From Polynucleobacter sp. MG-Unter2-18 (GTDB lineage Bacteria; Pseudomonadota; Gammaproteobacteria; Burkholderiales; Burkholderiaceae), in contig NZ_CP061302.1 in NCBI RefSeq assembly GCF_018687675.1, positions 1,562,192 to 1,626,191 on the forward strand: DNA of 64,000 bases. Reading direction: 5' to 3'. Shown piece after piece: positions 1 through 64,000 of the stretch (position 1 is its first letter; each line of letters begins with the position of its first letter). A model generated the notes under the pieces. The model ran no database searches. It was not told where the DNA came from and worked only from the letters and a program-made list of their open reading frames with translations. The translations under genes and the position numbers were made by a program.

Positions 1-360
1 GCTAGCTTCTAGTTCGACATAAGCTGGTGTGAAAGTAATTTTTTGAGCACGAGCAGGATCAGAGCCTAACAACGAGATACCACATCTTCCACTGACGACA
101 GCCTCAACTACCTCAGCCTGCGTATTGAAGCCTACGAGACTTAACTCCACGCCTAAACACTTTGCAATAGCTCGACAGATATCAGGTGAGATGCCAGTCG
201 GCTCACCAGAAGATGATCGACCAGTCACCAACAAGAAATTACCTAAATACACTGCAGCAGACAGAACACCATTCGGTGCAAGCTGCTCTAATACTTTAGG
301 CGAAATCGTATTCAAGTAAGCCTCCAAATTTTTATCAACTGTTTTACGACAAGTAGACAT
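1..360 (-). CDS. Periplasmic-binding-protein-like domain protein, C-terminal part outside window
   Basis: An open frame reads leftward from ATG at 358-360 and runs off the window edge after 120 codons. The segment RSSSGEPTGISPDICRAIA followed by a GFNTQAEVVEAV stretch resembles the start of a bacterial family 3 solute-binding domain (amino-acid ABC transporter type). No signal peptide is visible, so it may be a cytoplasmic or enzyme-like relative. The ATG lies directly after the U-tract of the terminator at 361-388. A TTG at codon 16, preceded by GGAGG at good spacing, is an alternative start. Family assignment is by motif appearance only. Confidence 0.6.
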   Translation of the reverse strand, partial: MSTCRKTVDKNLEAYLNTISPKVLEQLAPNGVLSAAVYLGNFLLVTGRSSSGEPTGISPDICRAIAKCLGVELSLVGFNTQAEVVEAVVSGRCGISLLGSDPARAQKITFTPAYVELEAS

Positions 361-388
361 AAAAAATCCCCACTAAATCAGCGGGGAT
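361..388 (-). terminator. Rho-independent terminator after the quinone oxidoreductase gene
   Basis: Read leftward, ATCCCC pairs with GGGGAT (plus two inner pairs, one a wobble) and is followed by six T. It lies 34 bp past the qor stop. The 3' arm GTGGGGAT is also the only Shine-Dalgarno-like sequence before the ATG at 360. Confidence 0.8.
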
Positions 389-422
389 GTGGTGCAAACT
401 ATATTCGTCAGCAAACCAAAAA

Positions 423-1403
423 TTAAGGTGCGATGACAATCGCGCCCGAAACTTTTCTACCTTCTGCAGCTTTATGAGCTTCAACAGCCTGCTCGAGCTT
501 AAACCTAGCGCCGATCTGTACTTTCACGCGGCCTTGCGCAATCGCATCAAATACTGCGCGAGCATTTTCCTGAAGTAACTCAGGAGTAGCGTTGTGAGGA
601 AATACAGAAGGTCTTGTTAAGAAAAGGCAACCCTTCTTATTGAGAATCTCTGGCTGAATCTCTGGGGCAGGTCCCGAGGCAGCACCAAATAAAGCCACCG
701 TACCAAATGGTGCAGCACAATCGAGTGAGCCTAAGAAAGTAGTCTTAGCAACCGAGTCATAAACCACATTGGCTTTGCGACCGCCCGTTACCTTCATAAA
801 TTCTTCGACCCAATTTGGCTTTGAGTAATCCACTACAGCATCACAGCCCGCTTCTTTTGCTGCAGCAAATTTGGCCTCAGATCCTACAGTGCCAACTACA
901 AACGCACCCAAAGATTTTGCCCATCCCGATAGGATTTGGCCAACACCACCAGCGGCAGCGTGAACTAAGACGACGTCACCAGACCTCACTTTGTAAGTTT
1001 TTTGCACCAAGTATTGGGCAGTCATTGCTTTGAAAAACACAGCGGCAGCAACTTCGTCGGATACATCATCTGGCACTGAAACTAGCTTATCTACTGCAAC
1101 ATTGCGCGCACTAGCATAAGCACCAATACCGGCATTCATGTACGCTACACGATCGCCCACCTTGAATCGAGTAACACCTTCACCCAGCGCCTCAACTACA
1201 CCAACCGCTTCGTGACCTAAACCCGTTGGCAGTTCCAAAGGGTAAACACCAGAGCGCTGGTACACATCGATAAAGTTAAAACCAATCGCAGTTTGACGAA
1301 GTTGTACTTCACCTTTACCTGGATCTGGAAGCTCTTTATCGATTAACTGAATTACATCGGCGTTGCCGAGTTCTGAAAGACTAACAATTCGAGCAGTTGT
1401 CAC
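423..1403 (-). CDS. qor: NADPH:quinone oxidoreductase (zinc-independent MDR family)
   Basis: The 326-residue product is full length for the quinone oxidoreductase branch of the medium-chain dehydrogenase/reductase superfamily. The N-terminal GroES-like domain has the family stretch FNFIDVYQRSGVYPLELPT (about residues 42-60) and GHEAVGVVE. The Rossmann part contains HAAAGGVGQI (about 149-158), the nucleotide-binding glycine motif of this branch. The zinc-ligand cysteines of alcohol dehydrogenases are absent. It probably reduces quinones by one electron with NADPH in the cytosol. It is monocistronic, with its own terminator. Confidence 0.9.
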   Translation of the reverse strand: MTTARIVSLSELGNADVIQLIDKELPDPGKGEVQLRQTAIGFNFIDVYQRSGVYPLELPTGLGHEAVGVVEALGEGVTRFKVGDRVAYMNAGIGAYASARNVAVDKLVSVPDDVSDEVAAAVFFKAMTAQYLVQKTYKVRSGDVVLVHAAAGGVGQILSGWAKSLGAFVVGTVGSEAKFAAAKEAGCDAVVDYSKPNWVEEFMKVTGGRKANVVYDSVAKTTFLGSLDCAAPFGTVALFGAASGPAPEIQPEILNKKGCLFLTRPSVFPHNATPELLQENARAVFDAIAQGRVKVQIGARFKLEQAVEAHKAAEGRKVSGAIVIAP

Positions 1404-1431
1404 AAGTCACCTTATTATTTTTATAAAAAAA

Positions 1432-1884
1432 TTATCTTACTGCAAGCGCGGAAGAGACGACCTCGTCCTCCTCAACGATAGCCCAGGTGCTATCTCCAAG
1501 TTTTTTGACTGCCATCGAATAAGTCCAGGCATCGGGAATGCCGCAACTCCACTGATCAGGTCCATTTTGAATTAATACATTTGTGCCAATACGGCTATCA
1601 AAATAGAGATGGTAGGTTTTTCCATGTAAGGGATTAAAACTAAATTTGGCACTATGGACCATTTCTGTAGCATCCAAACGAGCCTGAAGAGAGCGCGCCT
1701 GCTTCATTAATACCTCAGCTTGCTCCATGATGCGATCGTATTCAAGCTTTGCGTTCTGGCGTGCGACATTAACTGCCTTGTCTTTTTCTTCCAAGACCTT
1801 AATCGGTGCAAATACAGGTGCACCCACTTCCATGGGATATTCAATGCCAGCGTGTCGCGCTGGATCAGTGTCTTCAATTCTCAT
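1432..1884 (-). CDS. DUF2452 family protein
   Basis: The frame is open from a GTG at 1926, but the ATG at 1884 (MRIEDTDPARH) is the more likely start, giving about 150 residues. The middle is helical (KDKAVNVARQNAKLEYDRI). The C-terminal half has KTYHLYFDSR and a GPDQW motif typical of DUF2452, a family of unknown biochemical role also found in eukaryotes. No membrane segment or signal peptide is visible. It stands alone between qor and the photolyase gene. Confidence 0.7.
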   Translation of the reverse strand: MRIEDTDPARHAGIEYPMEVGAPVFAPIKVLEEKDKAVNVARQNAKLEYDRIMEQAEVLMKQARSLQARLDATEMVHSAKFSFNPLHGKTYHLYFDSRIGTNVLIQNGPDQWSCGIPDAWTYSMAVKKLGDSTWAIVEEDEVVSSALAVR

Positions 1885-1972
1885 AACTTTTTTAACCTGC
1901 TGATTTATATAGTGAAAGTGTGACACAAATTCACAAAATGCGTTTTTTGGAGCTATAAATAGGGCAAGCCTC

Positions 1973-3499
1973 TTACACGGAGCTCAAATCCCCTAGGAGG
2001 CCTTTGGCATGGAGAACGATTGCCTGCTGATCTGTATCGCTAATACGGGACAAGTTGGCAGTCATCAACCGAGTACGGGGGCTTGCCTCAAATTGGGTGC
2101 GATGCTTGATGAGGAAGTTCCAATAGAGGGTGGTCATTGGGCAGGCGCCTTCCCCAAATCGAATATCGGGCTTGTATTGGCAGGAGTCGCAATAATTACT
2201 CATTCTTTTAATGTAGGCGCCACTCGCAATATAAGGTTTGCTAGTAAAGCGGCCACCACTCGCAAATAAGGCCATACCCGCTGTATTGGGTAACTCCACC
2301 CATTCAATCGCATCAACATATACCGCCAAATACCAATCACAAACTTCTTTTGGCAAGATTTCTGCAAGCAATGCAAAGTTGCCAGTCACCATCAGACGTT
2401 GAATATGGTGGGCGTAACCGTACTCCAGCGTTTGGCCTATCGCCTGCTGCATACACTTCATCTTGGTGTTGCCAGACCAATACCAGGAGGGCAATGCATT
2501 CTGATGGTCATAAAAATTATCTAAGGCCATTTGGGGCATATCAAGGTAGTACATGCCTCGTACAAATTCTCGCCAACCTAGGATTTGACGAATAAATCCT
2601 TCAACCGTAGCAAGATCTAAATCGCCTTTCTTCCACGCCTTGAGGACAGCAGCAATCACCACTCTGGGATTGAGCAGCTTTAAGTTCATCGAGCTAGAGA
2701 GTAAAGAGTGCCAACCAAAAGGCGTATCCGTCCACATAGCATCTTCATGAAGACCAAAGGTCACTAAGCGGTGCTCCACAAATCCTTTGAGTGCCTGCAA
2801 AGCGTGTGCGCGTGTGACTGGCCACTGAAAGTGCTCCAGAGATCCTGGATGTTGGGGAAATTTTTCCTCAACCAGCGCAATGACTTCTTGAGTAATGTCA
2901 TCTGGCTCAAATAACTCTGGCGGCGGAATTAAGCCTGGCCCTTTTTTTGGAAACGGCTTGCGATTGTCTCGATCAAAATTCCACTGACCTCCTTCAGGAT
3001 TGCCCTCTTTATCGACCAAGATATTGTGAGTCTTACGCATCAGTCGGTAGAAATACTCCAAACGCAATTCTTTCTTGCCCGCAACCCAATTTTCAAACTC
3101 ATGGCGTGAGCAATAGAAATGGGGATCCTCTTGCATTTCTAAATCGATGCTCAATTCGGATGCCACATTCTCTATTTCACACTTGAGTCGATACTCCCCC
3201 GGCTCAAGACATACCAAGTGTGTAAATTGTTTCTTGGGAATCAAATCTCGTAAGGTATCTCCAATCGACTGCGGAGACTGCTTAATATAGATGAGCGGCA
3301 AACCACGCTCTTCCAGTTGCTCGGCAAAATGCCGCATCGCCGATAAGAACAAAACGATTTTGGCCTTATGCGACCAAACATACTGAGCCTCATCGATAGA
3401 CTCAATCATGACGACTTGCTCAGTCTTAGGATCCAGGTTTTTTAATATCGGGCTGTCGATATCCAGCTGGTCACCCAGAATGAGAACAAGCTTTTTCAA
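1973..3499 (-). CDS. phrB: FeS-cluster bacterial cryptochrome/(6-4) photolyase
   Basis: The 508-residue protein begins KKLVLILGDQLDIDSPIL, the start of the deoxyribodipyrimidine-photolyase-related family. Four cysteines match the 4Fe-4S ligands of the FeS-BCP class: one in KMKCMQQ at about 350 and three at 437, 440 and 453 (CDSCQY...GACP). The spacing of the last three equals that of Agrobacterium PhrB. Members repair UV (6-4) photoproducts with FAD and a lumazine antenna. It precedes a leftward run of small conserved genes but is separated from them by about 47 bp. Confidence 0.93.
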   Translation of the reverse strand: MKKLVLILGDQLDIDSPILKNLDPKTEQVVMIESIDEAQYVWSHKAKIVLFLSAMRHFAEQLEERGLPLIYIKQSPQSIGDTLRDLIPKKQFTHLVCLEPGEYRLKCEIENVASELSIDLEMQEDPHFYCSRHEFENWVAGKKELRLEYFYRLMRKTHNILVDKEGNPEGGQWNFDRDNRKPFPKKGPGLIPPPELFEPDDITQEVIALVEEKFPQHPGSLEHFQWPVTRAHALQALKGFVEHRLVTFGLHEDAMWTDTPFGWHSLLSSSMNLKLLNPRVVIAAVLKAWKKGDLDLATVEGFIRQILGWREFVRGMYYLDMPQMALDNFYDHQNALPSWYWSGNTKMKCMQQAIGQTLEYGYAHHIQRLMVTGNFALLAEILPKEVCDWYLAVYVDAIEWVELPNTAGMALFASGGRFTSKPYIASGAYIKRMSNYCDSCQYKPDIRFGEGACPMTTLYWNFLIKHRTQFEASPRTRLMTANLSRISDTDQQAIVLHAKGLLGDLSSV

Positions 3500-3546
3500 T
3501 TCACATCTTTCAAAGAGGCAATTAATACCAGGAGAGGAGTCGGCGC

Positions 3547-4101
3547 TTAGCGCTTATAAAAACTGAGGGTTACTTCACCCAAATTAATACCGAATTTACT
3601 CATTTGAGCCTTATTAATCATGACCTTTGGACTTACTAGATACATCCAGTCGTCAAATTGCACATGGTAGATAGACTTATCTACAGGCAGAGCCAATGTA
3701 TAAGACCAGTTCAAGGCATTACCAGCAGATTCACCAATGGCTTCACCAATGACGTCATCCGCAGTGCCAGTGTATTTTCCAGGAGCAGTTTCTACTAAAG
3801 TCCAGATACGCTTTTGCTTTGTACCATCGGAGTACTCAAAGCTCTCATCCAAAATGCCCGTCTTTTTACCATTCACCACTGACCATTTAGCAACCAATAA
3901 CACGGTGAAACGTTTTTTAACCTCACCACTACGATCGGTGAAGATGCCATACGCATCAATCGTGCCATTAAAGTATTCACTTAGATCGAGCTTGGGTGTT
4001 TCTTTTGCGTATTGATTGACTGAAGGTGAGGAGCAACCGAATAGACCAAATGCAATCAAACATATAGCTAAATACTTTTTAACGAAATAGATCTTAGACA
4101 T
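3547..4101 (-). CDS. DUF3833 family lipoprotein
   Basis: I place the start at ATG 4101, inside the longer open frame. It follows GGAG at 7 nt and overlaps the TAA of the upstream gene by one base (TAATG), implying translational coupling. Residues 1-25 form a lipoprotein signal (IAFGLFGCSS lipobox). The rest matches DUF3833: an LDLSEYFNG start, then Y-G-F-TDRSG, then a lipocalin-like beta-rich body. Function is unknown, with an outer-membrane-associated location inferred. It is the last gene of the operon beginning near 5336. Confidence 0.85.
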   Translation of the reverse strand: MSKIYFVKKYLAICLIAFGLFGCSSPSVNQYAKETPKLDLSEYFNGTIDAYGIFTDRSGEVKKRFTVLLVAKWSVVNGKKTGILDESFEYSDGTKQKRIWTLVETAPGKYTGTADDVIGEAIGESAGNALNWSYTLALPVDKSIYHVQFDDWMYLVSPKVMINKAQMSKFGINLGEVTLSFYKR

Positions 4102-4655
4102 TAACAGGCTCCAGTGATTAGTGGGGGTGGGCAACCGTTGCCCAGTAATTCAGATCTCAGCTTGGGTACACTCGTTTTGGAATCAAGCCAAATCCCAAAA
4201 AATGCCTTTGAAAAATCTGCCCCCGGAAATTGAGCAATTTTCTTACCGTCATAAAAAAAAGTGGTGCCTTGTTTTGGGGAATAGACTCCAGTGAGGGTTT
4301 GTCCAGACTCTATATTGGGTAAAACAGTAGCAAGCTCTTTTCCCCAAATTGCGGACTGCGCCTCTGATACACCCATGTTCTTCATTTCATCAGCCGTACG
4401 GCTTGCGATAGCCGCTCCAGAAAATGATTTTTGATATTTGATATCTAAGGCAAATTCGGCAGAATCCTTGCCTGCAGGGCGATATAGAGTTGCGTCATAA
4501 ACATGAAAACCCCAAAAGTTCAGACGGCCAGTACCCTGAGGCTGCACTTGATTAATTACGCCCTCAATGTGCGCCAAGCTCTTAGCTGACACAGGACCAC
4601 TTAGCAGAACTAAGCACAGTAATAGGGCGGCACTGCTTTGTGAAATTATTTTCAT
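4101..4655 (-). CDS. Exported chalcone-isomerase-like protein
   Basis: The start is taken at the second of two adjacent ATGs (4655), 5 nt after AGGGA. A signal peptide ending near GPVSAKS is followed by LNFWGFHVYDATLYRP and later ADFSKAFFGIWLD, both characteristic of the bacterial chalcone isomerase-like family. These proteins are probably fatty-acid or small-hydrophobe binders rather than flavonoid enzymes. It is coupled to the DUF3833 lipoprotein downstream, a pairing that suggests an envelope role. Confidence 0.85.
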   Translation of the reverse strand: MKIISQSSAALLLCLVLLSGPVSAKSLAHIEGVINQVQPQGTGRLNFWGFHVYDATLYRPAGKDSAEFALDIKYQKSFSGAAIASRTADEMKNMGVSEAQSAIWGKELATVLPNIESGQTLTGVYSPKQGTTFFYDGKKIAQFPGADFSKAFFGIWLDSKTSVPKLRSELLGNGCPPPLITGAC

Positions 4656-4665
4656 CATCGTCCCT

Positions 4666-5061
4666 TTATTTATGTTTACGAGTTGTATTGACCAACCACA
4701 AGGCAGACGGTCCAAATAGACCAGAAATAGCATGTCTGTTCTTGGCAAAAAAACGATAGGCCCAGGTCAATATAGGGCGCAGGCTTGGTCGAGAAAACAA
4801 CCAAGCTAACTTCGGTAAATTCGCTCTCGCATAGGCGGCTGAGAAAACATCCACACCATTAATCAGCTCACCATCGTCATACTGAGCGTACATCGAATCT
4901 AAGGCCTGTTGGCAAGATACGCCAACCTCATCAGCGCTGTAACGATTTGAGTTCACATCTACAAAGCTCAATAAACCAGCTTGATTGCGGTCAGACAAAA
5001 ATAGAATCTCTGCCTGACATAGAGGACAAAGACCATCGTAGAACATAGTGAGTTTCTTCAT
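4666..5061 (-). CDS. DCC family thiol-disulfide oxidoreductase-like protein (DUF393)
   Basis: The start is ATG 5061, giving MKKLTMFYDGLCPLCQAEI. The DGxCxxC motif near the N terminus defines the DCC (DUF393) family of thioredoxin-like proteins. The length of about 131 residues is normal for the family. A second conserved block (LPKLAWLFSRPSLRPIL) follows. The gene starts 5 nt after the stop of the TIGR03643 gene and ends 10 nt before the chalcone-isomerase-like gene, so it sits in one operon. Substrate unknown. Confidence 0.88.
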   Translation of the reverse strand: MKKLTMFYDGLCPLCQAEILFLSDRNQAGLLSFVDVNSNRYSADEVGVSCQQALDSMYAQYDDGELINGVDVFSAAYARANLPKLAWLFSRPSLRPILTWAYRFFAKNRHAISGLFGPSALWLVNTTRKHK

Positions 5062-5066
5062 TGTCT

Positions 5067-5336
5067 CTACTTCTGCTTGTATTGCATCGAGCAATAGGCG
5101 CGGGTTACCAGCTTACTTCTTAAGGCGACATGCTTGGTTGCCCTACCGGTTACCCGCTGACGCCATAGATTAAACGAGCCTCTCTTGAGCTCTTTACGCA
5201 TCAGCGCAATCACTTGTGGCTCGGATAGCCCAAAATTTTGCTCAATCGCATCAAATGGCGTGCGATCTTCCCATGCCATCTCGATCACCCGTGAGAGATC
5301 GGCGGCGGAGAGTGCTTGAGTTATCTTGGTGCCCAT
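5067..5336 (-). CDS. TIGR03643/DUF2805 family protein
   Basis: The product has about 89 residues. The stretch VIEMAWEDRTPFDAIEQNFG followed by LSEPQVIALMRKELKRGSFNLWR identifies the DUF2805 (TIGR03643) family, a small helical domain resembling a helix-turn-helix. ATG 5336 is preferred over the TTG one codon earlier. It is the first gene of the leftward operon with DCC, chalcone-isomerase-like and DUF3833 genes, and its neighbourhood with photolyase genes is common in this group (recall, not checked). Confidence 0.85.
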   Translation of the reverse strand: MGTKITQALSAADLSRVIEMAWEDRTPFDAIEQNFGLSEPQVIALMRKELKRGSFNLWRQRVTGRATKHVALRSKLVTRAYCSMQYKQK

Positions 5337-5407
5337 CAAGCAAGTTTAAGACTTATTCAATAAACTAGCTGAGCCTGCTTTCACCCGATACTTGAGCCTC
5401 TTTATCT

Positions 5408-6103
5408 ATGCCCCTAGTTCCAAAACCCTTTCGCGCTTTGATTATTGGATCCTCTGGGACTATTGGGTCAGCATTTATGGAGCTTCTAGAAGCTTCTCCT
5501 GATTGTGAGGTGGTTTGGGGCCTCAGTCGCAACTCGGCGCAGCCAATTAACTACCAAGATCTCGGCACGATTGAATCTGCTGCAGCTAGTCTTATTCAGG
5601 AAGGTCCTTTTCAGCTCATTATCAATACGATTGGTGTATTGCATTCTGAACACTGGATGCCTGAAAAGAAATTGGATGATCTCAACGCCGAACAGTTACA
5701 GGTATTGATGCAGACCAATGCCATTGGCCCTGGACTCACAATCAAGCATTTTTCCAAATTACTTGACCCAGCGGGATCCGTTATGGCAACCCTCTCCGCT
5801 AAAGTAGGCAGCATTGAGGACAATCGTTTGGGAGGCTGGTTTAGCTATCGCGCCTCTAAGGCGGCCCTGAATATGCTGATTAAAACAGCCTCAATTGAAT
5901 TTGCCAGAACCAAACCCAATACGGCCTTAGTGGCTCTGCATCCAGGAACCGTAAACTCCCGTTTATCCAAGCCCTTTAAGGGCGAGCAGATAGGCAGACC
6001 TGCTTTAGATGCTGCAAGCGATATGCTGGCGGTTTTACTCTCACTTCAAAAAACTGATTCAGGAAGTTTTCTGAGCTACTCCGGAGAAAAGTTACCTTGG
6101 TAA
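5408..6103 (+). CDS. Short-chain dehydrogenase/reductase (CsgA/C-factor-like)
   Basis: The 231-residue SDR carries the N-terminal cofactor loop GSSGTIGSAF and an active-site pair in WFSYRASKAALNM (Tyr and Lys four residues apart), with a serine earlier in VMATLSAKVGS. HPGTVNSRLSKPF near the C terminus is the usual PG motif. It resembles the C-factor branch of SDRs. It is followed 8 nt later by the exported histidine phosphatase gene, suggesting co-transcription. The substrate is unknown. Confidence 0.88.
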   Translation: MPLVPKPFRALIIGSSGTIGSAFMELLEASPDCEVVWGLSRNSAQPINYQDLGTIESAAASLIQEGPFQLIINTIGVLHSEHWMPEKKLDDLNAEQLQVLMQTNAIGPGLTIKHFSKLLDPAGSVMATLSAKVGSIEDNRLGGWFSYRASKAALNMLIKTASIEFARTKPNTALVALHPGTVNSRLSKPFKGEQIGRPALDAASDMLAVLLSLQKTDSGSFLSYSGEKLPW

Positions 6104-6110
6104 CCTAATC

Positions 6111-6692
6111 ATGATGATCAAATTTTTATCCCCATTGCTGATTGCGCTCACCACCCTCATTGGAGCCCATAGCAGCGCTCTCGCCCAAACTGAGTTGGCT
6201 AACGCAATGCAAGATGGCCAGCACGTCTTACTCATGCGACATGCTGACGCGCCTGGGTACGGAGATCCAGCGGGCTATCAATTAACGCAGTGCTCCACCC
6301 AACGCAACCTGGGTGAAGCAGGCAAGCGCCAGGCTCAGCTGACTGGTGAATGGCTAGCCAAGCAGGGAATTACTAAAGCGCAGGTCTATAGCAGTCCTTG
6401 GTGTCGTTGCTTTGATACAGCAATCCTTCTAAATAAGGGTGCTGTTACCAAGGAAGCAGCGCTGGGTTCTTTTTTCGACGATATGAGTCAAGCCAAAAAG
6501 CAAACTGATGATTTAGCTAAGCTCATTCGCGATGAGCGGATTAAATATCCAAAAGCACCGATCATCATGGTGACTCACCATGTCAATATCCAATCCTTTA
6601 CTGGCAAGGTTCTTAATTCAGGGGATATGATTTTGGTAAAAGTAAATTCATCTGGTCAAGCTTTGTCGCATAAGCTCTACCCTAGCCCGTAA
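6111..6692 (+). CDS. Exported histidine phosphatase family protein
   Basis: A signal peptide (about 26 residues, ending near SSALAQ) precedes LLMRHADAPGYGDP, the phosphate-binding RH motif of the phosphoglycerate mutase-like superfamily. A second histidine is in MVTHHVNIQ, and the arginine block YSSPWCRCFDTA fits the family. The product is therefore probably a periplasmic phosphatase. It lies 7 nt after the SDR gene. Two adjacent ATGs (6111, 6114) could serve as start. Confidence 0.85.
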   Translation: MMIKFLSPLLIALTTLIGAHSSALAQTELANAMQDGQHVLLMRHADAPGYGDPAGYQLTQCSTQRNLGEAGKRQAQLTGEWLAKQGITKAQVYSSPWCRCFDTAILLNKGAVTKEAALGSFFDDMSQAKKQTDDLAKLIRDERIKYPKAPIIMVTHHVNIQSFTGKVLNSGDMILVKVNSSGQALSHKLYPSP

Positions 6693-6744
6693 CTTTATGC
6701 ATCAATCCATTAATCGTCCATAGATCACCACTTAAAGAGCATTC

Positions 6745-7125
6745 ATGTCTACTGAACTACCCCTCAATGTTTTAGGTCAACCCCTGGTTGCATGCTCGTT
6801 TGATCCGCTCACTGGATTTTTTAGAGATGGTTGCTGCAAGACTAATGAACAAGATATTGGTAGTCACCTAGTCTGCGCGATTGTGAGCAATGACTTTCTA
6901 CAATTTAGCCTCAAGCGCGGCAACGATCTCATTACCCCGCGTCCTGAGTATCAGTTCCCAGGACTGATTGCTGGAGATCAGTGGTGTCTTTGTTTGAACC
7001 GCTGGATAGAGGCCTTAGAAGCCAACTGTGCGCCTAGGATTAAGCTAGAGAGTACGCACATCAACGCTTTGGAGAAAGTCTCGCTAGAAGTACTAGAGCA
7101 ATATGCAGCAGTAGAGCAGTTATAA
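6745..7125 (+). CDS. DUF2237 family protein
   Basis: A 126-residue protein with the full DUF2237 signature: NVLGQPLVACSFDPLTGFFR, DGCC, then a cysteine-containing HLVCAIVSNDFLQFS, and FPGLIAGDQWCLCLNRW. Several cysteines are conserved in the family, but no function is established. It ends 4 bp before the convergent photolyase gene. Confidence 0.92.
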   Translation: MSTELPLNVLGQPLVACSFDPLTGFFRDGCCKTNEQDIGSHLVCAIVSNDFLQFSLKRGNDLITPRPEYQFPGLIAGDQWCLCLNRWIEALEANCAPRIKLESTHINALEKVSLEVLEQYAAVEQL

Positions 7126-7129
7126 GACC

Positions 7130-8392
7130 CTATTGAGGCGAGAGCCAAAGTTTGCGATAGATTTCTTTTGGATCGTGGTCTTGAGTTTGTTTGGCCACAT
7201 TAAAAGGTCTACCACCCCTAGGATCCGTTCCGCGTCCAGCAATGTAAAGCCAATTGCCTTGATTGCTATAGACGTCATAGTCCATTAGCTGAGATTCAAA
7301 CCACGCTGCACCTGCGCGCCAATCACCTTTCATATCGTATATCCAATAACTAGCCACGATCTGACGCATACGGTTCGATAGATAACCACTCTGATGCAAC
7401 TCGTGCATACCTGCATCAACTAAAGCAGTGCCCGTAGTGCCTGTACGCCATTTTTCAAAGCTAGATGCATAAGAAAGTTTTACGGGTACGCCAGTTAAGC
7501 CGCTGGCGCGATACAACTTCTGACCATACTTGAAGTGAATAAAACGGAAGTAGTCACGCCAAAGCAACTCAAACCAAAGCCAATAAGTACCATCATTGGC
7601 GCCATAGCGATTTTCATACTCGTTGATTTGCGCTGCGATATCCCGCGCTGAAATACAACCTAAAGCCAACCATGCTGAAAACTTACTGGAGTAATCTCTA
7701 CCAATAAGTTGATTGCGAGTCTCCTTATAACTATCAGGAAGACGTCGCTCTAGATATTGACTGAGGTGTGCTTGTGCAGCAGTAGCGCCTCCCAAAAAGA
7801 AAGGGTGAAGGTGAGACTCAGATTGAGGGCTACAGGACAATGTTGAGCTCCGAGGTAAGCCTGCCGGCAACATCGGAATCTGCTTAGGCGCATCGATGGG
7901 CTGAGCGAACTTGAGTTGCGCCCGCTCTACCTCACGACGAAATGCCGTAAATACATCGGGCATTTTTTCCAAGGCGAATAGAAAGTCTTGTGGATCCAAC
8001 ATACTTGATTGCCAGAACTCTTCAACATCAACACCCTGCTCCTGCAAAATTCGGACTTGCTCAATTTCTTCAGGCGCTTCGATTTGCTCACAATAGATTG
8101 CAATTGCAGCAGTATCTTTGACTAGCTGCAGCAATACTTCCGCTGACTTGCCGGATAGCTCCAACAGGTCTGACCCTTGAGCTTGAAGCTGAGACTTTAA
8201 ATCATCTAAGGATGCCCTTAAAAAAGTCTGCCGATGCGGTCCTTGTCGCTCAAAGCCATAAACAGTCTCTTGCTCTTTAGAATCGTGCACATAAACTGGC
8301 ACGAGCTGGTCAGCTTTTAAACATGCTTCTACGAAGGCAGAATTATCTGCCAAACGTAAATCATTTCGAAACCAATAGATGATGACTGTCAC
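7130..8392 (-). CDS. CRY-DASH type cryptochrome/photolyase
   Basis: The 420-residue protein starts VIIYWFRNDLRLADN, the photolyase/cryptochrome antenna-domain motif. It carries the FAD-domain blocks WLALGCISARDI, LLWRDYFRF and NRMRQIVASYWIYDMKGDWR, and ends with the CRY-DASH signature GRGTDPRGGRPFN. DASH proteins repair cyclobutane dimers in single-stranded DNA and can sense blue light. It overlaps the upstream DUF2256 gene by 4 nt, a pairing typical for this subfamily. It is a second photolyase homologue in the window. Confidence 0.93.
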   Translation of the reverse strand: MTVIIYWFRNDLRLADNSAFVEACLKADQLVPVYVHDSKEQETVYGFERQGPHRQTFLRASLDDLKSQLQAQGSDLLELSGKSAEVLLQLVKDTAAIAIYCEQIEAPEEIEQVRILQEQGVDVEEFWQSSMLDPQDFLFALEKMPDVFTAFRREVERAQLKFAQPIDAPKQIPMLPAGLPRSSTLSCSPQSESHLHPFFLGGATAAQAHLSQYLERRLPDSYKETRNQLIGRDYSSKFSAWLALGCISARDIAAQINEYENRYGANDGTYWLWFELLWRDYFRFIHFKYGQKLYRASGLTGVPVKLSYASSFEKWRTGTTGTALVDAGMHELHQSGYLSNRMRQIVASYWIYDMKGDWRAGAAWFESQLMDYDVYSNQGNWLYIAGRGTDPRGGRPFNVAKQTQDHDPKEIYRKLWLSPQ

Positions 8393-8589
8393 TGATTCTT
8401 TCCACTAGTGCTAGCTGCGGTACTTATAGTTGATTTTTTAGACCGGCAAGCATCAGAGCAGTACTTCACCTCATCCCAATTTTTAGCCCAAGACTTACGC
8501 CAAGTCATTTCTTTGCCGCAGACCATGCAAGTCTTAGTAGGCAAAAATGATTTGTTTCCTTTAAAACCCAATTTTTCAGCTCGAGCCAT
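8389..8589 (-). CDS. DUF2256 zinc-ribbon protein
   Basis: A 66-residue protein with KTCMVCGKEMTWRKSW and VKYCSDACR. These two CxxC-type knuckles define DUF2256 and probably bind zinc. Its stop overlaps the start of the CRY-DASH gene (ATGA type overlap), indicating translational coupling. DUF2256 is regularly encoded beside or fused to DASH photolyases. Confidence 0.92.
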   Translation of the reverse strand: MARAEKLGFKGNKSFLPTKTCMVCGKEMTWRKSWAKNWDEVKYCSDACRSKKSTISTAASTSGKNQ

Positions 8590-8655
8590 ACTTACCTATT
8601 CAAAAACGAATAGACTATTCAATACATTCAAGAATCAAGAAAAGTCCAGATCGCA

Positions 8656-9558
8656 TTGAAAGCCTTTTATACCGACCACTATGTTTTACCACTTCCACCA
8701 GGACACCGCTTTCCGATGGAAAAGTACAGCCAGCTACGTGATTTGGTAAGCCAGCTTGTAGGCTTAGAGCTAGTAGAGGCTCCCGCCGTCTCTGACACTC
8801 AAATTCTGTATGCGCATGATCCTAGTTATCTCATCAAAATCCTCTCGGGCAATTTGAGCCCTAAGGAGCAGCAAGAAATTGGCTTTCCTTGGAGCGAGCT
8901 CATGGTGGAGCGTTCACGTCGCTCTGCTGGCGCTACCCTTGCTGCTGCGAAGGTGGCGCTGAATGAGGGCTTAGCCGCCAATCTCGCTGGCGGTACGCAT
9001 CACGCTTATCGTGATAAAGGAAGTGGCTTTTGCGTTTTTAATGATTCCGCCATTGCCGCCAGAGCACTCCAAAAGGAAATTAATCCACACTTGAAGGTTG
9101 CCATCATTGATCTGGACGTTCATCAGGGTAATGGCACTGCTGCTATTTTAGAAAATGACTCTTCCATATTCACCTTATCGATACATGGGGAAAACAATTT
9201 CCCTTTTACAAAAGAACGTAGCGATCTTGATGTTGGTTTACCAGACAAAACAGGAGATGCAGCCTATTTAGCGACGCTTCATCAAAGCCTAGAAATATTA
9301 GATACGCGCTTTAAGCCCCACTGCATTATTTTCTTAGCGGGAGCCGATCCCCACGAAGGAGATCGCTTAGGCAAGCTCAGCCTGACTCAAGAAGGAATGC
9401 GACAACGAGATAAAGCTGTTTTTCAGTATGGCTTAGATCGCCAGATTCCAATTGCTTTTAGTATGGCGGGCGGATATGGCAGAGAAATTCAGTCAACTGT
9501 AGATATTCATTTTCAGACCATCCAAACTGCACTTCAGTTTGAACAGCAATACGGTTGA
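8656..9558 (+). CDS. Histone deacetylase family hydrolase
   Basis: The start is TTG 8656, supported by the family N terminus KAFYTDHYVLPLPPGHRFP immediately after it. The zinc hydrolase motifs are complete: AGGTHHAYRDKGSGFCVFND, IDLDVHQGNGTA and LAGADPHEGDRLG. The length of 300 residues is normal for bacterial class II-like deacetylases and acetoin-utilisation-type proteins. It may deacylate proteins or acetylated polyamines; the sequence does not tell which. It is divergent from the DUF2256/CRY-DASH pair with a short shared upstream region. Confidence 0.92.
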   Translation: MKAFYTDHYVLPLPPGHRFPMEKYSQLRDLVSQLVGLELVEAPAVSDTQILYAHDPSYLIKILSGNLSPKEQQEIGFPWSELMVERSRRSAGATLAAAKVALNEGLAANLAGGTHHAYRDKGSGFCVFNDSAIAARALQKEINPHLKVAIIDLDVHQGNGTAAILENDSSIFTLSIHGENNFPFTKERSDLDVGLPDKTGDAAYLATLHQSLEILDTRFKPHCIIFLAGADPHEGDRLGKLSLTQEGMRQRDKAVFQYGLDRQIPIAFSMAGGYGREIQSTVDIHFQTIQTALQFEQQYG

Positions 9559-9630
9559 TTTACCCTGCATTGCGCTCACTATGATTTGTATTCGAACCGC
9601 CCTACTTTTATCAGCGCTAATTAGCACCAC

Positions 9631-10104
9631 TCAGTGCTGATTCGATTTATAAGTAGTCCAGTACTTCTGCATCTCAATGAATAGAAATGAAGCAGACCAA
9701 GTAATTAAGATAAAACCGGTCAGCGCTTCCACTCCAGTCAAATAGCGAAGGTAGCCCTGCGCCACAATCTCACCGTAACCTAAAGTTGTAAAGGTAACAA
9801 ATGAGAGGTAGGCACAATCCAATAAAATGCCATGGCCCGAAAGCTCACCAACGAGACCGCCCATGACAGGGAACTGCAAGGTAAAGAAGTAGCCTAAGGC
9901 AAACACCCAGATCTCCACTACATGCGCCATGAAAATAGCGCCAACCCCAACTAACACCCGAAAACGAGGTGCTATATGGGAGATTCTAGGTAGTAGTTTA
10001 TCCAGCTGAAAAAGGGCTTCGTAATGCAATAGGATCGAAATCAGTGCCAGAGATCCATTAATGATGAAGGCAGTGATGAGTAGCATCATTAAATTATCCC
10101 CCAT
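9631..10104 (-). CDS. Two-pore-segment potassium channel family protein
   Basis: A 157-residue membrane protein with about four hydrophobic segments. The selectivity-filter motif TTLGYGE sits in the pore loop (about residue 108), as in the ion channel family Ion_trans_2. There is no cytoplasmic RCK domain and no voltage-sensor arginine helix. It probably forms a simple inner-membrane K+ channel. It stands alone between the deacetylase and phasin genes. Confidence 0.85.
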   Translation of the reverse strand: MGDNLMMLLITAFIINGSLALISILLHYEALFQLDKLLPRISHIAPRFRVLVGVGAIFMAHVVEIWVFALGYFFTLQFPVMGGLVGELSGHGILLDCAYLSFVTFTTLGYGEIVAQGYLRYLTGVEALTGFILITWSASFLFIEMQKYWTTYKSNQH

Positions 10105-10195
10105 TGTCTGGGGGATAAATAATCAACCAGTAATGATCGTGTCGCTTTTTAAGGCATCTACTTTGGCAAAGTACTTTTTAATACACTAAAGAAGT

Positions 10196-10220
10196 GATAA
10201 GCCCTCAAAGAGAGCTTATC
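10196..10220 (-). terminator. Strong hairpin downstream of the phasin gene
   Basis: GATAAGC and GCTTATC arms extend through a T-G wobble and CTC/GAG to an 11-bp stem with a TTT loop. It lies 18 bp past the phasin stop. The following sequence is only moderately T-rich (ACTTCTTT), so it may stabilise the transcript rather than terminate efficiently. Confidence 0.6.
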
Positions 10221-10237
10221 AAAATAACCAATGCTAT

Positions 10238-10810
10238 TTAAGCAGCAATAGCTCTAGTCTTTTTAGATGCCCCCTTTTTAGTAGGTGCATATTGATCGTG
10301 AAATGAGTTAAATGTGCTTTCAATAGTTTTCTCGAAATTTACATAAACATCTTTTGATGCATTGTATGCCTGATCAAAGCTTTGCAAGCTAGCATCCAGC
10401 GTGAACTCAAACATGGAAATAACTGGTCCTGAACCAGCAGGAGCTGAACCAGTAATTTCTTTGGCCAATTTTTTGAGCTCAGATTTAGAATCATCAATCG
10501 ATAATTCAATCATCTTGACCACTTCTTTATTGCTCTTGCTAATGACTTTAGCTACCTTACTCTGAATAGCCGATACCTCAGAGATCACTTCTTGAGCTTC
10601 ATCAGTTTTGAAGATATCTAGAGCTTCTTTAGGATCTTTAATGGCAAGCATATGAGCTGCTTTGGTGTGAGCAGTTGCCACTACTTCTTTTGTTACATCA
10701 AAGTGGATCTCAGTCATTGCCATGGCATTTTCAATTGCCAATTGAGCTAGCTCATGTGCTGATTCAATCGCTTTTGCTTGGGTTGCGACCAATTTTTCAG
10801 TTTGATTCAT
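10238..10810 (-). CDS. Phasin family protein
   Basis: The start is ATG 10810, 7 nt after AAGGAG. The 190-residue protein is helical, rich in Ala, Glu and Lys and free of a signal peptide, with the phasin-type pattern of amphipathic heptads. A short hinge (GSAPAGSGP) lies near residue 122, and the C terminus is basic. Phasins coat polyhydroxyalkanoate granules and limit their size. No PHA synthase gene lies nearby. Confidence 0.88.
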   Translation of the reverse strand: MNQTEKLVATQAKAIESAHELAQLAIENAMAMTEIHFDVTKEVVATAHTKAAHMLAIKDPKEALDIFKTDEAQEVISEVSAIQSKVAKVISKSNKEVVKMIELSIDDSKSELKKLAKEITGSAPAGSGPVISMFEFTLDASLQSFDQAYNASKDVYVNFEKTIESTFNSFHDQYAPTKKGASKKTRAIAA

Positions 10811-10912
10811 GGTGATTCTCCTTAAGGTTTGGATTAATAAAAAATAAAAGCTAATGTTGCATTGCAGCATGCTAAATTGGATTTATGAAATTTTTATGAC
10901 AGGAAAAAGCAC

Positions 10913-11131
10913 CTACTTCATCGGAGCGCCAACCTCTACTGAATCTTTGCCAGAGGGTGATGCACTACTTTGTGAGGCAGCGCTGTTTTGATCCTCATTC
11001 GATTTGCTGGGGCGGGAAATCTTTTGTTTGGCCCAATCAGCACTAGTGGAAATATCTTTGCCCACACCTGCAACCGTGTTGCACGCTGTCAAGCTCATCA
11101 AACAGCTGATAGCCATTGCGCGCTTAATCAT
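10913..11131 (-). CDS. Entericidin-like small lipoprotein
   Basis: The likely start is ATG 11131 (MIKRAMAISC), which overlaps the stop of the upstream 56-aa gene by 8 bp and has AAGG nearby. The lipobox LMSLTACN is followed by TVAGVGKDIS, the entericidin A/B core. The C-terminal tail is Ser/Gln/Asp-rich and longer than in Escherichia coli. Entericidins are envelope lipoproteins of the antidote/toxin type in E. coli; here the role is unproved. Confidence 0.8.
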   Translation of the reverse strand: MIKRAMAISCLMSLTACNTVAGVGKDISTSADWAKQKISRPSKSNEDQNSAASQSSASPSGKDSVEVGAPMK

Positions 11132-11294
11132 TTGCATAGCCTTCACGGCCCTCATCATGTCGAATAAAGGATTCTTCTATTAAATCTCTACGACTCCTTT
11201 GATGCAGATATTCAAAGATCAAGCGTTTGAGCTTTGGTCTGGTAATTGGCTCCTGTGTATTTTCCTGGAGCTCTAAATGATCAACTTCGAGCAT
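11124..11294 (-). CDS. Small 56-aa protein upstream of the entericidin gene
   Basis: The ATG at 11292-11294 follows GGAG by 8 nt. The product begins MLEVDHLELQENTQEP and continues with a basic, helical region (KLKRLIFEYLHQRSRRDLIE). Its stop overlaps the entericidin start, indicating a two-gene operon. The protein is charged, with no membrane segment. I do not recognise the family. Confidence 0.6.
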   Translation of the reverse strand: MLEVDHLELQENTQEPITRPKLKRLIFEYLHQRSRRDLIEESFIRHDEGREGYAND

Positions 11295-11427
11295 TGCTTA
11301 TTCTCCAATTTATGATTTTTGTGAATAAATTATCAAAAATTTATGAAACGCAAATAACCCCAGTTCCATTGGGGAAATTTTTTATTTTCAAGCTATACAT
11401 ATTGTCAAAAAAATAGATTTCAACCCT

Positions 11428-11454
11428 CTTGAAATTCAAAATTAGCGCCCATAA
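11428..11454 (+). promoter_or_regulatory. Sigma-32 (RpoH) heat-shock promoter of hsp20
   Basis: CTTGAAA at 11428-11434, a 13-bp spacer and CCCATAA at 11448-11454 match the heat-shock consensus CTTGAAA-N11-16-CCCATnT almost exactly. Transcription would begin near 11461, just before the first hairpin of the leader. Confidence 0.85.
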
Positions 11455-11464
11455 ATAAAAAATA

Positions 11465-11516
11465 CCTAGGCGCCTTCGGGGCCTGGGAAATTGTGAACTT
11501 GCTTAAATTTAAGGAG
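11465..11516 (+). ncRNA. ROSE-type RNA thermometer in the hsp20 leader
   Basis: Hairpin 1 (11465-11487) is a GC-rich stem with a UUCG loop and one bulged G. Hairpin 2 (11498-11516) folds CUUGCUUA onto UAAGGAG, so UUGCU at 11499-11503 faces AGGA at 11512-11515. This is the ROSE motif, with its G-G contact and unpaired C, sequestering the Shine-Dalgarno 6 nt before ATG 11523. Established ROSE elements melt on heating and release small heat-shock mRNAs for translation. Identified by eye, not by covariance model. Confidence 0.75.
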
Positions 11517-11522
11517 AAAACG

Positions 11523-11987
11523 ATGTCTTATCCATTTGGTAGAAATGTATTACTTAGCTCTGTTGGTTTTGATCGCCTGATTAACGCCATGGAGGAAATG
11601 AGTTCTGGCGAGAACTTAAATAAGGCTCAAAGCTATCCTCCCTACAACATCATTAAAAACAATGAGCGTGACTATGCAATTGAAATTGCTGTAGCCGGCT
11701 TTAAAAATGATGAGATTGACATTACCGCTGAAGGTAACAAACTGACCGTTACCGGGAAAGTCAAAACGGAGCAGACCGGCGAATACCTACATAAGGGTAT
11801 TGCCAACCGAGACTTTAGCCACGACTTTACTTTAGCTGAAACGGTAATTGTGCGCTCTGCTGATATCGAGCATGGCTTACTGATAGTTAAGTTAGAGAAT
11901 GTCATTCCGGAAGAGAAACTGCCGCGTAAGATTTTGATTGGCGGCAATTCTAAGTTAGTGATTGAGGAAGTCAAAGAAGCTGCCTAA
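11523..11987 (+). CDS. hsp20: Hsp20/alpha-crystallin small heat-shock protein
   Basis: The start is ATG 11523, preceded by AAGGAG. The 154-residue product starts MSYPFGRNVLLSSVGFDRL, a short IbpA-like N-terminal arm. The alpha-crystallin domain follows, with YNIIKNNERDYAIEIAVAGF, EGNKLTVTGK and GIANRDFSHDFTL. It acts as an ATP-independent holdase for unfolding proteins. Expression is doubly heat-controlled by the sigma-32 promoter and the leader thermometer. Two small genes follow in the same direction. Confidence 0.93.
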   Translation: MSYPFGRNVLLSSVGFDRLINAMEEMSSGENLNKAQSYPPYNIIKNNERDYAIEIAVAGFKNDEIDITAEGNKLTVTGKVKTEQTGEYLHKGIANRDFSHDFTLAETVIVRSADIEHGLLIVKLENVIPEEKLPRKILIGGNSKLVIEEVKEAA

Positions 11988-11994
11988 TCCGGCA

Positions 11995-12023
11995 TGGCTA
12001 GCCAGGTGAACCCAGGCTAGCCA
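11995..12023 (+). other. Intercistronic hairpin after hsp20
   Basis: TGGCTAGCC and GGCTAGCCA form a 9-bp stem with an 11-nt loop, 8 bp after the hsp20 stop. There is no T-tract, so it more likely protects the hsp20 message or attenuates read-through into the 72-aa gene. Confidence 0.55.
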
Positions 12024-12043
12024 ATCAAGTAGATATTGCCATT

Positions 12044-12262
12044 ATGTATATACGCATTCATCACGGAATCATTGCCAAAAAGCGCCCAGATGACCGAATT
12101 GAAGTGGAATTTACACCACTCGTTGCGAATGACTACTTCGCCCAAATTCTAGAATCTGGATATATTGAAATTACTAAAACCAATAGTGAGAAGGCTTTTT
12201 TATCTACTGAGAAATTCGCCCAACTAATTGAGGCTAATGAGCTTCTCGTCATTGAGAAATAA
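12044..12262 (+). CDS. Small hypothetical protein downstream of hsp20
   Basis: A 72-residue, mildly basic, beta/alpha mix (MYIRIHHGIIAKKRPDDRI at the start) with no signal peptide or membrane segment. It lies 56 bp after hsp20 in the same direction and is probably co-transcribed under heat shock. I do not recognise the family. Confidence 0.6.
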   Translation: MYIRIHHGIIAKKRPDDRIEVEFTPLVANDYFAQILESGYIEITKTNSEKAFLSTEKFAQLIEANELLVIEK

Positions 12263-12265
12263 TTT

Positions 12266-12445
12266 ATGAATAATCAAAAAACCTACCTATTAGGTCTTGC
12301 GGCATTAGTTTTTCTAATGGGCTTTTTATTAACCCATTGGGATGGATCACATCCTGTAACAAGGGAGATAGCATGGGTTTTAAAGCAACTGCCTGATGTC
12401 AAAACAGTTGAGTATTTAGAAGCTTTAAAGGACGGCTCTAGATGA
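12266..12445 (+). CDS. Small single-span membrane protein (59 aa)
   Basis: The ATG at 12266 lies 3 nt after the TAA of the preceding gene. The product has an N-terminal hydrophobic helix (TYLLGLAALVFLMGFLLTHW) and a short soluble tail ending EYLEALKDGSR. The tight spacing suggests translational coupling in the hsp20 operon. The Shine-Dalgarno is weak, and no family is recognised. Confidence 0.5.
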   Translation: MNNQKTYLLGLAALVFLMGFLLTHWDGSHPVTREIAWVLKQLPDVKTVEYLEALKDGSR

Positions 12446-12504
12446 AGATATCTGAGGCCAAGGACGATCAACCATGCCACCTCCTAAAAAATGAGAAACT
12501 ATCC

Positions 12505-12562
12505 GAAGGTGGTTTTGTTGATGCTTGGTGGCGCCAGGCGGAATCGGTCAGGGCCGAGGATG
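12505..12562 (-). repeat. tRNA-3'-end-like repeat, copy 1
   Basis: About 58 bp that match 43650-43706 with roughly a dozen differences. Read leftward it ends GATTCCGCCTGGCGCCACCA, like a degenerate T-arm, acceptor and CCA, followed by a weakened terminator-like stem. Probably a decayed tRNA 3' end or attachment-site scar. Confidence 0.4.
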
Positions 12563-12579
12563 CTTAATTCTTTTGGGAA

Positions 12580-13059
12580 TCAAGCCTTGGCATGAATCTC
12601 TTTTAAACTCATTGAGTCCAGCTTTTCTAACGGCATAGATGCCAAGAGCTCAATACGCTTTTTCAATCCAATCATGACATCTTTAAATGCCTTACGCTTT
12701 TCTTCATCGCTACCTTGAACTTGCGATGGATCAGGAAAGCCCCAGTGAGCTGTCGCTGGGTTACCGGGCCATACTGGACAGACTTCACCGGCGGCATTGT
12801 CACAAACAGTCACAATGAAATCCATCTTGGGAGCATCAGGCAGGCCATACTCATCCCATGACTTAGAGCGTAGCTTATTCTCGTCGTAGCCCATCTCTAA
12901 GGCTAACTCTCTAGCGAAAGGATTGACAGCTGTACCAGGGGTTGATCCCGCGGAATATCCAACAAATAATCCGCTTTGATGCGTGGATGCCAAAGCCTCC
13001 CCCAATACTGAGCGAGCAGAGTTGTGGGTACATAAAAAGAGAATGTTGTATTGTTTCAT
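12580..13059 (-). CDS. arsC: Arsenate reductase, low-molecular-weight phosphatase type
   Basis: The 159-residue protein begins YNILFLCTHNSARSVLGEA, the CX5R catalytic loop of the LMW-phosphatase fold. A second active-site region, FIVTVCDNAAGEVCPVWPG, has the cysteines of the thioredoxin/glutathione-coupled ArsC class. FPDPSQVQGSDEEK supplies the catalytic aspartate. It reduces arsenate to arsenite. No arsB or acr3 gene is adjacent, so it may act with an exporter elsewhere or on another oxyanion. Confidence 0.9.
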   Translation of the reverse strand: MKQYNILFLCTHNSARSVLGEALASTHQSGLFVGYSAGSTPGTAVNPFARELALEMGYDENKLRSKSWDEYGLPDAPKMDFIVTVCDNAAGEVCPVWPGNPATAHWGFPDPSQVQGSDEEKRKAFKDVMIGLKKRIELLASMPLEKLDSMSLKEIHAKA

Positions 13060-13522
13060 TTGGCTCAGATCCTACTTATCGTTGATTGATTTTTTGATTG
13101 TACGTAATCTATTTTGCCAATCTATGAAAGTTTTATTACAGCCAGTTACTCATTACACTCCACCTATGACCGACCTTCCTAATATCGACAAAGCGCTCTT
13201 TCAAAATCCTGATAATGAAAAGCTACAAGTTAGCGCTGTAAGACCCTCTTAAGGTAAGACTCCCGCTTTATTAAAAGTGAGCGGCGACTCTCAATCATTT
13301 AATGCTGTATATCAAATGAGAATCCTAGGTAGATGAATTGGGATGATCACGATCCTCAATCAATCGTCAGCGCCCAAAGCATTTTTATAATTTGATGATA
13401 ACAATCGCATGAAACCTTCGGCTAATTACGGCCATGTGGTTGATATCATGGAAGCGCTGGTTAAGTTCACTTTATTCAATAGATCACAATCGCGCATATT
13501 AATTTTGGGGTTTTTGAATATT
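13060..13522. other. Gene-free stretch between arsC and the tRNA-Arg remnant
   Basis: Only short open frames occur here (for example a possible MTDLPNIDKALFQNPDNEK peptide at 13167-13252), without convincing ribosome binding sites. The stretch looks like decayed DNA beside the attachment-site remnant at 13523. Confidence 0.5.
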
Positions 13523-13567
13523 TGGCCTGCCCAGCACGATTCGAACGTGCGACCTACGCCTTAGAAG
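13523..13567 (-). tRNA. tRNA-Arg(TCT) 3'-half remnant
   Basis: Read leftward the segment contains an anticodon loop CTTCTAA, anticodon-stem 3' strand GGCGT, variable AGGTC, T-arm GCACG-TTCGAAT-CGTGC, acceptor TGGGCAG, discriminator G and CCA. Homology stops at 13567: the 5' anticodon stem is not present (AATTC instead of ACGCC complement). Such a displaced 3' half is the usual scar (att site) of an element that integrated into tRNA-Arg(TCT). It is not a functional tRNA. Confidence 0.75.
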
Positions 13568-13669
13568 AATTCGTGGCTGCTGGAAAGTCAATATATTTAT
13601 ATGGCTTGAAATATAAAAATGATGCTGCGCGAGATCTTTACCATCCTATGAAACTAAGACCTTGTTAAT
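13568..13669 (+). pseudogene. Possible C-terminal coding fragment next to the tRNA-Arg scar
   Basis: An open frame without a start encodes EFVAAGKSIYLYGLKY and ends LYHPMKLRPC before TAA at 13667-13669. The codon use looks protein-like and it abuts the tRNA-Arg remnant. It could be the tail of a gene truncated by recombination at the att site. The family is not recognised and the call is tentative. Confidence 0.3.
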
Positions 13670-13704
13670 GATTGACTGTTTTAACTAATAATAGATTTCA
13701 AACT

Positions 13705-13887
13705 TTAATTTAAATCTTCAAACTCAATCTCAGGTCCATCTTCCACCTGATAAGAGATAAGCATAGACTTTCGATATACATCTTGAACTTTGGACATGGC
13801 TTCTCTCAAACTCTCACCATGTATTCTGATCTTTGAGGTATGTGATCCACTTTCATCAAAATGACGAACTTTAATAGTCCAATACAT
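13705..13887 (-). CDS. Small hypothetical protein (60 aa)
   Basis: The product starts MYWTIKVRHFDESGSHTS and has an alternating beta-alpha appearance with an acidic C terminus (EFEDLN). It begins 3 nt after the stop of the HTH gene upstream, so the two probably form an operon. No known family recognised. Confidence 0.55.
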   Translation of the reverse strand: MYWTIKVRHFDESGSHTSKIRIHGESLREAMSKVQDVYRKSMLISYQVEDGPEIEFEDLN

Positions 13888-13890
13888 TAC

Positions 13891-14154
13891 TCAACCTACT
13901 GACTCACTTGAAGATAGAAACTGGTCTTCCGAAAGGCCAAGGTAATTGCCGATCTTCTTAGCAGCTTGTATTTTGATGTTCATTGTGTAAAAGGTGGAAA
14001 AACTTTCAGCTTCTTCAATCTCTCTTATGTGCCACTTTTTTAGGCAGACAGCTTTAGCAAGTTCTTCATAGCCTAAGCCCCTCTCCTCACGTGCTACCTT
14101 CAGCACTTCTTTGAGAATCACAATGACTACCTTTGTTTTAGGTGCTAGAAACAT
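13891..14154 (-). CDS. Helix-turn-helix protein, RodZ/HTH_25-like
   Basis: Residues 14-78 resemble the HTH_25 fold: LKEVLKVAREERGLGYEELA, then IREIEEAESF and a hydrophobic helix leading to YLGLSEDQFL. There is no transmembrane segment, unlike RodZ. It is probably a small DNA-binding or scaffold protein. It is divergent from the bactofilin gene at 14245, and RodZ-like and bactofilin proteins both concern cell shape, so a link is plausible but unproved. A later start is possible. Confidence 0.65.
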   Translation of the reverse strand: MFLAPKTKVVIVILKEVLKVAREERGLGYEELAKAVCLKKWHIREIEEAESFSTFYTMNIKIQAAKKIGNYLGLSEDQFLSSSESVG

Positions 14155-14244
14155 AGAGGCCGATTAAATAGTTGTCACAAACCGATGCTAGAGTAAGTAA
14201 TTGACAGTTTTATTACTAATCATTAACTGAGAGCGGTAGTGACT

Positions 14245-14694
14245 ATGTTTTTTAAAAAGGAGATAGAAGCGCCCCCAAATACACAATCAGAGATGATTCC
14301 CTCTAAAGACTCACCTCATAGCGAGGAGATTGGTGAAGCAATTCAAAGTGCGCCAACTTTGCCAGAAGAGCAAAATATAAGGCAGGCAGGAAATCTAGTT
14401 GTTGGCGAGGGGGTTCGCTTACGAGGTAGTTTCAACGTTCCCAATAAAACCACCGTAACCGGGTTAATTGAAGGTAGCCTTGCTACGACAGAACTATTAG
14501 TTGGGAAAGAAGGTAGAGTCCAAGGCGAAATCAATTGTCAATTAGCCGATATTGCTGGGAACGTTGAAAACGATCTTCAAGTTCATATCGCCCTTACAAT
14601 TCGGGCAAGCGCAGTAATCACAGGCAATATTTTTTACCAAGAGATTACGATTGAAAAAGGTGCCAAAATTAGCGGCCAATTAGCCAGACTTTAA
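14245..14694 (+). CDS. Bactofilin (polymer-forming cytoskeletal protein)
   Basis: The ATG at 14245 is preferred over GTG 14239. A disordered N-terminal tail of about 50 residues precedes the bactofilin core: NLVVGEGVRLRGSFN, VTGLIEGSLATTELLVG, GRVQGEINC and ASAVITGNIFYQEITIEKGA. The repeated G-x-(I/V)-x-G pattern builds the right-handed beta-helix that polymerises without nucleotide. Bactofilins organise cell-wall enzymes and polar structures. A good -35 (TTGACA at about 14202) with a weaker -10 lies upstream. Confidence 0.9.
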   Translation: MFFKKEIEAPPNTQSEMIPSKDSPHSEEIGEAIQSAPTLPEEQNIRQAGNLVVGEGVRLRGSFNVPNKTTVTGLIEGSLATTELLVGKEGRVQGEINCQLADIAGNVENDLQVHIALTIRASAVITGNIFYQEITIEKGAKISGQLARL

Positions 14695-14800
14695 TTGGGC
14701 TGAAATAACTTGGCTTAAAGTTACACAAAGAGTCAGCCAATAATCCTCATTTCTGCAATCGATAATTTACTCATTAACGCCTCACTTTGCATCTATCAGA

Positions 14801-15079
14801 TTAAGAATGATTAACCTGTCTTTTAAAAGCTGAGCTAGCTCTAAAGCCAACTGATTTCATGGCTGGAATTTGCACCGAGAGCCCAGTGGAAGGGTTGCGC
14901 CCCACTCGAGCACTTCGACTCACTTGGAGAAACGAACCCAAACCTCCAATCTGAACTACTTCATTTGCGCTAACCGCCTCCACAATTCGATATACGATTG
15001 ACTCTAATGCAAGCTTAGCAACAGTATCTGGGATATCTGCCCCGACTGCAATCAACTCTATTAGCTCTACTTTATTCAT
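14801..15079 (-). CDS. HU/IHF family DNA-binding protein
   Basis: The 92-residue protein matches HU: N-terminal MNKVELIELIAVGADI, GLGSFLQVSRSARVGRNPSTG at the arm, and PAMKSVGFRASSAFKRQV at the C-terminal helix. The arm has the conserved RNPSTG. It is divergent from canonical HupB at the N terminus, so it is probably an accessory paralogue. It is monocistronic. Confidence 0.9.
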   Translation of the reverse strand: MNKVELIELIAVGADIPDTVAKLALESIVYRIVEAVSANEVVQIGGLGSFLQVSRSARVGRNPSTGLSVQIPAMKSVGFRASSAFKRQVNHS

Positions 15080-15501
15080 ATGGCTTTTATTTCTTCGGCT
15101 TCAATATTTCCTAATTTCGTTAAGAAATTTAGCATGGCTATATGTCAATCAGTAACGCATTAGTCAATCAATTGTCATGAAGTAATTAAATATTCAAGCG
15201 GCCATTGCTCCGTATTACAAGTGAGTCTTGCTAGAAATTAATGAAAAAGATAAGCTTTAACAGCCATACAAATACTATCTTTATTAATTCAGGAGTCCCA
15301 CACCACTCAACTGTCGTTTTTAACCATCATCTAAGCGCTTAAACGAGAGATTTTTTTCATCGTGATAGACATGTAATTTTTAGATGATCACACTTTCGCT
15401 TGCAAGGTGACTGAGAGTAAAAGTAATTTCATCAAAAAAAATGCAATGCCTATCCTCTTCAGTCTATAGGTCAAAAACCTGAATAGATCCTGGAGCAAGC
15501 G
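15080..15501. other. Gene-free AT-rich stretch
   Basis: No coding region is convincing. The stretch holds the promoter region of the HU-like gene at its left end and the leader of the small gene at 15502 at its right end. No strong hairpin was seen. Confidence 0.5.
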
Positions 15502-15672
15502 ATGACAATTCATTATTATTTTAGTGAGTATGATGATTCATTTGATGAGTACACAGATTCAATTAAGCACGATCTTTTAAAAGAGCGACTTACATGGCAA
15601 CACCGAATCCGAAAACAACTTCATTTGGAATATCAATTTTATGATGATGATTTCGAATCAAACTTCGATTAA
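15502..15672 (+). CDS. Small acidic tyrosine-rich protein (56 aa)
   Basis: ATG 15502 has GGAG at 6 nt spacing. The product starts MTIHYYFSEYDDSFDEYTDS and ends YQFYDDDFESNFD, strongly acidic at both ends with a basic middle. No membrane segment and no known family. The good ribosome binding site and codon use support a real gene. Confidence 0.6.
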   Translation: MTIHYYFSEYDDSFDEYTDSIKHDLLKERLTWQHRIRKQLHLEYQFYDDDFESNFD

Positions 15673-15819
15673 CGAACATTTCCGTCCAATAGGCTGGTGC
15701 ACTCTTATTCAAATATTTCTCACCACCAATACTTGAACAAATGAGGCCCAACACACGCGATGGTAATTAGAGCAAATACAGCCTTAAACCACAGGTGCTA
15801 GCATTAATTTTTAGTCTTA

Positions 15820-16053
15820 TTACTCAAACTCAAGCTCGAGATGCAGACAAAATTCTGCGTCAGCTAGCTCTGCACATTCCGCAGCATTCATCTGGTCTTC
15901 AAATGACAGTTGCGCAAAACGCTCTGCGGCTATGAAATTATTTTCCCTGTAGTTATCTAATGCTAATAACTGATTCCATGCCGCCTTTTGATAATACTCA
16001 GCAGACATTCTCCTGAGATTGATAATTTTGTCACTTAGACTTTGATTTAGCAT
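15820..16053 (-). CDS. Small helical hypothetical protein (77 aa)
   Basis: ATG 16053 is preceded by AAGGAG at 7 nt. The product is helical (MLNQSLSDKIINLRRMSAEY; FIAAERFAQLSFEDQ) and ends acidic. It is not recognised. It lies in the run of small genes between 15.5 and 17.2 kb. Confidence 0.6.
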   Translation of the reverse strand: MLNQSLSDKIINLRRMSAEYYQKAAWNQLLALDNYRENNFIAAERFAQLSFEDQMNAAECAELADAEFCLHLELEFE

Positions 16054-16356
16054 TTTTTATCTCCTTCAATTTTTATTGAACTTGATTGTGATGCTCCACT
16101 TTTCTCATGACATCTCTGTGAATGCTTTAAAGTTTTTGTCACATTTGAAGCCCTTTTATCAAGCCCAAATATGACAATTTCACCTCTTAAAATTTAGCTC
16201 TCAATATTTCAGTTAACGATAGATTTGTCACATTTATTGATTGAGAATGCAATCTACTTATGGGAGATGAAGAGCAATTCTGCTCCTTTCCGGTCTCCTC
16301 AGTTTGCTCTAACAGCCCATAGGTAACCACTTCTAATTAATTTAGGGAGATCGCTA
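16054..16356. other. Intergenic region with TGTCA-type repeats
   Basis: No gene seen. TTTGTCACATTT occurs at about 16136 and 16229 and ATATGACAATTT at about 16189, suggesting shared operator or promoter elements for the divergent small genes on either side. Confidence 0.35.
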
Positions 16357-16536
16357 ATGACTACCTTTACTACTGAAGATCGCGAGCTTGCTGAAAAAGA
16401 ACCCATACCCTTTTATGGCTACTACCATTTAACCGATCCATCGCCAAAGGATATGAACCCACTTTTACATCCGGTATTAAAGAAAATACAACTGGAATAC
16501 CGGGTAGATGACAGCAGCGAGGATTTGGAAGATTAG
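16357..16536 (+). CDS. Small hypothetical protein (59 aa)
   Basis: ATG 16357 follows AGGGAG by 7 nt. The product begins MTTFTTEDRELAEKEPIPFY, includes GYYHLTDPSPKDMNPLL, and ends acidic (VDDSSEDLED). No known family recognised. It converges with the 58-aa gene at 16540. Confidence 0.6.
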   Translation: MTTFTTEDRELAEKEPIPFYGYYHLTDPSPKDMNPLLHPVLKKIQLEYRVDDSSEDLED

Positions 16537-16539
16537 GTC

Positions 16540-16716
16540 TTAATGCTCTTTATGTTTCTTGCCCAATTTTTCAGGCTTACCGTTGCCATAAAGACACCAC
16601 TCTTTAATTTCCTCAGTGAGGACTTCAAGTTCTTTCATCTTGAGCTTTCTAAAGTCTTCCAGCCCAATAGTTCCAGTCTGATTTAATTTCTCAACAGTCT
16701 CTAGCAATCTACTCAT
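16540..16716 (-). CDS. Small helical protein (58 aa)
   Basis: The start ATG 16716 lies 7 nt after AGGGA, better than the upstream ATG 16734. MSRLLETVEKLNQTGTIGLE and KMKELEVLTEEIKEW form amphipathic helices, and the tail is lysine-rich (KPEKLGKKHKEH). No known family recognised. Confidence 0.55.
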   Translation of the reverse strand: MSRLLETVEKLNQTGTIGLEDFRKLKMKELEVLTEEIKEWCLYGNGKPEKLGKKHKEH

Positions 16717-16775
16717 AGGAATGTCCCTTCTCATCTATATAAGGTGGGGCTTACATTCGATCCCGTAACTTTATA

Positions 16776-16794
16776 TTGACAAAAAGACTGTCAA
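16776..16794. promoter_or_regulatory. Inverted repeat TTGACA-N7-TGTCAA
   Basis: A perfect 6-bp inverted repeat upstream of the 16716 start. Similar pairs occur at the psd start (TTGACA-N6-TGTCAA, about 24258-24275) and near 21793-21832. It may be a repressor operator shared by several genes. Confidence 0.35.
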
Positions 16795-16969
16795 AATCAA
16801 ATTGCTACATTTTTTCCTCCTTGTAGGGGCTTAGTTAGAAATATTACATTTTTTATAGAAATAATGGGGTTTTTAGTGTCAAAAGTACCTTGCTGTCATG
16901 CAACATACTTGCAAAGGTGATAATTTAACTAAGTATTAACCCTAATACATTTTAGATAAGGAGCCTTAA

Positions 16970-17131
16970 ATGACACAATTATTGAGCCTCTTCAATCAAG
17001 TTTTTGGTGACCAATCCAAAAGCAAGGATTTAGAGCATTTCATCAATAGCCGCAACCCTAATAGCCACCAGCAATTAGAAGAACTCACTCGTGATTACCT
17101 GTATCACTTCACCACTTCAAGAGGACTTTAA
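16970..17131 (+). CDS. Small hypothetical protein (53 aa)
   Basis: ATG 16970 has AAGGAG at 6 nt. The product starts MTQLLSLFNQVFGDQSKSKD and continues with LEELTRDYLYHF. The N-terminal half faintly resembles the DUF3563 group of short proteins, but I cannot confirm it. It is followed 3 nt later by a 33-codon frame and then by the GNAT gene, suggesting one transcript. Confidence 0.6.
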   Translation: MTQLLSLFNQVFGDQSKSKDLEHFINSRNPNSHQQLEELTRDYLYHFTTSRGL

Positions 17132-17134
17132 ATT

Positions 17135-17236
17135 ATGAGAAATATTGAGCGAGTAATTCAAGATCTTTGGGCTGCATGGTTAGATGCTAGATCTGCGCAG
17201 GCAAAGTATTACAACAAGCATAGTCATATTGAGTAA
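17135..17236 (+). CDS. Very small protein (33 aa)
   Basis: ATG 17135 lies 3 nt after the previous stop, and the stop at 17236 lies 4 nt before the GNAT start. The peptide MRNIERVIQDLWAAWLDARS is an amphipathic helix. Translational coupling is likely, but coding status is unproved. Confidence 0.4.
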   Translation: MRNIERVIQDLWAAWLDARSAQAKYYNKHSHIE

Positions 17237-17240
17237 TGCC

Positions 17241-17783
17241 ATGTTGATTACTGAGTTTCTATTGCGAAATCAGTATTCAAAATATGGATCTTGGTTAAAA
17301 GCCCAAGATCCACAAACTCTTCATGACTACTTTGGTCATTCAATGAGTAAGAAATCCATTGATAGCCTAGTTAAACAGTTTGCGAGTGATCCTAAAAATA
17401 ATCATTTTTTAGTGGCTAAGATCGAAGGCAAATGGGCAGGCACCATTCATATTGCCTCGCGTGAGTCTGAAGTAGAGTTTGGTGTCATTGTGAGCCCTCA
17501 ATATCGCAAGCAAGGTATTGCTAACACCATGATGGATGAAGCTATCACGTGGGCTCGCAATCGCCATTACCGCCACCTTTTCATGCACTGCATTAGCTGG
17601 AATCGCCCGATTAAACGTCTCTGTGAAAAGCATGGCTTAGTACCACGCAATATGATGGATGATTCAGAGGCCAATTTGATACTTCAGCCACCAACACCGG
17701 CAACTTTTTTTAAAGAGCAGATGAGTGTTGCTATGCGAAATTGGTTAGCATTAATCCGGCTACAAAGATTAAATTCGGCCTAA
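17241..17783 (+). CDS. GNAT family N-acetyltransferase
   Basis: I take ATG 17241 as start, giving about 180 residues. The acetyl-CoA-binding motif A is FGVIVSPQYRKQGIANTMM (Q-x-x-x-G-x-A type), preceded by a beta strand with WAGTIHIASRE. Motif B follows around HCISWNRPIKRLCEKHGL. Acceptor substrate unknown. It is probably co-transcribed with the two small genes just upstream. Confidence 0.85.
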   Translation: MLITEFLLRNQYSKYGSWLKAQDPQTLHDYFGHSMSKKSIDSLVKQFASDPKNNHFLVAKIEGKWAGTIHIASRESEVEFGVIVSPQYRKQGIANTMMDEAITWARNRHYRHLFMHCISWNRPIKRLCEKHGLVPRNMMDDSEANLILQPPTPATFFKEQMSVAMRNWLALIRLQRLNSA

Positions 17784-17796
17784 AAATTTACGGGAC

Positions 17797-18279
17797 TTAA
17801 TTTAGCAGCCTCATTTTGACTAATGATGCTTTATCTAAATGCTTCCAATCTTTAAATTCGAAGGAAAGCTCTATTAATGCGCAGGTCGACATAAAAATTG
17901 ATTCACCGGCAATTAATAAAACGAAATCCTCTAATGCGGGGTTATGGCCTACAAGCATGACACTTTTGATTTTCTTATGCAATTTTCTTACTATCGCCAA
18001 CAACGCAGTGGAATCTGCCTGATATAACTTTTTATCAACTTCTAAAAATCTTTGCTTATGATCAAGTTGATTCGATATGATTTGAGCAGTTGTGATGGCT
18101 CGAATTGCAGGACTTGTGAGAATAAGATCAAATCTAATTTCTTTTTTAATGAGTTTTGTGGCCAATTTTCTAGCATCATCAACACCTCTATTAGATAAGG
18201 CGCGATCCTCATCTGAAGACTGAAGAGTTGCACTTTCAGCTTTAGCATGTCGTAAGAGGTACAAAGATCTTGTATGCAT
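17797..18279 (-). CDS. sixA: SixA-type phosphohistidine phosphatase
   Basis: The start ATG 18279 follows AGGG and yields MHTRSLYLLRHAKAESA, with the RHA catalytic motif close to the N terminus as in SixA. LVGHNPALEDFV contains the second histidine. The length of about 160 residues fits. SixA dephosphorylates the HPt domain of histidine kinases or the nitrogen PTS protein. It converges with the GNAT gene. Confidence 0.85.
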   Translation of the reverse strand: MHTRSLYLLRHAKAESATLQSSDEDRALSNRGVDDARKLATKLIKKEIRFDLILTSPAIRAITTAQIISNQLDHKQRFLEVDKKLYQADSTALLAIVRKLHKKIKSVMLVGHNPALEDFVLLIAGESIFMSTCALIELSFEFKDWKHLDKASLVKMRLLN

Positions 18280-18348
18280 CGTGACCCTCATTAGCAATTC
18301 AAACCACTCTACTGCTTAAATGTAATCCTGACTACTCCTTATAGAAAA

Positions 18349-18942
18349 TCATAATGAAGCCAATTTCGCACAACTCCCACCCAAAGTATTTTTTTGCAGC
18401 ATCACACGATCGGCCATCATTTCAAAGCGCTTGGTAGCACTATTTTCCATAAAGAATCTAATTAAAAAGAATGGGATAGATGTTTCCAGCTCAAATGTTG
18501 CGTGATGTGTAAAACGGGTACCATTTTTATCGGGCTCAATAGTCCAGCTACCTTTATAGGATTTTGCATCACCTTCTATCTGGATGAATTCCTGACGTTT
18601 ATCCGAAACCTCCGAAAACTCCAAGATTGAGCGCAGGAGAATGGGATAAAACAACACTCTCTCTTCTGCAATCCTTTCAACCTGAACTTTATTACCAGCC
18701 CTAGAGAGTACTTTAGAGTCCCTAATACCGGGGATATTTTTAGCACCTTCGTAATCGGTTAAAAAAGCATAAGCTTGACACTCATTAACCGGTGCCACGT
18801 AAGTAGCTTGCACTTGAAAACCAGAACCGGATCTTCCTACAAATACCTTTAAATCAAAAGGCACTCCATCACTGGCAGCAAAGCAGGCAAGGGGTATTAG
18901 CAAAAGCTGCAAACATAAAATTCTTGCTAAAAAAATACCCAT
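18349..18942 (-). CDS. Exported START/SRPBCC-like protein, copy 1
   Basis: A signal peptide (about 22 residues, ending CFAAS) precedes a polyketide-cyclase/START-like domain: TYVAPVNECQAYAFLTDYEG, VERIAEERVLFYPILLRS and GDAKSYKGSWTIEPDKNGTR. It is clearly paralogous to 25176-25763, sharing the same order of motifs (FLTDYE, EERVLxFP, GDxKxYxGSW). This fold binds lipids or hydrophobic ligands. The pair flanks the lipid-related cluster. Confidence 0.8.
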   Translation of the reverse strand: MGIFLARILCLQLLLIPLACFAASDGVPFDLKVFVGRSGSGFQVQATYVAPVNECQAYAFLTDYEGAKNIPGIRDSKVLSRAGNKVQVERIAEERVLFYPILLRSILEFSEVSDKRQEFIQIEGDAKSYKGSWTIEPDKNGTRFTHHATFELETSIPFFLIRFFMENSATKRFEMMADRVMLQKNTLGGSCAKLASL

Positions 18943-19188
18943 AACACCCTCAAATTTAGAATAAGCTCTTATTCTTATTTTAATTTATGACCGCTTGATG
19001 GCAATTTGACGATATTTTTTGATAAAAATAAAAGCAATCCGTCAATGCTTTTTCTTAGTTACTCATTGAATCACTAAAATTGAACACTATATATAATACT
19101 TTTTGCATTCTTGAATCAAATATTACGCGACTAAAAAATTATCGCTATCGATTAAAACTTTATGTATTGCCGTTGTGATGTGAGCAGC
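18943..19188. other. AT-rich intergenic stretch
   Basis: No gene seen. It separates the START-like gene from lplT and probably holds the promoter of the former. Confidence 0.4.
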
Positions 19189-20526
19189 TTACTTGCCCAA
19201 TAGTGAAATTGTCTGGGCTATTTGATTTTCTATTGGATCTACAGCTCGTTTACCTAAGCGAAAATATTGATACATGATCAATAGTGTTAATACAGTAACC
19301 GATCCACCAAAGCCTAAAATGATCAGTGGAAGGCTTACATCAAACCATAAGAGTGCCGAGTAAATTAACAACATCAACAAAACAGCAATATTTTCACAAA
19401 ATCCTTGAGCAGCAATTGACTGGCCGGTAGACATTAATGCATAGCCTCTAGATTGCAATAAGGCATTCATGGGAACTACAAAGTAGCCAGATAAATAGCC
19501 TAAAAGCATGAGTAAGATATAGGCGGGCAGATGGTTTAGAGTAAATGCTATCGAAGATAGATTAAAAATCACGGTTGGAGGCAGAAGCCCATCATGATAG
19601 ATCGCCATTCCACAAACTACGAATCCCATCATGGCACCATAGGGCAAAACCTTAGTAGAGCTTTTAAGTGACACAGTATATGCAGCATAAACTGCACCAG
19701 CGGCCACACCAATTGCTGAAACAGCTTGAAGTGCAGCACTCTCAGCGAGATTCATGTGCAAAGCATATTGAGCCCACTTGAGCATAATAAATTGCAGTGT
19801 CGCCCCCGCACCCCAAAATAAAGTGGTTACCATCAAAGACAGTTTTCCAAGATGGTCTCTAGATAACGTAGTCAAACAGACTGCAAACTCCTTTAAAAGG
19901 AATTGGTAATCTAGCTTTAGCTTATTAAATGTCAGTCCGACATTAAATATCGGTAAGTTTAAAAACGCTGCGAGTAAATATAAACAGGCAATAAAAGAGA
20001 TGGCAATCTCGATAAGGCCATACGAACCTGTTTGTAAAAGTTCAGGAGTGAATTTGACCAGTGATTGATTCAGGGTGTCGCTAATGAGAAATCCACCCAG
20101 TAAAGTACCAAAAATAATGGCAGCAATAATTAAACCCTCCATCCAGCCGTTGGCAGCCACCAATTTATCCGAAGGAAGTAGCTCAACTAAAATTCCATAT
20201 TTAGCGGGAGCGTAAAGAGCCGCACCAATTCCAACGATTCCATAACCCAATAATGGATGCAAGCCAAAAAAAATCAATATGCAACCACCTGTTTTAAGGA
20301 TGTTAGAAACCAGCATGACCTGACCCTTAGGTCTTGAGTCTGCGAATGCACCAACGAAAGGCGCAAAAATCACATAAGGAATAACAAAGAAAATTTTCAG
20401 TGCTGGAGAAAACCAACTAGGCTCACTCATTTGAACCAACAAAGCAATGGATGCAATTAGTAGAGCGTTATCTGCTAGGGAAGATAGAAATTGTGAAGAA
20501 GCAACGACGTAGAAAACACGATTCAT
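19189..20526 (-). CDS. lplT: Lysophospholipid transporter (LplT-like MFS)
   Basis: A 445-residue membrane protein with about 12 hydrophobic helices. MNRVFYVVASSQFLSSLADN, then FVGAFADSRPKGQVM and YAPAKYGILVELLP, are typical of LplT. LplT flips lysophospholipids inward for re-acylation. In E. coli it is coupled to the acyltransferase Aas; here its start overlaps the stop of a glycosyltransferase gene by 4 nt. The association with psd and START-like genes supports a phospholipid role. Confidence 0.88.
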   Translation of the reverse strand: MNRVFYVVASSQFLSSLADNALLIASIALLVQMSEPSWFSPALKIFFVIPYVIFAPFVGAFADSRPKGQVMLVSNILKTGGCILIFFGLHPLLGYGIVGIGAALYAPAKYGILVELLPSDKLVAANGWMEGLIIAAIIFGTLLGGFLISDTLNQSLVKFTPELLQTGSYGLIEIAISFIACLYLLAAFLNLPIFNVGLTFNKLKLDYQFLLKEFAVCLTTLSRDHLGKLSLMVTTLFWGAGATLQFIMLKWAQYALHMNLAESAALQAVSAIGVAAGAVYAAYTVSLKSSTKVLPYGAMMGFVVCGMAIYHDGLLPPTVIFNLSSIAFTLNHLPAYILLMLLGYLSGYFVVPMNALLQSRGYALMSTGQSIAAQGFCENIAVLLMLLIYSALLWFDVSLPLIILGFGGSVTVLTLLIMYQYFRLGKRAVDPIENQIAQTISLLGK

Positions 20527-21788
20527 TGTTTAATGCAGGCTTCGCTTAAAGCAAGGGCATTCATCTTTTTTTCTTGTAGAGGATGACTGTGCAAGAGCTC
20601 GATGTAATTTTGAATTAAATTAGCTGTGACAGATTCCCAGGAAATATTCAAGGTAGTTTGTCGAGCATTTTTTCTTAAAGCATCTAACTCGGGGCCTTTC
20701 TTTAACAATTCCAAGCTTTGATTAACGAAGCTATTCGGTTGGTTGCAGTCAGCCAACATTCCGTTTACCCCACTCTGAATAACTTGACCAGCAGCTGCGT
20801 AGTCATATGCCAATACCGCTAAGCCACTAGCCATTGCCTCTAAGGTAACATTCCCGAATGTTTCACTTAAGCTTGAGAAAAGAAATATATCGCCACTAGC
20901 ATAGTACTGAGCGAGACTTTCTCCAGACTGAATACCTGCAAAAATACTGTTGGGGCATGTAAGCTCTAAAAAACTTTTTTGTGGCCCATCGCCAACCCAT
21001 ACTATCTTCAGATTTGGCTTGACGGCTAGCATCGCCTTAAAAGCGCTCACAGTCACCAGTAAGTTTTTCTCTGATGCCAGTCTACCAACGTAGACAACAA
21101 CCTCTTCATCACCCTTAACGCCCCAGCTTTCTCTTAATGCTTTCGATCGCTTGGAAGGATTAAATAAATCAGTATCAATCCCTCTGGCTAGCACTCTCAG
21201 CCTCTCAAAACCAGCATTGTGAAGCTGATTTTTAAGCCCTTGGGTCGGGACCATGGTGAAGTTTGTTCGGTTGTGAAAATACTTCATGTATTTTTGTATA
21301 GGGCTTTTTAACCAACTCAAACCGTAATGAGATGAATAAGCATCAAAGTTAGTTCGGAAATCTGAGCAGATAGGAATGCCTAGTTTTTTAGCAGCCTCTA
21401 GCGCTGACCAGCCAAGAGGACCCTCTGTCACGATATGAACTAGATCGGGGCGATTCACTGACCATTCCTGGAGGAACATCCCTCGCCTAGGTAGACCAAT
21501 TTTTAAAGAGCTATAACCAGGGATAGGAATTCCTTGAGTCAATATTTCCTGAAAATGAGCCTGGGTTACGGGGCTATCACCCCTTCCTTGACGCGGTCTT
21601 ATGAGCGTGATCTGGTGGCCTAGATCCCGTAAGCCTCGGATGAAGCGGGCTAATGTGCTTGCAACTCCATTCACCTCTGGAGGGTAGGTTTCTGTGACGA
21701 TGGAGATATTTAAGGGCTCGACTAAAAGAGCATTATTTTCTAGATGATTATCTACGCAAGTCATTGACTGAGTATTCGTTAATTTCAT
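20523..21788 (-). CDS. Family 4 glycosyltransferase (MgtA-like)
   Basis: 421 residues with a GT-B fold. SIVTETYPPEVNGVASTLAR (about 30-49) is the start typical of GDP-mannose-dependent alpha-mannosyltransferases. VYVGRLASEKNL and the EX7E motif in SETFGNVTLEAMASGLAVLA mark the donor-binding half. No membrane segment. It probably glycosylates a lipid. The lplT gene follows with a 4-nt overlap. Confidence 0.88.
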   Translation of the reverse strand: MKLTNTQSMTCVDNHLENNALLVEPLNISIVTETYPPEVNGVASTLARFIRGLRDLGHQITLIRPRQGRGDSPVTQAHFQEILTQGIPIPGYSSLKIGLPRRGMFLQEWSVNRPDLVHIVTEGPLGWSALEAAKKLGIPICSDFRTNFDAYSSHYGLSWLKSPIQKYMKYFHNRTNFTMVPTQGLKNQLHNAGFERLRVLARGIDTDLFNPSKRSKALRESWGVKGDEEVVVYVGRLASEKNLLVTVSAFKAMLAVKPNLKIVWVGDGPQKSFLELTCPNSIFAGIQSGESLAQYYASGDIFLFSSLSETFGNVTLEAMASGLAVLAYDYAAAGQVIQSGVNGMLADCNQPNSFVNQSLELLKKGPELDALRKNARQTTLNISWESVTANLIQNYIELLHSHPLQEKKMNALALSEACIKQ

Positions 21789-21892
21789 AACAGTTTTATG
21801 ACAGTCTCAGTCTTGACTGTCTTGTTACTGTCATATTTAAACTGTAAATATACGTAGGCGTCACTATTTTGTCATGATATTCATTCTAAGTA

Positions 21893-22540
21893 TTGGAAAC
21901 TAAATTGATTCATTTTCTAGAAACCTTAAAAAAGCAACGGTGGGATGATCATCGCTACTATCACCATAGCCGAATCAACCAGTCATTACACTTAGTTAGT
22001 GCAATCAGCTTTTTGACTGCTTATGTTTTACTTTTTATAGATCCTATTGCAGCATCATTGCTTGCATGGCTTGTTGCCATGACAACACGACAAAGTGGTC
22101 ACTTCTTCTTCGAGCCAAAAGGTTACGATGAAGTAAATAAAGCAACGCACGAATATAAAGAACAAATTAAAGTGGGCTACAACCTCAACAGAAAGGTCGT
22201 TCTTCTCTCGATATGGGCCGTAATCCCACTGCTAGTCTGGGCTAACCCAATATGGTTGCAAAAATTTGTTGCTCTCAATACCTTCACAAATACCGACGGA
22301 TTCATAAGACAGACAGGGTTGCTATGGCTTTGGCTTGGCGTTGGCGGGGTTTTGTTCCGCACATTCCACTTATTCTTTATTCATAATGTGGAAGCTGCCT
22401 TTGCCTGGATGACAAAAATCATGACTGATCCGTTTCATGATGCAAAGATTTATGCCACTTCCCCACTATATTTACTGAAGGGTCAATTAATCGACCCAAT
22501 GGATCATGGCAGCTATGAGGAAGAACCGCTTCCTCAGTAA
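21893..22540 (+). CDS. Mpo1/DUF962-like integral membrane protein
   Basis: The frame opens with TTG 21893; another TTG at 21905, preceded by GGAA, is possible. Four or so hydrophobic helices are visible. Histidines in YYHHSRINQSLHLVSA and SGHFFFEPKGYDE resemble the H-x-x-N-x-x-H ... GHxxFE arrangement of Mpo1-type fatty-acid dioxygenases (DUF962). An iron-dependent lipid oxidation is therefore possible, but it is an inference. It is divergent from the glycosyltransferase gene. Confidence 0.55.
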   Translation: METKLIHFLETLKKQRWDDHRYYHHSRINQSLHLVSAISFLTAYVLLFIDPIAASLLAWLVAMTTRQSGHFFFEPKGYDEVNKATHEYKEQIKVGYNLNRKVVLLSIWAVIPLLVWANPIWLQKFVALNTFTNTDGFIRQTGLLWLWLGVGGVLFRTFHLFFIHNVEAAFAWMTKIMTDPFHDAKIYATSPLYLLKGQLIDPMDHGSYEEEPLPQ

Positions 22541-22561
22541 AATCTCCACTAGAGAAATGAT

Positions 22562-24214
22562 TTAGGACTTTCTACCAAAAATCATTTCTTTAAGAATTTG
22601 TCGCTTGATGATTTTGTTTGTCAAGCCACCTTCATTCCACCACCAACCATCCTGTTTCATGGCTTGAGCGGCGCGAATGAATTTTTCTTGCACGATAGCC
22701 ATATCCGCATCACTGTAATTCAAGCTAAAGATAAATCTTCCAGTCCCAATCCAACTGAGTGCCAAACCCTGCTCCTTTAGGTAGTACTGAAACATCCAGT
22801 TGTAACGAGATGGCTCTGTATAGCAAATAGTCCAAATACTAGACATATTCACTACCTTGACAGGCAAATTAAGTGTTAGAAGACTTTCGTTCAGATCGTT
22901 TGCGCGACGGTCCCAAACGACATCCAAGTCAGAGTAAATCTTTTTAACCGGATCAGTATCTAGACTCTCTAAGAAAACTTGCATAGCACCCATCACATAA
23001 GGATGAGAATTAAAGGTGCCTCTTGCAAAACAGATATCAGCGGGCTTGTTTGCTTTAAATCGCATCATCAGTTCTTTTTTGCCACAAACGACGCCGATTG
23101 GCAAACCACCGCCCAGAGTCTTTCCATAGGTCACCATATCAGCCTTAACCCCAAAGTACTCTTGCGCGCCACCTAGCGCCAAACGAAAGCCTACAAAAAC
23201 CTCATCAAAAATTAAGACGATGCCTTTATCGCTGCATACCTGCCTGAGTTCCTTGAGCCACTTTGTATAGGCTTCACGATCAAAAAATGCATTACGTGAA
23301 CTATCCAAAAGAGATGAATCGCCAGGAGCACCCTTATTAGGATGTAAGGCCTGAAGTGGGTTTACTAACACACAAGCAATATTCTTTTTATTACGAAGAA
23401 CGCGCAGCGTATCCTGATCAACCTCTTTTAGCGTATAGGTTTCCCGCGGAGGAAGTGGGTTACCTATGCCTGGTTGAACATCCTCCCACCAGCCATGATA
23501 GGCTCCACAGAACCTGACAACATGACTCTTTTTAGTGTGATATCTAGCTAAACGAACCGCCTGCATAACTGCTTCTGTACCCGACATATGAAAAGAGATC
23601 TCATCATGTCCAGAAACTTCTTTTAAGCGCTTGACGTTATCTGCAACGATGGGGTGATAAAACCCTAGAACAGGGCCTAGGTCGGAAACTCGCTTTGCCC
23701 CCTCCTCTATTGCGTTCTTATAAAAATCGTACCCAAGAACGTTGACGCCATAGGAACCAGTCAAATCATAAAATATATTTCCATCTAAATCCGTCATTGA
23801 AACGCCAGAGGACGATTGCATGAAACTACCGGACTTTAGATGCTTGCTAACGAGATCGCTAAATTGAAAGGGGACGCGATATCTTCCTGTAAATTGAAGA
23901 TCTGATATCACTTCAGCAGCCTGATTAGTCAACTCAACGGATTTTGTAAAACGCTCTTTGTAAGCTTTTGATAGACGCATAAAGCCCGCCTCTCTTAAAA
24001 GCGCGATTTCCTGAGGAGCCCCATCAACCTTAAAAAAGACGTCCTGATTAAATGAGTAATGAGGGATTAAACGAGCCACCCGCTTGGCCATTCTAGAGTG
24101 CCCAGCCAATGAAGGATGTTTTGCCATAGAAAGTTGCAGTCTTGTATAAACCTTCTTAATAATCCAAAGACCGAGGCCAGCACCGAATATACTTAGCGCA
24201 AGTTGGTTTTCCAT
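22562..24214 (-). CDS. Membrane-anchored class III aminotransferase (GSAM-like)
   Basis: The start is ATG 24214, 5 nt after GGGGG. A single hydrophobic segment (ALSIFGAGLGLWIIKKVY) and a roughly 100-residue extension precede a class III PLP domain. That domain has FHMSGTEAVMQAVRLAR, CGAYHGWW, IFDEVFVGFR and the Schiff-base lysine in TYGKTLGGGLPIG. It resembles glutamate-1-semialdehyde aminomutase, but the anchor and the lipid neighbours suggest a lipid or lipid-precursor substrate. It converges with the Mpo1-like gene. Confidence 0.85.
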   Translation of the reverse strand: MENQLALSIFGAGLGLWIIKKVYTRLQLSMAKHPSLAGHSRMAKRVARLIPHYSFNQDVFFKVDGAPQEIALLREAGFMRLSKAYKERFTKSVELTNQAAEVISDLQFTGRYRVPFQFSDLVSKHLKSGSFMQSSSGVSMTDLDGNIFYDLTGSYGVNVLGYDFYKNAIEEGAKRVSDLGPVLGFYHPIVADNVKRLKEVSGHDEISFHMSGTEAVMQAVRLARYHTKKSHVVRFCGAYHGWWEDVQPGIGNPLPPRETYTLKEVDQDTLRVLRNKKNIACVLVNPLQALHPNKGAPGDSSLLDSSRNAFFDREAYTKWLKELRQVCSDKGIVLIFDEVFVGFRLALGGAQEYFGVKADMVTYGKTLGGGLPIGVVCGKKELMMRFKANKPADICFARGTFNSHPYVMGAMQVFLESLDTDPVKKIYSDLDVVWDRRANDLNESLLTLNLPVKVVNMSSIWTICYTEPSRYNWMFQYYLKEQGLALSWIGTGRFIFSLNYSDADMAIVQEKFIRAAQAMKQDGWWWNEGGLTNKIIKRQILKEMIFGRKS

Positions 24215-24267
24215 CAATACCCCCATTAATATTCATTACTCTTTTACTTCATTTATTTGACACAAAT

Positions 24268-25152
24268 ATGTCAATCAAGAAAACCATACAAAATCTCTTA
24301 TCCCAGGAAGATCTAAATTTTCTTTTAACCAATCGCATTCCTCGAAATACCCTGACTCGCTTTATTGGGTGGTTTAGTAAAATCGAAAACCCCTTGATCG
24401 CCTATGCCTCTATCAAAATTTGGCAATTCTTCTCTGCTTTGGATCTAACAGAAGCAAAAGACACCCACTTTAAAAGCATGCATTCCTGTTTTACGCGCGA
24501 GCTTAAGCCCGATGCGAGACCAATCCATCAGGACCCAGATATCCTCAATAGTCCCTGTGATGCATTAGTGGGTGCATTTGGCCAAGTAAAGGATGGGGAA
24601 GTTTTTCAAGCCAAGGGGTTTCCATACACCATCAAGGATTTAATACCTATCCCCTCTTTGGCTATGCAATACGAAGGCTGTGATTATGTAACTCTCAGAC
24701 TCACTTCTAGCATGTATCACCGCTTCCATTCACCAAGCTCAATGCGCATGAAAAGAGTGACCTATATTTCTGGGGATACCTGGAATGTCAATCCTATTGC
24801 ACTAAAAAGAGTCGAGCGACTATTTTGCAAAAATGAAAGGGCAGTTCTTGAATGCGAGCTCACCGATCAGAATGGGTTAGATACAGGGGCTACATTGACT
24901 ATTGTTCCAGTTGCAGCAATTCTAGTTGCTAGCATTCGCCTGCACTGTCTTAATCTTCTTTTACATCTTAAATACCAAGGTCCTAATACTATTGAATGCG
25001 ATGTTCAATTTAACCGAGGCGAAGAAATGGGATGGTTCCAACATGGCTCAACCATTATTGTCTTTGCACCAAGTAACTACCGATTACTTGAGAACCTTAA
25101 ACTAGGGGACGCTATTCGTATGGGTGAGCCCCTATTTAGAAAGATTAACTAA
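24268..25152 (+). CDS. psd: Phosphatidylserine decarboxylase
   Basis: 294 residues, full length. Diagnostic motifs are YHRFHSPSSMR (catalytic His region), NPIALKRVERLFCKNERAV and the self-cleavage site FQHGSTIIVF, where the GST serine becomes the pyruvoyl group. It converts phosphatidylserine to phosphatidylethanolamine at the inner membrane. An inverted repeat TTGACA-N6-TGTCAA overlaps the start codon. It is probably a second psd rather than the housekeeping one, given its accessory setting. Confidence 0.92.
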   Translation: MSIKKTIQNLLSQEDLNFLLTNRIPRNTLTRFIGWFSKIENPLIAYASIKIWQFFSALDLTEAKDTHFKSMHSCFTRELKPDARPIHQDPDILNSPCDALVGAFGQVKDGEVFQAKGFPYTIKDLIPIPSLAMQYEGCDYVTLRLTSSMYHRFHSPSSMRMKRVTYISGDTWNVNPIALKRVERLFCKNERAVLECELTDQNGLDTGATLTIVPVAAILVASIRLHCLNLLLHLKYQGPNTIECDVQFNRGEEMGWFQHGSTIIVFAPSNYRLLENLKLGDAIRMGEPLFRKIN

Positions 25153-25175
25153 GATCTTGACCGATACCGTTAATA

Positions 25176-25763
25176 TTACCTGCAGGCTAAATTAAGAGCA
25201 TCACGATTCTTATCCATTGCTTGAGCAATATTCTCAAAGCTCTTTTGCATATTATTTTTCATAAAATATTCAATCACCCCTTTAGGGACGGAAGAGTTGG
25301 GCTCTAAGAATGCTTGATAACGTACCTGGACTCCTTTATCGCCTGTTTTAAGACGCCAACTGCCTGAATAAGCCTTACTATCACCCTTCGTTTGAACAAA
25401 GTTCAAACCTTGATTTAGCTGTTCTGTGTACTCAAGAACAGAATGCATCCTTAAGGGAAAAAGGAGCACTCTTTCCTCAATCAATCTTTCTATGGTGACT
25501 TTATTGCCTTCTCTCTTTTTAACTTTAGATTCAATCAAACCGGGCGTCATCCTAACATCCTCATAGTCCGTTAGAAAAACATATGCCTCACACTGACTGA
25601 CACTGGCAATATAACTTGCTTCAATAGAAAATCCAGCGCCTACTCTATCAATACTGACTTTTAAATCGTATGGGGAAGAGCTCTGATCTGCTCGAGAATG
25701 CTGATTGAAAAAAAGCGCTAGCAAGAGGAAGGAGATTTTAAAAACTGTACTACGGTAATGCAT
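25176..25763 (-). CDS. Exported START/SRPBCC-like protein, copy 2
   Basis: The ATG at 25763 is preferred to TTG 25793. A signal peptide ending near HSRADQ precedes YIASVSQCEAYVFLTDYED, LIEERVLLFPLRMHSV and GDSKAYSGSWRL, the same blocks as in 18349-18942. It is probably a periplasmic lipid-binding or lipid-transfer protein. The gene converges with psd. Confidence 0.78.
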   Translation of the reverse strand: MHYRSTVFKISFLLLALFFNQHSRADQSSSPYDLKVSIDRVGAGFSIEASYIASVSQCEAYVFLTDYEDVRMTPGLIESKVKKREGNKVTIERLIEERVLLFPLRMHSVLEYTEQLNQGLNFVQTKGDSKAYSGSWRLKTGDKGVQVRYQAFLEPNSSVPKGVIEYFMKNNMQKSFENIAQAMDKNRDALNLACR

Positions 25764-25833
25764 AGCATGGAATCTTCTTAATAGACTATTCAAATTATTT
25801 CTTCTTGCTTATGATCAATCATGATTTAAAAGA

Positions 25834-26274
25834 TTAGGAATTAAGGCGGGTTAATTTGTTTTGTATAGAAGCTGGCAATGTTGCAAACCATGCCTTATCA
25901 CTACCCACAGATGGCAAAATTTGTCCGTATTCAATCATCAGGGATGGTGCAAGTTCGTCAAGATATGCCCATATTTGATGACCGGTAAGCTTGGTGATTT
26001 TTTGAATCGCAATTTCGATCTCAACTAGCAATTGCTTTCTGATCTGCTCACTTCGTCCATTTCTAATCTGGCCACTCAGAAAAATATGGGGCTCATCGAG
26101 TAAGACGCCCCCGATAAAACAGTCATGAAGATCTAGCTCTTTAAAGATAACTTGAGCAAAGTAAGCCTCAGCACCTGTGACATTTGCATGAATCTTGGTA
26201 ATTTCTTGCGCTAGGGTGAACTTTTGAAAGGTATTTAAGGATATACCCGCATGATAGATGCTGTATGTTGCCAT
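25834..26274 (-). CDS. Tautomerase-superfamily protein lacking Pro-1
   Basis: 146 residues resembling the cis-CaaD/Tautomerase_3 branch: LAQEITKIHANVTGAEAYFA, VIFKELDLHDCFIGG and SGQIRNGRSEQIRKQL. In that superfamily the catalytic base is Pro-1 exposed after Met removal. Here the second codon is GCA (Ala), so the mature N terminus would be Ala. The enzyme may be inactive or do other chemistry. It is the last gene before the island boundary. Confidence 0.75.
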   Translation of the reverse strand: MATYSIYHAGISLNTFQKFTLAQEITKIHANVTGAEAYFAQVIFKELDLHDCFIGGVLLDEPHIFLSGQIRNGRSEQIRKQLLVEIEIAIQKITKLTGHQIWAYLDELAPSLMIEYGQILPSVGSDKAWFATLPASIQNKLTRLNS

Positions 26275-26364
26275 CTAAGTCTCTTGAATAGATAAAGGTT
26301 AATACTAGTGGTGGTTTATTAAATATTTATTACAGGATAGGTACAAAGAGTATTTGACATGCTC

Positions 26365-26385
26365 AGCGTTACTTAAAGTCACGCT
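26365..26385. repeat. Palindrome AGCGTTACTT-A-AAGTCACGCT outside the array
   Basis: A 21-bp inverted repeat with one mismatch, the same family as nine others in the island. It lies about 100 bp left of the core, at the distance seen in the internal junctions, but on the host side of the tRNA 3' half. Confidence 0.75.
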
Positions 26386-26394
26386 CAAAAGACA

Positions 26395-26422
26395 AAACCC
26401 CCACCATTTCTGATGAGGGTTT
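26395..26422 (-). terminator. Terminator of the displaced tRNA-Ile2 3' half
   Basis: A 12-bp stem (AAACCCTCATCA with TGGTGGGGGTTT, leftward) with a 4-nt loop, then TGTCTTTT. The same hairpin, with one loop difference, follows the intact tRNA at 60040-60067. Confidence 0.8.
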
Positions 26423-26429
26423 GCTTTAC

Positions 26430-26474
26430 TGGTGGGCCCACCAGGACTTGAACCTGGGACCAAAGGATTATGAG
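26430..26474 (-). tRNA. tRNA-Ile2(CAT) 3'-half remnant at the left island boundary
   Basis: Leftward: anticodon loop CTCATAA (26468-26474), stem strand TCCTT, variable TGGTC, T-arm CCAGG-TTCAAGT-CCTGG, acceptor TGGGCCC, A and CCA at 26430. The 5' half is absent; beyond 26474 the sequence is island DNA. About 82 bp including the terminator match 60030-60114 with two differences, but without the intron. It is the left attachment site, not a working tRNA. Confidence 0.88.
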
Positions 26475-26684
26475 AGCAGAAGCCCATGATAGAGCCATAT
26501 AAATAGGGGGTCTGCGGGTGGTCAGTATCGGTGTGTAAGCAAATGTGTAAGCAAATTCACGAATCCATAAGAAGCTCTAGCTCACTCTTTGGTTTTCGAA
26601 ACCAAAGGAATTTTGGAGCAACCATCTAACACTTCGTTGCTCCAAAGTACTTTTTGGTGAGTGAGCGTTACTTTAAGTAACGCT
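26475..26684. repeat. Left end sequence of the island array
   Basis: Right of the core are AGCAGA, two GTGTAAGC direct repeats (about 26539-26560), a TTTGGTTTTCGAAACCAAA hairpin (about 26590), a TTTGGAGCAAC/GTTGCTCCAAA hairpin (about 26611-26647) and a perfect palindrome AGCGTTACTT-T-AAGTAACGCT at 26664-26684. The same order recurs right of the cores at 32546 and 43871. Confidence 0.8.
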
Positions 26685-26749
26685 TACTTTTCTGGACGGC
26701 AGCTAACGACCCAAAGAGGACATTCACCAAGAAAACATAAAAATCTAAT

Positions 26750-27574
26750 TTATTTAGATTTAAGAATTTGCCAATTCTCAATGATTTGATGAATCTGCTT
26801 TATTCCATCTGTCAGTGCTGCAGGCCCTGGTTGAAGAATATAAGAAGATTTAATTTCAAATAGCTGCTGATTTTTTACAGCAGAAATAGTAGACCATCCA
26901 CTTCTTTGCGCAACCCGTTCGCTACGAAATTTTTTACCACACCACGATCCGATAATGATATCAGGATTCCTATCAATCACTAATCCCTCATCATGAATTA
27001 TTCTGTTTTTAGCTAAAGACTGAGCTGCCAGTTCTGGAAAGCAGTCTTGACCGCCTGCAATTTCAATGAGCTGTGAAACCCATTTAATACCAGAAATACA
27101 TGGGCTATCCCATTCCTCAAAATACACCTTTGGGCGAACCGTAAAACTTGATACCTTAGTCTGTATAGATTTAAGGTGCGCCTGAATTAATTCAATTTGT
27201 CTAACTGCCTCCTCAACCTGACCAACGAGAGAGCCAACTTGATAAAGCATCGAAAATATTTCCTCAACGCTTCGTTGGTTAAAGATTGTGACAGGAACAC
27301 CATTACGAATCAATGAGGATGCTATATCTGCTTGTAAATCTGAAAACCCAAAAATATGATCGGGTTTAAGAGCCAGGATTTCATCGATTTTTGCACTTAA
27401 AAAAGCGCTAATTCGTGGCTTTTCTTTTCTTGCTTCTGGAGGTCTCACTGTGTAGCCAGATATCCCAACAATACGCTCTTGCTGACCTAGCATGTACAAC
27501 CATTCCGTCGTTTCCTCAGTCAGGCAAACGATTCGACTCGGGAATTTTATATCCACAGAAGACATGTTATTCAA
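26750..27574 (-). CDS. BtuF-like cobalamin-binding protein without signal peptide
   Basis: 274 residues with the periplasmic-binding fold of the BtuF/helical-backbone class: RIVCLTEETTEWLYMLGQQE, ISAFLSAKIDEILALKPDHI and the final LQPGPAALTDGIKQIHQII. No signal peptide or lipobox is visible, so its location is uncertain. Its start overlaps the stop of the DUF71 gene by 4 nt, and no btuCD genes lie nearby. A cytosolic or unusual cobamide-binding role is possible. Confidence 0.72.
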   Translation of the reverse strand: MNNMSSVDIKFPSRIVCLTEETTEWLYMLGQQERIVGISGYTVRPPEARKEKPRISAFLSAKIDEILALKPDHIFGFSDLQADIASSLIRNGVPVTIFNQRSVEEIFSMLYQVGSLVGQVEEAVRQIELIQAHLKSIQTKVSSFTVRPKVYFEEWDSPCISGIKWVSQLIEIAGGQDCFPELAAQSLAKNRIIHDEGLVIDRNPDIIIGSWCGKKFRSERVAQRSGWSTISAVKNQQLFEIKSSYILQPGPAALTDGIKQIHQIIENWQILKSK

Positions 27575-28422
27575 ACTGGACTTTCAACATAAGCAATCCA
27601 ATTTGATGGGTATACAAAAGTATGTCCTTCTCCATTTTCAAGCATGATGTCAATATTAGATTTTTCTAGTTCTGTAACTAATTCTGGAGTGTATGGAGTA
27701 CCCGTTGGCAGAACCCCGTTTACTGTTTTTACATCAGTAGAAAGAGTGATTGATAGATTCATTCCCCTTCTATACTCCCATAATCTAGAAAGAAGTTCTT
27801 TGTAAGGGGTGCCAAAAAGAGGGGTGAATACTTCGTACTCAGACCAGGTATCGACTCGCCATTTACGTATATCTTCTAAGTGCAAGTCACCAAAAACTAG
27901 TCGTTCGATAGAACAACTCGTTCGATCTTGAACCATTACTAGAGCCTCTTCAATAGCTTTTTTATAGTCACTATTGGGATAAAGAGGAACTAAGCATAAA
28001 GGAATCTTTAAGAACTCGGATTGTTTTGCAATATTTTTAATATGGATGTCTTGAATTGATACTCGATTTGTAAGTGTGCCAAAACTCGTTAGCAATACAA
28101 CGTTTCTTTTTTCTTCAAGTAAGTGCATTAAAGTTAAAAAGCTATCCTTGCCGCCAGACCAAAAGAGAACGTCCAACCCACCCTCTTTTGGAGTCCAATT
28201 CATGAGTATTGAATTAGCTATTTGTAGTTCGGTACGCTTGTGATTATTAACATTAATATGACCATATGGACAGTGACGGCAAGAGTTCCCACAGCATTTA
28301 CCCTGCTTTAGAAGAGCATCACTTGTTAGCACTTGATATCCTGTAGCAGGGTCAATATAAGTACTTCGACCCTCATTGCATGCTGCTAAATGCAAATCAC
28401 CTACATTAACCATAATTACCAT
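27571..28422 (-). CDS. DUF5522 zinc-knuckle fused to DUF71 (COG2102) ATP-pyrophosphatase
   Basis: 283 residues. The N-terminal 60 hold KCCGNSCRHCPYGH, a cysteine-rich DUF5522-type knuckle. From about residue 85, VLFWSGGKDSFLTLMHLLEE is the PP-loop of the N-type ATP pyrophosphatases, and the C-terminal LENGEGHTFVYPSNW fits DUF71. Comparative genomics has predicted a B12-salvage role for a bacterial DUF71 subgroup, which the btuB neighbour supports. The fusion and the second DUF71 at 31665 are notable. Confidence 0.78.
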   Translation of the reverse strand: MVIMVNVGDLHLAACNEGRSTYIDPATGYQVLTSDALLKQGKCCGNSCRHCPYGHINVNNHKRTELQIANSILMNWTPKEGGLDVLFWSGGKDSFLTLMHLLEEKRNVVLLTSFGTLTNRVSIQDIHIKNIAKQSEFLKIPLCLVPLYPNSDYKKAIEEALVMVQDRTSCSIERLVFGDLHLEDIRKWRVDTWSEYEVFTPLFGTPYKELLSRLWEYRRGMNLSITLSTDVKTVNGVLPTGTPYTPELVTELEKSNIDIMLENGEGHTFVYPSNWIAYVESPV

Positions 28423-28441
28423 CCCTACTATACAAATAAAA

Positions 28442-28459
28442 GGCCACCTAATGGTGGCC
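28442..28459 (-). terminator. Terminator after btuB
   Basis: GGCCACC and GGTGGCC pair around a 4-nt loop, followed leftward by TTTTATTT, 19 bp past the btuB stop. Read-through would reach the DUF71 and BtuF-like genes. Confidence 0.85.
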
Positions 28460-28477
28460 GTAGATCGTTAAAGATTA

Positions 28478-30409
28478 CTATTTCATGGCATAACGAGCTC
28501 CAACAAAGACGTTAGAGCCTGGAGTGTTGTATCCATAGCTTAGCTGGTAGTCTTTGTTGAAGATATTATTCCAACGTCCAAATAAGGACCAATCTTTGGT
28601 AAGTTCATAATTACCATACAGGTTATAAATTGCATAGCCGCCCATGTAGCCGGTATTGTCGTAATTAGTACGATTAGCCTGGAAAGTGCCTTCAGCTCCT
28701 GCAGTCAATCTAGTGTTTTTGTACTCCGTGCCAATATTTCCAAATTGACGTGCTCGTTTGGCTAAAACATATCCAGTACTCTGATCAATTGGGTTCTGTT
28801 GATCAAAAGAGCCTCGAATACTCATGTTACCGAATCGAGTTGTGCCACCAACTGATAAACCAGTAATCTTTGCACTTGCTACATTACTCGCACAGCCGTA
28901 ATTAGGGGCGGTATTTATTTGGGTTGAAGTGCAAGGAGGGGATGTGCTTGAGTACTGGATTAAGTTTGCAATTGAGTTGCTATAGGCAGCTAAACGAAGA
29001 TCATATTGCCTAGTTTCGTAGTTAAGTCCAATTTCACTATTTTTACTTTTTTCTGGCTTAAGCGTTGGAACTCCATAGACTGGATAGTACATGTCATATA
29101 ACGAGGGGGCCTTAAATCCTGTGCCGTAATTAATATTTGCCCTCAGCTGCTTTGTAAAGAAATAACCGTATGCAAGGTTACCAGTGGTCTGTGGACCATA
29201 CCCCGTAATGCTGTCATTACGGATGCTGGCATTGCCCAGATGTGATCCACGCTTTAGTTGATAGGCGCCAGCAAAAGAGTTTGTTGTTTGACTGAGATTT
29301 AAAGCGCCATCAGTTGCAGTTGCAGTAGCAACTTTTCGCTCAGCAACAAGCTGGATTAAATCGGACCCTACGTTAATATCATTTTGCCATGTATAAATAT
29401 TTTGTCGTGAATTACTAATGGCATTACTGGTTGGAGTAAGTGACTGTGATAAGTCATATGATTGTGAAGCTTGAAGAAGACTTTTCCAGTTCTGGGTAAT
29501 TTGATTTTTTGAAAAAAGCGAATATGTGCTCACGTCATTGACTTGATTCCCAATTGGCTTGGAAGCTGAATAAACAGCATACTGGTTATTATTTCTTGCG
29601 GCAAATACTTGCAACCCAAATTCTTGCCCGCGTGCCCATTCCTGACTTATTTTTCCAGCCCCTCCACTACGTGTATATCCCATATTTGAGCTGGTGTTAA
29701 ATGAATTTCTAGAGGCATTATTTTGTGCAACGCTATTAAATCCGGTAGAAACTTCTTGCGTTGCACTTACGGAGTATCGAATCTTTTGATCACCAGATGT
29801 ACTGCCGTAGAGACTTACATCTGAGATCGAGGTGCCGTAAGAGCCATATCCAGTAGAAGCACCAACTTGCATTGGACCATCACCTGTTTTAGTAAAGATT
29901 TGTACAACACCACCAATGGCATCAGATCCATACAAGCTACTTTGCGGACCAAAAATGATTTCAATATGATCAATTATTGATAAAGGAATAGCTTGCCATG
30001 CAGGTGAGCCGGTTAGGGTCGACTGAGACCGAACTCCGTCAATTAATACCAAGGTTTGATTGGAGTTTGATCCCCTTAAAAAAACACTGGCAATTCCTCC
30101 GTTACCACCACTGCTGGATATTTCAACGCCACGCTGTCTTTGTAGCAGCTGCACTAGGCTCGACTGCGCCGCATCTGCAATTTCTTCTGGCCCAATATAA
30201 ACGTAGTCTGCTAGAACATCATCGGCCTTAGTTGGCGTTCTTGTTGCGGTGACAATAATTGGATCCAACTGATTATTCAAATTTGATACCGAAACGGATG
30301 ATGCTGCGTTTTGGGCAAATGCTACTGGCTGAGTAAAACTAAGCCCTATTGATGCAACTAAAAATACAAAAAATGCGCTGTTGTTTTTTTTGGATATGCT
30401 GCGAAACAT
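28478..30409 (-). CDS. btuB: TonB-dependent cobalamin receptor
   Basis: The start is ATG 30409 after an AGG-type site. A signal peptide ending near PVAFAQN is followed by a TonB-box-like region (DPIIVTATRTPT), then the plug domain (VFLRGSNSNQTLVLIDGVRS; SSLYGSDAIGGVVQIF) and a 22-strand-type barrel ending in VGARYAMK, with an alternating hydrophobic C terminus. Expression is under the cobalamin riboswitch at 30545-30745. It imports corrinoids across the outer membrane. Confidence 0.92.
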   Translation of the reverse strand: MFRSISKKNNSAFFVFLVASIGLSFTQPVAFAQNAASSVSVSNLNNQLDPIIVTATRTPTKADDVLADYVYIGPEEIADAAQSSLVQLLQRQRGVEISSSGGNGGIASVFLRGSNSNQTLVLIDGVRSQSTLTGSPAWQAIPLSIIDHIEIIFGPQSSLYGSDAIGGVVQIFTKTGDGPMQVGASTGYGSYGTSISDVSLYGSTSGDQKIRYSVSATQEVSTGFNSVAQNNASRNSFNTSSNMGYTRSGGAGKISQEWARGQEFGLQVFAARNNNQYAVYSASKPIGNQVNDVSTYSLFSKNQITQNWKSLLQASQSYDLSQSLTPTSNAISNSRQNIYTWQNDINVGSDLIQLVAERKVATATATDGALNLSQTTNSFAGAYQLKRGSHLGNASIRNDSITGYGPQTTGNLAYGYFFTKQLRANINYGTGFKAPSLYDMYYPVYGVPTLKPEKSKNSEIGLNYETRQYDLRLAAYSNSIANLIQYSSTSPPCTSTQINTAPNYGCASNVASAKITGLSVGGTTRFGNMSIRGSFDQQNPIDQSTGYVLAKRARQFGNIGTEYKNTRLTAGAEGTFQANRTNYDNTGYMGGYAIYNLYGNYELTKDWSLFGRWNNIFNKDYQLSYGYNTPGSNVFVGARYAMK

Positions 30410-30544
30410 ACTGAATACCTCAATGTGGATTCCCTGACCAAAATCCCTGTTAGTCAGAATCAACGAAACCTGCAAAAAAGGTATGCAAAATGAACGCCAT
30501 CGCAAGATAGCGATAGCATCATCGGCATGCAAAGTCCCTCGTTG

Positions 30545-30745
30545 CAAATTTCACCTGTTGAGGCCGGTATCCGGGCTGGAAAAACTAGGAATTTGGCCTT
30601 CCCGTGCAGTTAGACTGAACAGTGGCTATTTCAAATTCTTTGCCGACACTACAAATTCGGCTTTCTCTTACCGTTGCGGGGACAGCGCACGTTTGGGTAG
30701 TGCTTCCCGTTTAACTTCAATGTCAAAGACATCAAAGCACCATCA
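30545..30745 (-). promoter_or_regulatory. Cobalamin riboswitch upstream of btuB
   Basis: Leftward, the leader contains GCTGTCCCCGCAACGGTAA (about 30668-30686), GCCACTGT, GGGAAGGC and the B12 box AGCCCGGATACCGGCCT (about 30561-30578). These are the conserved blocks of the adenosylcobalamin riboswitch in order. It lies about 140 nt before the btuB start and should switch the receptor off when cobalamin is ample. Limits are approximate. Confidence 0.95.
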
Positions 30746-30776
30746 ACTTGCTAAATGTAACATATTTAGGTGATGC

Positions 30777-31007
30777 TCACGAAGTTTCATCCAGTAGCGT
30801 GATTTTTAAGGGCACCTTATCTTGGGGTTTATAGACTTTAAGATAATTCTTAAGATCTCTTTTAGCCCCTTGAGCCTCAACTAAAGTGTTAAATCTGTAG
30901 GAATAATCCTGTAATTCTGGATAAATCAGCAATATAGGCAACCACTCATTTGAGCCAGTTTTCCCAAGAAGGACATACTGACCCAAATGCTCATGCCCTA
31001 CACTCAT
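30777..31007 (-). CDS. Small hypothetical protein (76 aa)
   Basis: A soluble protein starting MSVGHEHLGQYVLLGKTGSN with a mixed beta-alpha pattern and ending KITLLDETS. It begins 8 nt after the BtuM-like gene ends, so the two are probably one operon. It is unrecognised; a role in B12 uptake is guilt by association. Confidence 0.55.
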   Translation of the reverse strand: MSVGHEHLGQYVLLGKTGSNEWLPILLIYPELQDYSYRFNTLVEAQGAKRDLKNYLKVYKPQDKVPLKITLLDETS

Positions 31008-31015
31008 TGGCTTAA

Positions 31016-31570
31016 TTATTTAATTTTATTAAGGGCAACTACTCGACTTGCGATTGAAGTAACGACTAAGTGGGCCACCAATGCAACAAGTAAATAGCCA
31101 AGAGTAATTTCTAGAGCATACGGAAGGTACTGAACTATTCTGCTTGCAAATTCAGACAAGGATGACTGCCCAGCAACATTAATAAAGTAGTAACTTCCGC
31201 TTGAAATTAATTCGCAAACTATTGTTCCCAAGATTGAAGCCAATATGAAGTTTTTAAATGACGCGATGTCTAAAGAGGCATTTTTAGCAAGCCATCTACC
31301 TGCGAACCAAAGAGAGAGGTATGCAGGCAACAGAAAGGGATAAGCCATTCCGAGCTGTGTAAAAGCTAAGTAATCAATTAAAAAAGCTTGGGCTAAAAAT
31401 AAAGCAATTACCGCAAAACTCGAACAATAAAAGCCTACTATAAAAAAGATAGCCCAAGATGCGTCCGGCAACTGGGAGAGGGATGCCATGTGGTGACCTC
31501 GGGTGAGCCACATAATTGCAGACAAGACAAAAATTAAAGCAATATTTTGATTTTTGGATAAACTCGACAT
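31016..31570 (-). CDS. BtuM-like small membrane protein
   Basis: ATG 31570 follows GGAG by 7 nt. 184 residues with about six hydrophobic segments. LPDASWAIFFIVGFYCSSFA and FLLPAYLSLWFAGRWLAKN resemble the solitary S-component BtuM of betaproteobacteria, which transports cobalamin without BtuCD. The cysteine that BtuM uses for decyanation is not obvious at the expected loop (LGMAYPFLLPAY). Context between btuB and DUF71 genes supports B12 transport; the identity needs a profile search. Confidence 0.55.
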   Translation of the reverse strand: MSSLSKNQNIALIFVLSAIMWLTRGHHMASLSQLPDASWAIFFIVGFYCSSFAVIALFLAQAFLIDYLAFTQLGMAYPFLLPAYLSLWFAGRWLAKNASLDIASFKNFILASILGTIVCELISSGSYYFINVAGQSSLSEFASRIVQYLPYALEITLGYLLVALVAHLVVTSIASRVVALNKIK

Positions 31571-31664
31571 GATTACTCTCCAATATTAGGGTGTCAGAGT
31601 TATTTTATATCCCATCGGCTTAATAGCCCCCTAAAAACACCTACCTGCACGAAATATATTAAAA

Positions 31665-32339
31665 ATGATAATTCCAGCCATGGCCTCCTGGAGTGGCGGT
31701 AAAGATTCTTGCCTTGCTTTATGGCGTGCCCAACAGTCCGGAGTGTATGTGACGCACCTATTAACAGCCCTTGATGAAACGGGTCTAAAGACACGCTCAC
31801 ATGGAGTTACGAAGGATTTAATCATTTCTCAAGGCAAATCCCTTGGGTTAATAAACGAATTTATTTGTGCCTCCTGGCAAGACTATGAGGGTCAATTCAT
31901 AGAAAAACTTACTGAGCTACATAAAATTGGTATCAAAAAGGCAATCTTTGGAGATATTGATTTAATTAGTCATCGGGAATGGGAGGAAAAAGTTTGTCTT
32001 GCAGCAAACCTCACACTAACGCTACCACTCTGGAACGAAGATCGCTTAAAGCTAGTCCATGAATTTTTAGAAGCAGGGTTTAAAGCAAGGGTAGTTTGTG
32101 TTGACGGAAGATTTCTGAATGAATCTCATGTAGGGGTTGAATTTAATCATCAATTCATCGAGAAATTACCTGACGGTGTTGATGCTTGTGGAGAGAATGG
32201 AGAATTTCATACATTTGTTTATGACGGTCCAAATTTTAAACAACCCGTCAGTTGGAAGAGTCTCGGAATAAAAACATATATATCTCCAGAGGAATTTGGC
32301 GCTCTAACATTTCATTTTGACTTGCTTGGATCACCCTGA
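31665..32339 (+). CDS. DUF71 (COG2102) ATP-pyrophosphatase, stand-alone
   Basis: 224 residues starting MIIPAMASWSGGKDSCLALW, the PP-loop at the extreme N terminus as in Dph6/DUF71 proteins. KIGIKKAIFGDIDLISHREW and DACGENGEFHTFVYDGPNF (the EGGE-like motif) complete the family signature. Archaeal and eukaryotic relatives amidate diphthine, which bacteria lack. The B12 cluster points to the predicted B12-salvage subgroup. It is divergent from the BtuM-like gene. Confidence 0.85.
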   Translation: MIIPAMASWSGGKDSCLALWRAQQSGVYVTHLLTALDETGLKTRSHGVTKDLIISQGKSLGLINEFICASWQDYEGQFIEKLTELHKIGIKKAIFGDIDLISHREWEEKVCLAANLTLTLPLWNEDRLKLVHEFLEAGFKARVVCVDGRFLNESHVGVEFNHQFIEKLPDGVDACGENGEFHTFVYDGPNFKQPVSWKSLGIKTYISPEEFGALTFHFDLLGSP

Positions 32340-32404
32340 AGCGAAGTTTCTTGTTAATCGTAAGCAGCTCTTAAGCACCCAAAGACCATAATCTATCGTC
32401 ATTA

Positions 32405-32763
32405 GTATAGAAAATGTGCAGTAATCGCCTGCACACTTTCTAGAATGCCCAGCGTTACTTAAAGTAACGCTTAAATGACCAAACCAATCATTTTCTTCAC
32501 AAGCCTATCTTTTTGTGACTTTTAGGTTGAGTTTAGGTTCTCTGGTTATGAGAGCAGACATCCAAATAAAACCACAGGGATTTCAAGAGCTTACGTCGCT
32601 TCATTATCGGTGTGTGAGTATTTGTGTAACTAGATTAACAAGATCACAATAAACACTGGCTCACTCTTTGGTTTTCAAAACCACAGGATTTTTGGAGCAA
32701 CCATTTAGCACTTCGTTGCTCCAAAGTACTTTTTGGTGAGTGAGCGTTACTTTAAGTAACGCT
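32405..32763. repeat. Internal array junction 1 (core 32546-32552)
   Basis: Left of the core: a hairpin TGTGCAG/CTGCACA (32415-32435) and a perfect palindrome AGCGTTACTT-A-AAGTAACGCT (32451-32471). Core TTATGAG at 32546-32552. Right of it: AGCAGA, GGTGTGTGAG/GTGTAAC repeats, a TGGTTTT/AAAACCA hairpin, a TTTGGAGCAAC/GTTGCTCCAAA hairpin and the palindrome at 32743-32763. It closely matches 43734-44092. No gene seen. Confidence 0.85.
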
Positions 32764-32779
32764 ATGATAAAGATAAGTT

Positions 32780-33160
32780 TTATTCAAATTTGATTGCCTC
32801 TGGCCTAGCTATAGGATTACCTGCCCCAGCCCACGCATCAAATCCACCGGCGATTGACTGAACATGCAAATAACCCATCTCATGTAAAACTTTAGAGGCT
32901 AATGCTGCTCTCCCACTATTTTTACAATACAGAACTATTTTTAAACTACGTGCACTCAATTCAGGATCATTGCTTAACTTAAACTCCAGCAACCCTCTTG
33001 AAATATGGACAGCTCCTGGGATATGGCCATTCATATATTCGTCAGCCTCCCTAACATCGAGCAATACATCAGAATTCTGAATAGCTAATTGAGCGTCTGC
33101 CAAGCTCACCTCATCAATAGTAGCTTTAGCCGCAGTGACTAGATCATGTGCTGTCTTCAT
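32780..33160 (-). CDS. Single-domain rhodanese
   Basis: 126 residues with VLLDVREADEYMNGHIPGAV and the catalytic cysteine loop IVLYCKNSGRAALAS, then AGGFDAWAGAGNPI. No signal peptide. It transfers sulfane sulfur to a thiophilic acceptor in the cytosol. An AT-rich inverted repeat at 33187-33216 lies just upstream of the start and may be its operator. Confidence 0.88.
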   Translation of the reverse strand: MKTAHDLVTAAKATIDEVSLADAQLAIQNSDVLLDVREADEYMNGHIPGAVHISRGLLEFKLSNDPELSARSLKIVLYCKNSGRAALASKVLHEMGYLHVQSIAGGFDAWAGAGNPIARPEAIKFE

Positions 33161-33186
33161 TGATATCCTTTTAGTTTTAGATATTT

Positions 33187-33216
33187 TGCGTATATACGTT
33201 TATACGTTTATACGCA
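33187..33216. promoter_or_regulatory. Operator-like inverted repeat TGCGTATA...TATACGCA
   Basis: 8-bp perfect arms around TACG-rich DNA, about 27 bp upstream of the rhodanese start. Related AT-rich TATACGCATA elements occur at 38928-38951, 40201-40252 and 47132-47155, suggesting one regulator for the sulfur genes. Confidence 0.5.
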
Positions 33217-33270
33217 TATATTATTAACATAAGCTCTCAAAAAAACCTGAGGAAGCTAGAGCAATTGATC

Positions 33271-33462
33271 TCAATTGCAATTTCTGCCGGTATTGATTCC
33301 TAGCAATGTGTAAGCTGGGCAGAATTTAAATAACCCTGTTGCTAGTGGCACCACGCCAATCCAACCCCAAACACCCACAGTTCCCGTTGCTGCTAGACCA
33401 AGCAATACCAGGCCAACGACTATACGTAAGATACGATCAATACCACCGACATTGCATTTCAT
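33271..33462 (-). CDS. DUF2892 (YgaP-type) membrane protein
   Basis: ATG 33462 is 7 nt after AGAGG and overlaps the TGA of the ArsR pseudogene (ATGA). The product starts MKCNVGGIDRILRIVVGLVL, the DUF2892 signature, with two hydrophobic helices and FKFCPAYTLLGINTG at the end. Such proteins occur as the membrane part of YgaP rhodaneses. Its coupling to a rhodanese operon fits. Confidence 0.88.
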   Translation of the reverse strand: MKCNVGGIDRILRIVVGLVLLGLAATGTVGVWGWIGVVPLATGLFKFCPAYTLLGINTGRNCN

Positions 33463-33797
33463 ATTAAGACCTCTTTTGGTTGTGTACTGCAATAATTTTG
33501 ATAAAGCACATTGATTACCTCTAAAGCCACTCGATTAGAGAGAGCGTAGTAAATTTGCTTTCCCTCTCTTTTGGTCGTGACTAACTCTTTATTTCTCAAT
33601 ACAGTGAGTTACTGAGACAAAGTGGGCTGATGAATATCAAGACACTCCTCTAGCTCACTTACACACATTTCACCTTGACTAATCTGGCATAACAACATCA
33701 TCCGATCTCTATTCGACAGCACTTTCGTCAAGCGGCAGGCATCTTCGGCTGATGAGTGCAGCATTTTCAGATTCAAGGTGGCCTCAAGGACTGACAT
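33459..33797 (-). pseudogene. ArsR-family (BigR/SqrR-like) repressor with an in-frame stop
   Basis: From ATG 33797 the frame encodes a winged-helix repressor: LTKVLSNRDRMMLLCQISQG, EMCVSELEECL and HQPTLSQ. Codon 63 is TAA at 33609-33611, where relatives have a glutamine (QLTVLR). The same frame then continues LTVLRNKELVTTKREGKQIY to a stop at 33459 that overlaps the DUF2892 start. Cysteines at 37 and near the C terminus (LYQNYC) fit sulfide-sensing BigR/SqrR. One C-to-T change explains the break; a sequencing error is possible. Confidence 0.85.
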
Positions 33798-33808
33798 AGT
33801 GGACACCC

Positions 33809-34786
33809 TTAATTCAGTGGCACACCAACCAATGGACGACCTTCCAAAGTCCACAGGTATAAAGATCCGTCATATAACTTGGTGGATTTATTACCCACTA
33901 ACTCTGACATCACAAACCAACCGCCAGAGGCTAAGTGACCAGTATTGCAATAGGCAATGGTTGGACCCTTGCTACTTAAACCATTGGCTGCAAGCAATGC
34001 GTCATAAGTCTTCTTTTGCCAAAAATACAATGCACCATTGCTTGGCCTAGCCAATAACTCAGGAGCTAATTCTTTGGAGCCCGCAATATGGCCAAAGGTT
34101 AAGACATCAGGACGTTTTGCAAGTCCTAAGTATTGAGCAGGCTGACGAGCATCCAATAACTGTGGCTTGCCACTTTTTGATGCTGCAGCTACTTCATTAG
34201 AACTCGCGATTAGTTCCTTACGCTCTGCTTTTGCAACCCAATTTCCTGTGGCCTTTGGAGAATTGGCAATTGTAAATTCACGACCCTCACTTAACCATCC
34301 TGCAATACCGCCATCCAATACCGCTACTTGATCCTCGCCATACACCTTGAATGACCAATAAGTTCGCAATGCTTCATCTATATCAGACATATCTTGTCCA
34401 ATAGGAACGAGGACGATTGGTTTATCGGAATTAATTCCCAGAGATTGAACCAACTTCTCAAAATCTGCTTTTTCAGGAATCAGATGCTTAATCTTCTTGC
34501 CATCCACTAAACGCTCCACACGTACTTTCTTAAAGTCTAGGAGCGTTGAATTAGCAATATGGCCACCAACCTCTACGAGGAATTTCTTACCAGTTTTTTT
34601 ATCTGTATCAAACTCCGGGCTTCTGAGGTAACTCGCTAAATCTGTTCTAACTTCAATGACTTGAACCTCAGACATATTGTTTGCCAACCAGTCGGCGCTA
34701 ACAACCGGACCAGGTAAGGTAATTGCCTGGGCTAAGCTTACTAAGCTTATTATAACGAAGGCTAAAAGCCATTGAATCTTTTTCAT
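33809..34786 (-). CDS. Exported tandem-rhodanese sulfurtransferase
   Basis: ATG 34786 has GAGGAG at 5 nt. A signal peptide ending near SLAQA precedes two rhodanese domains. The first has VIEVRTDLASYL with no catalytic cysteine; the second has PQLLDARQPAQYLG and the active loop TIAYCNTGHLASGGWF. It is probably a periplasmic thiosulfate or 3-mercaptopyruvate sulfurtransferase. It sits between the DUF6969-like gene and the repressor remnant in one leftward operon. Confidence 0.88.
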   Translation of the reverse strand: MKKIQWLLAFVIISLVSLAQAITLPGPVVSADWLANNMSEVQVIEVRTDLASYLRSPEFDTDKKTGKKFLVEVGGHIANSTLLDFKKVRVERLVDGKKIKHLIPEKADFEKLVQSLGINSDKPIVLVPIGQDMSDIDEALRTYWSFKVYGEDQVAVLDGGIAGWLSEGREFTIANSPKATGNWVAKAERKELIASSNEVAAASKSGKPQLLDARQPAQYLGLAKRPDVLTFGHIAGSKELAPELLARPSNGALYFWQKKTYDALLAANGLSSKGPTIAYCNTGHLASGGWFVMSELVGNKSTKLYDGSLYLWTLEGRPLVGVPLN

Positions 34787-34796
34787 TTCCACTCCT

Positions 34797-35423
34797 CTAG
34801 GAATTGACAACTAACAAATGGTCTGAGATACGTTCCATCAGATCAATTTTGCATTCGGTTAATACATGATGTTCTTTTGAATTTAGGACAAGCTCTCGAT
34901 TACCCTGCTGTGCTACTAGCCGTGCAATCTTTTGATCGCGCTCCGAAATCAATCCTTCAATCTCTTTAGCAAATAATTGGATCAAAGCGCCGATCCACTT
35001 AGTCACTAGAGCCATGCGACCTTTTGTGACCATTTCAAATCCCTGAATGGACTTCACCACCATTGTTGAATCTGCTATCTCCTCACCTGTCACCCACTGG
35101 TTCGTAGTAAACAGACGAGTTGGCAATCCCTTTTGGTTTAATGCAATCCCAATCAGATGATGAAAGCCTTTTGCATTACGCTTAATCACATGAAAATGAC
35201 CGTGCTCCCCATTAGGCATTTCATCAGCAGAATGTGCGTGGTAATAAAACTCATAACCACTCACTTCATCTACCAAGTCATTAGCGGGGTAATGTTGCCA
35301 TTCAACAAATACCTTGGCACCGCATATAGCAGCCTCACTTAAAGTACGCCCAGACTCCGCGTACTTCATTTGAATGCTTGCCAGCTCTTGAGCGGCCAAC
35401 CAAAGATTAGATTGAATCAGCAT
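34797..35423 (-). CDS. DUF6969-like protein
   Basis: 208 residues. The centre has WQHYPANDLVDEVSGYEFYY, HAHSADEM and EHGHFHVIKR, a histidine-rich pattern I associate with DUF6969, possibly metal-binding. The C-terminal half is helical (LFAKEIEGLISERDQKIARL). No signal peptide. It starts 8 nt after the NPCGP gene and lies in the YeeE-rhodanese operon. Function unknown. Confidence 0.6.
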   Translation of the reverse strand: MLIQSNLWLAAQELASIQMKYAESGRTLSEAAICGAKVFVEWQHYPANDLVDEVSGYEFYYHAHSADEMPNGEHGHFHVIKRNAKGFHHLIGIALNQKGLPTRLFTTNQWVTGEEIADSTMVVKSIQGFEMVTKGRMALVTKWIGALIQLFAKEIEGLISERDQKIARLVAQQGNRELVLNSKEHHVLTECKIDLMERISDHLLVVNS

Positions 35424-35431
35424 TTTTAAAA

Positions 35432-35665
35432 TTACTCTGCAGCTTTACGTTTTTTAGGGCCGCAAGGATTTGCAGGACCACATGGGTTAGCTGCTTTTTT
35501 CTTCGCAGGACCGCATGGGTTAGCCGCCTCTTTTTTTGGTCCGCAAGGATTTTTTTGCTCAGCACCTGCTGGTGTTGTCGGTGCGTCAGCAGAGTGTGCT
35601 AGCGGAGCTGCCGCTAAACCAGCCAAGGCAATTGCTAATGCTGCTACGGTAGTTTTTTTAGACAT
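35432..35665 (-). CDS. Exported NPCGP-repeat peptide
   Basis: 77 residues: a signal peptide ending LAHSADA, a short linker, then four NPCGP(K/A) units separated by Lys/Ala runs. The single cysteine per unit suggests metal or sulfane-sulfur binding in the periplasm. It lies between the YeeE/YedE genes and the DUF6969-like gene. Function is inferred only. Confidence 0.7.
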   Translation of the reverse strand: MSKKTTVAALAIALAGLAAAPLAHSADAPTTPAGAEQKNPCGPKKEAANPCGPAKKKAANPCGPANPCGPKKRKAAE

Positions 35666-35683
35666 ATATTTCCTTTTGAAAAA

Positions 35684-36250
35684 TTAAACTTGAGAACTCA
35701 CAGGGCCTTTGGATTTGCTTTCCATCCAAGACCCCAATACAAATACACCAACTGCTGCAATGACCATGCCAATATCGATCGATAAATCTGAGATATTGAA
35801 AGCCTCTGGTAAAGCGTCAGCTTTTGCGTATTCACCTAAAGTAGTTAAGAATTCAATATTGGGATAAATGCCCGCAAACAATACTGTGCCAAGCATTAAG
35901 CCAACCAAGAATATCGCCGCATCAATACGCCCAGACATCAAGCCCACTACTGATGTACCTGGGCAATATCCACCAATCGCAAATCCAGCACCGACTAAAG
36001 CCCCACCCAATGCTGCAGCACCCAAAAATGCTGGCGGTACAAATAAGCTACCCGCATCTACTAGTCCAACATTTTCTAGAATTAATAGACCTACTGCAGC
36101 AAACACAATGGCTGTGAACATCACTTTAAATACAGACCAGTCTGTTAAACGGAACTGCCCGGTTAATTTATTAGGGTTACCAAATCCAGCACGTTCTAAT
36201 ACAAACCCAAAGCCTGCACCCAAAAGAAGGCCCGATAGAATTTCACTCAT
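35684..36250 (-). CDS. YeeE/YedE thiosulfate-transporter family, C-terminal half protein
   Basis: 188 residues with about five hydrophobic helices. GAGFGFVLERAGFGNPNKL and GFAIGGYCPGTSVVGLMSGR carry the family motif and its conserved cysteine. In TsuA-like transporters such cysteines relay thiosulfate. The start lies 1 nt after the partner stop, so the two halves are co-translated and probably form one transporter. Confidence 0.9.
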   Translation of the reverse strand: MSEILSGLLLGAGFGFVLERAGFGNPNKLTGQFRLTDWSVFKVMFTAIVFAAVGLLILENVGLVDAGSLFVPPAFLGAAALGGALVGAGFAIGGYCPGTSVVGLMSGRIDAAIFLVGLMLGTVLFAGIYPNIEFLTTLGEYAKADALPEAFNISDLSIDIGMVIAAVGVFVLGSWMESKSKGPVSSQV

Positions 36251-36251
36251 C

Positions 36252-36779
36252 TTATTTCTCCTCTTTCAAGAATCGACTGGCTATTAAGCCTGCTGCAAAG
36301 AATGTCCCCAAAAAGGTGAATCCCGCCAAACTCAGTACCGCTGCCCCAGACAAACCAAGACCGCTAGTGCAGCCTGCAGCTACTCGTGCTCCAAAGCCCG
36401 CCAAGATGCCGCCAACTAAAGCAGTGATCGGGCGCTTAGAGCCACCCAGAAATTTCTTCCCATCTAGTTGAATATGAATTCTTTTAGCTAAAAATGCTGA
36501 TAGCAAAGCGCCAATGGCGACACCAAACACTTGCCAAGTAATCCAAGCATTCAGTGGCTTACCCTCTTCCACCATTCCACCTAAGTAGTCATTTGCATTG
36601 ATAGCTACTGGAGCAACATACATTCCGATCCAGGCGGTTAAGCGGGTTGTAAAACCCGTAGCTCCAAGACCATGACCCGTAACCACAAAAGTGGCCAGTA
36701 GAACCATACCCAGAAAAATTCCCGCCAACAAAGGATTCATATAAGGCGCTGGTTTATGTACCTTAACGTTTTCAACCAT
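36252..36779 (-). CDS. YeeE/YedE thiosulfate-transporter family, N-terminal half protein
   Basis: ATG 36779 follows GAGG; ATG 36794 is an alternative. Several hydrophobic helices, with GFGARVAAGCTSGLGLSGAA holding the conserved cysteine. Splitting of YeeE/YedE into two genes is common in proteobacterial sulfur clusters. It is the first gene of the leftward operon, with an AT-rich inverted repeat (about 36798-36832) upstream. Confidence 0.9.
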   Translation of the reverse strand: MVENVKVHKPAPYMNPLLAGIFLGMVLLATFVVTGHGLGATGFTTRLTAWIGMYVAPVAINANDYLGGMVEEGKPLNAWITWQVFGVAIGALLSAFLAKRIHIQLDGKKFLGGSKRPITALVGGILAGFGARVAAGCTSGLGLSGAAVLSLAGFTFLGTFFAAGLIASRFLKEEK

Positions 36780-36794
36780 CTTAGTTAACCTCAT

Positions 36795-37077
36795 TTAATA
36801 AATTAATAATATATTAATTTATATATTAATAAAGACGACATATAAAGTCAATGCTTAAATTGAAGTAAAGCCGATGTGACCCTAAAGTTTTTGATCTAGA
36901 TCATAAAAAAGGAGTCTAAGCTCCTATTTATTAGTCATGAGCACGAAAAGTGCTGTTTATATTCGCACTTAATGGACTTCAAACTAAACGCATCCCCTTC
37001 GTCCCTGTTGTGCTCTTGGTCCTTAGTAACTAGTGATGTCAGCGCATGACTACTAAGCAGAGCATGAGGTGGGCATT
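36795..37077. other. Intergenic region with AT-rich operator-like repeat
   Basis: ATTAAT/ATTAAT-type inverted repeats at about 36798-36832 sit before the YeeE operon. A hairpin AGGAG/CTCCT lies near 36910-36924. No gene seen. Confidence 0.45.
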
Positions 37078-37102
37078 AAAAAGAGGCCGAAGCCTCTTTT
37101 TA
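37078..37102 (-). terminator. Terminator after the FccB gene
   Basis: AAAAAGAGGC and GCCTCTTTTT pair around CGAA; T-tracts on both strands would allow bidirectional termination. It lies 18 bp beyond the fccB stop. Confidence 0.9.
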
Positions 37103-37120
37103 ATCGTCAAACTATTTTCA

Positions 37121-38398
37121 TTAGCCCAAGCTATCAGCCCAGATGTTATGCGCCCAGCCCCAAGCATATATACCTTCAAGTACTGTTGGCGCTGGAGATA
37201 ATCCACCAGATCCTGGAACAGTTTTATAGGTTTTCTCGGCAGCGTTATATTGATGAACGCTAGCAACGTGCACTACTTCTCTGCTGTTGACAAAGCTATA
37301 GCAAGTATTGGTAAGAACAGGGGCAGGATTGACTTCCCAGCCACTAAGCTCGGCCACAATCGCAGCAGCAGCCACTTTGGCATGTTGATTGGCCATATGA
37401 CCAGACTTAGGCATCAGTGGTGCAATCTGAATCGAGTCTCCTAGTACATGGATATCTTTTTGAGCGGTAGATTCAAAGTTAATGTAATTCACATTGACCC
37501 AACGACCATTGGAATTGGCTAAGCCAGTTTTGACAGCAATTTCACCAGCGGCCATCTGAGGTAGCAAATTGAGTACATCAGCTTTGACATCATCTTGCAC
37601 TTCGAGTTTGACTATCTTATTTTTAGCATCAACACCAACAACATTGTGCTTAGGTAGATATTCAATCATGCCAGCGTATTGCTCAGCCCATACTTTTTTG
37701 AATAAACCCGCTTTAGATACTACGTCTTGATTAGCATCTAAAATCAAAACCTTACCCTTAGAGTTGTGTTGCTTGAGGTAGCTCGCAACCTGGCAGGCTC
37801 GTTCGTATGGCCCAGGAGGGCAGCGATAAGGCGCCTCTGGAATGCTAATAACGTAAGTGCCACCCTCGCGCATTGCAGCCACTTGCTTATGCAAAGCCAC
37901 TGTTTCTGCGCCCGCTTTCCAAGCCTGCAGAGTTATGCCGTCCTTATTGGCCTGCGCCAGACCTTCAATAGTATTCATGTTCAAACTAATGCCGGGAGAG
38001 ACCACTGCTTTGTCATAGCGCAATGTTTTTCCGGAGGCGAGTTTCACGGTCTTTTGAGTAGGATCAATACTGACTACGCTATCTTGAATAATCTTAATTC
38101 CATGACGCTTACTAAGAGTGTCATATGGCGAGGTAATTTCTGCCATAGTTCGTGAGCCGCCAATGACTAAGTTAGACATTGGACAGGAGATAAAGGAAGT
38201 ATTTGGCTCAATCAGGGTAACCCTGGCAGTATTGTTGGAGAACATGCGTAAATATTTGGCAGCAGTAGCGCCGCCATATCCACCGCCAATGACTAATATT
38301 TCTGCTCTTTGCAAACTAGCTGCTCTGGTTTGACCAGAGAGACCTGCAAGTAGACCTACTGCTGCAGCGCTATGACCTATAAAATGTCGACGATCCAT
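37121..38398 (-). CDS. fccB: Flavocytochrome c sulfide dehydrogenase, flavoprotein subunit
   Basis: 425 residues. A Tat signal (DRRHFIGHSAAAVGLLAG) precedes the FAD site ILVIGGGYGGATAAKYLR. FISCPMSNLVIGG and the later cysteine in LTNTCYSFV are the pair that forms the active disulfide in FccB. The C-terminal FCSD-binding region is present. It oxidises sulfide in the periplasm and passes electrons to cytochrome c, whose gene ends 9 nt upstream. Confidence 0.92.
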   Translation of the reverse strand: MDRRHFIGHSAAAVGLLAGLSGQTRAASLQRAEILVIGGGYGGATAAKYLRMFSNNTARVTLIEPNTSFISCPMSNLVIGGSRTMAEITSPYDTLSKRHGIKIIQDSVVSIDPTQKTVKLASGKTLRYDKAVVSPGISLNMNTIEGLAQANKDGITLQAWKAGAETVALHKQVAAMREGGTYVISIPEAPYRCPPGPYERACQVASYLKQHNSKGKVLILDANQDVVSKAGLFKKVWAEQYAGMIEYLPKHNVVGVDAKNKIVKLEVQDDVKADVLNLLPQMAAGEIAVKTGLANSNGRWVNVNYINFESTAQKDIHVLGDSIQIAPLMPKSGHMANQHAKVAAAAIVAELSGWEVNPAPVLTNTCYSFVNSREVVHVASVHQYNAAEKTYKTVPGSGGLSPAPTVLEGIYAWGWAHNIWADSLG

Positions 38399-38407
38399 GA
38401 CCCCTCC

Positions 38408-38737
38408 TTATTGTTTTTTGCCAAGCTGATTGGCAATGGTGATGAGTTGTTCGTCTGTGTAGCCTTTAGCAAGTTGCGGCATGATAGTGCCCTCTAAAGC
38501 TCCAGACTTATATGCCTTTAATTTCTCCAGCATTTGCGCGCTAGTGAGATTGTTAATTAGTGGCATGCCTCCATCAACCACCCCTTTACCATCCGTGCCA
38601 TGACAGTTAGCGCAGGTAGCAGCAAGACCGCGTTTATAGAGTTGGTCGGCAGTTTGCGCGAAACTTAGCGCACTCCATTGACCGAGGCCAAGCAAAACAC
38701 TCACCACAACTATTGGTTTTAAATACTTCACTTGCAT
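38408..38737 (-). CDS. Periplasmic c-type cytochrome (FccA-like)
   Basis: ATG 38737 is chosen for its clean signal peptide (VVVSVLLGLGQWSALSFAQ); ATG 38752 is possible. One haem motif CANCHG and a distal methionine in GTIMPQLAKGY make a class I monohaem cytochrome. It is probably the electron-accepting subunit for FccB, with which it forms an operon. Confidence 0.88.
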   Translation of the reverse strand: MQVKYLKPIVVVSVLLGLGQWSALSFAQTADQLYKRGLAATCANCHGTDGKGVVDGGMPLINNLTSAQMLEKLKAYKSGALEGTIMPQLAKGYTDEQLITIANQLGKKQ

Positions 38738-38927
38738 TGGGATTGTCTCCATCTTACATAAAGCTGTTTTAAGGGGTAATACTTAATAACCTCATACTAA
38801 TCAGGTACGCTCGAAATTGGTATTTCCACTTAGACTGATTTTTACTTTATTAGGGTATTCACTACAACGTTATTGAATTCATCAAGAATCTGCAGTCATT
38901 CAGTTGTAAATAAGGAACATGATTTAA

Positions 38928-38951
38928 ATGCATATATACGCATTTATGCAT
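38928..38951. promoter_or_regulatory. Operator-like inverted repeat ATGCATA...TATGCAT
   Basis: 7-bp arms around TATACGCATT in the divergent region between the cytochrome c gene and the HiPIP gene. Member of the same AT-rich operator family as 33187-33216 and 40201-40252. Confidence 0.5.
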
Positions 38952-39081
38952 ACCCTAGTAATGTACCCGCAAGAATTAATAAACTTCATACTGAGAAACC
39001 CCTATTGCGGGTGACCTTACTGCCTTTAATATGCGTTTTAGCAAGTATTTGAAGTTCCCTATATTCAATCCTGGAGTAGAA

Positions 39082-39390
39082 ATGAAAAATAGTCGTCGTC
39101 AATTTATGATTTTGTCTGCTGCTGGTGCCTGTACATTGGCATTGAATGGCAAGGTTCAAGCTCAAGCAATGGTTTCCGAATCTGACCCTCAAGCTGCCGC
39201 CTTGGGATACAAAGAAGATGCAACTAAGGTTGATAAGGCAAAATATCCTAAGTATGCCGCTGGTCAAGTATGCGATAACTGCGCCCTGTGGCAACCCAAA
39301 GGTTCTGCAACTGCGGGTGGCTGCTCCTTATTTGGCACAAAGCAAGTGGCGGCTAAGGGCTGGTGCTCCGCTTACGCTAAAAAGGCGTAA
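39082..39390 (+). CDS. High-potential iron-sulfur protein
   Basis: ATG 39082 follows GGAG by 5 nt. A Tat signal (NSRRQFMILSAAGA) precedes a mature domain with four cluster cysteines in CDNCALWQPKGS, GGCSLFG and GWCSAY, the HiPIP pattern. It carries electrons in the periplasm, plausibly from FccB or toward the terminal oxidase. It is divergent from the cytochrome gene and followed by a strong terminator. Confidence 0.93.
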   Translation: MKNSRRQFMILSAAGACTLALNGKVQAQAMVSESDPQAAALGYKEDATKVDKAKYPKYAAGQVCDNCALWQPKGSATAGGCSLFGTKQVAAKGWCSAYAKKA

Positions 39391-39413
39391 TCTACCCTTT
39401 TCAGCAATATCAA

Positions 39414-39439
39414 GGCTGCTTCGGCAGCCCTTCTTTTTT
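39414..39439 (+). terminator. Terminator after HiPIP
   Basis: GGCTGC-TTCG-GCAGCC followed by CTTCTTTTTT. Confidence 0.92.
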
Positions 39440-39448
39440 GAGGGGCAG

Positions 39449-40168
39449 TTAAAGACCGCGCTCTGAAAAATTTCTTAGTGCACCCATATCGGGGACTTGG
39501 ACTGTAAGTCTACTCACATTTGATATGAGGCCTTGCTCTGACATAGATGCTAAGGCTCTGCTAATGGTTTCAAACTTGACATCCATCATCAGCCCCATAT
39601 CTTCGCGCTTGAATAATGGTGCAACAGCAGAATTACCGGATGGTTTTGCTAGCTTTAGAAAAAAACGAGCAAGCCTAACTTCGATCCTCCCGGTATTGAT
39701 TTCGGCAAACCATGACTCTGCTTGAGATAAAGCTTCCCCCCATTTTTTAACTATTTGGCGATGAAGGCGTGGAGACTCCTCACCTAGAGTAGAAATAATG
39801 TTTTTAGGGATTCTGCAAAGACGAATGTTTGTAAGAGCAGTCGCAGAGTGAGAATATTGATCACCCAGTAATGCCTCCATCCCAAATAAATCACCGGGAG
39901 TCACCACGCGGACAATTCTAGTAGAACCGTCTGGATTGAGATGGAGTAGCTTTATATACCCCTCCCGAAGGGTAAATAGATGCAACGCTGAATCACTTTG
40001 GGAATAAATGATTGCATTTGATTCATACTTTAAATCATCGATTGGGGCATGTATTTTTGAAAAATCTTCCTCATTTAGCTCTGCAAATAAAGCAGAGCTC
40101 CGGATAGAGCATGTGCCACAGTCGCTCTGACCTTGCCACGCAATCTTGATGTCTAGAGGCTTCATCAT
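39449..40168 (-). CDS. Crp/Fnr family transcriptional regulator
   Basis: About 239 residues: a cyclic-nucleotide-binding-type beta barrel (LREGYIKLLHLNPDGSTRIV, TPGDLFGMEALLG), a dimer helix and a winged helix (MGLMMDVKFETISRALASMS). Two N-terminal cysteines in CGTCSIR recall FNR, but the full four-cysteine set is not obvious. It probably controls the sulfur or oxidase genes around it. A cluster of AT-rich palindromes (40201-40252) lies just upstream. Confidence 0.88.
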   Translation of the reverse strand: MMKPLDIKIAWQGQSDCGTCSIRSSALFAELNEEDFSKIHAPIDDLKYESNAIIYSQSDSALHLFTLREGYIKLLHLNPDGSTRIVRVVTPGDLFGMEALLGDQYSHSATALTNIRLCRIPKNIISTLGEESPRLHRQIVKKWGEALSQAESWFAEINTGRIEVRLARFFLKLAKPSGNSAVAPLFKREDMGLMMDVKFETISRALASMSEQGLISNVSRLTVQVPDMGALRNFSERGL

Positions 40169-40200
40169 GACTATATCTTCAAATAACTTTAAACGATTTT

Positions 40201-40252
40201 ATGCATATATGTGTATATACGCATATATAAATATGCATATATTCGTATATAC
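40201..40252. promoter_or_regulatory. Cluster of TATACGCATATA palindromes
   Basis: Overlapping inverted repeats (ATGCATATAT, GTATATACGCATATAT, ATGCATATATTCGTATAT) between the regulator start and the cydB stop. Likely operator for the CRP/FNR gene, perhaps autoregulatory. Confidence 0.5.
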
Positions 40253-40281
40253 AAGTTTAATAAGAAACGGAGCAAGTAGAC

Positions 40282-41298
40282 CTAGTAATAAGTGAGCGCA
40301 CTAGCTTTACCCTTAAATATCCGATATGAAAAAAGCGTATACCCAAGAATAGTTGGGAGCACGATAATTGCACCCCAAAAAATTACCCACAGAGATTCAG
40401 TAGCTGCAGCCGCTTGCCAGAGGGTCATTTTTCCAATAATGACGTATGGGAAGATGCTATACGCGATACCAAAAAAAGCCAGCCAAAAAATCGCAACAAC
40501 ACAGGTAAATGGTAACCACTCCCGCTTGTTAGCACCCTGCTCTAAGGATTGGATAGAGCGATTGGTAAGCAGAAATAAAATGACGGTTGCGAGCGGTACC
40601 GGGGAGAGCCAAAGAATTTGCGGCCAAGCAAACCATTTATGCATGATTTCAGAGCTAAAGTATGGAGTTGCCGCAGAGACTAGTGCAATTCCAAATCCGG
40701 TAAGCCATAAGCTGGTTTTAGCCCATCGAAATGATTGCTGCTGAAGTTGCCCTTCTGTTTTTAAGATCAGCCATGTTGATCCAAGAAGTACATAACCTGC
40801 TGGCAAACAAATTCCAACAAGAAGCGAAAAGCCCCAACCCAAAATTCCTGAATCAAAACCCACAATCAAACGACCGATCATGATGCCCTGCGAGACTGAA
40901 GCAATCAAACTGCCGATATAAAACAATAAGTTCCAAAGTGGCTTTTGCTCAATATTGACCTTGACTCTAAAGTCAAATGACACACCTCGCAAAATTAATC
41001 CCATCAACATGGCTGCTACAGGTAAGTAGAGCTCAGTCAGTATCGGCCCATGAGCTAATGGAAACGCAACGAGTAATAGGCCAACACCTAAAACAATCCA
41101 CGTTTCATTGGCATCCCAAAAAGGTCCAATCGATGCAATCATCATGTCCTTATCATGATCTGATGCACGATTGAGCAGCATTCCAATTCCTAAGTCATAA
41201 CCGTCCAGAACCACATAAGACAGCATGGCAAACCCCATAGCGACAAAGAAAAATAGCGGGAGCCAGATGGATGCTTGGGTATAGTCAATTGAGGTCAT
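40282..41298 (-). CDS. cydB: Cytochrome bd/CIO oxidase subunit II
   Basis: 338 residues with about eight hydrophobic helices. FVAMGFAMLSYVVLDGYDLG and FWDANETWIVLGVGLLLVAF are CydB hallmarks. Starts 3 nt after the cydA stop. With CydA it forms a quinol oxidase; the cyanide- and sulfide-tolerant nature of bd-type oxidases fits a sulfide-oxidising module. Confidence 0.92.
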   Translation of the reverse strand: MTSIDYTQASIWLPLFFFVAMGFAMLSYVVLDGYDLGIGMLLNRASDHDKDMMIASIGPFWDANETWIVLGVGLLLVAFPLAHGPILTELYLPVAAMLMGLILRGVSFDFRVKVNIEQKPLWNLLFYIGSLIASVSQGIMIGRLIVGFDSGILGWGFSLLVGICLPAGYVLLGSTWLILKTEGQLQQQSFRWAKTSLWLTGFGIALVSAATPYFSSEIMHKWFAWPQILWLSPVPLATVILFLLTNRSIQSLEQGANKREWLPFTCVVAIFWLAFFGIAYSIFPYVIIGKMTLWQAAAATESLWVIFWGAIIVLPTILGYTLFSYRIFKGKASALTYY

Positions 41299-41301
41299 AA
41301 C

Positions 41302-42663
41302 TTAAGTCCTAAAAAGGCTCCACGAAGTTTCAGACTTTTTCTCTAATTGGAAATTGGGGTTTTCTTTATCGTCAGCCTGACGAGCTAAGTAGAAAACTAC
41401 CCAAATGTAAGCAGCTAACAAACCCACATAAAGAGCCAAATAAGCAAATAGAGTAGAAAAGACCATGCCCGTTGGCAAAGTCGTTGCGGCCTGTGCAGTA
41501 GTTAGCACTCCAGTCACCAAATAAGGTTGTCGTCCAATTTCAGTTACATACCAACCGGCTAAGACGGCAACCCAGCCAGAGAAGGTCATCAGCACTAAAC
41601 CTTTGGCTAACAACTTTGGTAAAGGTCGATTTTGACGCATCTGCCAACGTCCCAACCATGAAAATAAGAGCATCAAGATGCCGACTCCAACCATCACCCT
41701 AAAGGCAAAAAATACAGGGGCGACAGGCGGGATCTTATCTCCAAAATCATTCAATCCCTTAACTTCACCATCCCAGCTATGGGTTAAGTAAAAAGATGCC
41801 AGCTTAGGAATACTGATCTCGTAATCATTGGTACGTGTTTTTTGATTGGGAATGCCAAAGATCACTGCAGGCACACCAGTACCGCCATTCCAAATTCCTT
41901 CCATGGCAGCGAGCTTTGCAGGCTGATGATGAAGAGTATTTAGGCCATGCAGATCTCCAAGCATAATTTGAATTGGCGTTAACACCATGGCAGCAGTAAG
42001 CGCCAATTTCATTACCATCAAATTGGCTTCAGAACGGCTATTACGTAAGTAGCGGTAAGCAGAGATTCCAGCCAAGAAAAACGAGACAGTCAAAAATGAA
42101 GCTAACATCATATGGCTAAGGCGATAAGGCATCGATGGATTAAAGACGATAGCCAGCCAATCAACGGCATGCGCTCTGCCATCAATCATGGTGAAACCCT
42201 GTGGGGTTTGCATCCATGAATTTAAAGCAATAATCCAAAAAGCTGACAGGCTAGTGCCAAAAGCCACTAAAAAGGTAGCTAATGTATGCACTCGTTGCGA
42301 AACACGCTTTGCACCAAATAGCATGACGCCTAAGAAAGTTGCTTCAAGGAAAAAGGCTGTTAGGACTTCGTAGGCTAATAATGGACCGGCAATGTTGCCA
42401 ACTGTCTCCATGTACCCAGGCCAGTTTGTTCCAAACTGAAAACTCATCGTGATACCACTCACGACACCCAAAGCAAATGTTAGAGCAAAGATTTTGATCC
42501 AGAACTGATATGCCTCTTTCCAGCAATCTAATCCAGTCCTATTGTGCTGAATCTTGAAGTAAAAGAGGAACCAGCCCAAGGCAATCGAAATAGTTGGAAA
42601 TAGAATATGAAAAGAAATATTCGCTCCAAATTGGATTCTGCTCAAAATAAGTGTGTCCAACAT
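41302..42663 (-). CDS. cydA: Cytochrome bd/CIO oxidase subunit I
   Basis: ATG 42663 (MLDTLILSRIQFGANISFHI) is chosen over 42678. The haem-ligand histidine lies in the first helix. QFGTNWPGYMETVGNIAGP and GWYVTEIGRQPYLVTGVLTT are conserved CydA segments. The protein (about 453 residues) has a short Q-loop, as in the CioA branch of cyanide-insensitive oxidases. It reduces O2 with quinol electrons. Confidence 0.92.
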   Translation of the reverse strand: MLDTLILSRIQFGANISFHILFPTISIALGWFLFYFKIQHNRTGLDCWKEAYQFWIKIFALTFALGVVSGITMSFQFGTNWPGYMETVGNIAGPLLAYEVLTAFFLEATFLGVMLFGAKRVSQRVHTLATFLVAFGTSLSAFWIIALNSWMQTPQGFTMIDGRAHAVDWLAIVFNPSMPYRLSHMMLASFLTVSFFLAGISAYRYLRNSRSEANLMVMKLALTAAMVLTPIQIMLGDLHGLNTLHHQPAKLAAMEGIWNGGTGVPAVIFGIPNQKTRTNDYEISIPKLASFYLTHSWDGEVKGLNDFGDKIPPVAPVFFAFRVMVGVGILMLLFSWLGRWQMRQNRPLPKLLAKGLVLMTFSGWVAVLAGWYVTEIGRQPYLVTGVLTTAQAATTLPTGMVFSTLFAYLALYVGLLAAYIWVVFYLARQADDKENPNFQLEKKSETSWSLFRT

Positions 42664-42939
42664 CCCATTACCCCTCATTTTTAATGTATTTTTTTATTAT
42701 CCTCCTTACCCCTAAGGATTGCTGAGCTGGCTTTATAGCTATGCCATTTGATTGATAGCTAAAGCAAAGTGGGTGCCAACCTTCAAAACAGATTAGTTTG
42801 AGTGAGGTTGAAATCAGGCACTTACTGGAGTTATTAAGACGCAAAAAACGAAATCTTAAAAAAACATTAAGCATTGATAGCCCCAGACTAAGTCTTGGAA
42901 AGCTTCTTAAAAGTATCGTATTTTTTAAGAATTAACTAA
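42664..42939. other. Intergenic region upstream of cydA
   Basis: No gene seen. It should contain the cydAB promoter. The right end is AT-rich. Confidence 0.4.
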
Positions 42940-43581
42940 TTAGTTAATTTTCCTCAAAACTATTTGAGCTGTCATTTTTCCTGCAAAAGTAACATCTAAC
43001 TGCATCCCATCATTGCCCTCAAGGACCTGAACGCCTTCCTTTTGTTCGGGTAGCGTACTTTGTACAGCGAACATATCTTTAGGCCAATCCACTCTAAGTT
43101 GTGCTGACATTGGCAGGTAGCCGTCAAAATACCTTCTCATCAGTGGGCCTGCATTGAGTTGATAAGTTGAATCTGCGATCTTATCTAAGGCCCGGGATCT
43201 TAAATCAATGCACACGGTAGCGCCGCGCTCAACATCGGTCAAGGTCACTTGATTGCCCTTGATTTCAGCAGAAGCTATCTTGCTCATACTTTTTACTGCA
43301 ATCGCTTGGACTCTTTCAGGATTAAAAACAATCACAATCTTACGAATGGGATCGAGCTGAATATGGCAAGTAGCAATATCAACAATGCCGTTCTCTAAGC
43401 TTAATGGGGTAATTTTTACCCTAGACTGAAATGAATAGGCGCCTGGATCTGGGCGCTCTTTTAAGAATTTAATTTCACCCTCTGAGGCAATATCAGAAAA
43501 CTCTAGCGCGGCGACTGGCATGGCCATTAGACATAAGCTAAGCCATAGCCCAGTCCAGATTGAGGTGCGTAGAAAATTCAT
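42940..43581 (-). CDS. Exported hypothetical protein
   Basis: 213 residues with a clear signal peptide (LWLSLCLMAMPVAALEF). The mature part is beta-rich, with one cysteine pair (IATCHIQLD; ATVCIDLRS) that could form a disulfide. I do not recognise the family. It stands alone at the right end of module 2, with a strong leftward terminator beyond its start at 43641-43660. Confidence 0.65.
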   Translation of the reverse strand: MNFLRTSIWTGLWLSLCLMAMPVAALEFSDIASEGEIKFLKERPDPGAYSFQSRVKITPLSLENGIVDIATCHIQLDPIRKIVIVFNPERVQAIAVKSMSKIASAEIKGNQVTLTDVERGATVCIDLRSRALDKIADSTYQLNAGPLMRRYFDGYLPMSAQLRVDWPKDMFAVQSTLPEQKEGVQVLEGNDGMQLDVTFAGKMTAQIVLRKIN

Positions 43582-43640
43582 GGGAGTATCTTAAGAGAAA
43601 TTAACGAATCTCGCTTAAAACAATATTGTCTATAAATAAA

Positions 43641-43706
43641 AAACCACCCGAAGGTGGTTTTGGTGTTTCTTGGTGGCCGGGGCGGAAGCGACCGGGGCCG
43701 AGGATG
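43641..43706 (-). repeat. tRNA-3'-end-like repeat, copy 2, with terminator
   Basis: Leftward, CGGTCGCTTCCGCCCC-GGCC-ACCA resembles a degenerate T-arm, acceptor and CCA (closest in look to tRNA-Phe), followed by the hairpin AAACCACC-TTCG-GGTGGTTT (43641-43660) and a T-tract. It shares about 58 bp with 12505-12562. Probably a tRNA scar with its old terminator. Confidence 0.45.
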
Positions 43707-43733
43707 GCCGACTTATTTATATCGCTATTAGCC

Positions 43734-44092
43734 AGAAAATGTGTAGTGCCGCCTACACACTTTTTGAACCTCACAAGCGTTACTTAAAGTAACACTCAAA
43801 TGACCAAACCCTACCTTTCATCTCAAAAGCTAGTTTTTTGTTATGTTTAGGTCGAGTTTAGGTTCTCAGGTTATGAGAGCAGACATCCAAAGAAAACTGC
43901 TAGGATTTCAACAGGTTACAGCGCCTGTTTATCGGTGTGTGAGCTTTTGTGTGACTAGATTAACAAGATCATAGCCAACACTAGTTCACTCTTTGGTTTT
44001 CAAAACCACATGATTTTTACAGCAACCATCTAGCACTTCGTTGCTCCAAAGTACTTTTTGAATGATTTGTAAGTGTTACTTAAAGTGACGCC
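43734..44092. repeat. Internal array junction 2 (core 43871-43877)
   Basis: Same layout as 32405-32763: hairpin TGTGTAG/CTACACA (43740-43759), palindrome AGCGTTACTT-A-AAGTAACACT (43776-43796), core TTATGAG (43871-43877), AGCAGA, GTGTGTGAG repeats, gene-free hairpins, and a decayed palindrome (44072-44092). Slightly more diverged than junction 1. Confidence 0.85.
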
Positions 44093-44098
44093 TATTTT

Positions 44099-44713
44099 CT
44101 ACTCCATCCTACAAAAGCAATACAAGAACTGCTGGGTTGTTCCTGCTGGAGTTTGGTGAAGTTCTGTTGAGCTATTAATGAGTTTGAAATTCTTACCAAA
44201 CTGCCCGTGCAGGTTTTCAGAGTCATAGCGAACCACATCTAAGCCGCTACACTTTTCTGGACCCTCGGGTCCAAAGGTGGACATAATCACATAGCCACCA
44301 TGCCTAACTGAGCGCATCACTTGCTCTACATATCTTGCTCGTTGTGATTCTTCAATTAGAAAATGAAAGACGGCTCTATCGTGCCAAATATCAAAATAGC
44401 CTTGAGGTAATTTTGCCTGTGTAATGTCAGCGCAATACCAGTGAACCTTATCAGCCTGCTTGCCAATACGATCCCTAGCTACATCAATTGCTTTTTGAGA
44501 AATATCTAAAACACTGATGTCCTCATAACCCTCAGACAAAAGGTCATCCACTAGTGTAGATTCGCCGCCACCAATATCAATAATGGCAGCGCCTTTATTG
44601 GTGCTGGCTTGATGGATAAGATTTAAAGAGGTTTCAAGGTGTGGCGCATACCAACTCACCGCATCTGGCGCCTTGTCGCCATAGACTTTTTCCCAGTGTT
44701 CTTTTTTGTTCAT
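44099..44713 (-). CDS. Class I SAM-dependent methyltransferase
   Basis: 204 residues. AIIDIGGGESTLVDDLL is the SAM-binding motif I, with ISVLDISQKAIDVARDRI as the acidic strand and FDIWHDRAVFHFLIEESQRA as motif IV. This W-H-D-R-A-V-F-H arrangement is common in small thiopurine-type and thiol or selenium methyltransferases. The rhodanese neighbours suggest a sulfur- or chalcogen-related substrate (inference). Confidence 0.85.
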   Translation of the reverse strand: MNKKEHWEKVYGDKAPDAVSWYAPHLETSLNLIHQASTNKGAAIIDIGGGESTLVDDLLSEGYEDISVLDISQKAIDVARDRIGKQADKVHWYCADITQAKLPQGYFDIWHDRAVFHFLIEESQRARYVEQVMRSVRHGGYVIMSTFGPEGPEKCSGLDVVRYDSENLHGQFGKNFKLINSSTELHQTPAGTTQQFLYCFCRME

Positions 44714-44716
44714 TTG

Positions 44717-45172
44717 CTAGTGCTTAGGTTGTTTGTTAACAGCCTTCTTGTAAGCATCCATGCCACCTTTAGCTTTCCACTCCTCATAGCCACCTTGAAG
44801 AATGCGCAAATTCTCATAGCCAGCAACACGCAAAGCAAAGCCTGCCTGTGCCGAGAGACTACCAGTATTACAGTAGATTAAGACAGGCTTGTTTTTAGGA
44901 ATCTTATCCTTTTGTGCCAACACTTGGCGCCACTCAATGTTGACCGCTCCAGGAATATGACTCTTATCGAACTGAGCCTTATCTCTAGTATCAATCACCA
45001 TCATCTTCTTGTATTCTTCTGCGGGTATCTGCTCAGGAAATATCGTAGCGCCGCCATAGTCCACAAACTCAAGATAACCCGCCATCTCATCAACAGCAAT
45101 AGCTTTGTTATCAGCAAACGCTGGGCTTGCTATGAATGATGTGAGCGCAAGCGCAATGAATAGTTTTCTCAT
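44717..45172 (-). CDS. Exported rhodanese-like protein
   Basis: 151 residues with a signal peptide (ALALTSFIASPAFADNK). MVIDTRDKAQFDKSHIPGAV and the catalytic loop PVLIYCNTGSLSAQAGFALR define a single active rhodanese domain. Its ATG follows directly on the TAA of the upstream gene, implying coupling, and the methyltransferase gene follows 3 nt later. Confidence 0.9.
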   Translation of the reverse strand: MRKLFIALALTSFIASPAFADNKAIAVDEMAGYLEFVDYGGATIFPEQIPAEEYKKMMVIDTRDKAQFDKSHIPGAVNIEWRQVLAQKDKIPKNKPVLIYCNTGSLSAQAGFALRVAGYENLRILQGGYEEWKAKGGMDAYKKAVNKQPKH

Positions 45173-45598
45173 TTATTTCCCAGTCTTAATGGTTGATTTG
45201 AACTTATCGAATTCAGGTCTCACGCTATCGTTAAATAACTTACCTTGCTTCTTTTGTTTGGTAGTCCCTTCTAGCTCAAGAATGTCAGCAATGATTTGGT
45301 AGCTCACCATGCCATTGTGAGCACCGCCACTTGCCGCTATGTTTTGTCCGTTGTACCAAACTGAAGGAGCTGGCGTCAATGGCGGAACGGCTGTTTGAGG
45401 CAGAATCAAAATAGGTAGTCGATAGGCATTAGCTATCTCAGCGGCAATTTGAACATTGGTATTACATCTAGTCCCAGGTGGGTCTTGATTAATGAATACC
45501 AAGGCTTTTTGCCCATTAATCTCTAGCGGAACAGGGCTGTTAGCCAGAACGCTTAATGAGAACAAAGAGATAATGACACCCATGAGTTTTCTAAGCAT
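45173..45598 (-). CDS. Exported thioredoxin-like hypothetical protein
   Basis: 141 residues: a signal peptide ending SVLANS, then ALVFINQDPPGTRCNTNVQI, IANAYRLPILILPQTAVPPL and APSVWYNGQNIAASGG. The strand-helix order and a cis-Pro-like VPP recall a thioredoxin fold with one cysteine. Not firmly assigned. First gene of the leftward rhodanese operon, divergent from the ArsR-rhodanese gene. Confidence 0.6.
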   Translation of the reverse strand: MLRKLMGVIISLFSLSVLANSPVPLEINGQKALVFINQDPPGTRCNTNVQIAAEIANAYRLPILILPQTAVPPLTPAPSVWYNGQNIAASGGAHNGMVSYQIIADILELEGTTKQKKQGKLFNDSVRPEFDKFKSTIKTGK

Positions 45599-45638
45599 TT
45601 ACACCCTCACTTATATTCAATAAAATCATTGAATGATT

Positions 45639-46313
45639 ATGCCCAAACAAACAACCACTTTCAAGCAAAAACTTTACGAACAGTTCGCCAAACTCGGGAA
45701 AGCCCTTGGTTCTGAAGTTCGCCTAGAGCTGATCGAACTCATTATTCAATGCCCCACAGCTGTTGAAGACCTTGCTAAGAAGGTTAAGCTGCCCATTGCC
45801 AATGTATCGCAACATCTACAAGTACTTAAACAAGTAGGCATTGTGAACACGATCAGACAAGGTAAATCCATTGTTTATGAGATAGCGGACTCAGATGTCA
45901 TTGATTTGTTCTTAAAGCTACAAGGTGTTGGACAGCGCCACATTGAAGAAGTCGATAGCCTCGTCAATAAGTACCTCACCTCGCGAGACAGCTTAGAAGG
46001 TATGCCAGTCAATCAAGTACTTAAATTAGCTAAGCGTGGAGAAATCACGCTTTTAGATGTGCGGCCTAATGAAGAGTACGCTCACTCCCATCTTGAAGGG
46101 GCACTCAATATCACCCTTGAAGAATTAGAAGAGAGATTGGGAGACTTCCCCAAATCTAAAACGATTGTGGCTTACTGTAGGGGTACATACTGCGTACTAT
46201 CCTACGAAGCCGTAAAGCGCCTCAGAAAAAAAGGATTCAAGGCAGTACGAGCAGAAGACGGCATACCTAATTGGCTCAATATGAATCTAAAACTAGCCAA
46301 ACAAGACGAGTAG
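45639..46313 (+). CDS. ArsR-type regulator fused to a rhodanese domain
   Basis: I take the second ATG (45639). Residues 1-95 form a winged helix (KALGSEVRLELIELIIQC, LPIANVSQHLQVLKQVGIV). Residues 125-220 form a rhodanese with EITLLDVRPNEEYAHSHLEG and the catalytic loop TIVAYCRGTYCVLSYEAVKR. The fusion couples DNA binding to sulfane-sulfur sensing. It is divergent from the exported rhodanese operon and probably controls it. Confidence 0.9.
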   Translation: MPKQTTTFKQKLYEQFAKLGKALGSEVRLELIELIIQCPTAVEDLAKKVKLPIANVSQHLQVLKQVGIVNTIRQGKSIVYEIADSDVIDLFLKLQGVGQRHIEEVDSLVNKYLTSRDSLEGMPVNQVLKLAKRGEITLLDVRPNEEYAHSHLEGALNITLEELEERLGDFPKSKTIVAYCRGTYCVLSYEAVKRLRKKGFKAVRAEDGIPNWLNMNLKLAKQDE

Positions 46314-46316
46314 TGA

Positions 46317-47126
46317 TTGTTCCGTCTTAATCGCCTCATTCAAACGCCACAGTCTGCTTTTAAGTCGGCAATTATTTTATCTTTGGCTTTACACGTTTGC
46401 TTTCTACTTTTATGGGCTCCATCAGCAGTAAAGCCGCTAAAAAAAATTAAAGATGATGTCGTTGTTATCAAGCTGAACGAGCCGCAAGAAAAGCAAGAGC
46501 CCGTCAACATTCAAAAGAATCAAACGCTCACAACGAAAGCTCCGGCAACACAAGCCGCCCCAAATGCCCCAACAGCAGAAGAGTGGGCTTTTGCCTCAAC
46601 ATACACATTAAAAAATAGTAAAGGCTACAGACACACTTGGGGCAAGCAAGTGCGTAGCATGATGGGAACAGCCGTTGAAGGTGTCGATCAAGGACAAGTG
46701 AGATTCAGAATCGAGATTGCTCCAAATGGCAGCATCATTAGAGTTGAAACGCTTTGGAAGACATCTGATAAAGCAGAGGTGCTGGCTCGCAAAGCAATTT
46801 ATTCAATGCCACCGCCACCACCCACGCCAACTGGTAAACCACTCATCTTTGAAAAGACAATTTCATTTTCACCATTTGCTACTGATGACACGCCAATTTA
46901 TAGCGATGACTGCTTGCCTGATCCACCATCATTTAATAATCTCTTTGCTTGGGATGGCAGATCGCCACAAGAGATTAAACAAAATAAGCCTGCCGAAAAA
47001 CTCAGTCCTGAAGCATTAGCAGAGTGTCTCAAACAATTACCTCAAGATTCTATTGAAGGTGTTGCCGCTCATAATCAGAGACAACTGGATCAATGGGGGT
47101 CAAGCAATCTGAATCAAAGAAAGTAG
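46317..47126 (+). CDS. TonB-family energy transducer-like protein
   Basis: The start is TTG 46317, 3 nt after the regulator stop. An N-terminal membrane anchor (FKSAIILSLALHVCFLLLWA) is followed by a Pro/Gln/Lys linker and a C-terminal TonB-like domain (GQVRFRIEIAPNGSIIRVE). A long C-terminal tail with DDCLPDPPSF follows and is not standard. It may energise the TonB-dependent receptor of module 1 or a relative; this is inference. Confidence 0.7.
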   Translation: MFRLNRLIQTPQSAFKSAIILSLALHVCFLLLWAPSAVKPLKKIKDDVVVIKLNEPQEKQEPVNIQKNQTLTTKAPATQAAPNAPTAEEWAFASTYTLKNSKGYRHTWGKQVRSMMGTAVEGVDQGQVRFRIEIAPNGSIIRVETLWKTSDKAEVLARKAIYSMPPPPPTPTGKPLIFEKTISFSPFATDDTPIYSDDCLPDPPSFNNLFAWDGRSPQEIKQNKPAEKLSPEALAECLKQLPQDSIEGVAAHNQRQLDQWGSSNLNQRK

Positions 47127-47131
47127 TTCAC

Positions 47132-47180
47132 ATACATACGTCTATGCGCATATATTTGTAATGTCGTTTTAAACGACATT
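47132..47180. promoter_or_regulatory. Operator-like repeats upstream of DUF3147
   Basis: An AT-rich ATACGTCTATGCGCATATAT element (47136-47155) resembles the sulfur-module operators. It is followed by a perfect 21-bp palindrome AATGTCGTTT-T-AAACGACATT at 47160-47180, 37 bp before the DUF3147 start. Confidence 0.5.
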
Positions 47181-47216
47181 CCTATAACGAAGTAGGCACA
47201 CACAATAAAGGCTTCT

Positions 47217-47567
47217 ATGGCTTGGATCATCACCAAATATCTACTAACAGCAGGAATGGTTGTATTCATTTCTGAGGTTGCCAAACGCAGTGATAGGTTA
47301 GGCGGTTTTATTGCGGCATTGCCCTTAATGACTCTTTTAACTTTAGTGTGGCTGTATGTAGAAAATCAGCCGGAAGAGAAAATAGCAAATCACGCTTATT
47401 ACACCTTTTGGTATGTGATCCCTACATTGCCGATGTTTCTGCTATTTCCCCATCTACTTCCAAAGCTAGGCTTCTGGATGACCATGGCCACGTGTGTAGT
47501 AGCGGCAGTTATCTGTTTTGGCTTATTTGCCTTAGTGATGAAAAGCGTTGGGATTGAGCTGCTGTAG
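47217..47567 (+). CDS. DUF3147 membrane protein
   Basis: 116 residues, four hydrophobic helices. YLLTAGMVVFISEVAKRSDR and GGFIAALPLMTLLTLVWLYV are the DUF3147 signature. Inner-membrane, function unknown. A palindrome at 47160-47180 lies in its promoter region. Its stop abuts the junction repeat. Confidence 0.9.
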   Translation: MAWIITKYLLTAGMVVFISEVAKRSDRLGGFIAALPLMTLLTLVWLYVENQPEEKIANHAYYTFWYVIPTLPMFLLFPHLLPKLGFWMTMATCVVAAVICFGLFALVMKSVGIELL

Positions 47568-47775
47568 AAAATGTGCAGTAATTGCCTACACACTTTTGAG
47601 CATACCCAGCGTTACTTAAAGTAACGCTCAAATGACCAAACCAATCATTTTCTTCACAAGCCTATCTTTTTGTGACGTTTAGGTCCTGTTTAGGTTCTCT
47701 GGTTATGAGAGCAGACAACTTTTGTGTCCGGCTCGTTGAGCTAAGAAAGCAACCGTTACTTTACGTAACGGTTGC
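47565..47775. repeat. Internal array junction 3 (core 47703-47709)
   Basis: Left part matches junction 1 closely: hairpin TGTGCAG/CTACACA (47572-47592), palindrome AGCGTTACTT-A-AAGTAACGCT (47608-47628), core TTATGAG (47703-47709), AGCAGA. The right part is different and shorter, ending in a variant palindrome GCAACCGTTAC-TTTAC-GTAACGGTTGC (47749-47775). Thus the module to the right has a different left end. Confidence 0.85.
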
Positions 47776-47794
47776 AATTCACAAACGTTACCTC

Positions 47795-48103
47795 CTAGCC
47801 TAGTACCTTAGGCGTATATTTTGCTAGCTGCGACTCAAAGTCCCACTTGATGTAATCAGCATCTTTAAATGTACCGATCTGCACGCCAGAACTAGTAATT
47901 GCCCACCCAGCGCTGGACTTAGTAATTTCAAATTCATAGTCGCCATGCCGATCTGTATACCGAGCAAGGTAATGCTGAGGAGTATCAATGAGCACCTCAG
48001 GCGAAAGATGCTCAAACTGCAAAATAACGCTTTCATGATTTTTTAATGCATTAATTATTTGATTGACATCGTTTTTAAGTGCGGTTTCAAAAGCTAAGTT
48101 CAT
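47795..48103 (-). CDS. Hypothetical island protein (102 aa)
   Basis: ATG 48103 is preferred because AGGAA lies upstream at usable spacing. The product starts MNLAFETALKNDVNQIINAL and ends KWDFESQLAKYTPKVLG. Mixed alpha/beta, soluble. Not recognised. Third gene of a leftward set with 48118-48918 and 48980-49645. Confidence 0.6.
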   Translation of the reverse strand: MNLAFETALKNDVNQIINALKNHESVILQFEHLSPEVLIDTPQHYLARYTDRHGDYEFEITKSSAGWAITSSGVQIGTFKDADYIKWDFESQLAKYTPKVLG

Positions 48104-48117
48104 GATCATTTCCTTTT

Positions 48118-48918
48118 TTAGATTACAGTGGCTTCGTTAACAAGCTCAATCTGCTCTACAGCCCGACTGCCTTGATTGAGCTTTTCTCGCTCTTCATTTG
48201 CCTTGATTCGCATTTTCGCAACGCCTTCTCGAGCTGTATCCATATCTTTACAAAGATAGGCGCTTAATTTTTTAAGCGCATAGTTTTCAAGCTCGACTTC
48301 AGCTGGCAACTTACAGACGACGTTGTAGTGCCCATTACTAACAGTGCACACCACATACTCAAATTCGCAGTTGTCGTTATTAATGCCATCGAACTGATTG
48401 GGCGCCGCAAACTTAGCAAATGGAAAGTAGCCACGTGACTGCAAATAAGTGCGCGTAAGTTCTAAACGCTCATCCTCAAGCTGTTGCTTCTCGTCTACTT
48501 TCTCATCATCTACCCCAGCTAGACGCATTTTTTCCAAGCCGCCTGCCTCAATAATTGCTTGCGGTAATTCGGCCGCCTTAAAGTGGCACGCCATAGCAGT
48601 CTCGATTGCCCTGGTATAGACATGCGCCGTTTTACGATCAGCTCTAGTAATGTATTTGACAAGTAAGGCAACATCGCTGGTATTTTCTTGCACCTTAATG
48701 TTTGCCTCTTTAAGCCTATACCGTAGGTTAAAAAATAGATCCTCCTTATCTGGACTTGCTTCAAACTGCTGAGCCAATTCCATGATTTTTGACAATAGCT
48801 CATAGAGCTTTCGTCTACCAGTCACTATGTATTGGTCATTGAATAGATCATGCTCTATGGCCAACACTTCAGCCTGGCTTATTAATGATTTATTCACTAC
48901 TAATTCATTTTTTTTCAT
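48118..48918 (-). CDS. Hypothetical island protein (266 aa)
   Basis: A soluble, mostly helical acidic protein starting MKKNELVVNKSLISQAEVLA. The C-terminal third contains FEYVVCTVSNGHYNVVCKLP followed by a coiled-coil-like KMRIKANEEREKLNQGSRA. No nucleotide-binding motif. Not recognised; probably plasmid- or ICE-type accessory. Confidence 0.65.
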   Translation of the reverse strand: MKKNELVVNKSLISQAEVLAIEHDLFNDQYIVTGRRKLYELLSKIMELAQQFEASPDKEDLFFNLRYRLKEANIKVQENTSDVALLVKYITRADRKTAHVYTRAIETAMACHFKAAELPQAIIEAGGLEKMRLAGVDDEKVDEKQQLEDERLELTRTYLQSRGYFPFAKFAAPNQFDGINNDNCEFEYVVCTVSNGHYNVVCKLPAEVELENYALKKLSAYLCKDMDTAREGVAKMRIKANEEREKLNQGSRAVEQIELVNEATVI

Positions 48919-48979
48919 TTTTTATTTCCTTATTTGATTTGCTTATGCAGCGCCAATAGCAGCGCTGCTTTTTTTACTA

Positions 48980-49645
48980 TTAGTGATAGAGATAGGCATT
49001 TTGGCGTATCGGACTATCTGAGTTAATTTCTGAATGGCAGTTGTATTTGATGCCTAAGCGATCGCAAGCTTCGATTAATGCCTCGCCAATTTCCGAGTCA
49101 TCGAACGAGAAACCCAGCTCCTCAAATACGATGCTGGATGCCTCTTGCATAATCCAGACATCGTCTTCCGTGAGCGCAATTTGATTGGCAATCTTAAATG
49201 CCGCCTGATGTACTTTATTCATGCAGTCCGAGCACATATTGGCATTTAGGCATTCCATGATTGGGTCAAATTCTGCCTCATCCTCACTAGATTCGTCCGT
49301 AAGTCCCAAAGCCATATTCATATGATCGACCAAACCATCCCGATCAATAAATTGCATGCCGTAGCGCTTGGCTGATTTTATGCGCGCCTTGGTCGCCTTC
49401 GAATCCTTTAAGCAGATACCATGCACGTCCATGGTGAGCTGATCAATTCGATCAAGTACCTTTAGATCTTTGCGGTTCAGCTTTACACCTTGACTGACTT
49501 TGTTAATGGCTCTTGTGTAAAGTTCTAAGTCCTCTTGGCTTAAACCTTCCTTAATAGTTTCATGAACATCTAGCAATCCAATTCCAGTGCTAGATAACAT
49601 GATTTTGTCCGCACTGACCATCCCCAATTTCACTGTATTTCTCAT
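48980..49645 (-). CDS. Hypothetical island protein (221 aa)
   Basis: Helical soluble protein beginning MRNTVKLGMVSADKIMLSST, with a cysteine pair MCSDCMNKVHQAAFKIA and an acidic central region (DESSEDEAEFD). The CxxC could bind zinc. Not recognised. First of three leftward genes, divergent from 49767-50726. Confidence 0.65.
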   Translation of the reverse strand: MRNTVKLGMVSADKIMLSSTGIGLLDVHETIKEGLSQEDLELYTRAINKVSQGVKLNRKDLKVLDRIDQLTMDVHGICLKDSKATKARIKSAKRYGMQFIDRDGLVDHMNMALGLTDESSEDEAEFDPIMECLNANMCSDCMNKVHQAAFKIANQIALTEDDVWIMQEASSIVFEELGFSFDDSEIGEALIEACDRLGIKYNCHSEINSDSPIRQNAYLYH

Positions 49646-49766
49646 CTTTAATTCTCCTCATTTATGGTCTAGACACTATGTTTCGATCCATGAAATAAGT
49701 GTAGAATTTATTAGCAACTATTTGATTTGACTGTTTATTGTCACCGTTAAGTGTTAATATATTTGA

Positions 49767-50726
49767 ATGGCTACAGCACCTAAAAACACCACTATTCCGG
49801 GACGAACCACCAAAGATTGGTCGACTAAAGGCATCCAGGGTTATGTCATGCTGATGGTGGAATTTCTGCGGATCAGCCCAAGCTATGCCTTAGCACATGA
49901 GATTAGAACTAAGAAGATAGCCCCATCAAAACAAGCTCCACTCATTCTTAAGCTTTACCGAGATATGGATAAACCGCTCACCAAACAAGCGGAGCGCGAT
50001 GTCATTAGTGACTTTGCGCGAGTGCTATCGACCTACGATGAATACGGCGACATATTTCAATGTTCATTTGAAGAGTGGTGGGCTAACCGAGGCTTAACTA
50101 TGTATGGATCGCCCTACAACAAGCCGATCGTTAAGAAGATTGCCGGCATGAGTCAGGGGGAGTCTTACGAACCTCTCTTTGGAAGAGCATTGGAGCATTA
50201 CTTTAATAAACAGCGAGCCGGTGAAGGCAATCCACCGGCTTTACTATTGGCAGTTCCTCTTGGGCAACCTAAAAGGCAATTACTCGCGTATATCTCTAAA
50301 CTGATTGATGCTGAGGCAGTTCCTTTACCTAGTAAGTCCCAAAGGGCTATCAAACCTCTAGCAGCCAAACGTTTACGCTCAAAGCCACTCTTTATCATGT
50401 TGCGTATATTGATGGCTAGAGCCCAATATCCTGAAATTCCCTTATGGCGGATTGGGAAACATGCGGGCGTAAGCCAAAAATACGCCCAAACAGAAATCAC
50501 CCTCAATAAAAAACGCTTACAGGATGCTGACGCTAAGATTCATTTGAGTATTTTGACAAGTCGGTATTTTCTTAAAGCCAAATGTGTTGCTGAGCAAGCA
50601 GCGCGAGGACAATTTCCAAGTTCATCTAAGTTGATACTGCCCATATTTGATCTTGATGCTATTTTCAAACGACTACAGGCAAGATATCCGCAGCTCAAAG
50701 CAAGCAAACCTACAAAATCAAAGTAG
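49767..50726 (+). CDS. Hypothetical basic island protein (319 aa)
   Basis: Basic protein (MATAPKNTTIPGRTTKDWST) with GIQGYVMLMVEFLRISPSYA near the start and a helix-turn-helix-looking RIGKHAGVSQKYAQTEITLN around residue 235. It could bind DNA. I do not recognise a family. It converges with the small recombinase gene, leaving a 1-bp gap. Confidence 0.6.
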   Translation: MATAPKNTTIPGRTTKDWSTKGIQGYVMLMVEFLRISPSYALAHEIRTKKIAPSKQAPLILKLYRDMDKPLTKQAERDVISDFARVLSTYDEYGDIFQCSFEEWWANRGLTMYGSPYNKPIVKKIAGMSQGESYEPLFGRALEHYFNKQRAGEGNPPALLLAVPLGQPKRQLLAYISKLIDAEAVPLPSKSQRAIKPLAAKRLRSKPLFIMLRILMARAQYPEIPLWRIGKHAGVSQKYAQTEITLNKKRLQDADAKIHLSILTSRYFLKAKCVAEQAARGQFPSSSKLILPIFDLDAIFKRLQARYPQLKASKPTKSK

Positions 50727-50727
50727 G

Positions 50728-51294
50728 CTAAATCAGCTCCACCGCATTACGCAGGATATCGGGACGAGTATCAATATAGCGCTGCGTAGTGCTCATCTGA
50801 CTATGGCCTGCTAACTGCATCATCACCCTTACTGACACCCCCTTCTCACTGAGTCGTGTCAAAAAGCCACGGCGACCGCTATGGCTAGTAGCGCCATTGA
50901 GTCCTGCTTGACGATATAAGCCGTTAATCACATGCGTTAAGGTGTTTGGTGTGAATCCCAAAGCCCTTTGTGTGGGGAACAATGGACGATTCATGTCTTT
51001 TGGTGGATGCGCTGCGATATAGATGGCAAGCTCCTGTTGCATACGCTCTGATAACAGCACTACCCTACTTTTAGAGCCCTTGGTCTGATTTGCAGCTAAG
51101 TGAATCTCGCTTAACACCTGTTTATCCGCGTTTAAAACGTCGCTGTAGCGCACACTTGCTACTTCACCTATTCGCATACCCGCCCAGTGCGTTAACAGCA
51201 GTATTGCGCGATTACGCACTGCTGCTTTGGTGCTCGCTGCGTAGTCTAGTGCTCGCTGTAATTCTGCATCACTTAATGTTTTTGCTTGTGCCAT
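50728..51294 (-). CDS. Minimal tyrosine recombinase
   Basis: ATG 51294 follows AAGGAG by 5 nt. The 188-residue product is only the catalytic domain: LLTHWAGMRIGEVASVRYSD (first Arg), SHSGRRGFLTRL (His-x-x-Arg), LAGHSQMSTTQRYIDTRPD (His and Tyr nucleophile). The N-terminal core-binding domain is missing, so it may rely on partner proteins. Such short recombinases occur in conjugative elements and plasmids. Confidence 0.88.
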   Translation of the reverse strand: MAQAKTLSDAELQRALDYAASTKAAVRNRAILLLTHWAGMRIGEVASVRYSDVLNADKQVLSEIHLAANQTKGSKSRVVLLSERMQQELAIYIAAHPPKDMNRPLFPTQRALGFTPNTLTHVINGLYRQAGLNGATSHSGRRGFLTRLSEKGVSVRVMMQLAGHSQMSTTQRYIDTRPDILRNAVELI

Positions 51295-51635
51295 GGTCTC
51301 TCCTTGTATTGCCATCTATGTACTTATATTTTGTAGTCAAAACTGCCATATTCCTACCGAAAATGGCCACTAATACACTCAGATTGATGGGTTTTTCAAG
51401 TGAAAATGACTGAAAAATAATCGCTTGATTTTCAAATGGTTACAAGCACTCAACACTTAACGTAACTAATGTGTTGAGTGGAAAAATCATGGAATTTGAT
51501 GGCGATTCGTGGCAGATTTGCCACATGACTAGGTATAAATTCTGTCAAAATTGTCATCGTATATCCCAATCGAAATATTTCGTATTGCAGTAGTATTTCA
51601 CAACCAATATGTGAAATTGACGGAAAAAAATCAAA
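51295..51635. other. Intergenic region between recombinase and 51636 gene
   Basis: AT-rich divergent promoter region. No gene seen. Confidence 0.4.
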
Positions 51636-52433
51636 ATGCCACAACATCCAAGATACAGTAATAGTCCAGAAAAAAATTACGAAAATTTAGGTAACCTTTT
51701 ATGGGAACTAGAGAAATTTGGCTTTATTCACGATGAAATAGATCAACCAATTAATCAATTAATGTCAAAGCTATATCCAGAAATTACAAATACGTATATT
51801 TTACGCAATAACGATCTACCACTTGACGCAAATGTTGCTGATTATGATGTGGAGGAGCTTGATGCTTACTTGCCGAGTGTGTATGAGATCTGGGAACTAA
51901 TCGACGATGATCAAGAGGAGCAATTTGTACAGGACTATCAGAATGTAATTAGATCCTGTGTTTTTGGTGATGGTTACATGCTTTCTGATAACAAAGAATT
52001 TATTGATGAACTCATTAAATTGCGAGACCTTGACTACTACAGAATGAATATAAGAGTTGATTGTGATCCTCAGACACTAAATTTATTTGAAAACGATGAG
52101 CGAACTATTTGGTTTTCATGGGATATTTTTCCACTGAGAGTTGGAATTTATGAAATATCAACAGATCGCTACAACGAGTCATATCGTGTTAGTGGCTATG
52201 CTCATTGGGATGGAAAAAAATGGCATGACTCCAGTGTTTTGTTAGCTGACTGTATTAAGCAAAAAAGAACTAAGCAAACTTCAAGAGACTATGGATATAC
52301 GTGGCGAGGTTTTACGGCCTCTATAACTACAAAAGAGATGCTGGAAAGAGAGCAAAAATATAAAAATAGACGTATGCGAATGTTGGATTCATTAAACTCT
52401 TCAGCATCTTTCGAGTTTGCAGAAGCTCTTTGA
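51636..52433 (+). CDS. Acidic hypothetical island protein (265 aa)
   Basis: Starts MPQHPRYSNSPEKNYENLGN, strongly acidic in the middle (NVADYDVEELDAYLPSVYEI) and basic at the C terminus (EREQKYKNRRMRMLDSL). GYAHWDGKKWHDSS could be a small beta domain. It is AT-richer than its neighbours. Not recognised. Confidence 0.6.
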   Translation: MPQHPRYSNSPEKNYENLGNLLWELEKFGFIHDEIDQPINQLMSKLYPEITNTYILRNNDLPLDANVADYDVEELDAYLPSVYEIWELIDDDQEEQFVQDYQNVIRSCVFGDGYMLSDNKEFIDELIKLRDLDYYRMNIRVDCDPQTLNLFENDERTIWFSWDIFPLRVGIYEISTDRYNESYRVSGYAHWDGKKWHDSSVLLADCIKQKRTKQTSRDYGYTWRGFTASITTKEMLEREQKYKNRRMRMLDSLNSSASFEFAEAL

Positions 52434-52865
52434 GAACCAAATCTTGAAATTTTCAATGTATGACTGAAGATTATTACTTTAAAAGCTAACTGCGTTAGCT
52501 TGCTCTTCGCTTGCGCTCATCGCATTTTTCTTCTTTTTTAATGTTTTTTAAAATTATGATTTGAAGTATTGAATTTCAAGATCTTTCACTAGGAAGCACA
52601 AGCCAAGCCCTGATAAAGGGCTCAACTCATGCAAGCCTCTTTCACTGAGGTTTTCAACTGATATACACACAACTTGCAAGAAGCAAGATAGGTAGGTATT
52701 GCTATCACCTATTACGTGCCGTCATACGCAGCTAATTTGCGGTCTATATCAGGAACCCTTGCAAATTAGCTTGTGGGTTTATTTCATTGGCTTTCCCACT
52801 CACTTTCAGCCTAGACGAATTAATCAATAATTCGACAATTTAGCCTAGATTCACGTATTACTACG
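52434..52865. other. Non-coding region with inverted repeats
   Basis: A large hairpin AGCTAATTTGC (52730-52740) with GCAAATTAGCT (52761-52771) and a smaller CGAATTA/TAATTCG at about 52816-52833. No gene seen. Structure of this kind can be a transfer or replication origin, but no relaxase or replication gene is close. Confidence 0.45.
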
Positions 52866-53087
52866 CTACCAACAGATACAACATCGCAAACGGTACTGCC
52901 ACACAGGGGCGTCGTTTAAAGCATCCAAAACAGGGTCTTGGGTAGTGCAATGAGGCCAGATAGTAAGTGATCTGAATTGCGTACCGTCACACATCAGAAC
53001 GGGTTTCGCAGCACTATTACCTTCGGCGTGCCAACCTTTAAGCCTTACTGTTTTACTTGTTTCTATGAATTTATTTAGCTTGAACAT
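52866..53087 (-). CDS. Doubtful small protein (73 aa)
   Basis: MFKLNKFIETSKTVRLKGWH leads to a cysteine-rich C terminus (WQYRLRCCICW). The ribosome binding site is weak. It might be a real small gene or chance; context gives no help. Confidence 0.35.
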   Translation of the reverse strand: MFKLNKFIETSKTVRLKGWHAEGNSAAKPVLMCDGTQFRSLTIWPHCTTQDPVLDALNDAPVWQYRLRCCICW

Positions 53088-53217
53088 AAAGATCGGTAAA
53101 AAAAGTAGTTATGTGTTCTAGGGCCTAAAAACGGTGTTTTTTCGGTTGTCCAAAGGGGTTTTCTGATCATATTGTTGTGTTGTCCAGGCATTTTTAACTC
53201 AACTGATGGAGAACACG

Positions 53218-53715
53218 ATGGCAACACTAGATAGTCTTAATACCCTCAAATTGACCGATGCAAAACGGCCTAAAAACCAGCCCCCTTTAGTGCAGCGCAG
53301 AAACAAGCTGATTAGCAAGTTATGGGAGCAGCTGGAATTGGCTAAGGCAAAACATAGCGGTAAAGACTTTGTCGTAAAGCGCTACAAAAACGTTAAAGAT
53401 CTAGAAGGCAATATCAAGAGCATCGAAAAGCCCAAGTGTATTAAACCCTGGTGGTTTACCAGCAGCACCGGAACACTGTGTATCAATGTGTTTTACGGCA
53501 GCAAGGTTTTAGAGCTAGCTAATGGCAAAACTGCTGTAGAGGCTACTAATTTAGAAAATGTCATTGAAGTACTTGAACTCTTAAAGCGTGAAGCGGAGAT
53601 CGGTACGTTTGATGCGGCCATTGAAGCAGCCAGCTTGCAGCTGCGCAGTCGCTTTGAATTGAAAATCCCGAAAACGAGTCAAAAGAGCAAGGTTTTGACT
53701 AGATCTATTACGTAA
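53218..53715 (+). CDS. DUF6641 family protein
   Basis: ATG 53218 follows GGAG by 6 nt. Starts MATLDSLNTLKLTDAKRPKN, then PPLVQRRNKLISKLWEQLEL and KPWWFTSSTGTLCINVFYGS with KVLELANGKTAVEA. This order matches DUF6641, a family seen in integrative conjugative elements and plasmids. Function unknown. Confidence 0.75.
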   Translation: MATLDSLNTLKLTDAKRPKNQPPLVQRRNKLISKLWEQLELAKAKHSGKDFVVKRYKNVKDLEGNIKSIEKPKCIKPWWFTSSTGTLCINVFYGSKVLELANGKTAVEATNLENVIEVLELLKREAEIGTFDAAIEAASLQLRSRFELKIPKTSQKSKVLTRSIT

Positions 53716-53754
53716 ACCCAATTCATAAATAAATGACTGTGAGGCGTAGCAAAA

Positions 53755-54120
53755 ATGAATCTATCTAAAACCCAGCTTTTGAATCATTTGGAGCAATTTT
53801 ATGGAACGCAGTACTACTACCCTCTGTGGCCTAAAGTCTTTCTAACGGATGGTGCACAGTTTCTGGCACAAGAAGCAGCCTGCTATTGGCTGATGGATGC
53901 CATAGCTAGCCATATCCTGCGCCTGCCTAAAGCAGAGGTATTTGTCAGCTGCAAGTTAACGGTGAATAACGATAAGGCTGAGCTTGTACTAGATGATGGC
54001 AATGGCAATGTTCTAGCCACGCAGAAGATCAACTACACGACCTTCCCGCTCGACTCAATCGCTCTATACGCCTGCTGGGATAGTGAACGCTGGATTGTGA
54101 TGTTACCTACTGAGTATTGA
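53755..54120 (+). CDS. DUF6876 family protein
   Basis: 121 residues: HLEQFYGTQYYYPLWPKVFL, TDGAQFLAQEAACYWLMDAI and a C-terminal FPLDSIALYACWDSERWIVM ending LPTEY. These blocks match DUF6876, another common family of mobile elements. Located 39 bp after DUF6641, consistent with co-transcription. Function unknown. Confidence 0.8.
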   Translation: MNLSKTQLLNHLEQFYGTQYYYPLWPKVFLTDGAQFLAQEAACYWLMDAIASHILRLPKAEVFVSCKLTVNNDKAELVLDDGNGNVLATQKINYTTFPLDSIALYACWDSERWIVMLPTEY

Positions 54121-54149
54121 TAATTAAAAGCAAGTAGCTAAATATCAGT

Positions 54150-54500
54150 ATGCGATTTTATGAATTCCAATCCTCTCCAGCTAAACCATTAACTCCAGCG
54201 CAGGCCCGCATTAGGGCGCTTAAAGATCAGGCCAAACGAGCGCAAGCAGCAGTTAAGGCTGAACGAGCTAGGCAAAAGATTCAAGCTGCTCAAACCACAC
54301 TCAATCAATTAGAAAGTCGTTCAATGTCAAAAACCTTTAGAGCATTACATAAGCCCAATAACCCTTACTCTGCTTGGATAGGTATTGGAACCTATGGCTC
54401 ATTTAATGATGCACTAGCAGCTGTAATAAGAAAGAAGAAACAAGGCTCAATTGCAGTGCAAATTGTGGATAGCGCCAAGATGGTGGTTTATTCTTCTTAA
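54150..54500 (+). CDS. Hypothetical protein with basic coiled coil
   Basis: 116 residues. The N-terminal half is a Lys/Arg/Ala-rich helix (PAQARIRALKDQAKRAQAAV); the C-terminal half is a small alpha/beta region (SAWIGIGTYGSFNDALAAVI). Follows DUF6876 by 29 bp in the same direction. Not recognised. Confidence 0.6.
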   Translation: MRFYEFQSSPAKPLTPAQARIRALKDQAKRAQAAVKAERARQKIQAAQTTLNQLESRSMSKTFRALHKPNNPYSAWIGIGTYGSFNDALAAVIRKKKQGSIAVQIVDSAKMVVYSS

Positions 54501-54616
54501 GCGCTAATACATATCTAAAACCATCATATTCGACACATAAGTTACAGGCGTTTAGACCTAAACCTAAATAAAAATAAGCTATTCAGAATCAAAGCAATGA
54601 ATAAAATTATGAAAAA

Positions 54617-56146
54617 TTACTTATATTTCCAACCATAACCACCGGCGATTTTTCTTCGGCCTTTGCAAACTGAAGTTATATGAGAGCCTGAGACTTTAAT
54701 ACCACGACTTCGTAATACATTTTCTGCGATTGAGATGCTTTGAAATTCTTCATTAGTATCGAGGCATATGACCACTTTAGGACCCCCTCTTTGCGACACT
54801 CTTAATGGTTTAACCTGGTTTGCATTAAATGTGTCATTTTTAAACCATCGAAGACCATTAGAAATCTGCCTATCAGTTTTTCCAGAAATTATCTGAGATA
54901 GGTTTGTATAACCAGCACGTCTTGCATCTGATAATGACTCGAATTCTACAACAACTTCAAGCGATTCTGGATCTACGCCGACCACTTTTATTGGGTTATT
55001 TGATTCATCTTTTAATCTACCAACATCTCTAGGAAAAAAGTTCGGAATTTCAAAAATTAATAATTCTTTTTCGTAGTCAACAGATGCAGCATCATTAATA
55101 TATTTACGTACAAACTCAATAATCTCTTCAAGTCGATCGTGCCAATAGCACTCGGTATCTCCAGACCATCGCTCACCAGTTCGCATCCCTGCCATCAGTA
55201 TCCGCAAGTCATGCTGTTTTTTAAAATGTCTGTGTATTTGATTTTCAAGAATGTATGCATCGACTTCAGAGAGTTGAGCAGAAAAATATATCTTCTTCAG
55301 ATTCCACTTATAACGTTCGTTTAGTGTTCGAGTAGTGACACCTACTTTAATAGATTCGATTCCGAATACTTCAACAGACATTACGCCAATATAAGTTGCA
55401 CGGCCCTTTGATCCAGACTCAACAAGTGCTCTAAGTCGATTTCCTGCATAACCAACTGACGCATTACCGCAACTAGGGCATTTGTGCTCAGATCTCTTTA
55501 GGTAACCTTTAGTCGTCAGATGCTCGCCATGAATATCACATTTAATTTTAATACGCGAAGATCTTGATTTTTCATCAAATTCAACTGAAATAATTGTTAT
55601 ATTTTCTGGTAAAAATTCTTTAAACTCTTCTTTCACCTCATCAAGACTCAAGCGATTAACATTAGCGACATTTTCTTTTGCGCAATATTTACAACCATAT
55701 CCAGAATTGTTCATTAAAAAAGTTGGTTTATGACTTTCTATAGTTTGATGCGTTTTACAAAAGAAATCCATTTCTGAAGTCATGCCATGAAACACGGAGT
55801 ACATTTCAAGTCTATTTGACAGATTTTTTTTAAAATAATTCTCAAACTTTTTATATTCGCGATCAAGAAAATAATTAGATGCTTGTTCAGTATCACAATT
55901 TTTACATCCACCACTTTTAAATCGAATATGGTTAAATGGTGTGACATAAAATTTATTTGCATGTTTAACGCAAGTTACTAAAATTTCGGGTTTCTTTTGC
56001 GTTTTAAAATTTTCAAATGAACAGGAGTAATCGAACGCTACTCCATGCATTTCGTAGGCGCGATTCATCCAGGCTTTGTATCCTGAGAGTCGAATCTTTT
56101 CTTGACCATCAGCGGAGATTTTTCGTTTTGATATTTGAATGCTCAA
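54617..56146 (-). CDS. Free-standing GIY-YIG-like endonuclease with zinc knuckles and NUMOD domains
   Basis: 509 residues. Residues 1-230 hold repeated zinc-knuckle units (GGCKNCD, YGCKYCAK, HKCPSCGN with intervening CxxH pairs). A GIY-YIG-like core follows (TYIGVMSVEVFGIESIKVGV ... TTRTLNERY, with a Glu in DAYILENQIHRHF). Two C-terminal NUMOD1-like DNA-binding repeats resemble one another (SLSDARRAGYTNLSQIISGK and SISIAENVLRSRGIKVSGSH). This is the architecture of a homing-type endonuclease. It is AT-rich compared with its neighbours, suggesting recent transfer. Confidence 0.75.
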   Translation of the reverse strand: MSIQISKRKISADGQEKIRLSGYKAWMNRAYEMHGVAFDYSCSFENFKTQKKPEILVTCVKHANKFYVTPFNHIRFKSGGCKNCDTEQASNYFLDREYKKFENYFKKNLSNRLEMYSVFHGMTSEMDFFCKTHQTIESHKPTFLMNNSGYGCKYCAKENVANVNRLSLDEVKEEFKEFLPENITIISVEFDEKSRSSRIKIKCDIHGEHLTTKGYLKRSEHKCPSCGNASVGYAGNRLRALVESGSKGRATYIGVMSVEVFGIESIKVGVTTRTLNERYKWNLKKIYFSAQLSEVDAYILENQIHRHFKKQHDLRILMAGMRTGERWSGDTECYWHDRLEEIIEFVRKYINDAASVDYEKELLIFEIPNFFPRDVGRLKDESNNPIKVVGVDPESLEVVVEFESLSDARRAGYTNLSQIISGKTDRQISNGLRWFKNDTFNANQVKPLRVSQRGGPKVVICLDTNEEFQSISIAENVLRSRGIKVSGSHITSVCKGRRKIAGGYGWKYK

Positions 56147-56501
56147 CTTGACGACCTTTTAATTACATTCATTTTAAGAAAATATTTTAAATTAATAATG
56201 TTACATATTTAGGCGAAAGAATTATCAGCATATATGTAACAGGATGAACTTACAAATCGATGTATAAAAATATACAAAATCATGAGTTTCTTTGAACAGT
56301 CATATAAACATCCTGTTAAAGGATATTTCTTGATGGGGAATTAGAAAGAGATGCTAGCTTTATTTCTGTTGAATGTTTTGCTAATCTTTCCGATGATGGA
56401 CTTTTAGCCTATTAGTAGGGCACATATGCATAAATGATCCTTTAAAACTCACAATAGGAAAATTGCTGTTTTAATTCATTTTTAAGGACTAATATTAAAT
56501 T
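56147..56501. other. Intergenic region between endonuclease and repeat-protein genes
   Basis: AT-rich, no open frame with a ribosome binding site. It must hold the divergent promoters. Confidence 0.4.
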
Positions 56502-56912
56502 ATGAGAGATGCCCTTCTACTTCTAGCTCTTTTACTTGCGTCCAATGTTCATGCCCAGAATTTTTACAATCAGAATGGGCAATCTATCGGAAGAATAGAT
56601 GCTAACGGGAATATGTACAACGAATTAGGTCAATCCACAGGTCGTATTGATAGTAGTGGCAATGTGTATAACCAAATGGGGCAATCTTTGGGTCGGGTGG
56701 ATAGTAGCGGCAACTCCTACAATCAGCTCGGTCAATCCACAGGTCGGATAGACAAAAGTGGTAACTTGTACAACAGCCAAGGACAGTCTACTGGCAGGAT
56801 TGATGCAAGTGGCAATATGTACAACGCATTGGGTCAATCTACAGGCAGAATGGATCTGCCTCCACCAGGATTCACTCCATTTGCTCATCCTGCGGTTCGG
56901 TTCAATAAATAA
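56502..56912 (+). CDS. Exported 15-residue-repeat protein
   Basis: A signal peptide (LLLLALLLASNVHAQ) is followed by six tandem units of the form YN-x-x-GQS-x-GRID-x-SGN-x, ending with a proline-rich GFTPFAHPAV tail. The repeat resembles short beta-hairpin repeats of surface proteins. It overlaps the next gene by one base (TAATG). Function unknown. Confidence 0.75.
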   Translation: MRDALLLLALLLASNVHAQNFYNQNGQSIGRIDANGNMYNELGQSTGRIDSSGNVYNQMGQSLGRVDSSGNSYNQLGQSTGRIDKSGNLYNSQGQSTGRIDASGNMYNALGQSTGRMDLPPPGFTPFAHPAVRFNK

Positions 56913-57166
56913 TGGTGCTTAAATCTTTCTTTTTGTGCTTCGTATTAATGCTCAATGGCATTGCCTTGGCTCAATCCCAAGATAGAGAGTGGAAAGACTT
57001 TAAGGTTCAACCTGAACCTAAGAAACCCCAAACAAGCCATGACCGCACAGCTATCCCTAGTAATCCATATCAATTTCAAAGCTATCAGAGCATTCGTAGT
57101 GAAGTAAATGGTCAAGTGAAGAATTGCGTCATCAACAATAATGGCTATGTAGTTCGCTGTAATTAA
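56912..57166 (+). CDS. Small exported protein
   Basis: 84 residues with a signal peptide (FFLCFVLMLNGIALAQS), a polar Pro/Lys linker and a cysteine pair (VKNCVINNNGYVVRCN) that could form a disulfide. Its ATG overlaps the stop of the repeat-protein gene, so both are probably co-translated and work together. Not recognised. Confidence 0.65.
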   Translation: MVLKSFFLCFVLMLNGIALAQSQDREWKDFKVQPEPKKPQTSHDRTAIPSNPYQFQSYQSIRSEVNGQVKNCVINNNGYVVRCN

Positions 57167-57238
57167 ATGAGTAATTTGGCTGTTTTGAGGGTGTTTACAT
57201 TTATTTAATATTTAGGTACTATTAATTACACATCAAGA

Positions 57239-57344
57239 GATGGCTTAGTCGCCACAGCAACCTGCTAACGCAGTAAGGTGCTAAAAAGATGAGGCTCTTA
57301 GCGAGCAATCAACAGCGACTAACCCGCCTATTGGTGGGTTTTTT
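57239..57344 (+). ncRNA. Candidate structured RNA with intrinsic terminator
   Basis: TTAGTCGC (57247-57254) pairs with GCGACTAA (57315-57322), enclosing a long arm AGCAACC-TGC...GCA-GGTGCT and a short hairpin GCTC-TTAGC-GAGC. A terminator, CCCGCC-TATT-GGTGGG plus T-run, follows at 57323-57344. This looks like a three-way junction RNA: an sRNA, attenuator or phage-type antisense RNA. Drawn by hand from the sequence; no family assigned. Confidence 0.5.
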
Positions 57345-57410
57345 ATTGGGCGGATTTTTCCAAATTGCCATGCCCTGACATCTGTCGAAATGGCTAAAGA
57401 GGAGAGTGAA

Positions 57411-57665
57411 ATGTATATGACTAATTCTTATAGTGAATCTCATCTAGGTAGGATCTGCATTAATGTCAAACTGCAATTACTAGCAAGTAATGTAATTGCC
57501 TCTAAAGCCCTTCAACTAGGAATTCAAGATGCCGAAGTAATTGAACTACTTGATAGATTTATTAATGAGTGGATAGAGCATTGCAACAAACACTCAATTG
57601 AATACAAGAACTTAACTGGCTGGATTCTTCTTGATACCATAAAGAGACGATTTTTAGATATTTGA
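57411..57665 (+). CDS. Hypothetical island protein (84 aa)
   Basis: ATG 57411 follows GGAG by 6 nt. Helical soluble protein starting MYMTNSYSESHLGRICINVK and containing LGIQDAEVIELLDRFINEWI. Not recognised. A strong terminator follows at 57698. Confidence 0.6.
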   Translation: MYMTNSYSESHLGRICINVKLQLLASNVIASKALQLGIQDAEVIELLDRFINEWIEHCNKHSIEYKNLTGWILLDTIKRRFLDI

Positions 57666-57697
57666 ATAACAAAGTTAATTAATGTTAAGGGAATTTT

Positions 57698-57725
57698 TTA
57701 GCCTGAAGGCTAACCTCCTTTTTTT
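57698..57725 (+). terminator. Terminator after the 84-aa gene
   Basis: TTAGCC-TGAA-GGCTAA followed by CCTCC and a run of T to 57725. Confidence 0.88.
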
Positions 57726-57756
57726 GACGTTTTAAACAGCCTAAAGTACTTGTGCC

Positions 57757-57781
57757 TAACCGTTACTTTAAGTAACGGTTA
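57757..57781. repeat. Palindrome TAACCGTTACTT-T-AAGTAACGGTTA
   Basis: A perfect 25-bp palindrome 8 bp beyond the integrase stop (57790). Together with 59268-59288 it brackets the integrase gene. Confidence 0.8.
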
Positions 57782-57789
57782 CATCTGAC

Positions 57790-59136
57790 CTAAGCTGCCC
57801 GTAACTCCCTCTCAGCCCGCTTCTTACTTGGATAGTTATCAGCTGCCTTACTATCTGCCTCAATGAGCTTTCTAGTTGTAGCTCCGCGTAATTGCTCAAT
57901 AGCCTGTATTACCTGTAAGTGGCTATAGTGCCGCTCAATCATTAAGACACTCGTACCCATCTGTTTAGCTAGCGTATGGATAGGGACCATATCGTGAGTA
58001 AGTGCTAACGTGGCATAGGTATGACGTAGGCTATAGAACACCCGCTTTTGATTTGTCTTGGGGTCTATTAATAAACCATGGTCTGCTAAGAAACCGTCAA
58101 ACATGTGATTAAGTACATCACTTAAATCCCGTCCTTCTTTGGTTCTAAAGATGTAGTCATCGTTAGTGGGTTTAATGAGTTCAGCCAATGGATCTTTAAT
58201 AGAACTAGCTACTCCATAGTTCCGCATAGCAATGCGCTCCAAGACTCTAATGCTAGGTAAACGCCCAATAATTTGTCTTTGCCCTGTTTTACCTTTTACC
58301 GTCATCTCACAACTACGGTTAAGACTATGCACTTCAATGACTTCACCCTCCTCATCCAATTGATCTGTGACTGTACTAATGGGATTCATCATGAAACGGA
58401 TCTGCTTCCATTTCATATCAAGGAGCTCAATACCTGGCCTTGCTCCAGTGTCGACCAACATCTCCACATAGTCTCTAAGGATTTCACGGCGCTCGCGCAC
58501 GTCCCGAGTTCTGCCTGACTCTATGTATGGGCCTAGCAGTTTTAGTAAGGCTCTCAATTCATGTAGCTCAAAAGCTGGACGACGCACACTTTCTTTAGTC
58601 TTACCATCCAACTTGGGACGATTACTCTCCGTTAAGTAACCCCGAACAATAGCTTCATCAAACACTCTATTAAATGCAGCGTTTTGGGTTTTACGATTGC
58701 TGTTAGATAGTGTCAAGCCATATCTAGCCTCACGATCGTCGTAGTACTGCTGTAGGGCATCGTAGTCAATATTGGTAATAAGACGCTGCCCAAGACTGGG
58801 GATGAAATGCTCATTGATGATGCGAATGTAGTCCTTGTAGATTGACTTACCTAACCCGCCTTTTAAGTCTCGCTCCATACGATCAATTGCCAACATGGCG
58901 ATATCTTTAAAGCGTTTGGTTACTACTGGGATGCCAGAGCGCTTGCGTATTTCTGCCTCCACTAATAGCTCTTTAGCTTTATTAACCGCCAAATCAAGCT
59001 GGGTCTCTTTGGTAGTAGCCCGTATCCATTTGTTATCCACCTTATAGCGACATTGCCATACGGCACTATGCTCGCGTTGATAAAGGGTTAGGTTACGGTG
59101 TATGAGTTGATGTGTACTTTCTTTTTTAATTGCCAT
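57790..59136 (-). CDS. int: Tyrosine-type site-specific integrase
   Basis: 448 residues. An N-terminal arm-binding region (LTLYQREHSAVWQCRYKVDN), a core-binding domain (FIPSLGQRLITNIDYDALQQ) and a catalytic domain with DTGARPGIELLDMKWK (first Arg), FYSLRHTYATLALTH (Tyr instead of His before the second Arg) and MIERHYSHLQ (Tyr nucleophile). It is the only full-length recombinase in the array and lies 0.9 kb from the intron-containing tRNA. I infer it recombines at the CTCATAA core. Confidence 0.93.
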   Translation of the reverse strand: MAIKKESTHQLIHRNLTLYQREHSAVWQCRYKVDNKWIRATTKETQLDLAVNKAKELLVEAEIRKRSGIPVVTKRFKDIAMLAIDRMERDLKGGLGKSIYKDYIRIINEHFIPSLGQRLITNIDYDALQQYYDDREARYGLTLSNSNRKTQNAAFNRVFDEAIVRGYLTESNRPKLDGKTKESVRRPAFELHELRALLKLLGPYIESGRTRDVRERREILRDYVEMLVDTGARPGIELLDMKWKQIRFMMNPISTVTDQLDEEGEVIEVHSLNRSCEMTVKGKTGQRQIIGRLPSIRVLERIAMRNYGVASSIKDPLAELIKPTNDDYIFRTKEGRDLSDVLNHMFDGFLADHGLLIDPKTNQKRVFYSLRHTYATLALTHDMVPIHTLAKQMGTSVLMIERHYSHLQVIQAIEQLRGATTRKLIEADSKAADNYPSKKRAERELRAA

Positions 59137-59267
59137 ACATATACTTTAGCTTCAGAGCCCCAGCTAGAGCAACCAAGTTGGCTGAATTTTTCAGGTCAAT
59201 TTAGCCAAAAGAAAGTGTGGCTAGTTGTGGTGATTATTGGCGGATTTTGGGGAAGAATGGAAGGATG

Positions 59268-59288
59268 AGCGTTACTTTAAGTAACGCT
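59268..59288. repeat. Palindrome AGCGTTACTT-T-AAGTAACGCT
   Basis: A perfect 21-bp copy 130 bp upstream of the integrase start and touching the stop codon of the Ymh-type gene. Confidence 0.8.
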
Positions 59289-60016
59289 TAAGGAGTCCTA
59301 TCATCAACAATTCTTAGTAGATGACTTGCTAACATTGCCATCTCTTGAGCTTCCAAAGGATCAGTTATCTGAACCGTCCTGTGGCTATGTGGATTTTTAT
59401 ATGAACCAATAGCGCCTGCAAACAAATCGGACAAAGCCTGTCTTTCAACAGCATTTTGAGTCATGTCGGAAAGAATACCTGCGTCGGCATTAAAAGCAGC
59501 ACGCATTAACTTTGTACCAATATCCAAATCTGTAAAACCACCTGCGGCACGAACAGAAATTTCCACCTCCTTGAAAGCGGCAAAAACAGCATCATCTAAA
59601 TCCCCTTGAGACAATCTCAGCATCACCTTATCCCTAATCCTAGGATGTAATAGCTCTCTCGGAAATGCTGCGGCAGCTTTGAAAGATTCAAAACTTTTTT
59701 GATCTGTAATGCTTTTTGCTTTCCGGCCTAAAACGCACCAACCATTTGATCCATTTATCCCTGGCGCTTGCAAGACAAGCATATTAATTGTTAGCCAAGC
59801 CCAAGCCTCTTGTATTGCGGCATCAATTTCATTATTACGATTTGAGGGATACCAATCATCTGCCAAATTCAGAGCTCTGCCAACGCTTGATGGCTGAAAC
59901 ATTCCATTGTGATTTTGGTGAGGTGGAACCAAACCTAACAAGATTCTTCCTAACTCATCTGGAGCCATCGAAAGTAGAGTATCTACATCTGGAATTAATT
60001 TTGCGAGCGTTGTCAT
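59288..60016 (-). CDS. Ymh-type (TIGR02391) protein, defence-associated
   Basis: 242 residues. The C-terminal half matches the Ymh family: ELLHPRIRDKVMLRLSQGDL, DDAVFAAFKEVEISVRAAGG, GTKLMRAAFN and SYKNPHSHRTVQITDPLEAQ ending in ASHLLRIVD. These proteins occur in phage-defence and restriction neighbourhoods; catalytic function is unproved. Located between the integrase and the tRNA, a typical cargo place. Confidence 0.8.
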   Translation of the reverse strand: MTTLAKLIPDVDTLLSMAPDELGRILLGLVPPHQNHNGMFQPSSVGRALNLADDWYPSNRNNEIDAAIQEAWAWLTINMLVLQAPGINGSNGWCVLGRKAKSITDQKSFESFKAAAAFPRELLHPRIRDKVMLRLSQGDLDDAVFAAFKEVEISVRAAGGFTDLDIGTKLMRAAFNADAGILSDMTQNAVERQALSDLFAGAIGSYKNPHSHRTVQITDPLEAQEMAMLASHLLRIVDDRTP

Positions 60017-60039
60017 AAGAGCATCTTACATAAAAGACA

Positions 60040-60067
60040 AAACCCCCACCATTGCTGATGAGGGTTT
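60040..60067 (-). terminator. Terminator of the intact tRNA-Ile2
   Basis: A 12-bp stem identical to 26395-26422 except in the loop, followed leftward by TGTCTTTT, 8 bp past the tRNA CCA. Confidence 0.85.
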
Positions 60068-60074
60068 GCTTTTC

Positions 60075-60367
60075 TGGTGGGCCCACCAGGACTTGAACCT
60101 GGGACCAAAGGATTCCGGTTTGTGTAGCTTTCACTACTCCCTGGACTATGCCTTCATCATATCGATTGCTCGACTTAGATGGGTGCCGTCTAGTCTCTAC
60201 ACCTTCAACAGCACTTTCACGCTGAAGCTTGGCTCGGCGTTAGCTTGTGCAGCTTTTGACTGCATTTAGCTTTCTCCGAATTTGACACCATCCCTTATGC
60301 AGTTTCCACGCATAAGGCACAACTTTCGCTATGAGTCCTCTGCTCTAACCAACTGAGCTATGGGCCC
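60075..60367 (-). tRNA. tRNA-Ile2(CAT) interrupted by a group I intron
   Basis: Exon 1 is 60331-60367: acceptor GGGCCCA, D-arm GCTC...GAGC, anticodon stem GAGGA and loop CTCAT. Exon 2 is 60075-60114: loop AA, stem TCCTT, variable TGGTC, T-arm CCAGG-TTCAAGT-CCTGG, acceptor TGGGCCC, A and encoded CCA. Joined, they make a 77-nt tRNA with a CTCATAA loop. The intron lies between positions 36 and 37. Identity as Ile2 rather than elongator Met is by resemblance to Azoarcus tRNA-Ile(CAU). All stems are complete, so it should be functional after splicing. Confidence 0.93.
60115..60330 (-). ncRNA. Group I intron (Azoarcus tRNA-Ile type, IC3-like)
   Basis: 216 nt without an open frame. Splice sites fit group I rules: exon 1 ends in U and the intron ends in G. 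A GUG in the guide region pairs with exon CAU. P2 is CCTTATGC/GCATAAGG. Core blocks GATGGTGTCAAATTCGG, GTGTAGAGACTAGACGGCAC and GAAGGCATAGTCCAGGGAGT match the remembered 205-nt Azoarcus tRNA-Ile(CAU) intron nearly exactly. It should self-splice to restore the anticodon loop. Confidence 0.95.
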
Positions 60368-60561
60368 TAAATCGTTACTTTTACTACACACCTTACTGCT
60401 AGTGTTTACCACTTCAAAACCACACTAAAACCGCATTTACTACACACCTCGGTTTTTGCTCCGGTGTGTAAGCGGTGTGTAAGCAATTTTGACCACCTAA
60501 TTCACCACTAACCTCTTGAATCTATTGAGGTCTTTGTTACAAGACCCCTAGGGTTTCTTTC
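60368..60561. repeat. Right end sequence of the island array
   Basis: Contains two GGTGTGTAAGC direct repeats (about 60465-60485), two inverted CTACACACC copies (about 60379 and 60441) and a degenerate palindrome half (ATCGTTACTTTTAC at 60371). It ends AGGGTTTCTTTC before the core TTATGAG, similar to the AGGTTCTCTGG left of the internal cores. It must also provide the promoter of the intron-containing tRNA. Confidence 0.7.
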
Positions 60562-60600
60562 TTATGAGTCCTCTGCTCTAACCAACTGAGCTATAGGCCC
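60562..60600 (-). tRNA. tRNA-Ile2(CAT) 5'-half remnant at the right island boundary
   Basis: Leftward from 60600: acceptor GGGCCTA, TA, D-arm GCTC-AGTTGGTTA-GAGC, A, anticodon stem GAGGA and loop CTCATAA ending at 60562, then unrelated sequence. It lies 13 bp after the rpoD stop, the expected original chromosomal place. The acceptor differs from the intact copy (GGGCCTA versus GGGCCCA), so the intact copy is a different allele. Non-functional. Confidence 0.88.
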
Positions 60601-60613
60601 GTTAGTCTTTGGA

Positions 60614-63166
60614 TCAATCCTCTTCGAGGAAGGTCTTGAGTTTGTCGCTGCGGCTTGGATGACGCATCTTTCTTAAGGCCTTAGCTTCAATCTGACGAAT
60701 ACGCTCACGCGTCACATCAAACTGCTTACCAACTTCTTCGAGAGTATGGTCTGTACTCATCTCAACACCAAAGCGCATACGCAATACTTTTGCTTCGCGT
60801 GGTGTTAATGAATCTAGAACATCCTTCACTACATCGCGCATTGAGTCATGCAAAGCTGCTTCAGCTGGAGCTAAGGTATTACTGTCTTCAATGAAGTCAC
60901 CCAAGTTTGAGTCCGCGTCGTCACCAATTGGTGTCTCCATGGAGATTGGCTCTTTAGCAATCTTCATGATCTTGCGAATCTTGTCCTCAGGGATTTCCAT
61001 CTTGAGAGCCAAGGTTGCAGCATCTGGCTCATGACCAGTCTCTTGCAAGATTTGACGGCTAATACGGTTCATCTTATTAATCGTCTCAATCATATGAACT
61101 GGGATGCGGATCGTACGTGCTTGGTCAGCAATAGAACGGGTAATCGCCTGACGAATCCACCAAGTTGCATAAGTAGAGAACTTATAACCACGACGGTATT
61201 CAAACTTATCTACCGCCTTCATCAAACCGATATTACCTTCCTGAATCAAATCTAAGAACTGCAAACCGCGGTTGGTGTATTTCTTAGCAATCGAGATTAC
61301 CAAACGTAAGTTGGCAACCGTCATCTCACGTTTCGCTTCACGCGCACGCTTCTCACCAGCAATCATCTGCTTGTTTACTTCTTTTAATTCTGGGAGTGGT
61401 AATACAACACGTGTCTGAATGTCGATCAACTTCTGCTGTAATTCCTGAATCGCTGGAACATTACGTTGCAGCAATGCGGTGTATGGCTTGTTTTCTTTGA
61501 GGAGCTTATTTACCCACTCTAGATTCATCGACATTTTCGGGAAGTCTTTTAATACTTCGCTACGATTTACGCCAACTTTATCTACCAATAAGCTCACAAT
61601 GCCGCGCTCGAGCTTCCAAACTTGATCTACTTGTGAACGCATGGTGTCACATAATTTCTCAACACTCTTTGCAGTTAAGCGGAAACCAAGCAACTCGCCA
61701 CGAATAGCTTCTTGTGCCTTGATATAAGCTGGGCAGTTATAGCCCTCTTTATCAAAAGCGCGACGCATCTTGTCAGACTGGGTGCGCACGATTGCAAACT
61801 TCTCTAGAGAGATCTGCTTCAATTCCTCTAATTGCTTAGCGTTAGCTGTAGCTGCGCCACCGCCGCCACCGCCGCCTTCATCCTCACCGCCTTCATCGTC
61901 ACCCTCTTCAGCATCTGGGTCAATCTCTGGCTCTTCAGGTCCAAGCTTAATATCTTCGGCATTAGGATCAACCAATCCATCCACAAACTGATCAATTTCC
62001 ATCTCACCACTAGCAATCTTGTCTACGTTAGCCAAGATCTCGCCAATAGTGACAGGGCAAGCAGCCAAAGCCATCACCATATCTTTAAGGCCTGCTTCAA
62101 TCTTCTTCGCGATCACGATCTCGCCTTCGCGAGTCAGCAAATCGACAGTACCCATCTCGCGCATATACATACGCACTGGATCGGTTGTACGACCAAACTC
62201 TGAGTCGACGGTAGCTAAAGCGGCTTCAGCCTCTTCTTCAGCCTCTTCCTCGGAAGTGGTTGCTGAAGCATTTTCATTCAGGAGGAGCGTCTCAGCATCT
62301 GGAGCCTGCTCATACACAGTAATGTTGATGTCATTTAAGAGGCTGATCAATGTTTCTAAAGCATCAGCATCTGATAACTCATCAGACATCACGTCATTCA
62401 TTTCACCATGAGTTAAGTAACCCTTGGACTTACCCATCTTGATCAATGTCTTCAGACGGGTGCGACGTAATTCTTGTTGCTCTTCAGAGCCTAACTGTTG
62501 TGCTGCGAATTCTTTTAAGAGTGCCTTTTCTTTTGCCTTACGCTCACGCGCTTTTTGACGATCAGTCAGAACTGGTTCAGCACCTTCCGCAGGAGCATCC
62601 GCTTTGGGTTTACGACCTTTCTTTACTTCTTCAGTCGCAACAATCTCAGTATCTGGCTGAACTGCTTTTGCTTTTTTGCCCTTGGCTTCTTTAGCTTCCG
62701 GAACTTCCTTAGTAGCTTTAGCTGCCTTAGCCGGCTTTAACTCAACCTTAGGAGCGGCGGCTTTACCTTTTTTAGGAGCCTCCACTTTTGCTGCTGGTTT
62801 AGCCGCAGTCTTTACTGCAGCTTTTACCGCTTTAGCAGGTGCCTTTACTGACTTAGCTGCTACTTTTGTTGGTGCCTTAGCTTTAGCTGCTGATTTAGCT
62901 GGCGCCTTAGCTTTTGCTGCTGGCTTGGCTGGCGCTTTTGCTGGTGCTTTAGCTTTGGCTATCGGCTTGGCAGGTGCCTTGGCTTTTACCGCTGGCTTGG
63001 CTGGCGCTTTGGCTTTTGCTACCGGCTTAGCTGGTTTAGCCGGAGTTTTTACTTTGGCCGCTGGTTTAGCAGGTGCCTTGGCTTTTGCCGCTGGCTTGGC
63101 TGGCGCTTTGGCTTTTGCTACCGGCTTAGCTGGTTTAGCTGCTGGTTTTTTCTTGGTATTAGGCAT
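60614..63166 (-). CDS. rpoD: RNA polymerase primary sigma factor
   Basis: 850 residues. The first 200 or so are a Lys/Ala/Pro-rich tail of repeated [10 protein letters not shown] units. Region 1.1 follows, then region 1.2 ([20 protein letters not shown]), an acidic insert with a glycine run, region 2 ([40 protein letters not shown]), region 3 and region 4 ([36 protein letters not shown]). It directs housekeeping transcription. dnaG lies upstream in the usual order. Confidence 0.97.
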
Positions 63167-63389
63167 TTATTAGCACTTACTCACGTTACTGATGATTGTT
63201 CTCGACTGCTTAGGCGCAGCCACTTAGTCCACTTGCCCCAAATTTCTTCAAAATAAAGCGCAAGTGGCTGAATTAAATCGGTTTTTTCTGGGAATAGAGG
63301 ATTATAGTCGATTGTGACTTTTTTACCCCCATCCTCACTCGAAATATGGGGGAATTTTCAGGTTTTCCTAGACTTAAATCAGAAAATTC

Positions 63390-64000
63390 TTAGGAGAATT
63401 TCAGTCTTTCGCCCAGTTTGCGGTATCGAGCCCGATCTTGCTCTGTAGCAGTACTTCCAGCAATCTTTTGGGCGATTTCTGTCATTTCTGTTTTCAGGTG
63501 GGTCAGCTCCAGCTTTTTGAAGGCCCCATCTAAATCGGCAATCGCCCCTTCGATCTCTAAATCAGAGCCCATAACCCGCTTTCTTAATAGTTCATAAAGC
63601 GGAGCCAATTCGCTGCGAGAAAGCTGTTCTTGGAATAAAGCAAATGCGCCGGCACCTACTGCTGGTGGCTTACCACTCTCTCCAGGAATCAATTCAACCT
63701 GATCACACTGAGTCAATAAATCCTTCATGAGCTCTAATGCTTTTTCTGAGCGCAGCTCGGAAGCCTGTAAAGCAAGCGCCCTCTTGTTAGCATCCAAAGC
63801 TTTTCCTAAATGCGGAAACTGAATCAAGACGCGCAACATCTGCTCAGCCAAATCGGTGGGGGCTTGCGGAGGCGGAATATTGAGTACGGGAGCTCTTTTA
63901 GCTGAACCCTTAGAAGCCTGCCAAGGCGCACCTTGGGTTCGGTTGCCACTGTTAGCTTGCACAAAGTTGGGTGCGCGTTGATTCGTTGTTGCATAAGAGC
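63390..64000 (-). CDS. dnaG: DNA primase, C-terminal part (5' end outside window)
   Basis: The frame is open to the window edge. PQAPTDLAEQMLRVLIQFPH, LGKALDANKRALALQASELR and the final RARYRKLGERLKFS match the helicase-binding C-terminal domain of bacterial DnaG. The residues before it are a low-complexity linker (NQRAPNFVQANSGNRTQGAP). The dnaG-rpoD order supports the call. It primes lagging-strand synthesis with DnaB. Confidence 0.85.
   Translation of the reverse strand, partial: SYATTNQRAPNFVQANSGNRTQGAPWQASKGSAKRAPVLNIPPPQAPTDLAEQMLRVLIQFPHLGKALDANKRALALQASELRSEKALELMKDLLTQCDQVELIPGESGKPPAVGAGAFALFQEQLSRSELAPLYELLRKRVMGSDLEIEGAIADLDGAFKKLELTHLKTEMTEIAQKIAGSTATEQDRARYRKLGERLKFS

Follow-up and report, generated by a model that had tools for sequence, protein, structure and literature searches.

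Why should an element whose integration breaks an essential tRNA gene carry a replacement that is itself interrupted by a group I intron, at the very bases at which the host gene was cut? The question is raised by the rpoD locus in the stretch of DNA analysed here (the window: 64,000 nucleotides, positions 1562192-1626191 of the single-contig genome, 2.009 Mb in size, of a freshwater Polynucleobacter), where the rpoD-linked tRNA-Ile2(CAT) gene is severed at its anticodon loop, CTCATAA, and its halves lie 34 kb apart. Answering it requires that the anatomy of the locus be separated from what the anatomy may mean, and that the arrangement be followed through related genomes and beyond them.

The severed host gene

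The remains of the host gene, together with the gene that marks the locus, are the following.

60614..63166, minus strand: rpoD open reading frame, conserved neighbour upstream of the tRNA-Ile2 locus
60562..60600, minus strand: 5' half of the host tRNA-Ile2 gene at the left junction, ending in the core CTCATAA (60568-60562)
26430..26474, minus strand: displaced 3' half of the host tRNA-Ile2 gene, with its core at 26474-26468 and TTCTGCT preceding it
26395..26422, minus strand: terminator behind the displaced 3' half, recognized by its likeness to the terminator scanned at 60067-60040 (repeat D10, 98%)

A first-pass annotation of this DNA had described a 5' half that ends at CTCATAA beside rpoD and a complement with terminator 34 kb away, both of which can be read directly, and had claimed that integration left the host gene unrebuilt. 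The latter claim is borne out by the halves themselves: when they were fused in silico at the core and aligned to intact sites (six of 58 intact loci were tried), the fused sequence matched intact relatives across the junction, over 237 bp at 95-97% in G014, G011, G005 and G007, over 232 bp at 98% in G083, and over 292 bp at 89% in G082. The junction is base 189 of the fused sequence, and each match extends 43-48 bp to the right of it (103 bp in G082), a stretch that consists of the 3' exon and little else. Rebuilding of the Islander type, in which the element supplies the lost part of the gene, did not take place, since the left junction reads CTCATAAGAAAGAAACC and not CTCATAATCCTTTGG; the core is short (7 bp), the flanks are unlike on both sides of it, and the host tRNA is not rebuilt. 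The DNA past the displaced 3' half varies among relatives as well, and the outer limit of the island is therefore not fixed by synteny; an outer end based on synteny was dropped for this reason.

The replacement gene and its group I intron

Inside the left junction the island carries a whole gene of the same kind.

60368..60561, minus strand: island end beside the left junction, with TTACACACCG and GGTGTGTAGTAAA repeats, putative arm-type integrase sites
60331..60367, minus strand: 5' exon of the replacement tRNA-Ile2(CAT), ending in CTCAT (ARAGORN -i)
60115..60330, minus strand: group I intron of 216 nt, between tRNA positions 36 and 37, inside the 7-bp core
60075..60114, minus strand: 3' exon of the replacement tRNA-Ile2(CAT), AATCC...CCA (ARAGORN -i)
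60040..60067, minus strand: intrinsic terminator past the replacement tRNA, found by a scan; near-copy of the sequence behind the displaced 3' half

That the island bears a whole tRNA-Ile2(CAT) with a 36/37 group I intron in its core, as had been proposed, is upheld by two programs. With introns allowed, ARAGORN places the whole gene at c(60075-60367) with a 216-nt intron, and the Rfam model RF00028 matches the intron at 52.8 bits (gathering score 50, E 1.5e-10). The default run of ARAGORN found no tRNA in the 64,000-nt window, and a gene caller used without intron options can miss tRNA-Ile2 at such loci. ARAGORN types the replacement as Met from its CAT anticodon; its identification as Ile2 comes from sequence identity to the native gene, with whose 5' half it forms a direct repeat (D12, 97%). 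The gene lies approximately 195-200 bp within the island end on the same strand as the 5' half, and a terminator scan of that strand gave no match between the two. It was not formed by an attP x attB crossover, because it sits about 195 bp inside the element and apart from the junction.

The intron begins directly after CTCAT and ends in CCGG, which is followed by AA, and it therefore lies inside the core (CTCAT^AA). Its 5' splice site is set in a six-pair P1 hairpin, CAU^AGC GAAA GUUGUG, with a U.G pair at the junction. In an alignment of 66 of the 85 distinct introns (the 19 omitted include the introns that have the longest inserts), compensatory changes that keep the pairing are seen at 24 of 55 predicted pairs, among rows that are related by descent, and the catalytic core is largely invariant. 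The intron is presumably spliced in vivo. By eye, the peripheral helices appear to be shuffled among loci, as if by frequent recombination. A search of 121 loci with a pattern for the 5' end of the intron found no copy lacking the 3' part away from contig ends.

The importance of the replacement depends on whether the genome holds another tRNA of the same kind. All 39 of its RF00005 matches were typed, and the CAT tRNAs among them are initiator-like, elongator-like and degenerate Ile2-like; none of the 39 is a tRNA-Ile(TAT) and none is another intact tRNA-Ile2. The island copy is the sole intact tRNA-Ile2 found in the genome. The degenerate copy, at C1:594648 (L009:1149-1222) near tRNA-Ser(CGA), lacks one acceptor nucleotide, has an altered anticodon arm and has the lowest score among the 39; it could be a dead gene or one that offers weak backup. 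When this copy and its neighbourhood were compared with 129 genomes, an end-to-end match occurred only in the window's own genome (G000) among the matches listed.

A chain of four units

The interval between the halves had been taken as the span of one island. The distance of 34 kb stands, but the interval is an array of four core-bounded units and not a single island, and its outer limit is unfixed as described above. Additional CTCATAA junctions lie at 47709-47703, 43877-43871 and 32552-32546, the form in the array being TCTGCT CTCATAA CC(A/T)GAGAACC, and these three further core-like junctions therefore delimit four chained units. The units and the genes of E4 discussed below are listed here; the cargo names in E1-E3 are NCBIfam matches under curated cut-offs.

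47710..60561: unit E4, with both recombinases and the introned tRNA; far core 47709-47703
43878..47702: unit E3, with rhodanese-like cargo and cargo that is methyltransferase-like by eye; far core 43877-43871
32553..43870: unit E2, with thiosulfate-transporter-like, sulfide-quinone-reductase-like and cytochrome-bd-like cargo; far core 32552-32546
26475..32545: unit E1, with BtuB-like and BtuF-like proteins and a cobalamin riboswitch
59288..60016, minus strand: protein of the TIGR02391 (Ymh) family, of unknown function, between the tRNA and the integrase
57790..59136, minus strand: tyrosine integrase of 448 aa (PHROG_1 integrase, E 1.1e-31)
50728..51315, minus strand: second, short tyrosine recombinase in E4 (195 aa, catalytic domain; PF00589, E 1.7e-26)

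No relative of either E4 recombinase was found elsewhere in window positions 20001-61060, and so none in E1-E3. Because E1-E3 carry no part of a tRNA at their near junctions, each would be expected, on its own, to break an intact tRNA gene. As whole units they were not recovered from the 120 other loci, where the matches listed comprise just their ends and partial cargo. Units without a tRNA, recognized by CC(A/T)GAGAACC junctions, occur in 7 of 43 loci with a replacement copy versus 4 of 56 intact loci, a difference that is not significant (p 0.20).

Several smaller features were seen in the array. The cobalamin riboswitch (30545-30760, minus strand) stands ahead of the BtuB-like receptor in E1, and E4 contains a match to the SAM-I/IV riboswitch model RF01725 (65 bits, 57225-57322, plus strand), downstream of which lies a 91-aa open reading frame without a Pfam match. 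The palindrome AGCGTTACTTAAAGTAACGCT, which is nearly perfect, is repeated, exactly or as a close variant, in the vicinity of the array junctions and of the integrase gene (26365-26387, 26662-26684, 32451-32471, 32741-32763, 43776-43798, 44069-44091, 47608-47630, 57757-57777 and 59266-59288); a regulatory or arm-binding role for it is a guess.

The rpoD locus across Polynucleobacter

The rpoD 3' end with the tRNA half was located in 140 of 145 genomes of the genus, that of the window counted, and 121 of these 140 loci (120 fetched, plus the window) were labelled by hand; three that are cut by contig ends (G152, G100 and G133) stand outside the counts. The gene is intact and intronless at 58 loci of the 121. 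At 54 a whole replacement copy comes after a displaced 5' half, at four the element brings the 5' half and a rebuilt gene lies 5-6 kb away, and at two (G032 and G034) an intron is present and the displaced half is absent. The 54 replacement copies comprise 42 with the 36/37 intron, four with an intron at 33/34 and eight without an intron; in two of the 42 (G045 and G103) the replacement-type island follows an island of the 5'-half-carrying kind. The 33/34 intron is a different group I intron, also inside the core, and its representative in G001 matches RF00028 at 35.6 bits, under the gathering score (E 1.9e-7). Among the intronless replacements, that of G053 has the same loop on a rewritten anticodon stem, GGCGA-CTCATAA-TCGCT, and the other seven keep the native core and stem.

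An intron is thus present in 46 of 54 replacement copies as compared to 2 of 60 undisrupted loci (Fisher 8.6e-21, a value that ignores kinship, the surveyed loci being related by descent and transfer). An independent-pair test using the starred branches yielded 10 pairs with a median p of 0.03 (range 0.008-0.25). On the best rpoD tree (440 bases) the fewest changes required are 42 between intact gene and half and 36 for the intron. The best island-end tree (54 rows) has seven changes of intron state, with many of its branches weak; the starred branches alone force three changes for the 36/37 state, two for the intronless state and three for the 33/34 state.

All 61 displaced 5' halves retain CTCATAA and their flanks are diverse, which agrees with the crossover in the anticodon loop that the first-pass annotation had assumed. 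The same count bears on a quite different explanation, namely that the intron homed into island-borne tRNA copies and that the halves were produced by homologous recombination rather than by an integrase. Exchange of this kind does appear to operate at the locus: the 1500 bp past the introned replacement of L120 (G047) are 99% identical to the DNA past the intact tRNA of L084 (G105), and since DNA beyond the tRNA is common to intact and introned loci, the tRNA module also moves by homologous exchange, the module and the cassettes being exchanged independently in this pair. Such module exchange, the shuffled peripheral helices and the cassettes that end in a partial intron and 3' exon would all suit homing. 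That explanation is nevertheless very improbable, because all of the halves stop at the same 7-bp core in many different flanks, because one integrase family marks the disrupted loci, and because a 216-nt intron is, to our knowledge, too short for any known homing endonuclease gene.

The cassettes just mentioned are cargo cassettes in several genomes that terminate in the 3' part of an intron and the tRNA 3' exon (L088:4276-4357, L043:13611-13692, L043:16138-16262, L126:3120-3244 and L140:3581-3716, in rpoD orientation), the intron breakpoint seemingly being particular to each cassette type and close to the stop codon of the final gene. They were considered as the work of integrases attached inside the intron, and this was rejected: no integrase was seen by eye in 14 segments, and the breakpoints are specific to the cassette.

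One locus may record a repeated invasion. In G043 two displaced halves stand in succession ahead of the introned copy, and the two arms are about 82% identical (162 identities, 31 mismatches, 4 gaps). Because the arms differ to this extent, re-invasion of an intronless replacement fits this one case better than a fresh duplication does.

The integrase and the proposed mechanism

The 448-aa integrase has no match in Pfam or NCBIfam, and a comparison with solved structures gave nothing useful; a PHROGs scan of seven proteins of E4 returned solely integrases and one family of unknown function. Near-full relatives of this integrase, at 96-98% identity, occur at 13 of the 120 other loci, every one of which is disrupted: it is 98% identical in G071 and G076, which have intronless replacements, 96-98% identical at ten loci with the 36/37 intron, and 97% identical in G098, which has the 33/34 intron, so that each of the three replacement states occurs with a near-identical integrase. 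Remoter relatives (31-87%) occur at further loci. Counting only loci of at least 10 kb and the 448-aa integrase family alone, a member lies within 10 kb at 20 of 43 loci with a replacement copy versus none of 56 intact loci, the nearest approach to an exception being a 31% relative at 11 kb from the intact gene of G107. By state, the counts are 15 of 33 with the 36/37 intron, one of three with the 33/34 intron and four of seven with no intron; all four of the 5'-half-carrying loci and neither of the two half-less introned loci have the integrase within this distance. Since 18 of the 33 loci with the 36/37 intron have no member of the family within 10 kb, the introned copy is kept there without that integrase.

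Given the anatomy of the locus, its core, the failure to find another intact gene, the structure of the intron and the recurrence of the arrangement, all of which are observed, the following mechanism may be proposed. A tyrosine integrase would recombine the 7-bp core CTCATAA in the rpoD-linked tRNA-Ile2 gene. Unlike the usual tRNA-targeting island, the element would bring no 3' half to the junction, so that integration would break an essential tRNA gene, and the element would survive because roughly 200 bp inside its own end lies a complete tRNA-Ile2 gene, oriented like the broken one. This gene could be read from the rpoD-proximal side and would end at its own terminator. Its intron sets the half-sites, which are the arms of the anticodon stem, 223 bp apart in the DNA instead of 7, so that an integrase that needs a 7-bp overlap would be unable to use the gene, while splicing would restore the tRNA at the level of RNA. 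The shield would cover the element's own integrase, acting at the neighbouring CTCATAA junction, as well as the integrases of later elements, and later units would attach at the far CTCATAA junction and produce an array.

The mechanics of tyrosine recombinases are such that a 216-bp insert in the 7-bp overlap stops the integrase, and the introned copy is, judging by its anatomy, probably not a substrate. Whether the intron is kept because it shields the replacement gene from the integrase is a separate and contested matter, on which we lean towards shielding, at slightly better than an even call. The immunity that had been proposed on first reading is favoured by the split core, the covarying helices and the enrichment within the genus; it is disfavoured by introned genes on viral contigs and by the persistence of seven of the eight intronless replacements, two of which (G071 and G076) stand with an integrase that is 98% identical, so that replacements can do without the shield. 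Bacterial tRNA genes are known to have their group I introns in the anticodon loop anyway, and the existence of two different in-core introns is therefore weaker evidence than it seems. Also on the unfavourable side are the half-less introned loci of other taxa, the 18 loci at which the 36/37 intron occurs with no member of the integrase family within 10 kb, the lack of a significant excess of tRNA-less units beside replacement copies, and the movement of the tRNA module by homologous exchange. According to the portion of a review that bears on this point (PMC8371274), the anticodon loop is the 7-bp overlap and the stem provides the core sites; the same portion places introned tRNA genes among the integration sites used in Thaumarchaeota, which implies that an intron is no general protection.

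The shield may instead have a narrower purpose, in which the intron stops the element's own integrase from deleting the arm between two direct cores and other elements are kept out as a side effect. The half and the replacement are indeed in direct orientation, with their 5' ends approximately 197-256 bp apart (about 380 bp in G053), and cassettes beside an intact gene match those beside an introned copy (the 1500 bp at 99% in G105 and G047). This match is, however, equally explicable by homologous recombination, and seven of the eight intronless replacements retain both cores and the native stem, so this narrower purpose seems to us rather unlikely.

Loci beyond the genus and on viral contigs

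An exact-pattern scan of genome contigs gave 60 stretches, from which the loci outside Polynucleobacter with rpoD no more than about 900 bp upstream were judged; L228 and L248, where rpoD is more than 900 bp from the intron, fall outside the resulting 19. By eye, seven of the 19 show a displaced half and then an introned gene, the layout of the window (in Gulbenkiania, a Sterolibacterium MAG, a Methylophilaceae MAG, Massilia, Duganella, a Dechloromonas MAG and a marine gamma MAG), and 12 show an intron and no half, among them Neisseriaceae, Rhodocyclaceae, Pseudoduganella, Uliginosibacterium, Chitiniphilus and Propionivibrio. The tie between intron and island is a strong enrichment within the genus, but introned loci without a displaced half, the kind of case that the first-pass annotation had named as a refutation, exist both among the 121 and among the 19, so the intron is not exclusive to islands.

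Some of these half-less loci may be island relics. In Limnobacter the island arm of Gulbenkiania and Dechloromonas has a counterpart in the DNA upstream of the half-less introned gene (80 of 102 positions identical, 21 mismatches, 1 gap; score 57 versus a shuffle maximum of 14), and a weaker arm match was obtained in Azonexus (score 32-33 versus 16).

Group I introns in tRNA genes are also widespread apart from this locus. RF00028 has matches in 136 of 398 genomes of the family, and 27 such loci beyond the genus that were inspected were assigned by ARAGORN to tRNA-Leu (22), tRNA-Gln (two) and a CAT tRNA (one), with two untyped; the CAT tRNA gene, in L190 (G221, another genus of the family), has an intron of the 33/34 type. 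The top two RF00028 matches in the family, L159 and L160, are in the small genomes G198 and G218, in genes that ARAGORN calls introned tRNA-Gln(CTG). Seven IMG/VR contigs (L293-L299) bear introned tRNA genes with a CAT anticodon, where protection of an attB is not an obvious need; in L293 a further tRNA-like sequence lies directly behind the introned gene. In phage and plasmid records no stretch covered 80% of the introned gene.

These data supply the main rival to shielding, in which the intron is a passenger: the element would have captured its tRNA-Ile2 from a host whose gene had a native Azoarcus-type intron, with no selection for immunity. The 12 of 19 loci with an intron at rpoD and no displaced half, the introned CAT-anticodon genes of the viral contigs and the frequency of tRNA group I introns in the family (chiefly in tRNA-Leu) are what such a history would produce. 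Within the genus, on the other hand, the intron is nearly restricted to replacement copies, its state needs seven changes on the best island-end tree (fewer changes being forced by the starred branches), the same end is reached by a second intron and by a rewritten stem, and the Limnobacter match means that the half-less loci may in part be relics. We judge a passenger origin unlikely on balance.

A broader reading, which extends the shield and which we put forward tentatively as possible but short of probable, is that a family of elements in Betaproteobacteria seizes the rpoD-linked tRNA-Ile2 gene, destroying attB and supplying a tRNA whose core is hidden in at least three ways: by the 36/37 intron, by the 33/34 intron and by a rewritten anticodon stem. 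Subsequent loss of the half would leave an introned native gene, and the tRNA-Ile2 introns at rpoD in other Betaproteobacteria would then in part be relics of this process; the candidates are the arm remnant of Limnobacter and the half-less introned loci of G032 and G034.

Comparison with known systems

The notion that tRNA introns guard genes from integrating elements is an old one, and the present loci provide a natural, replicated test of it. Because one integrase family occurs with intronless, 36/37 and 33/34 replacements, the idea is directly testable by recombination. If it is true, then some bacterial self-splicing tRNA introns have a function, together with a route by which they spread. 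No bacterial combination of these parts with group I introns was found in the literature searched (on tRNA, genomic islands, integrases and attachment sites), and the ingredients are known separately, as tRNA-dependent lysogeny and as intron protection in Archaea.

The Azoarcus-type group I intron is known in tRNA-Ile(CAU) as a native feature of the gene; we take both its host gene and its insertion after CAU to be as in the window intron. The difference lies in the carrier, which here is an integrative element whose insertion destroys the gene of the host. Islander-type islands, as portrayed in the accessible part of their description (PMC4383910), share with the window element a tRNA target, a tyrosine integrase and a displaced fragment at the far end, but they restore the target from their own junction sequence, which the window element does not.

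A closer likeness is the tRNA-dependent lysogeny of actinobacteriophages, whose targets include tRNA-Ile2-CAT (Guerrero-Bustamante and Hatfull 2024, PMC10865867, as far as the portion available goes). There, as here, a tyrosine integrase uses a short core, the host tRNA is not rebuilt and a whole gene of the same isotype is carried. The tRNA requirement of those phages has been proven by experiment, and the available portion of that paper notes no intron in a phage tRNA (PMC10865867). Unlike in the actinobacteriophages, the carrier in the present case is a Betaproteobacteria island and the replacement is split in its core.

The idea of protection has so far, in the literature consulted, been argued from archaeal cases, and in the part of the report at hand an element-borne tRNA intron is proposed to prevent further invasion, building on Randau and Soll (Sugahara et al. 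2012, PMC3293823). The archaeal arrangement, as given there, resembles that of the window in combining a recombinase with an introned whole gene that has a displaced 5' tRNA fragment upstream; it differs in that it concerns a tRNA-Thr locus in Caldiarchaeum clones, where an extra intron at 24/25 is involved and the gene is explained by an attP x attB crossover (PMC3293823). At the rpoD loci described here, unlike in the archaeal case, the introns are group I ribozymes, they occupy two positions within the core, and they recur in dozens of bacterial genomes.
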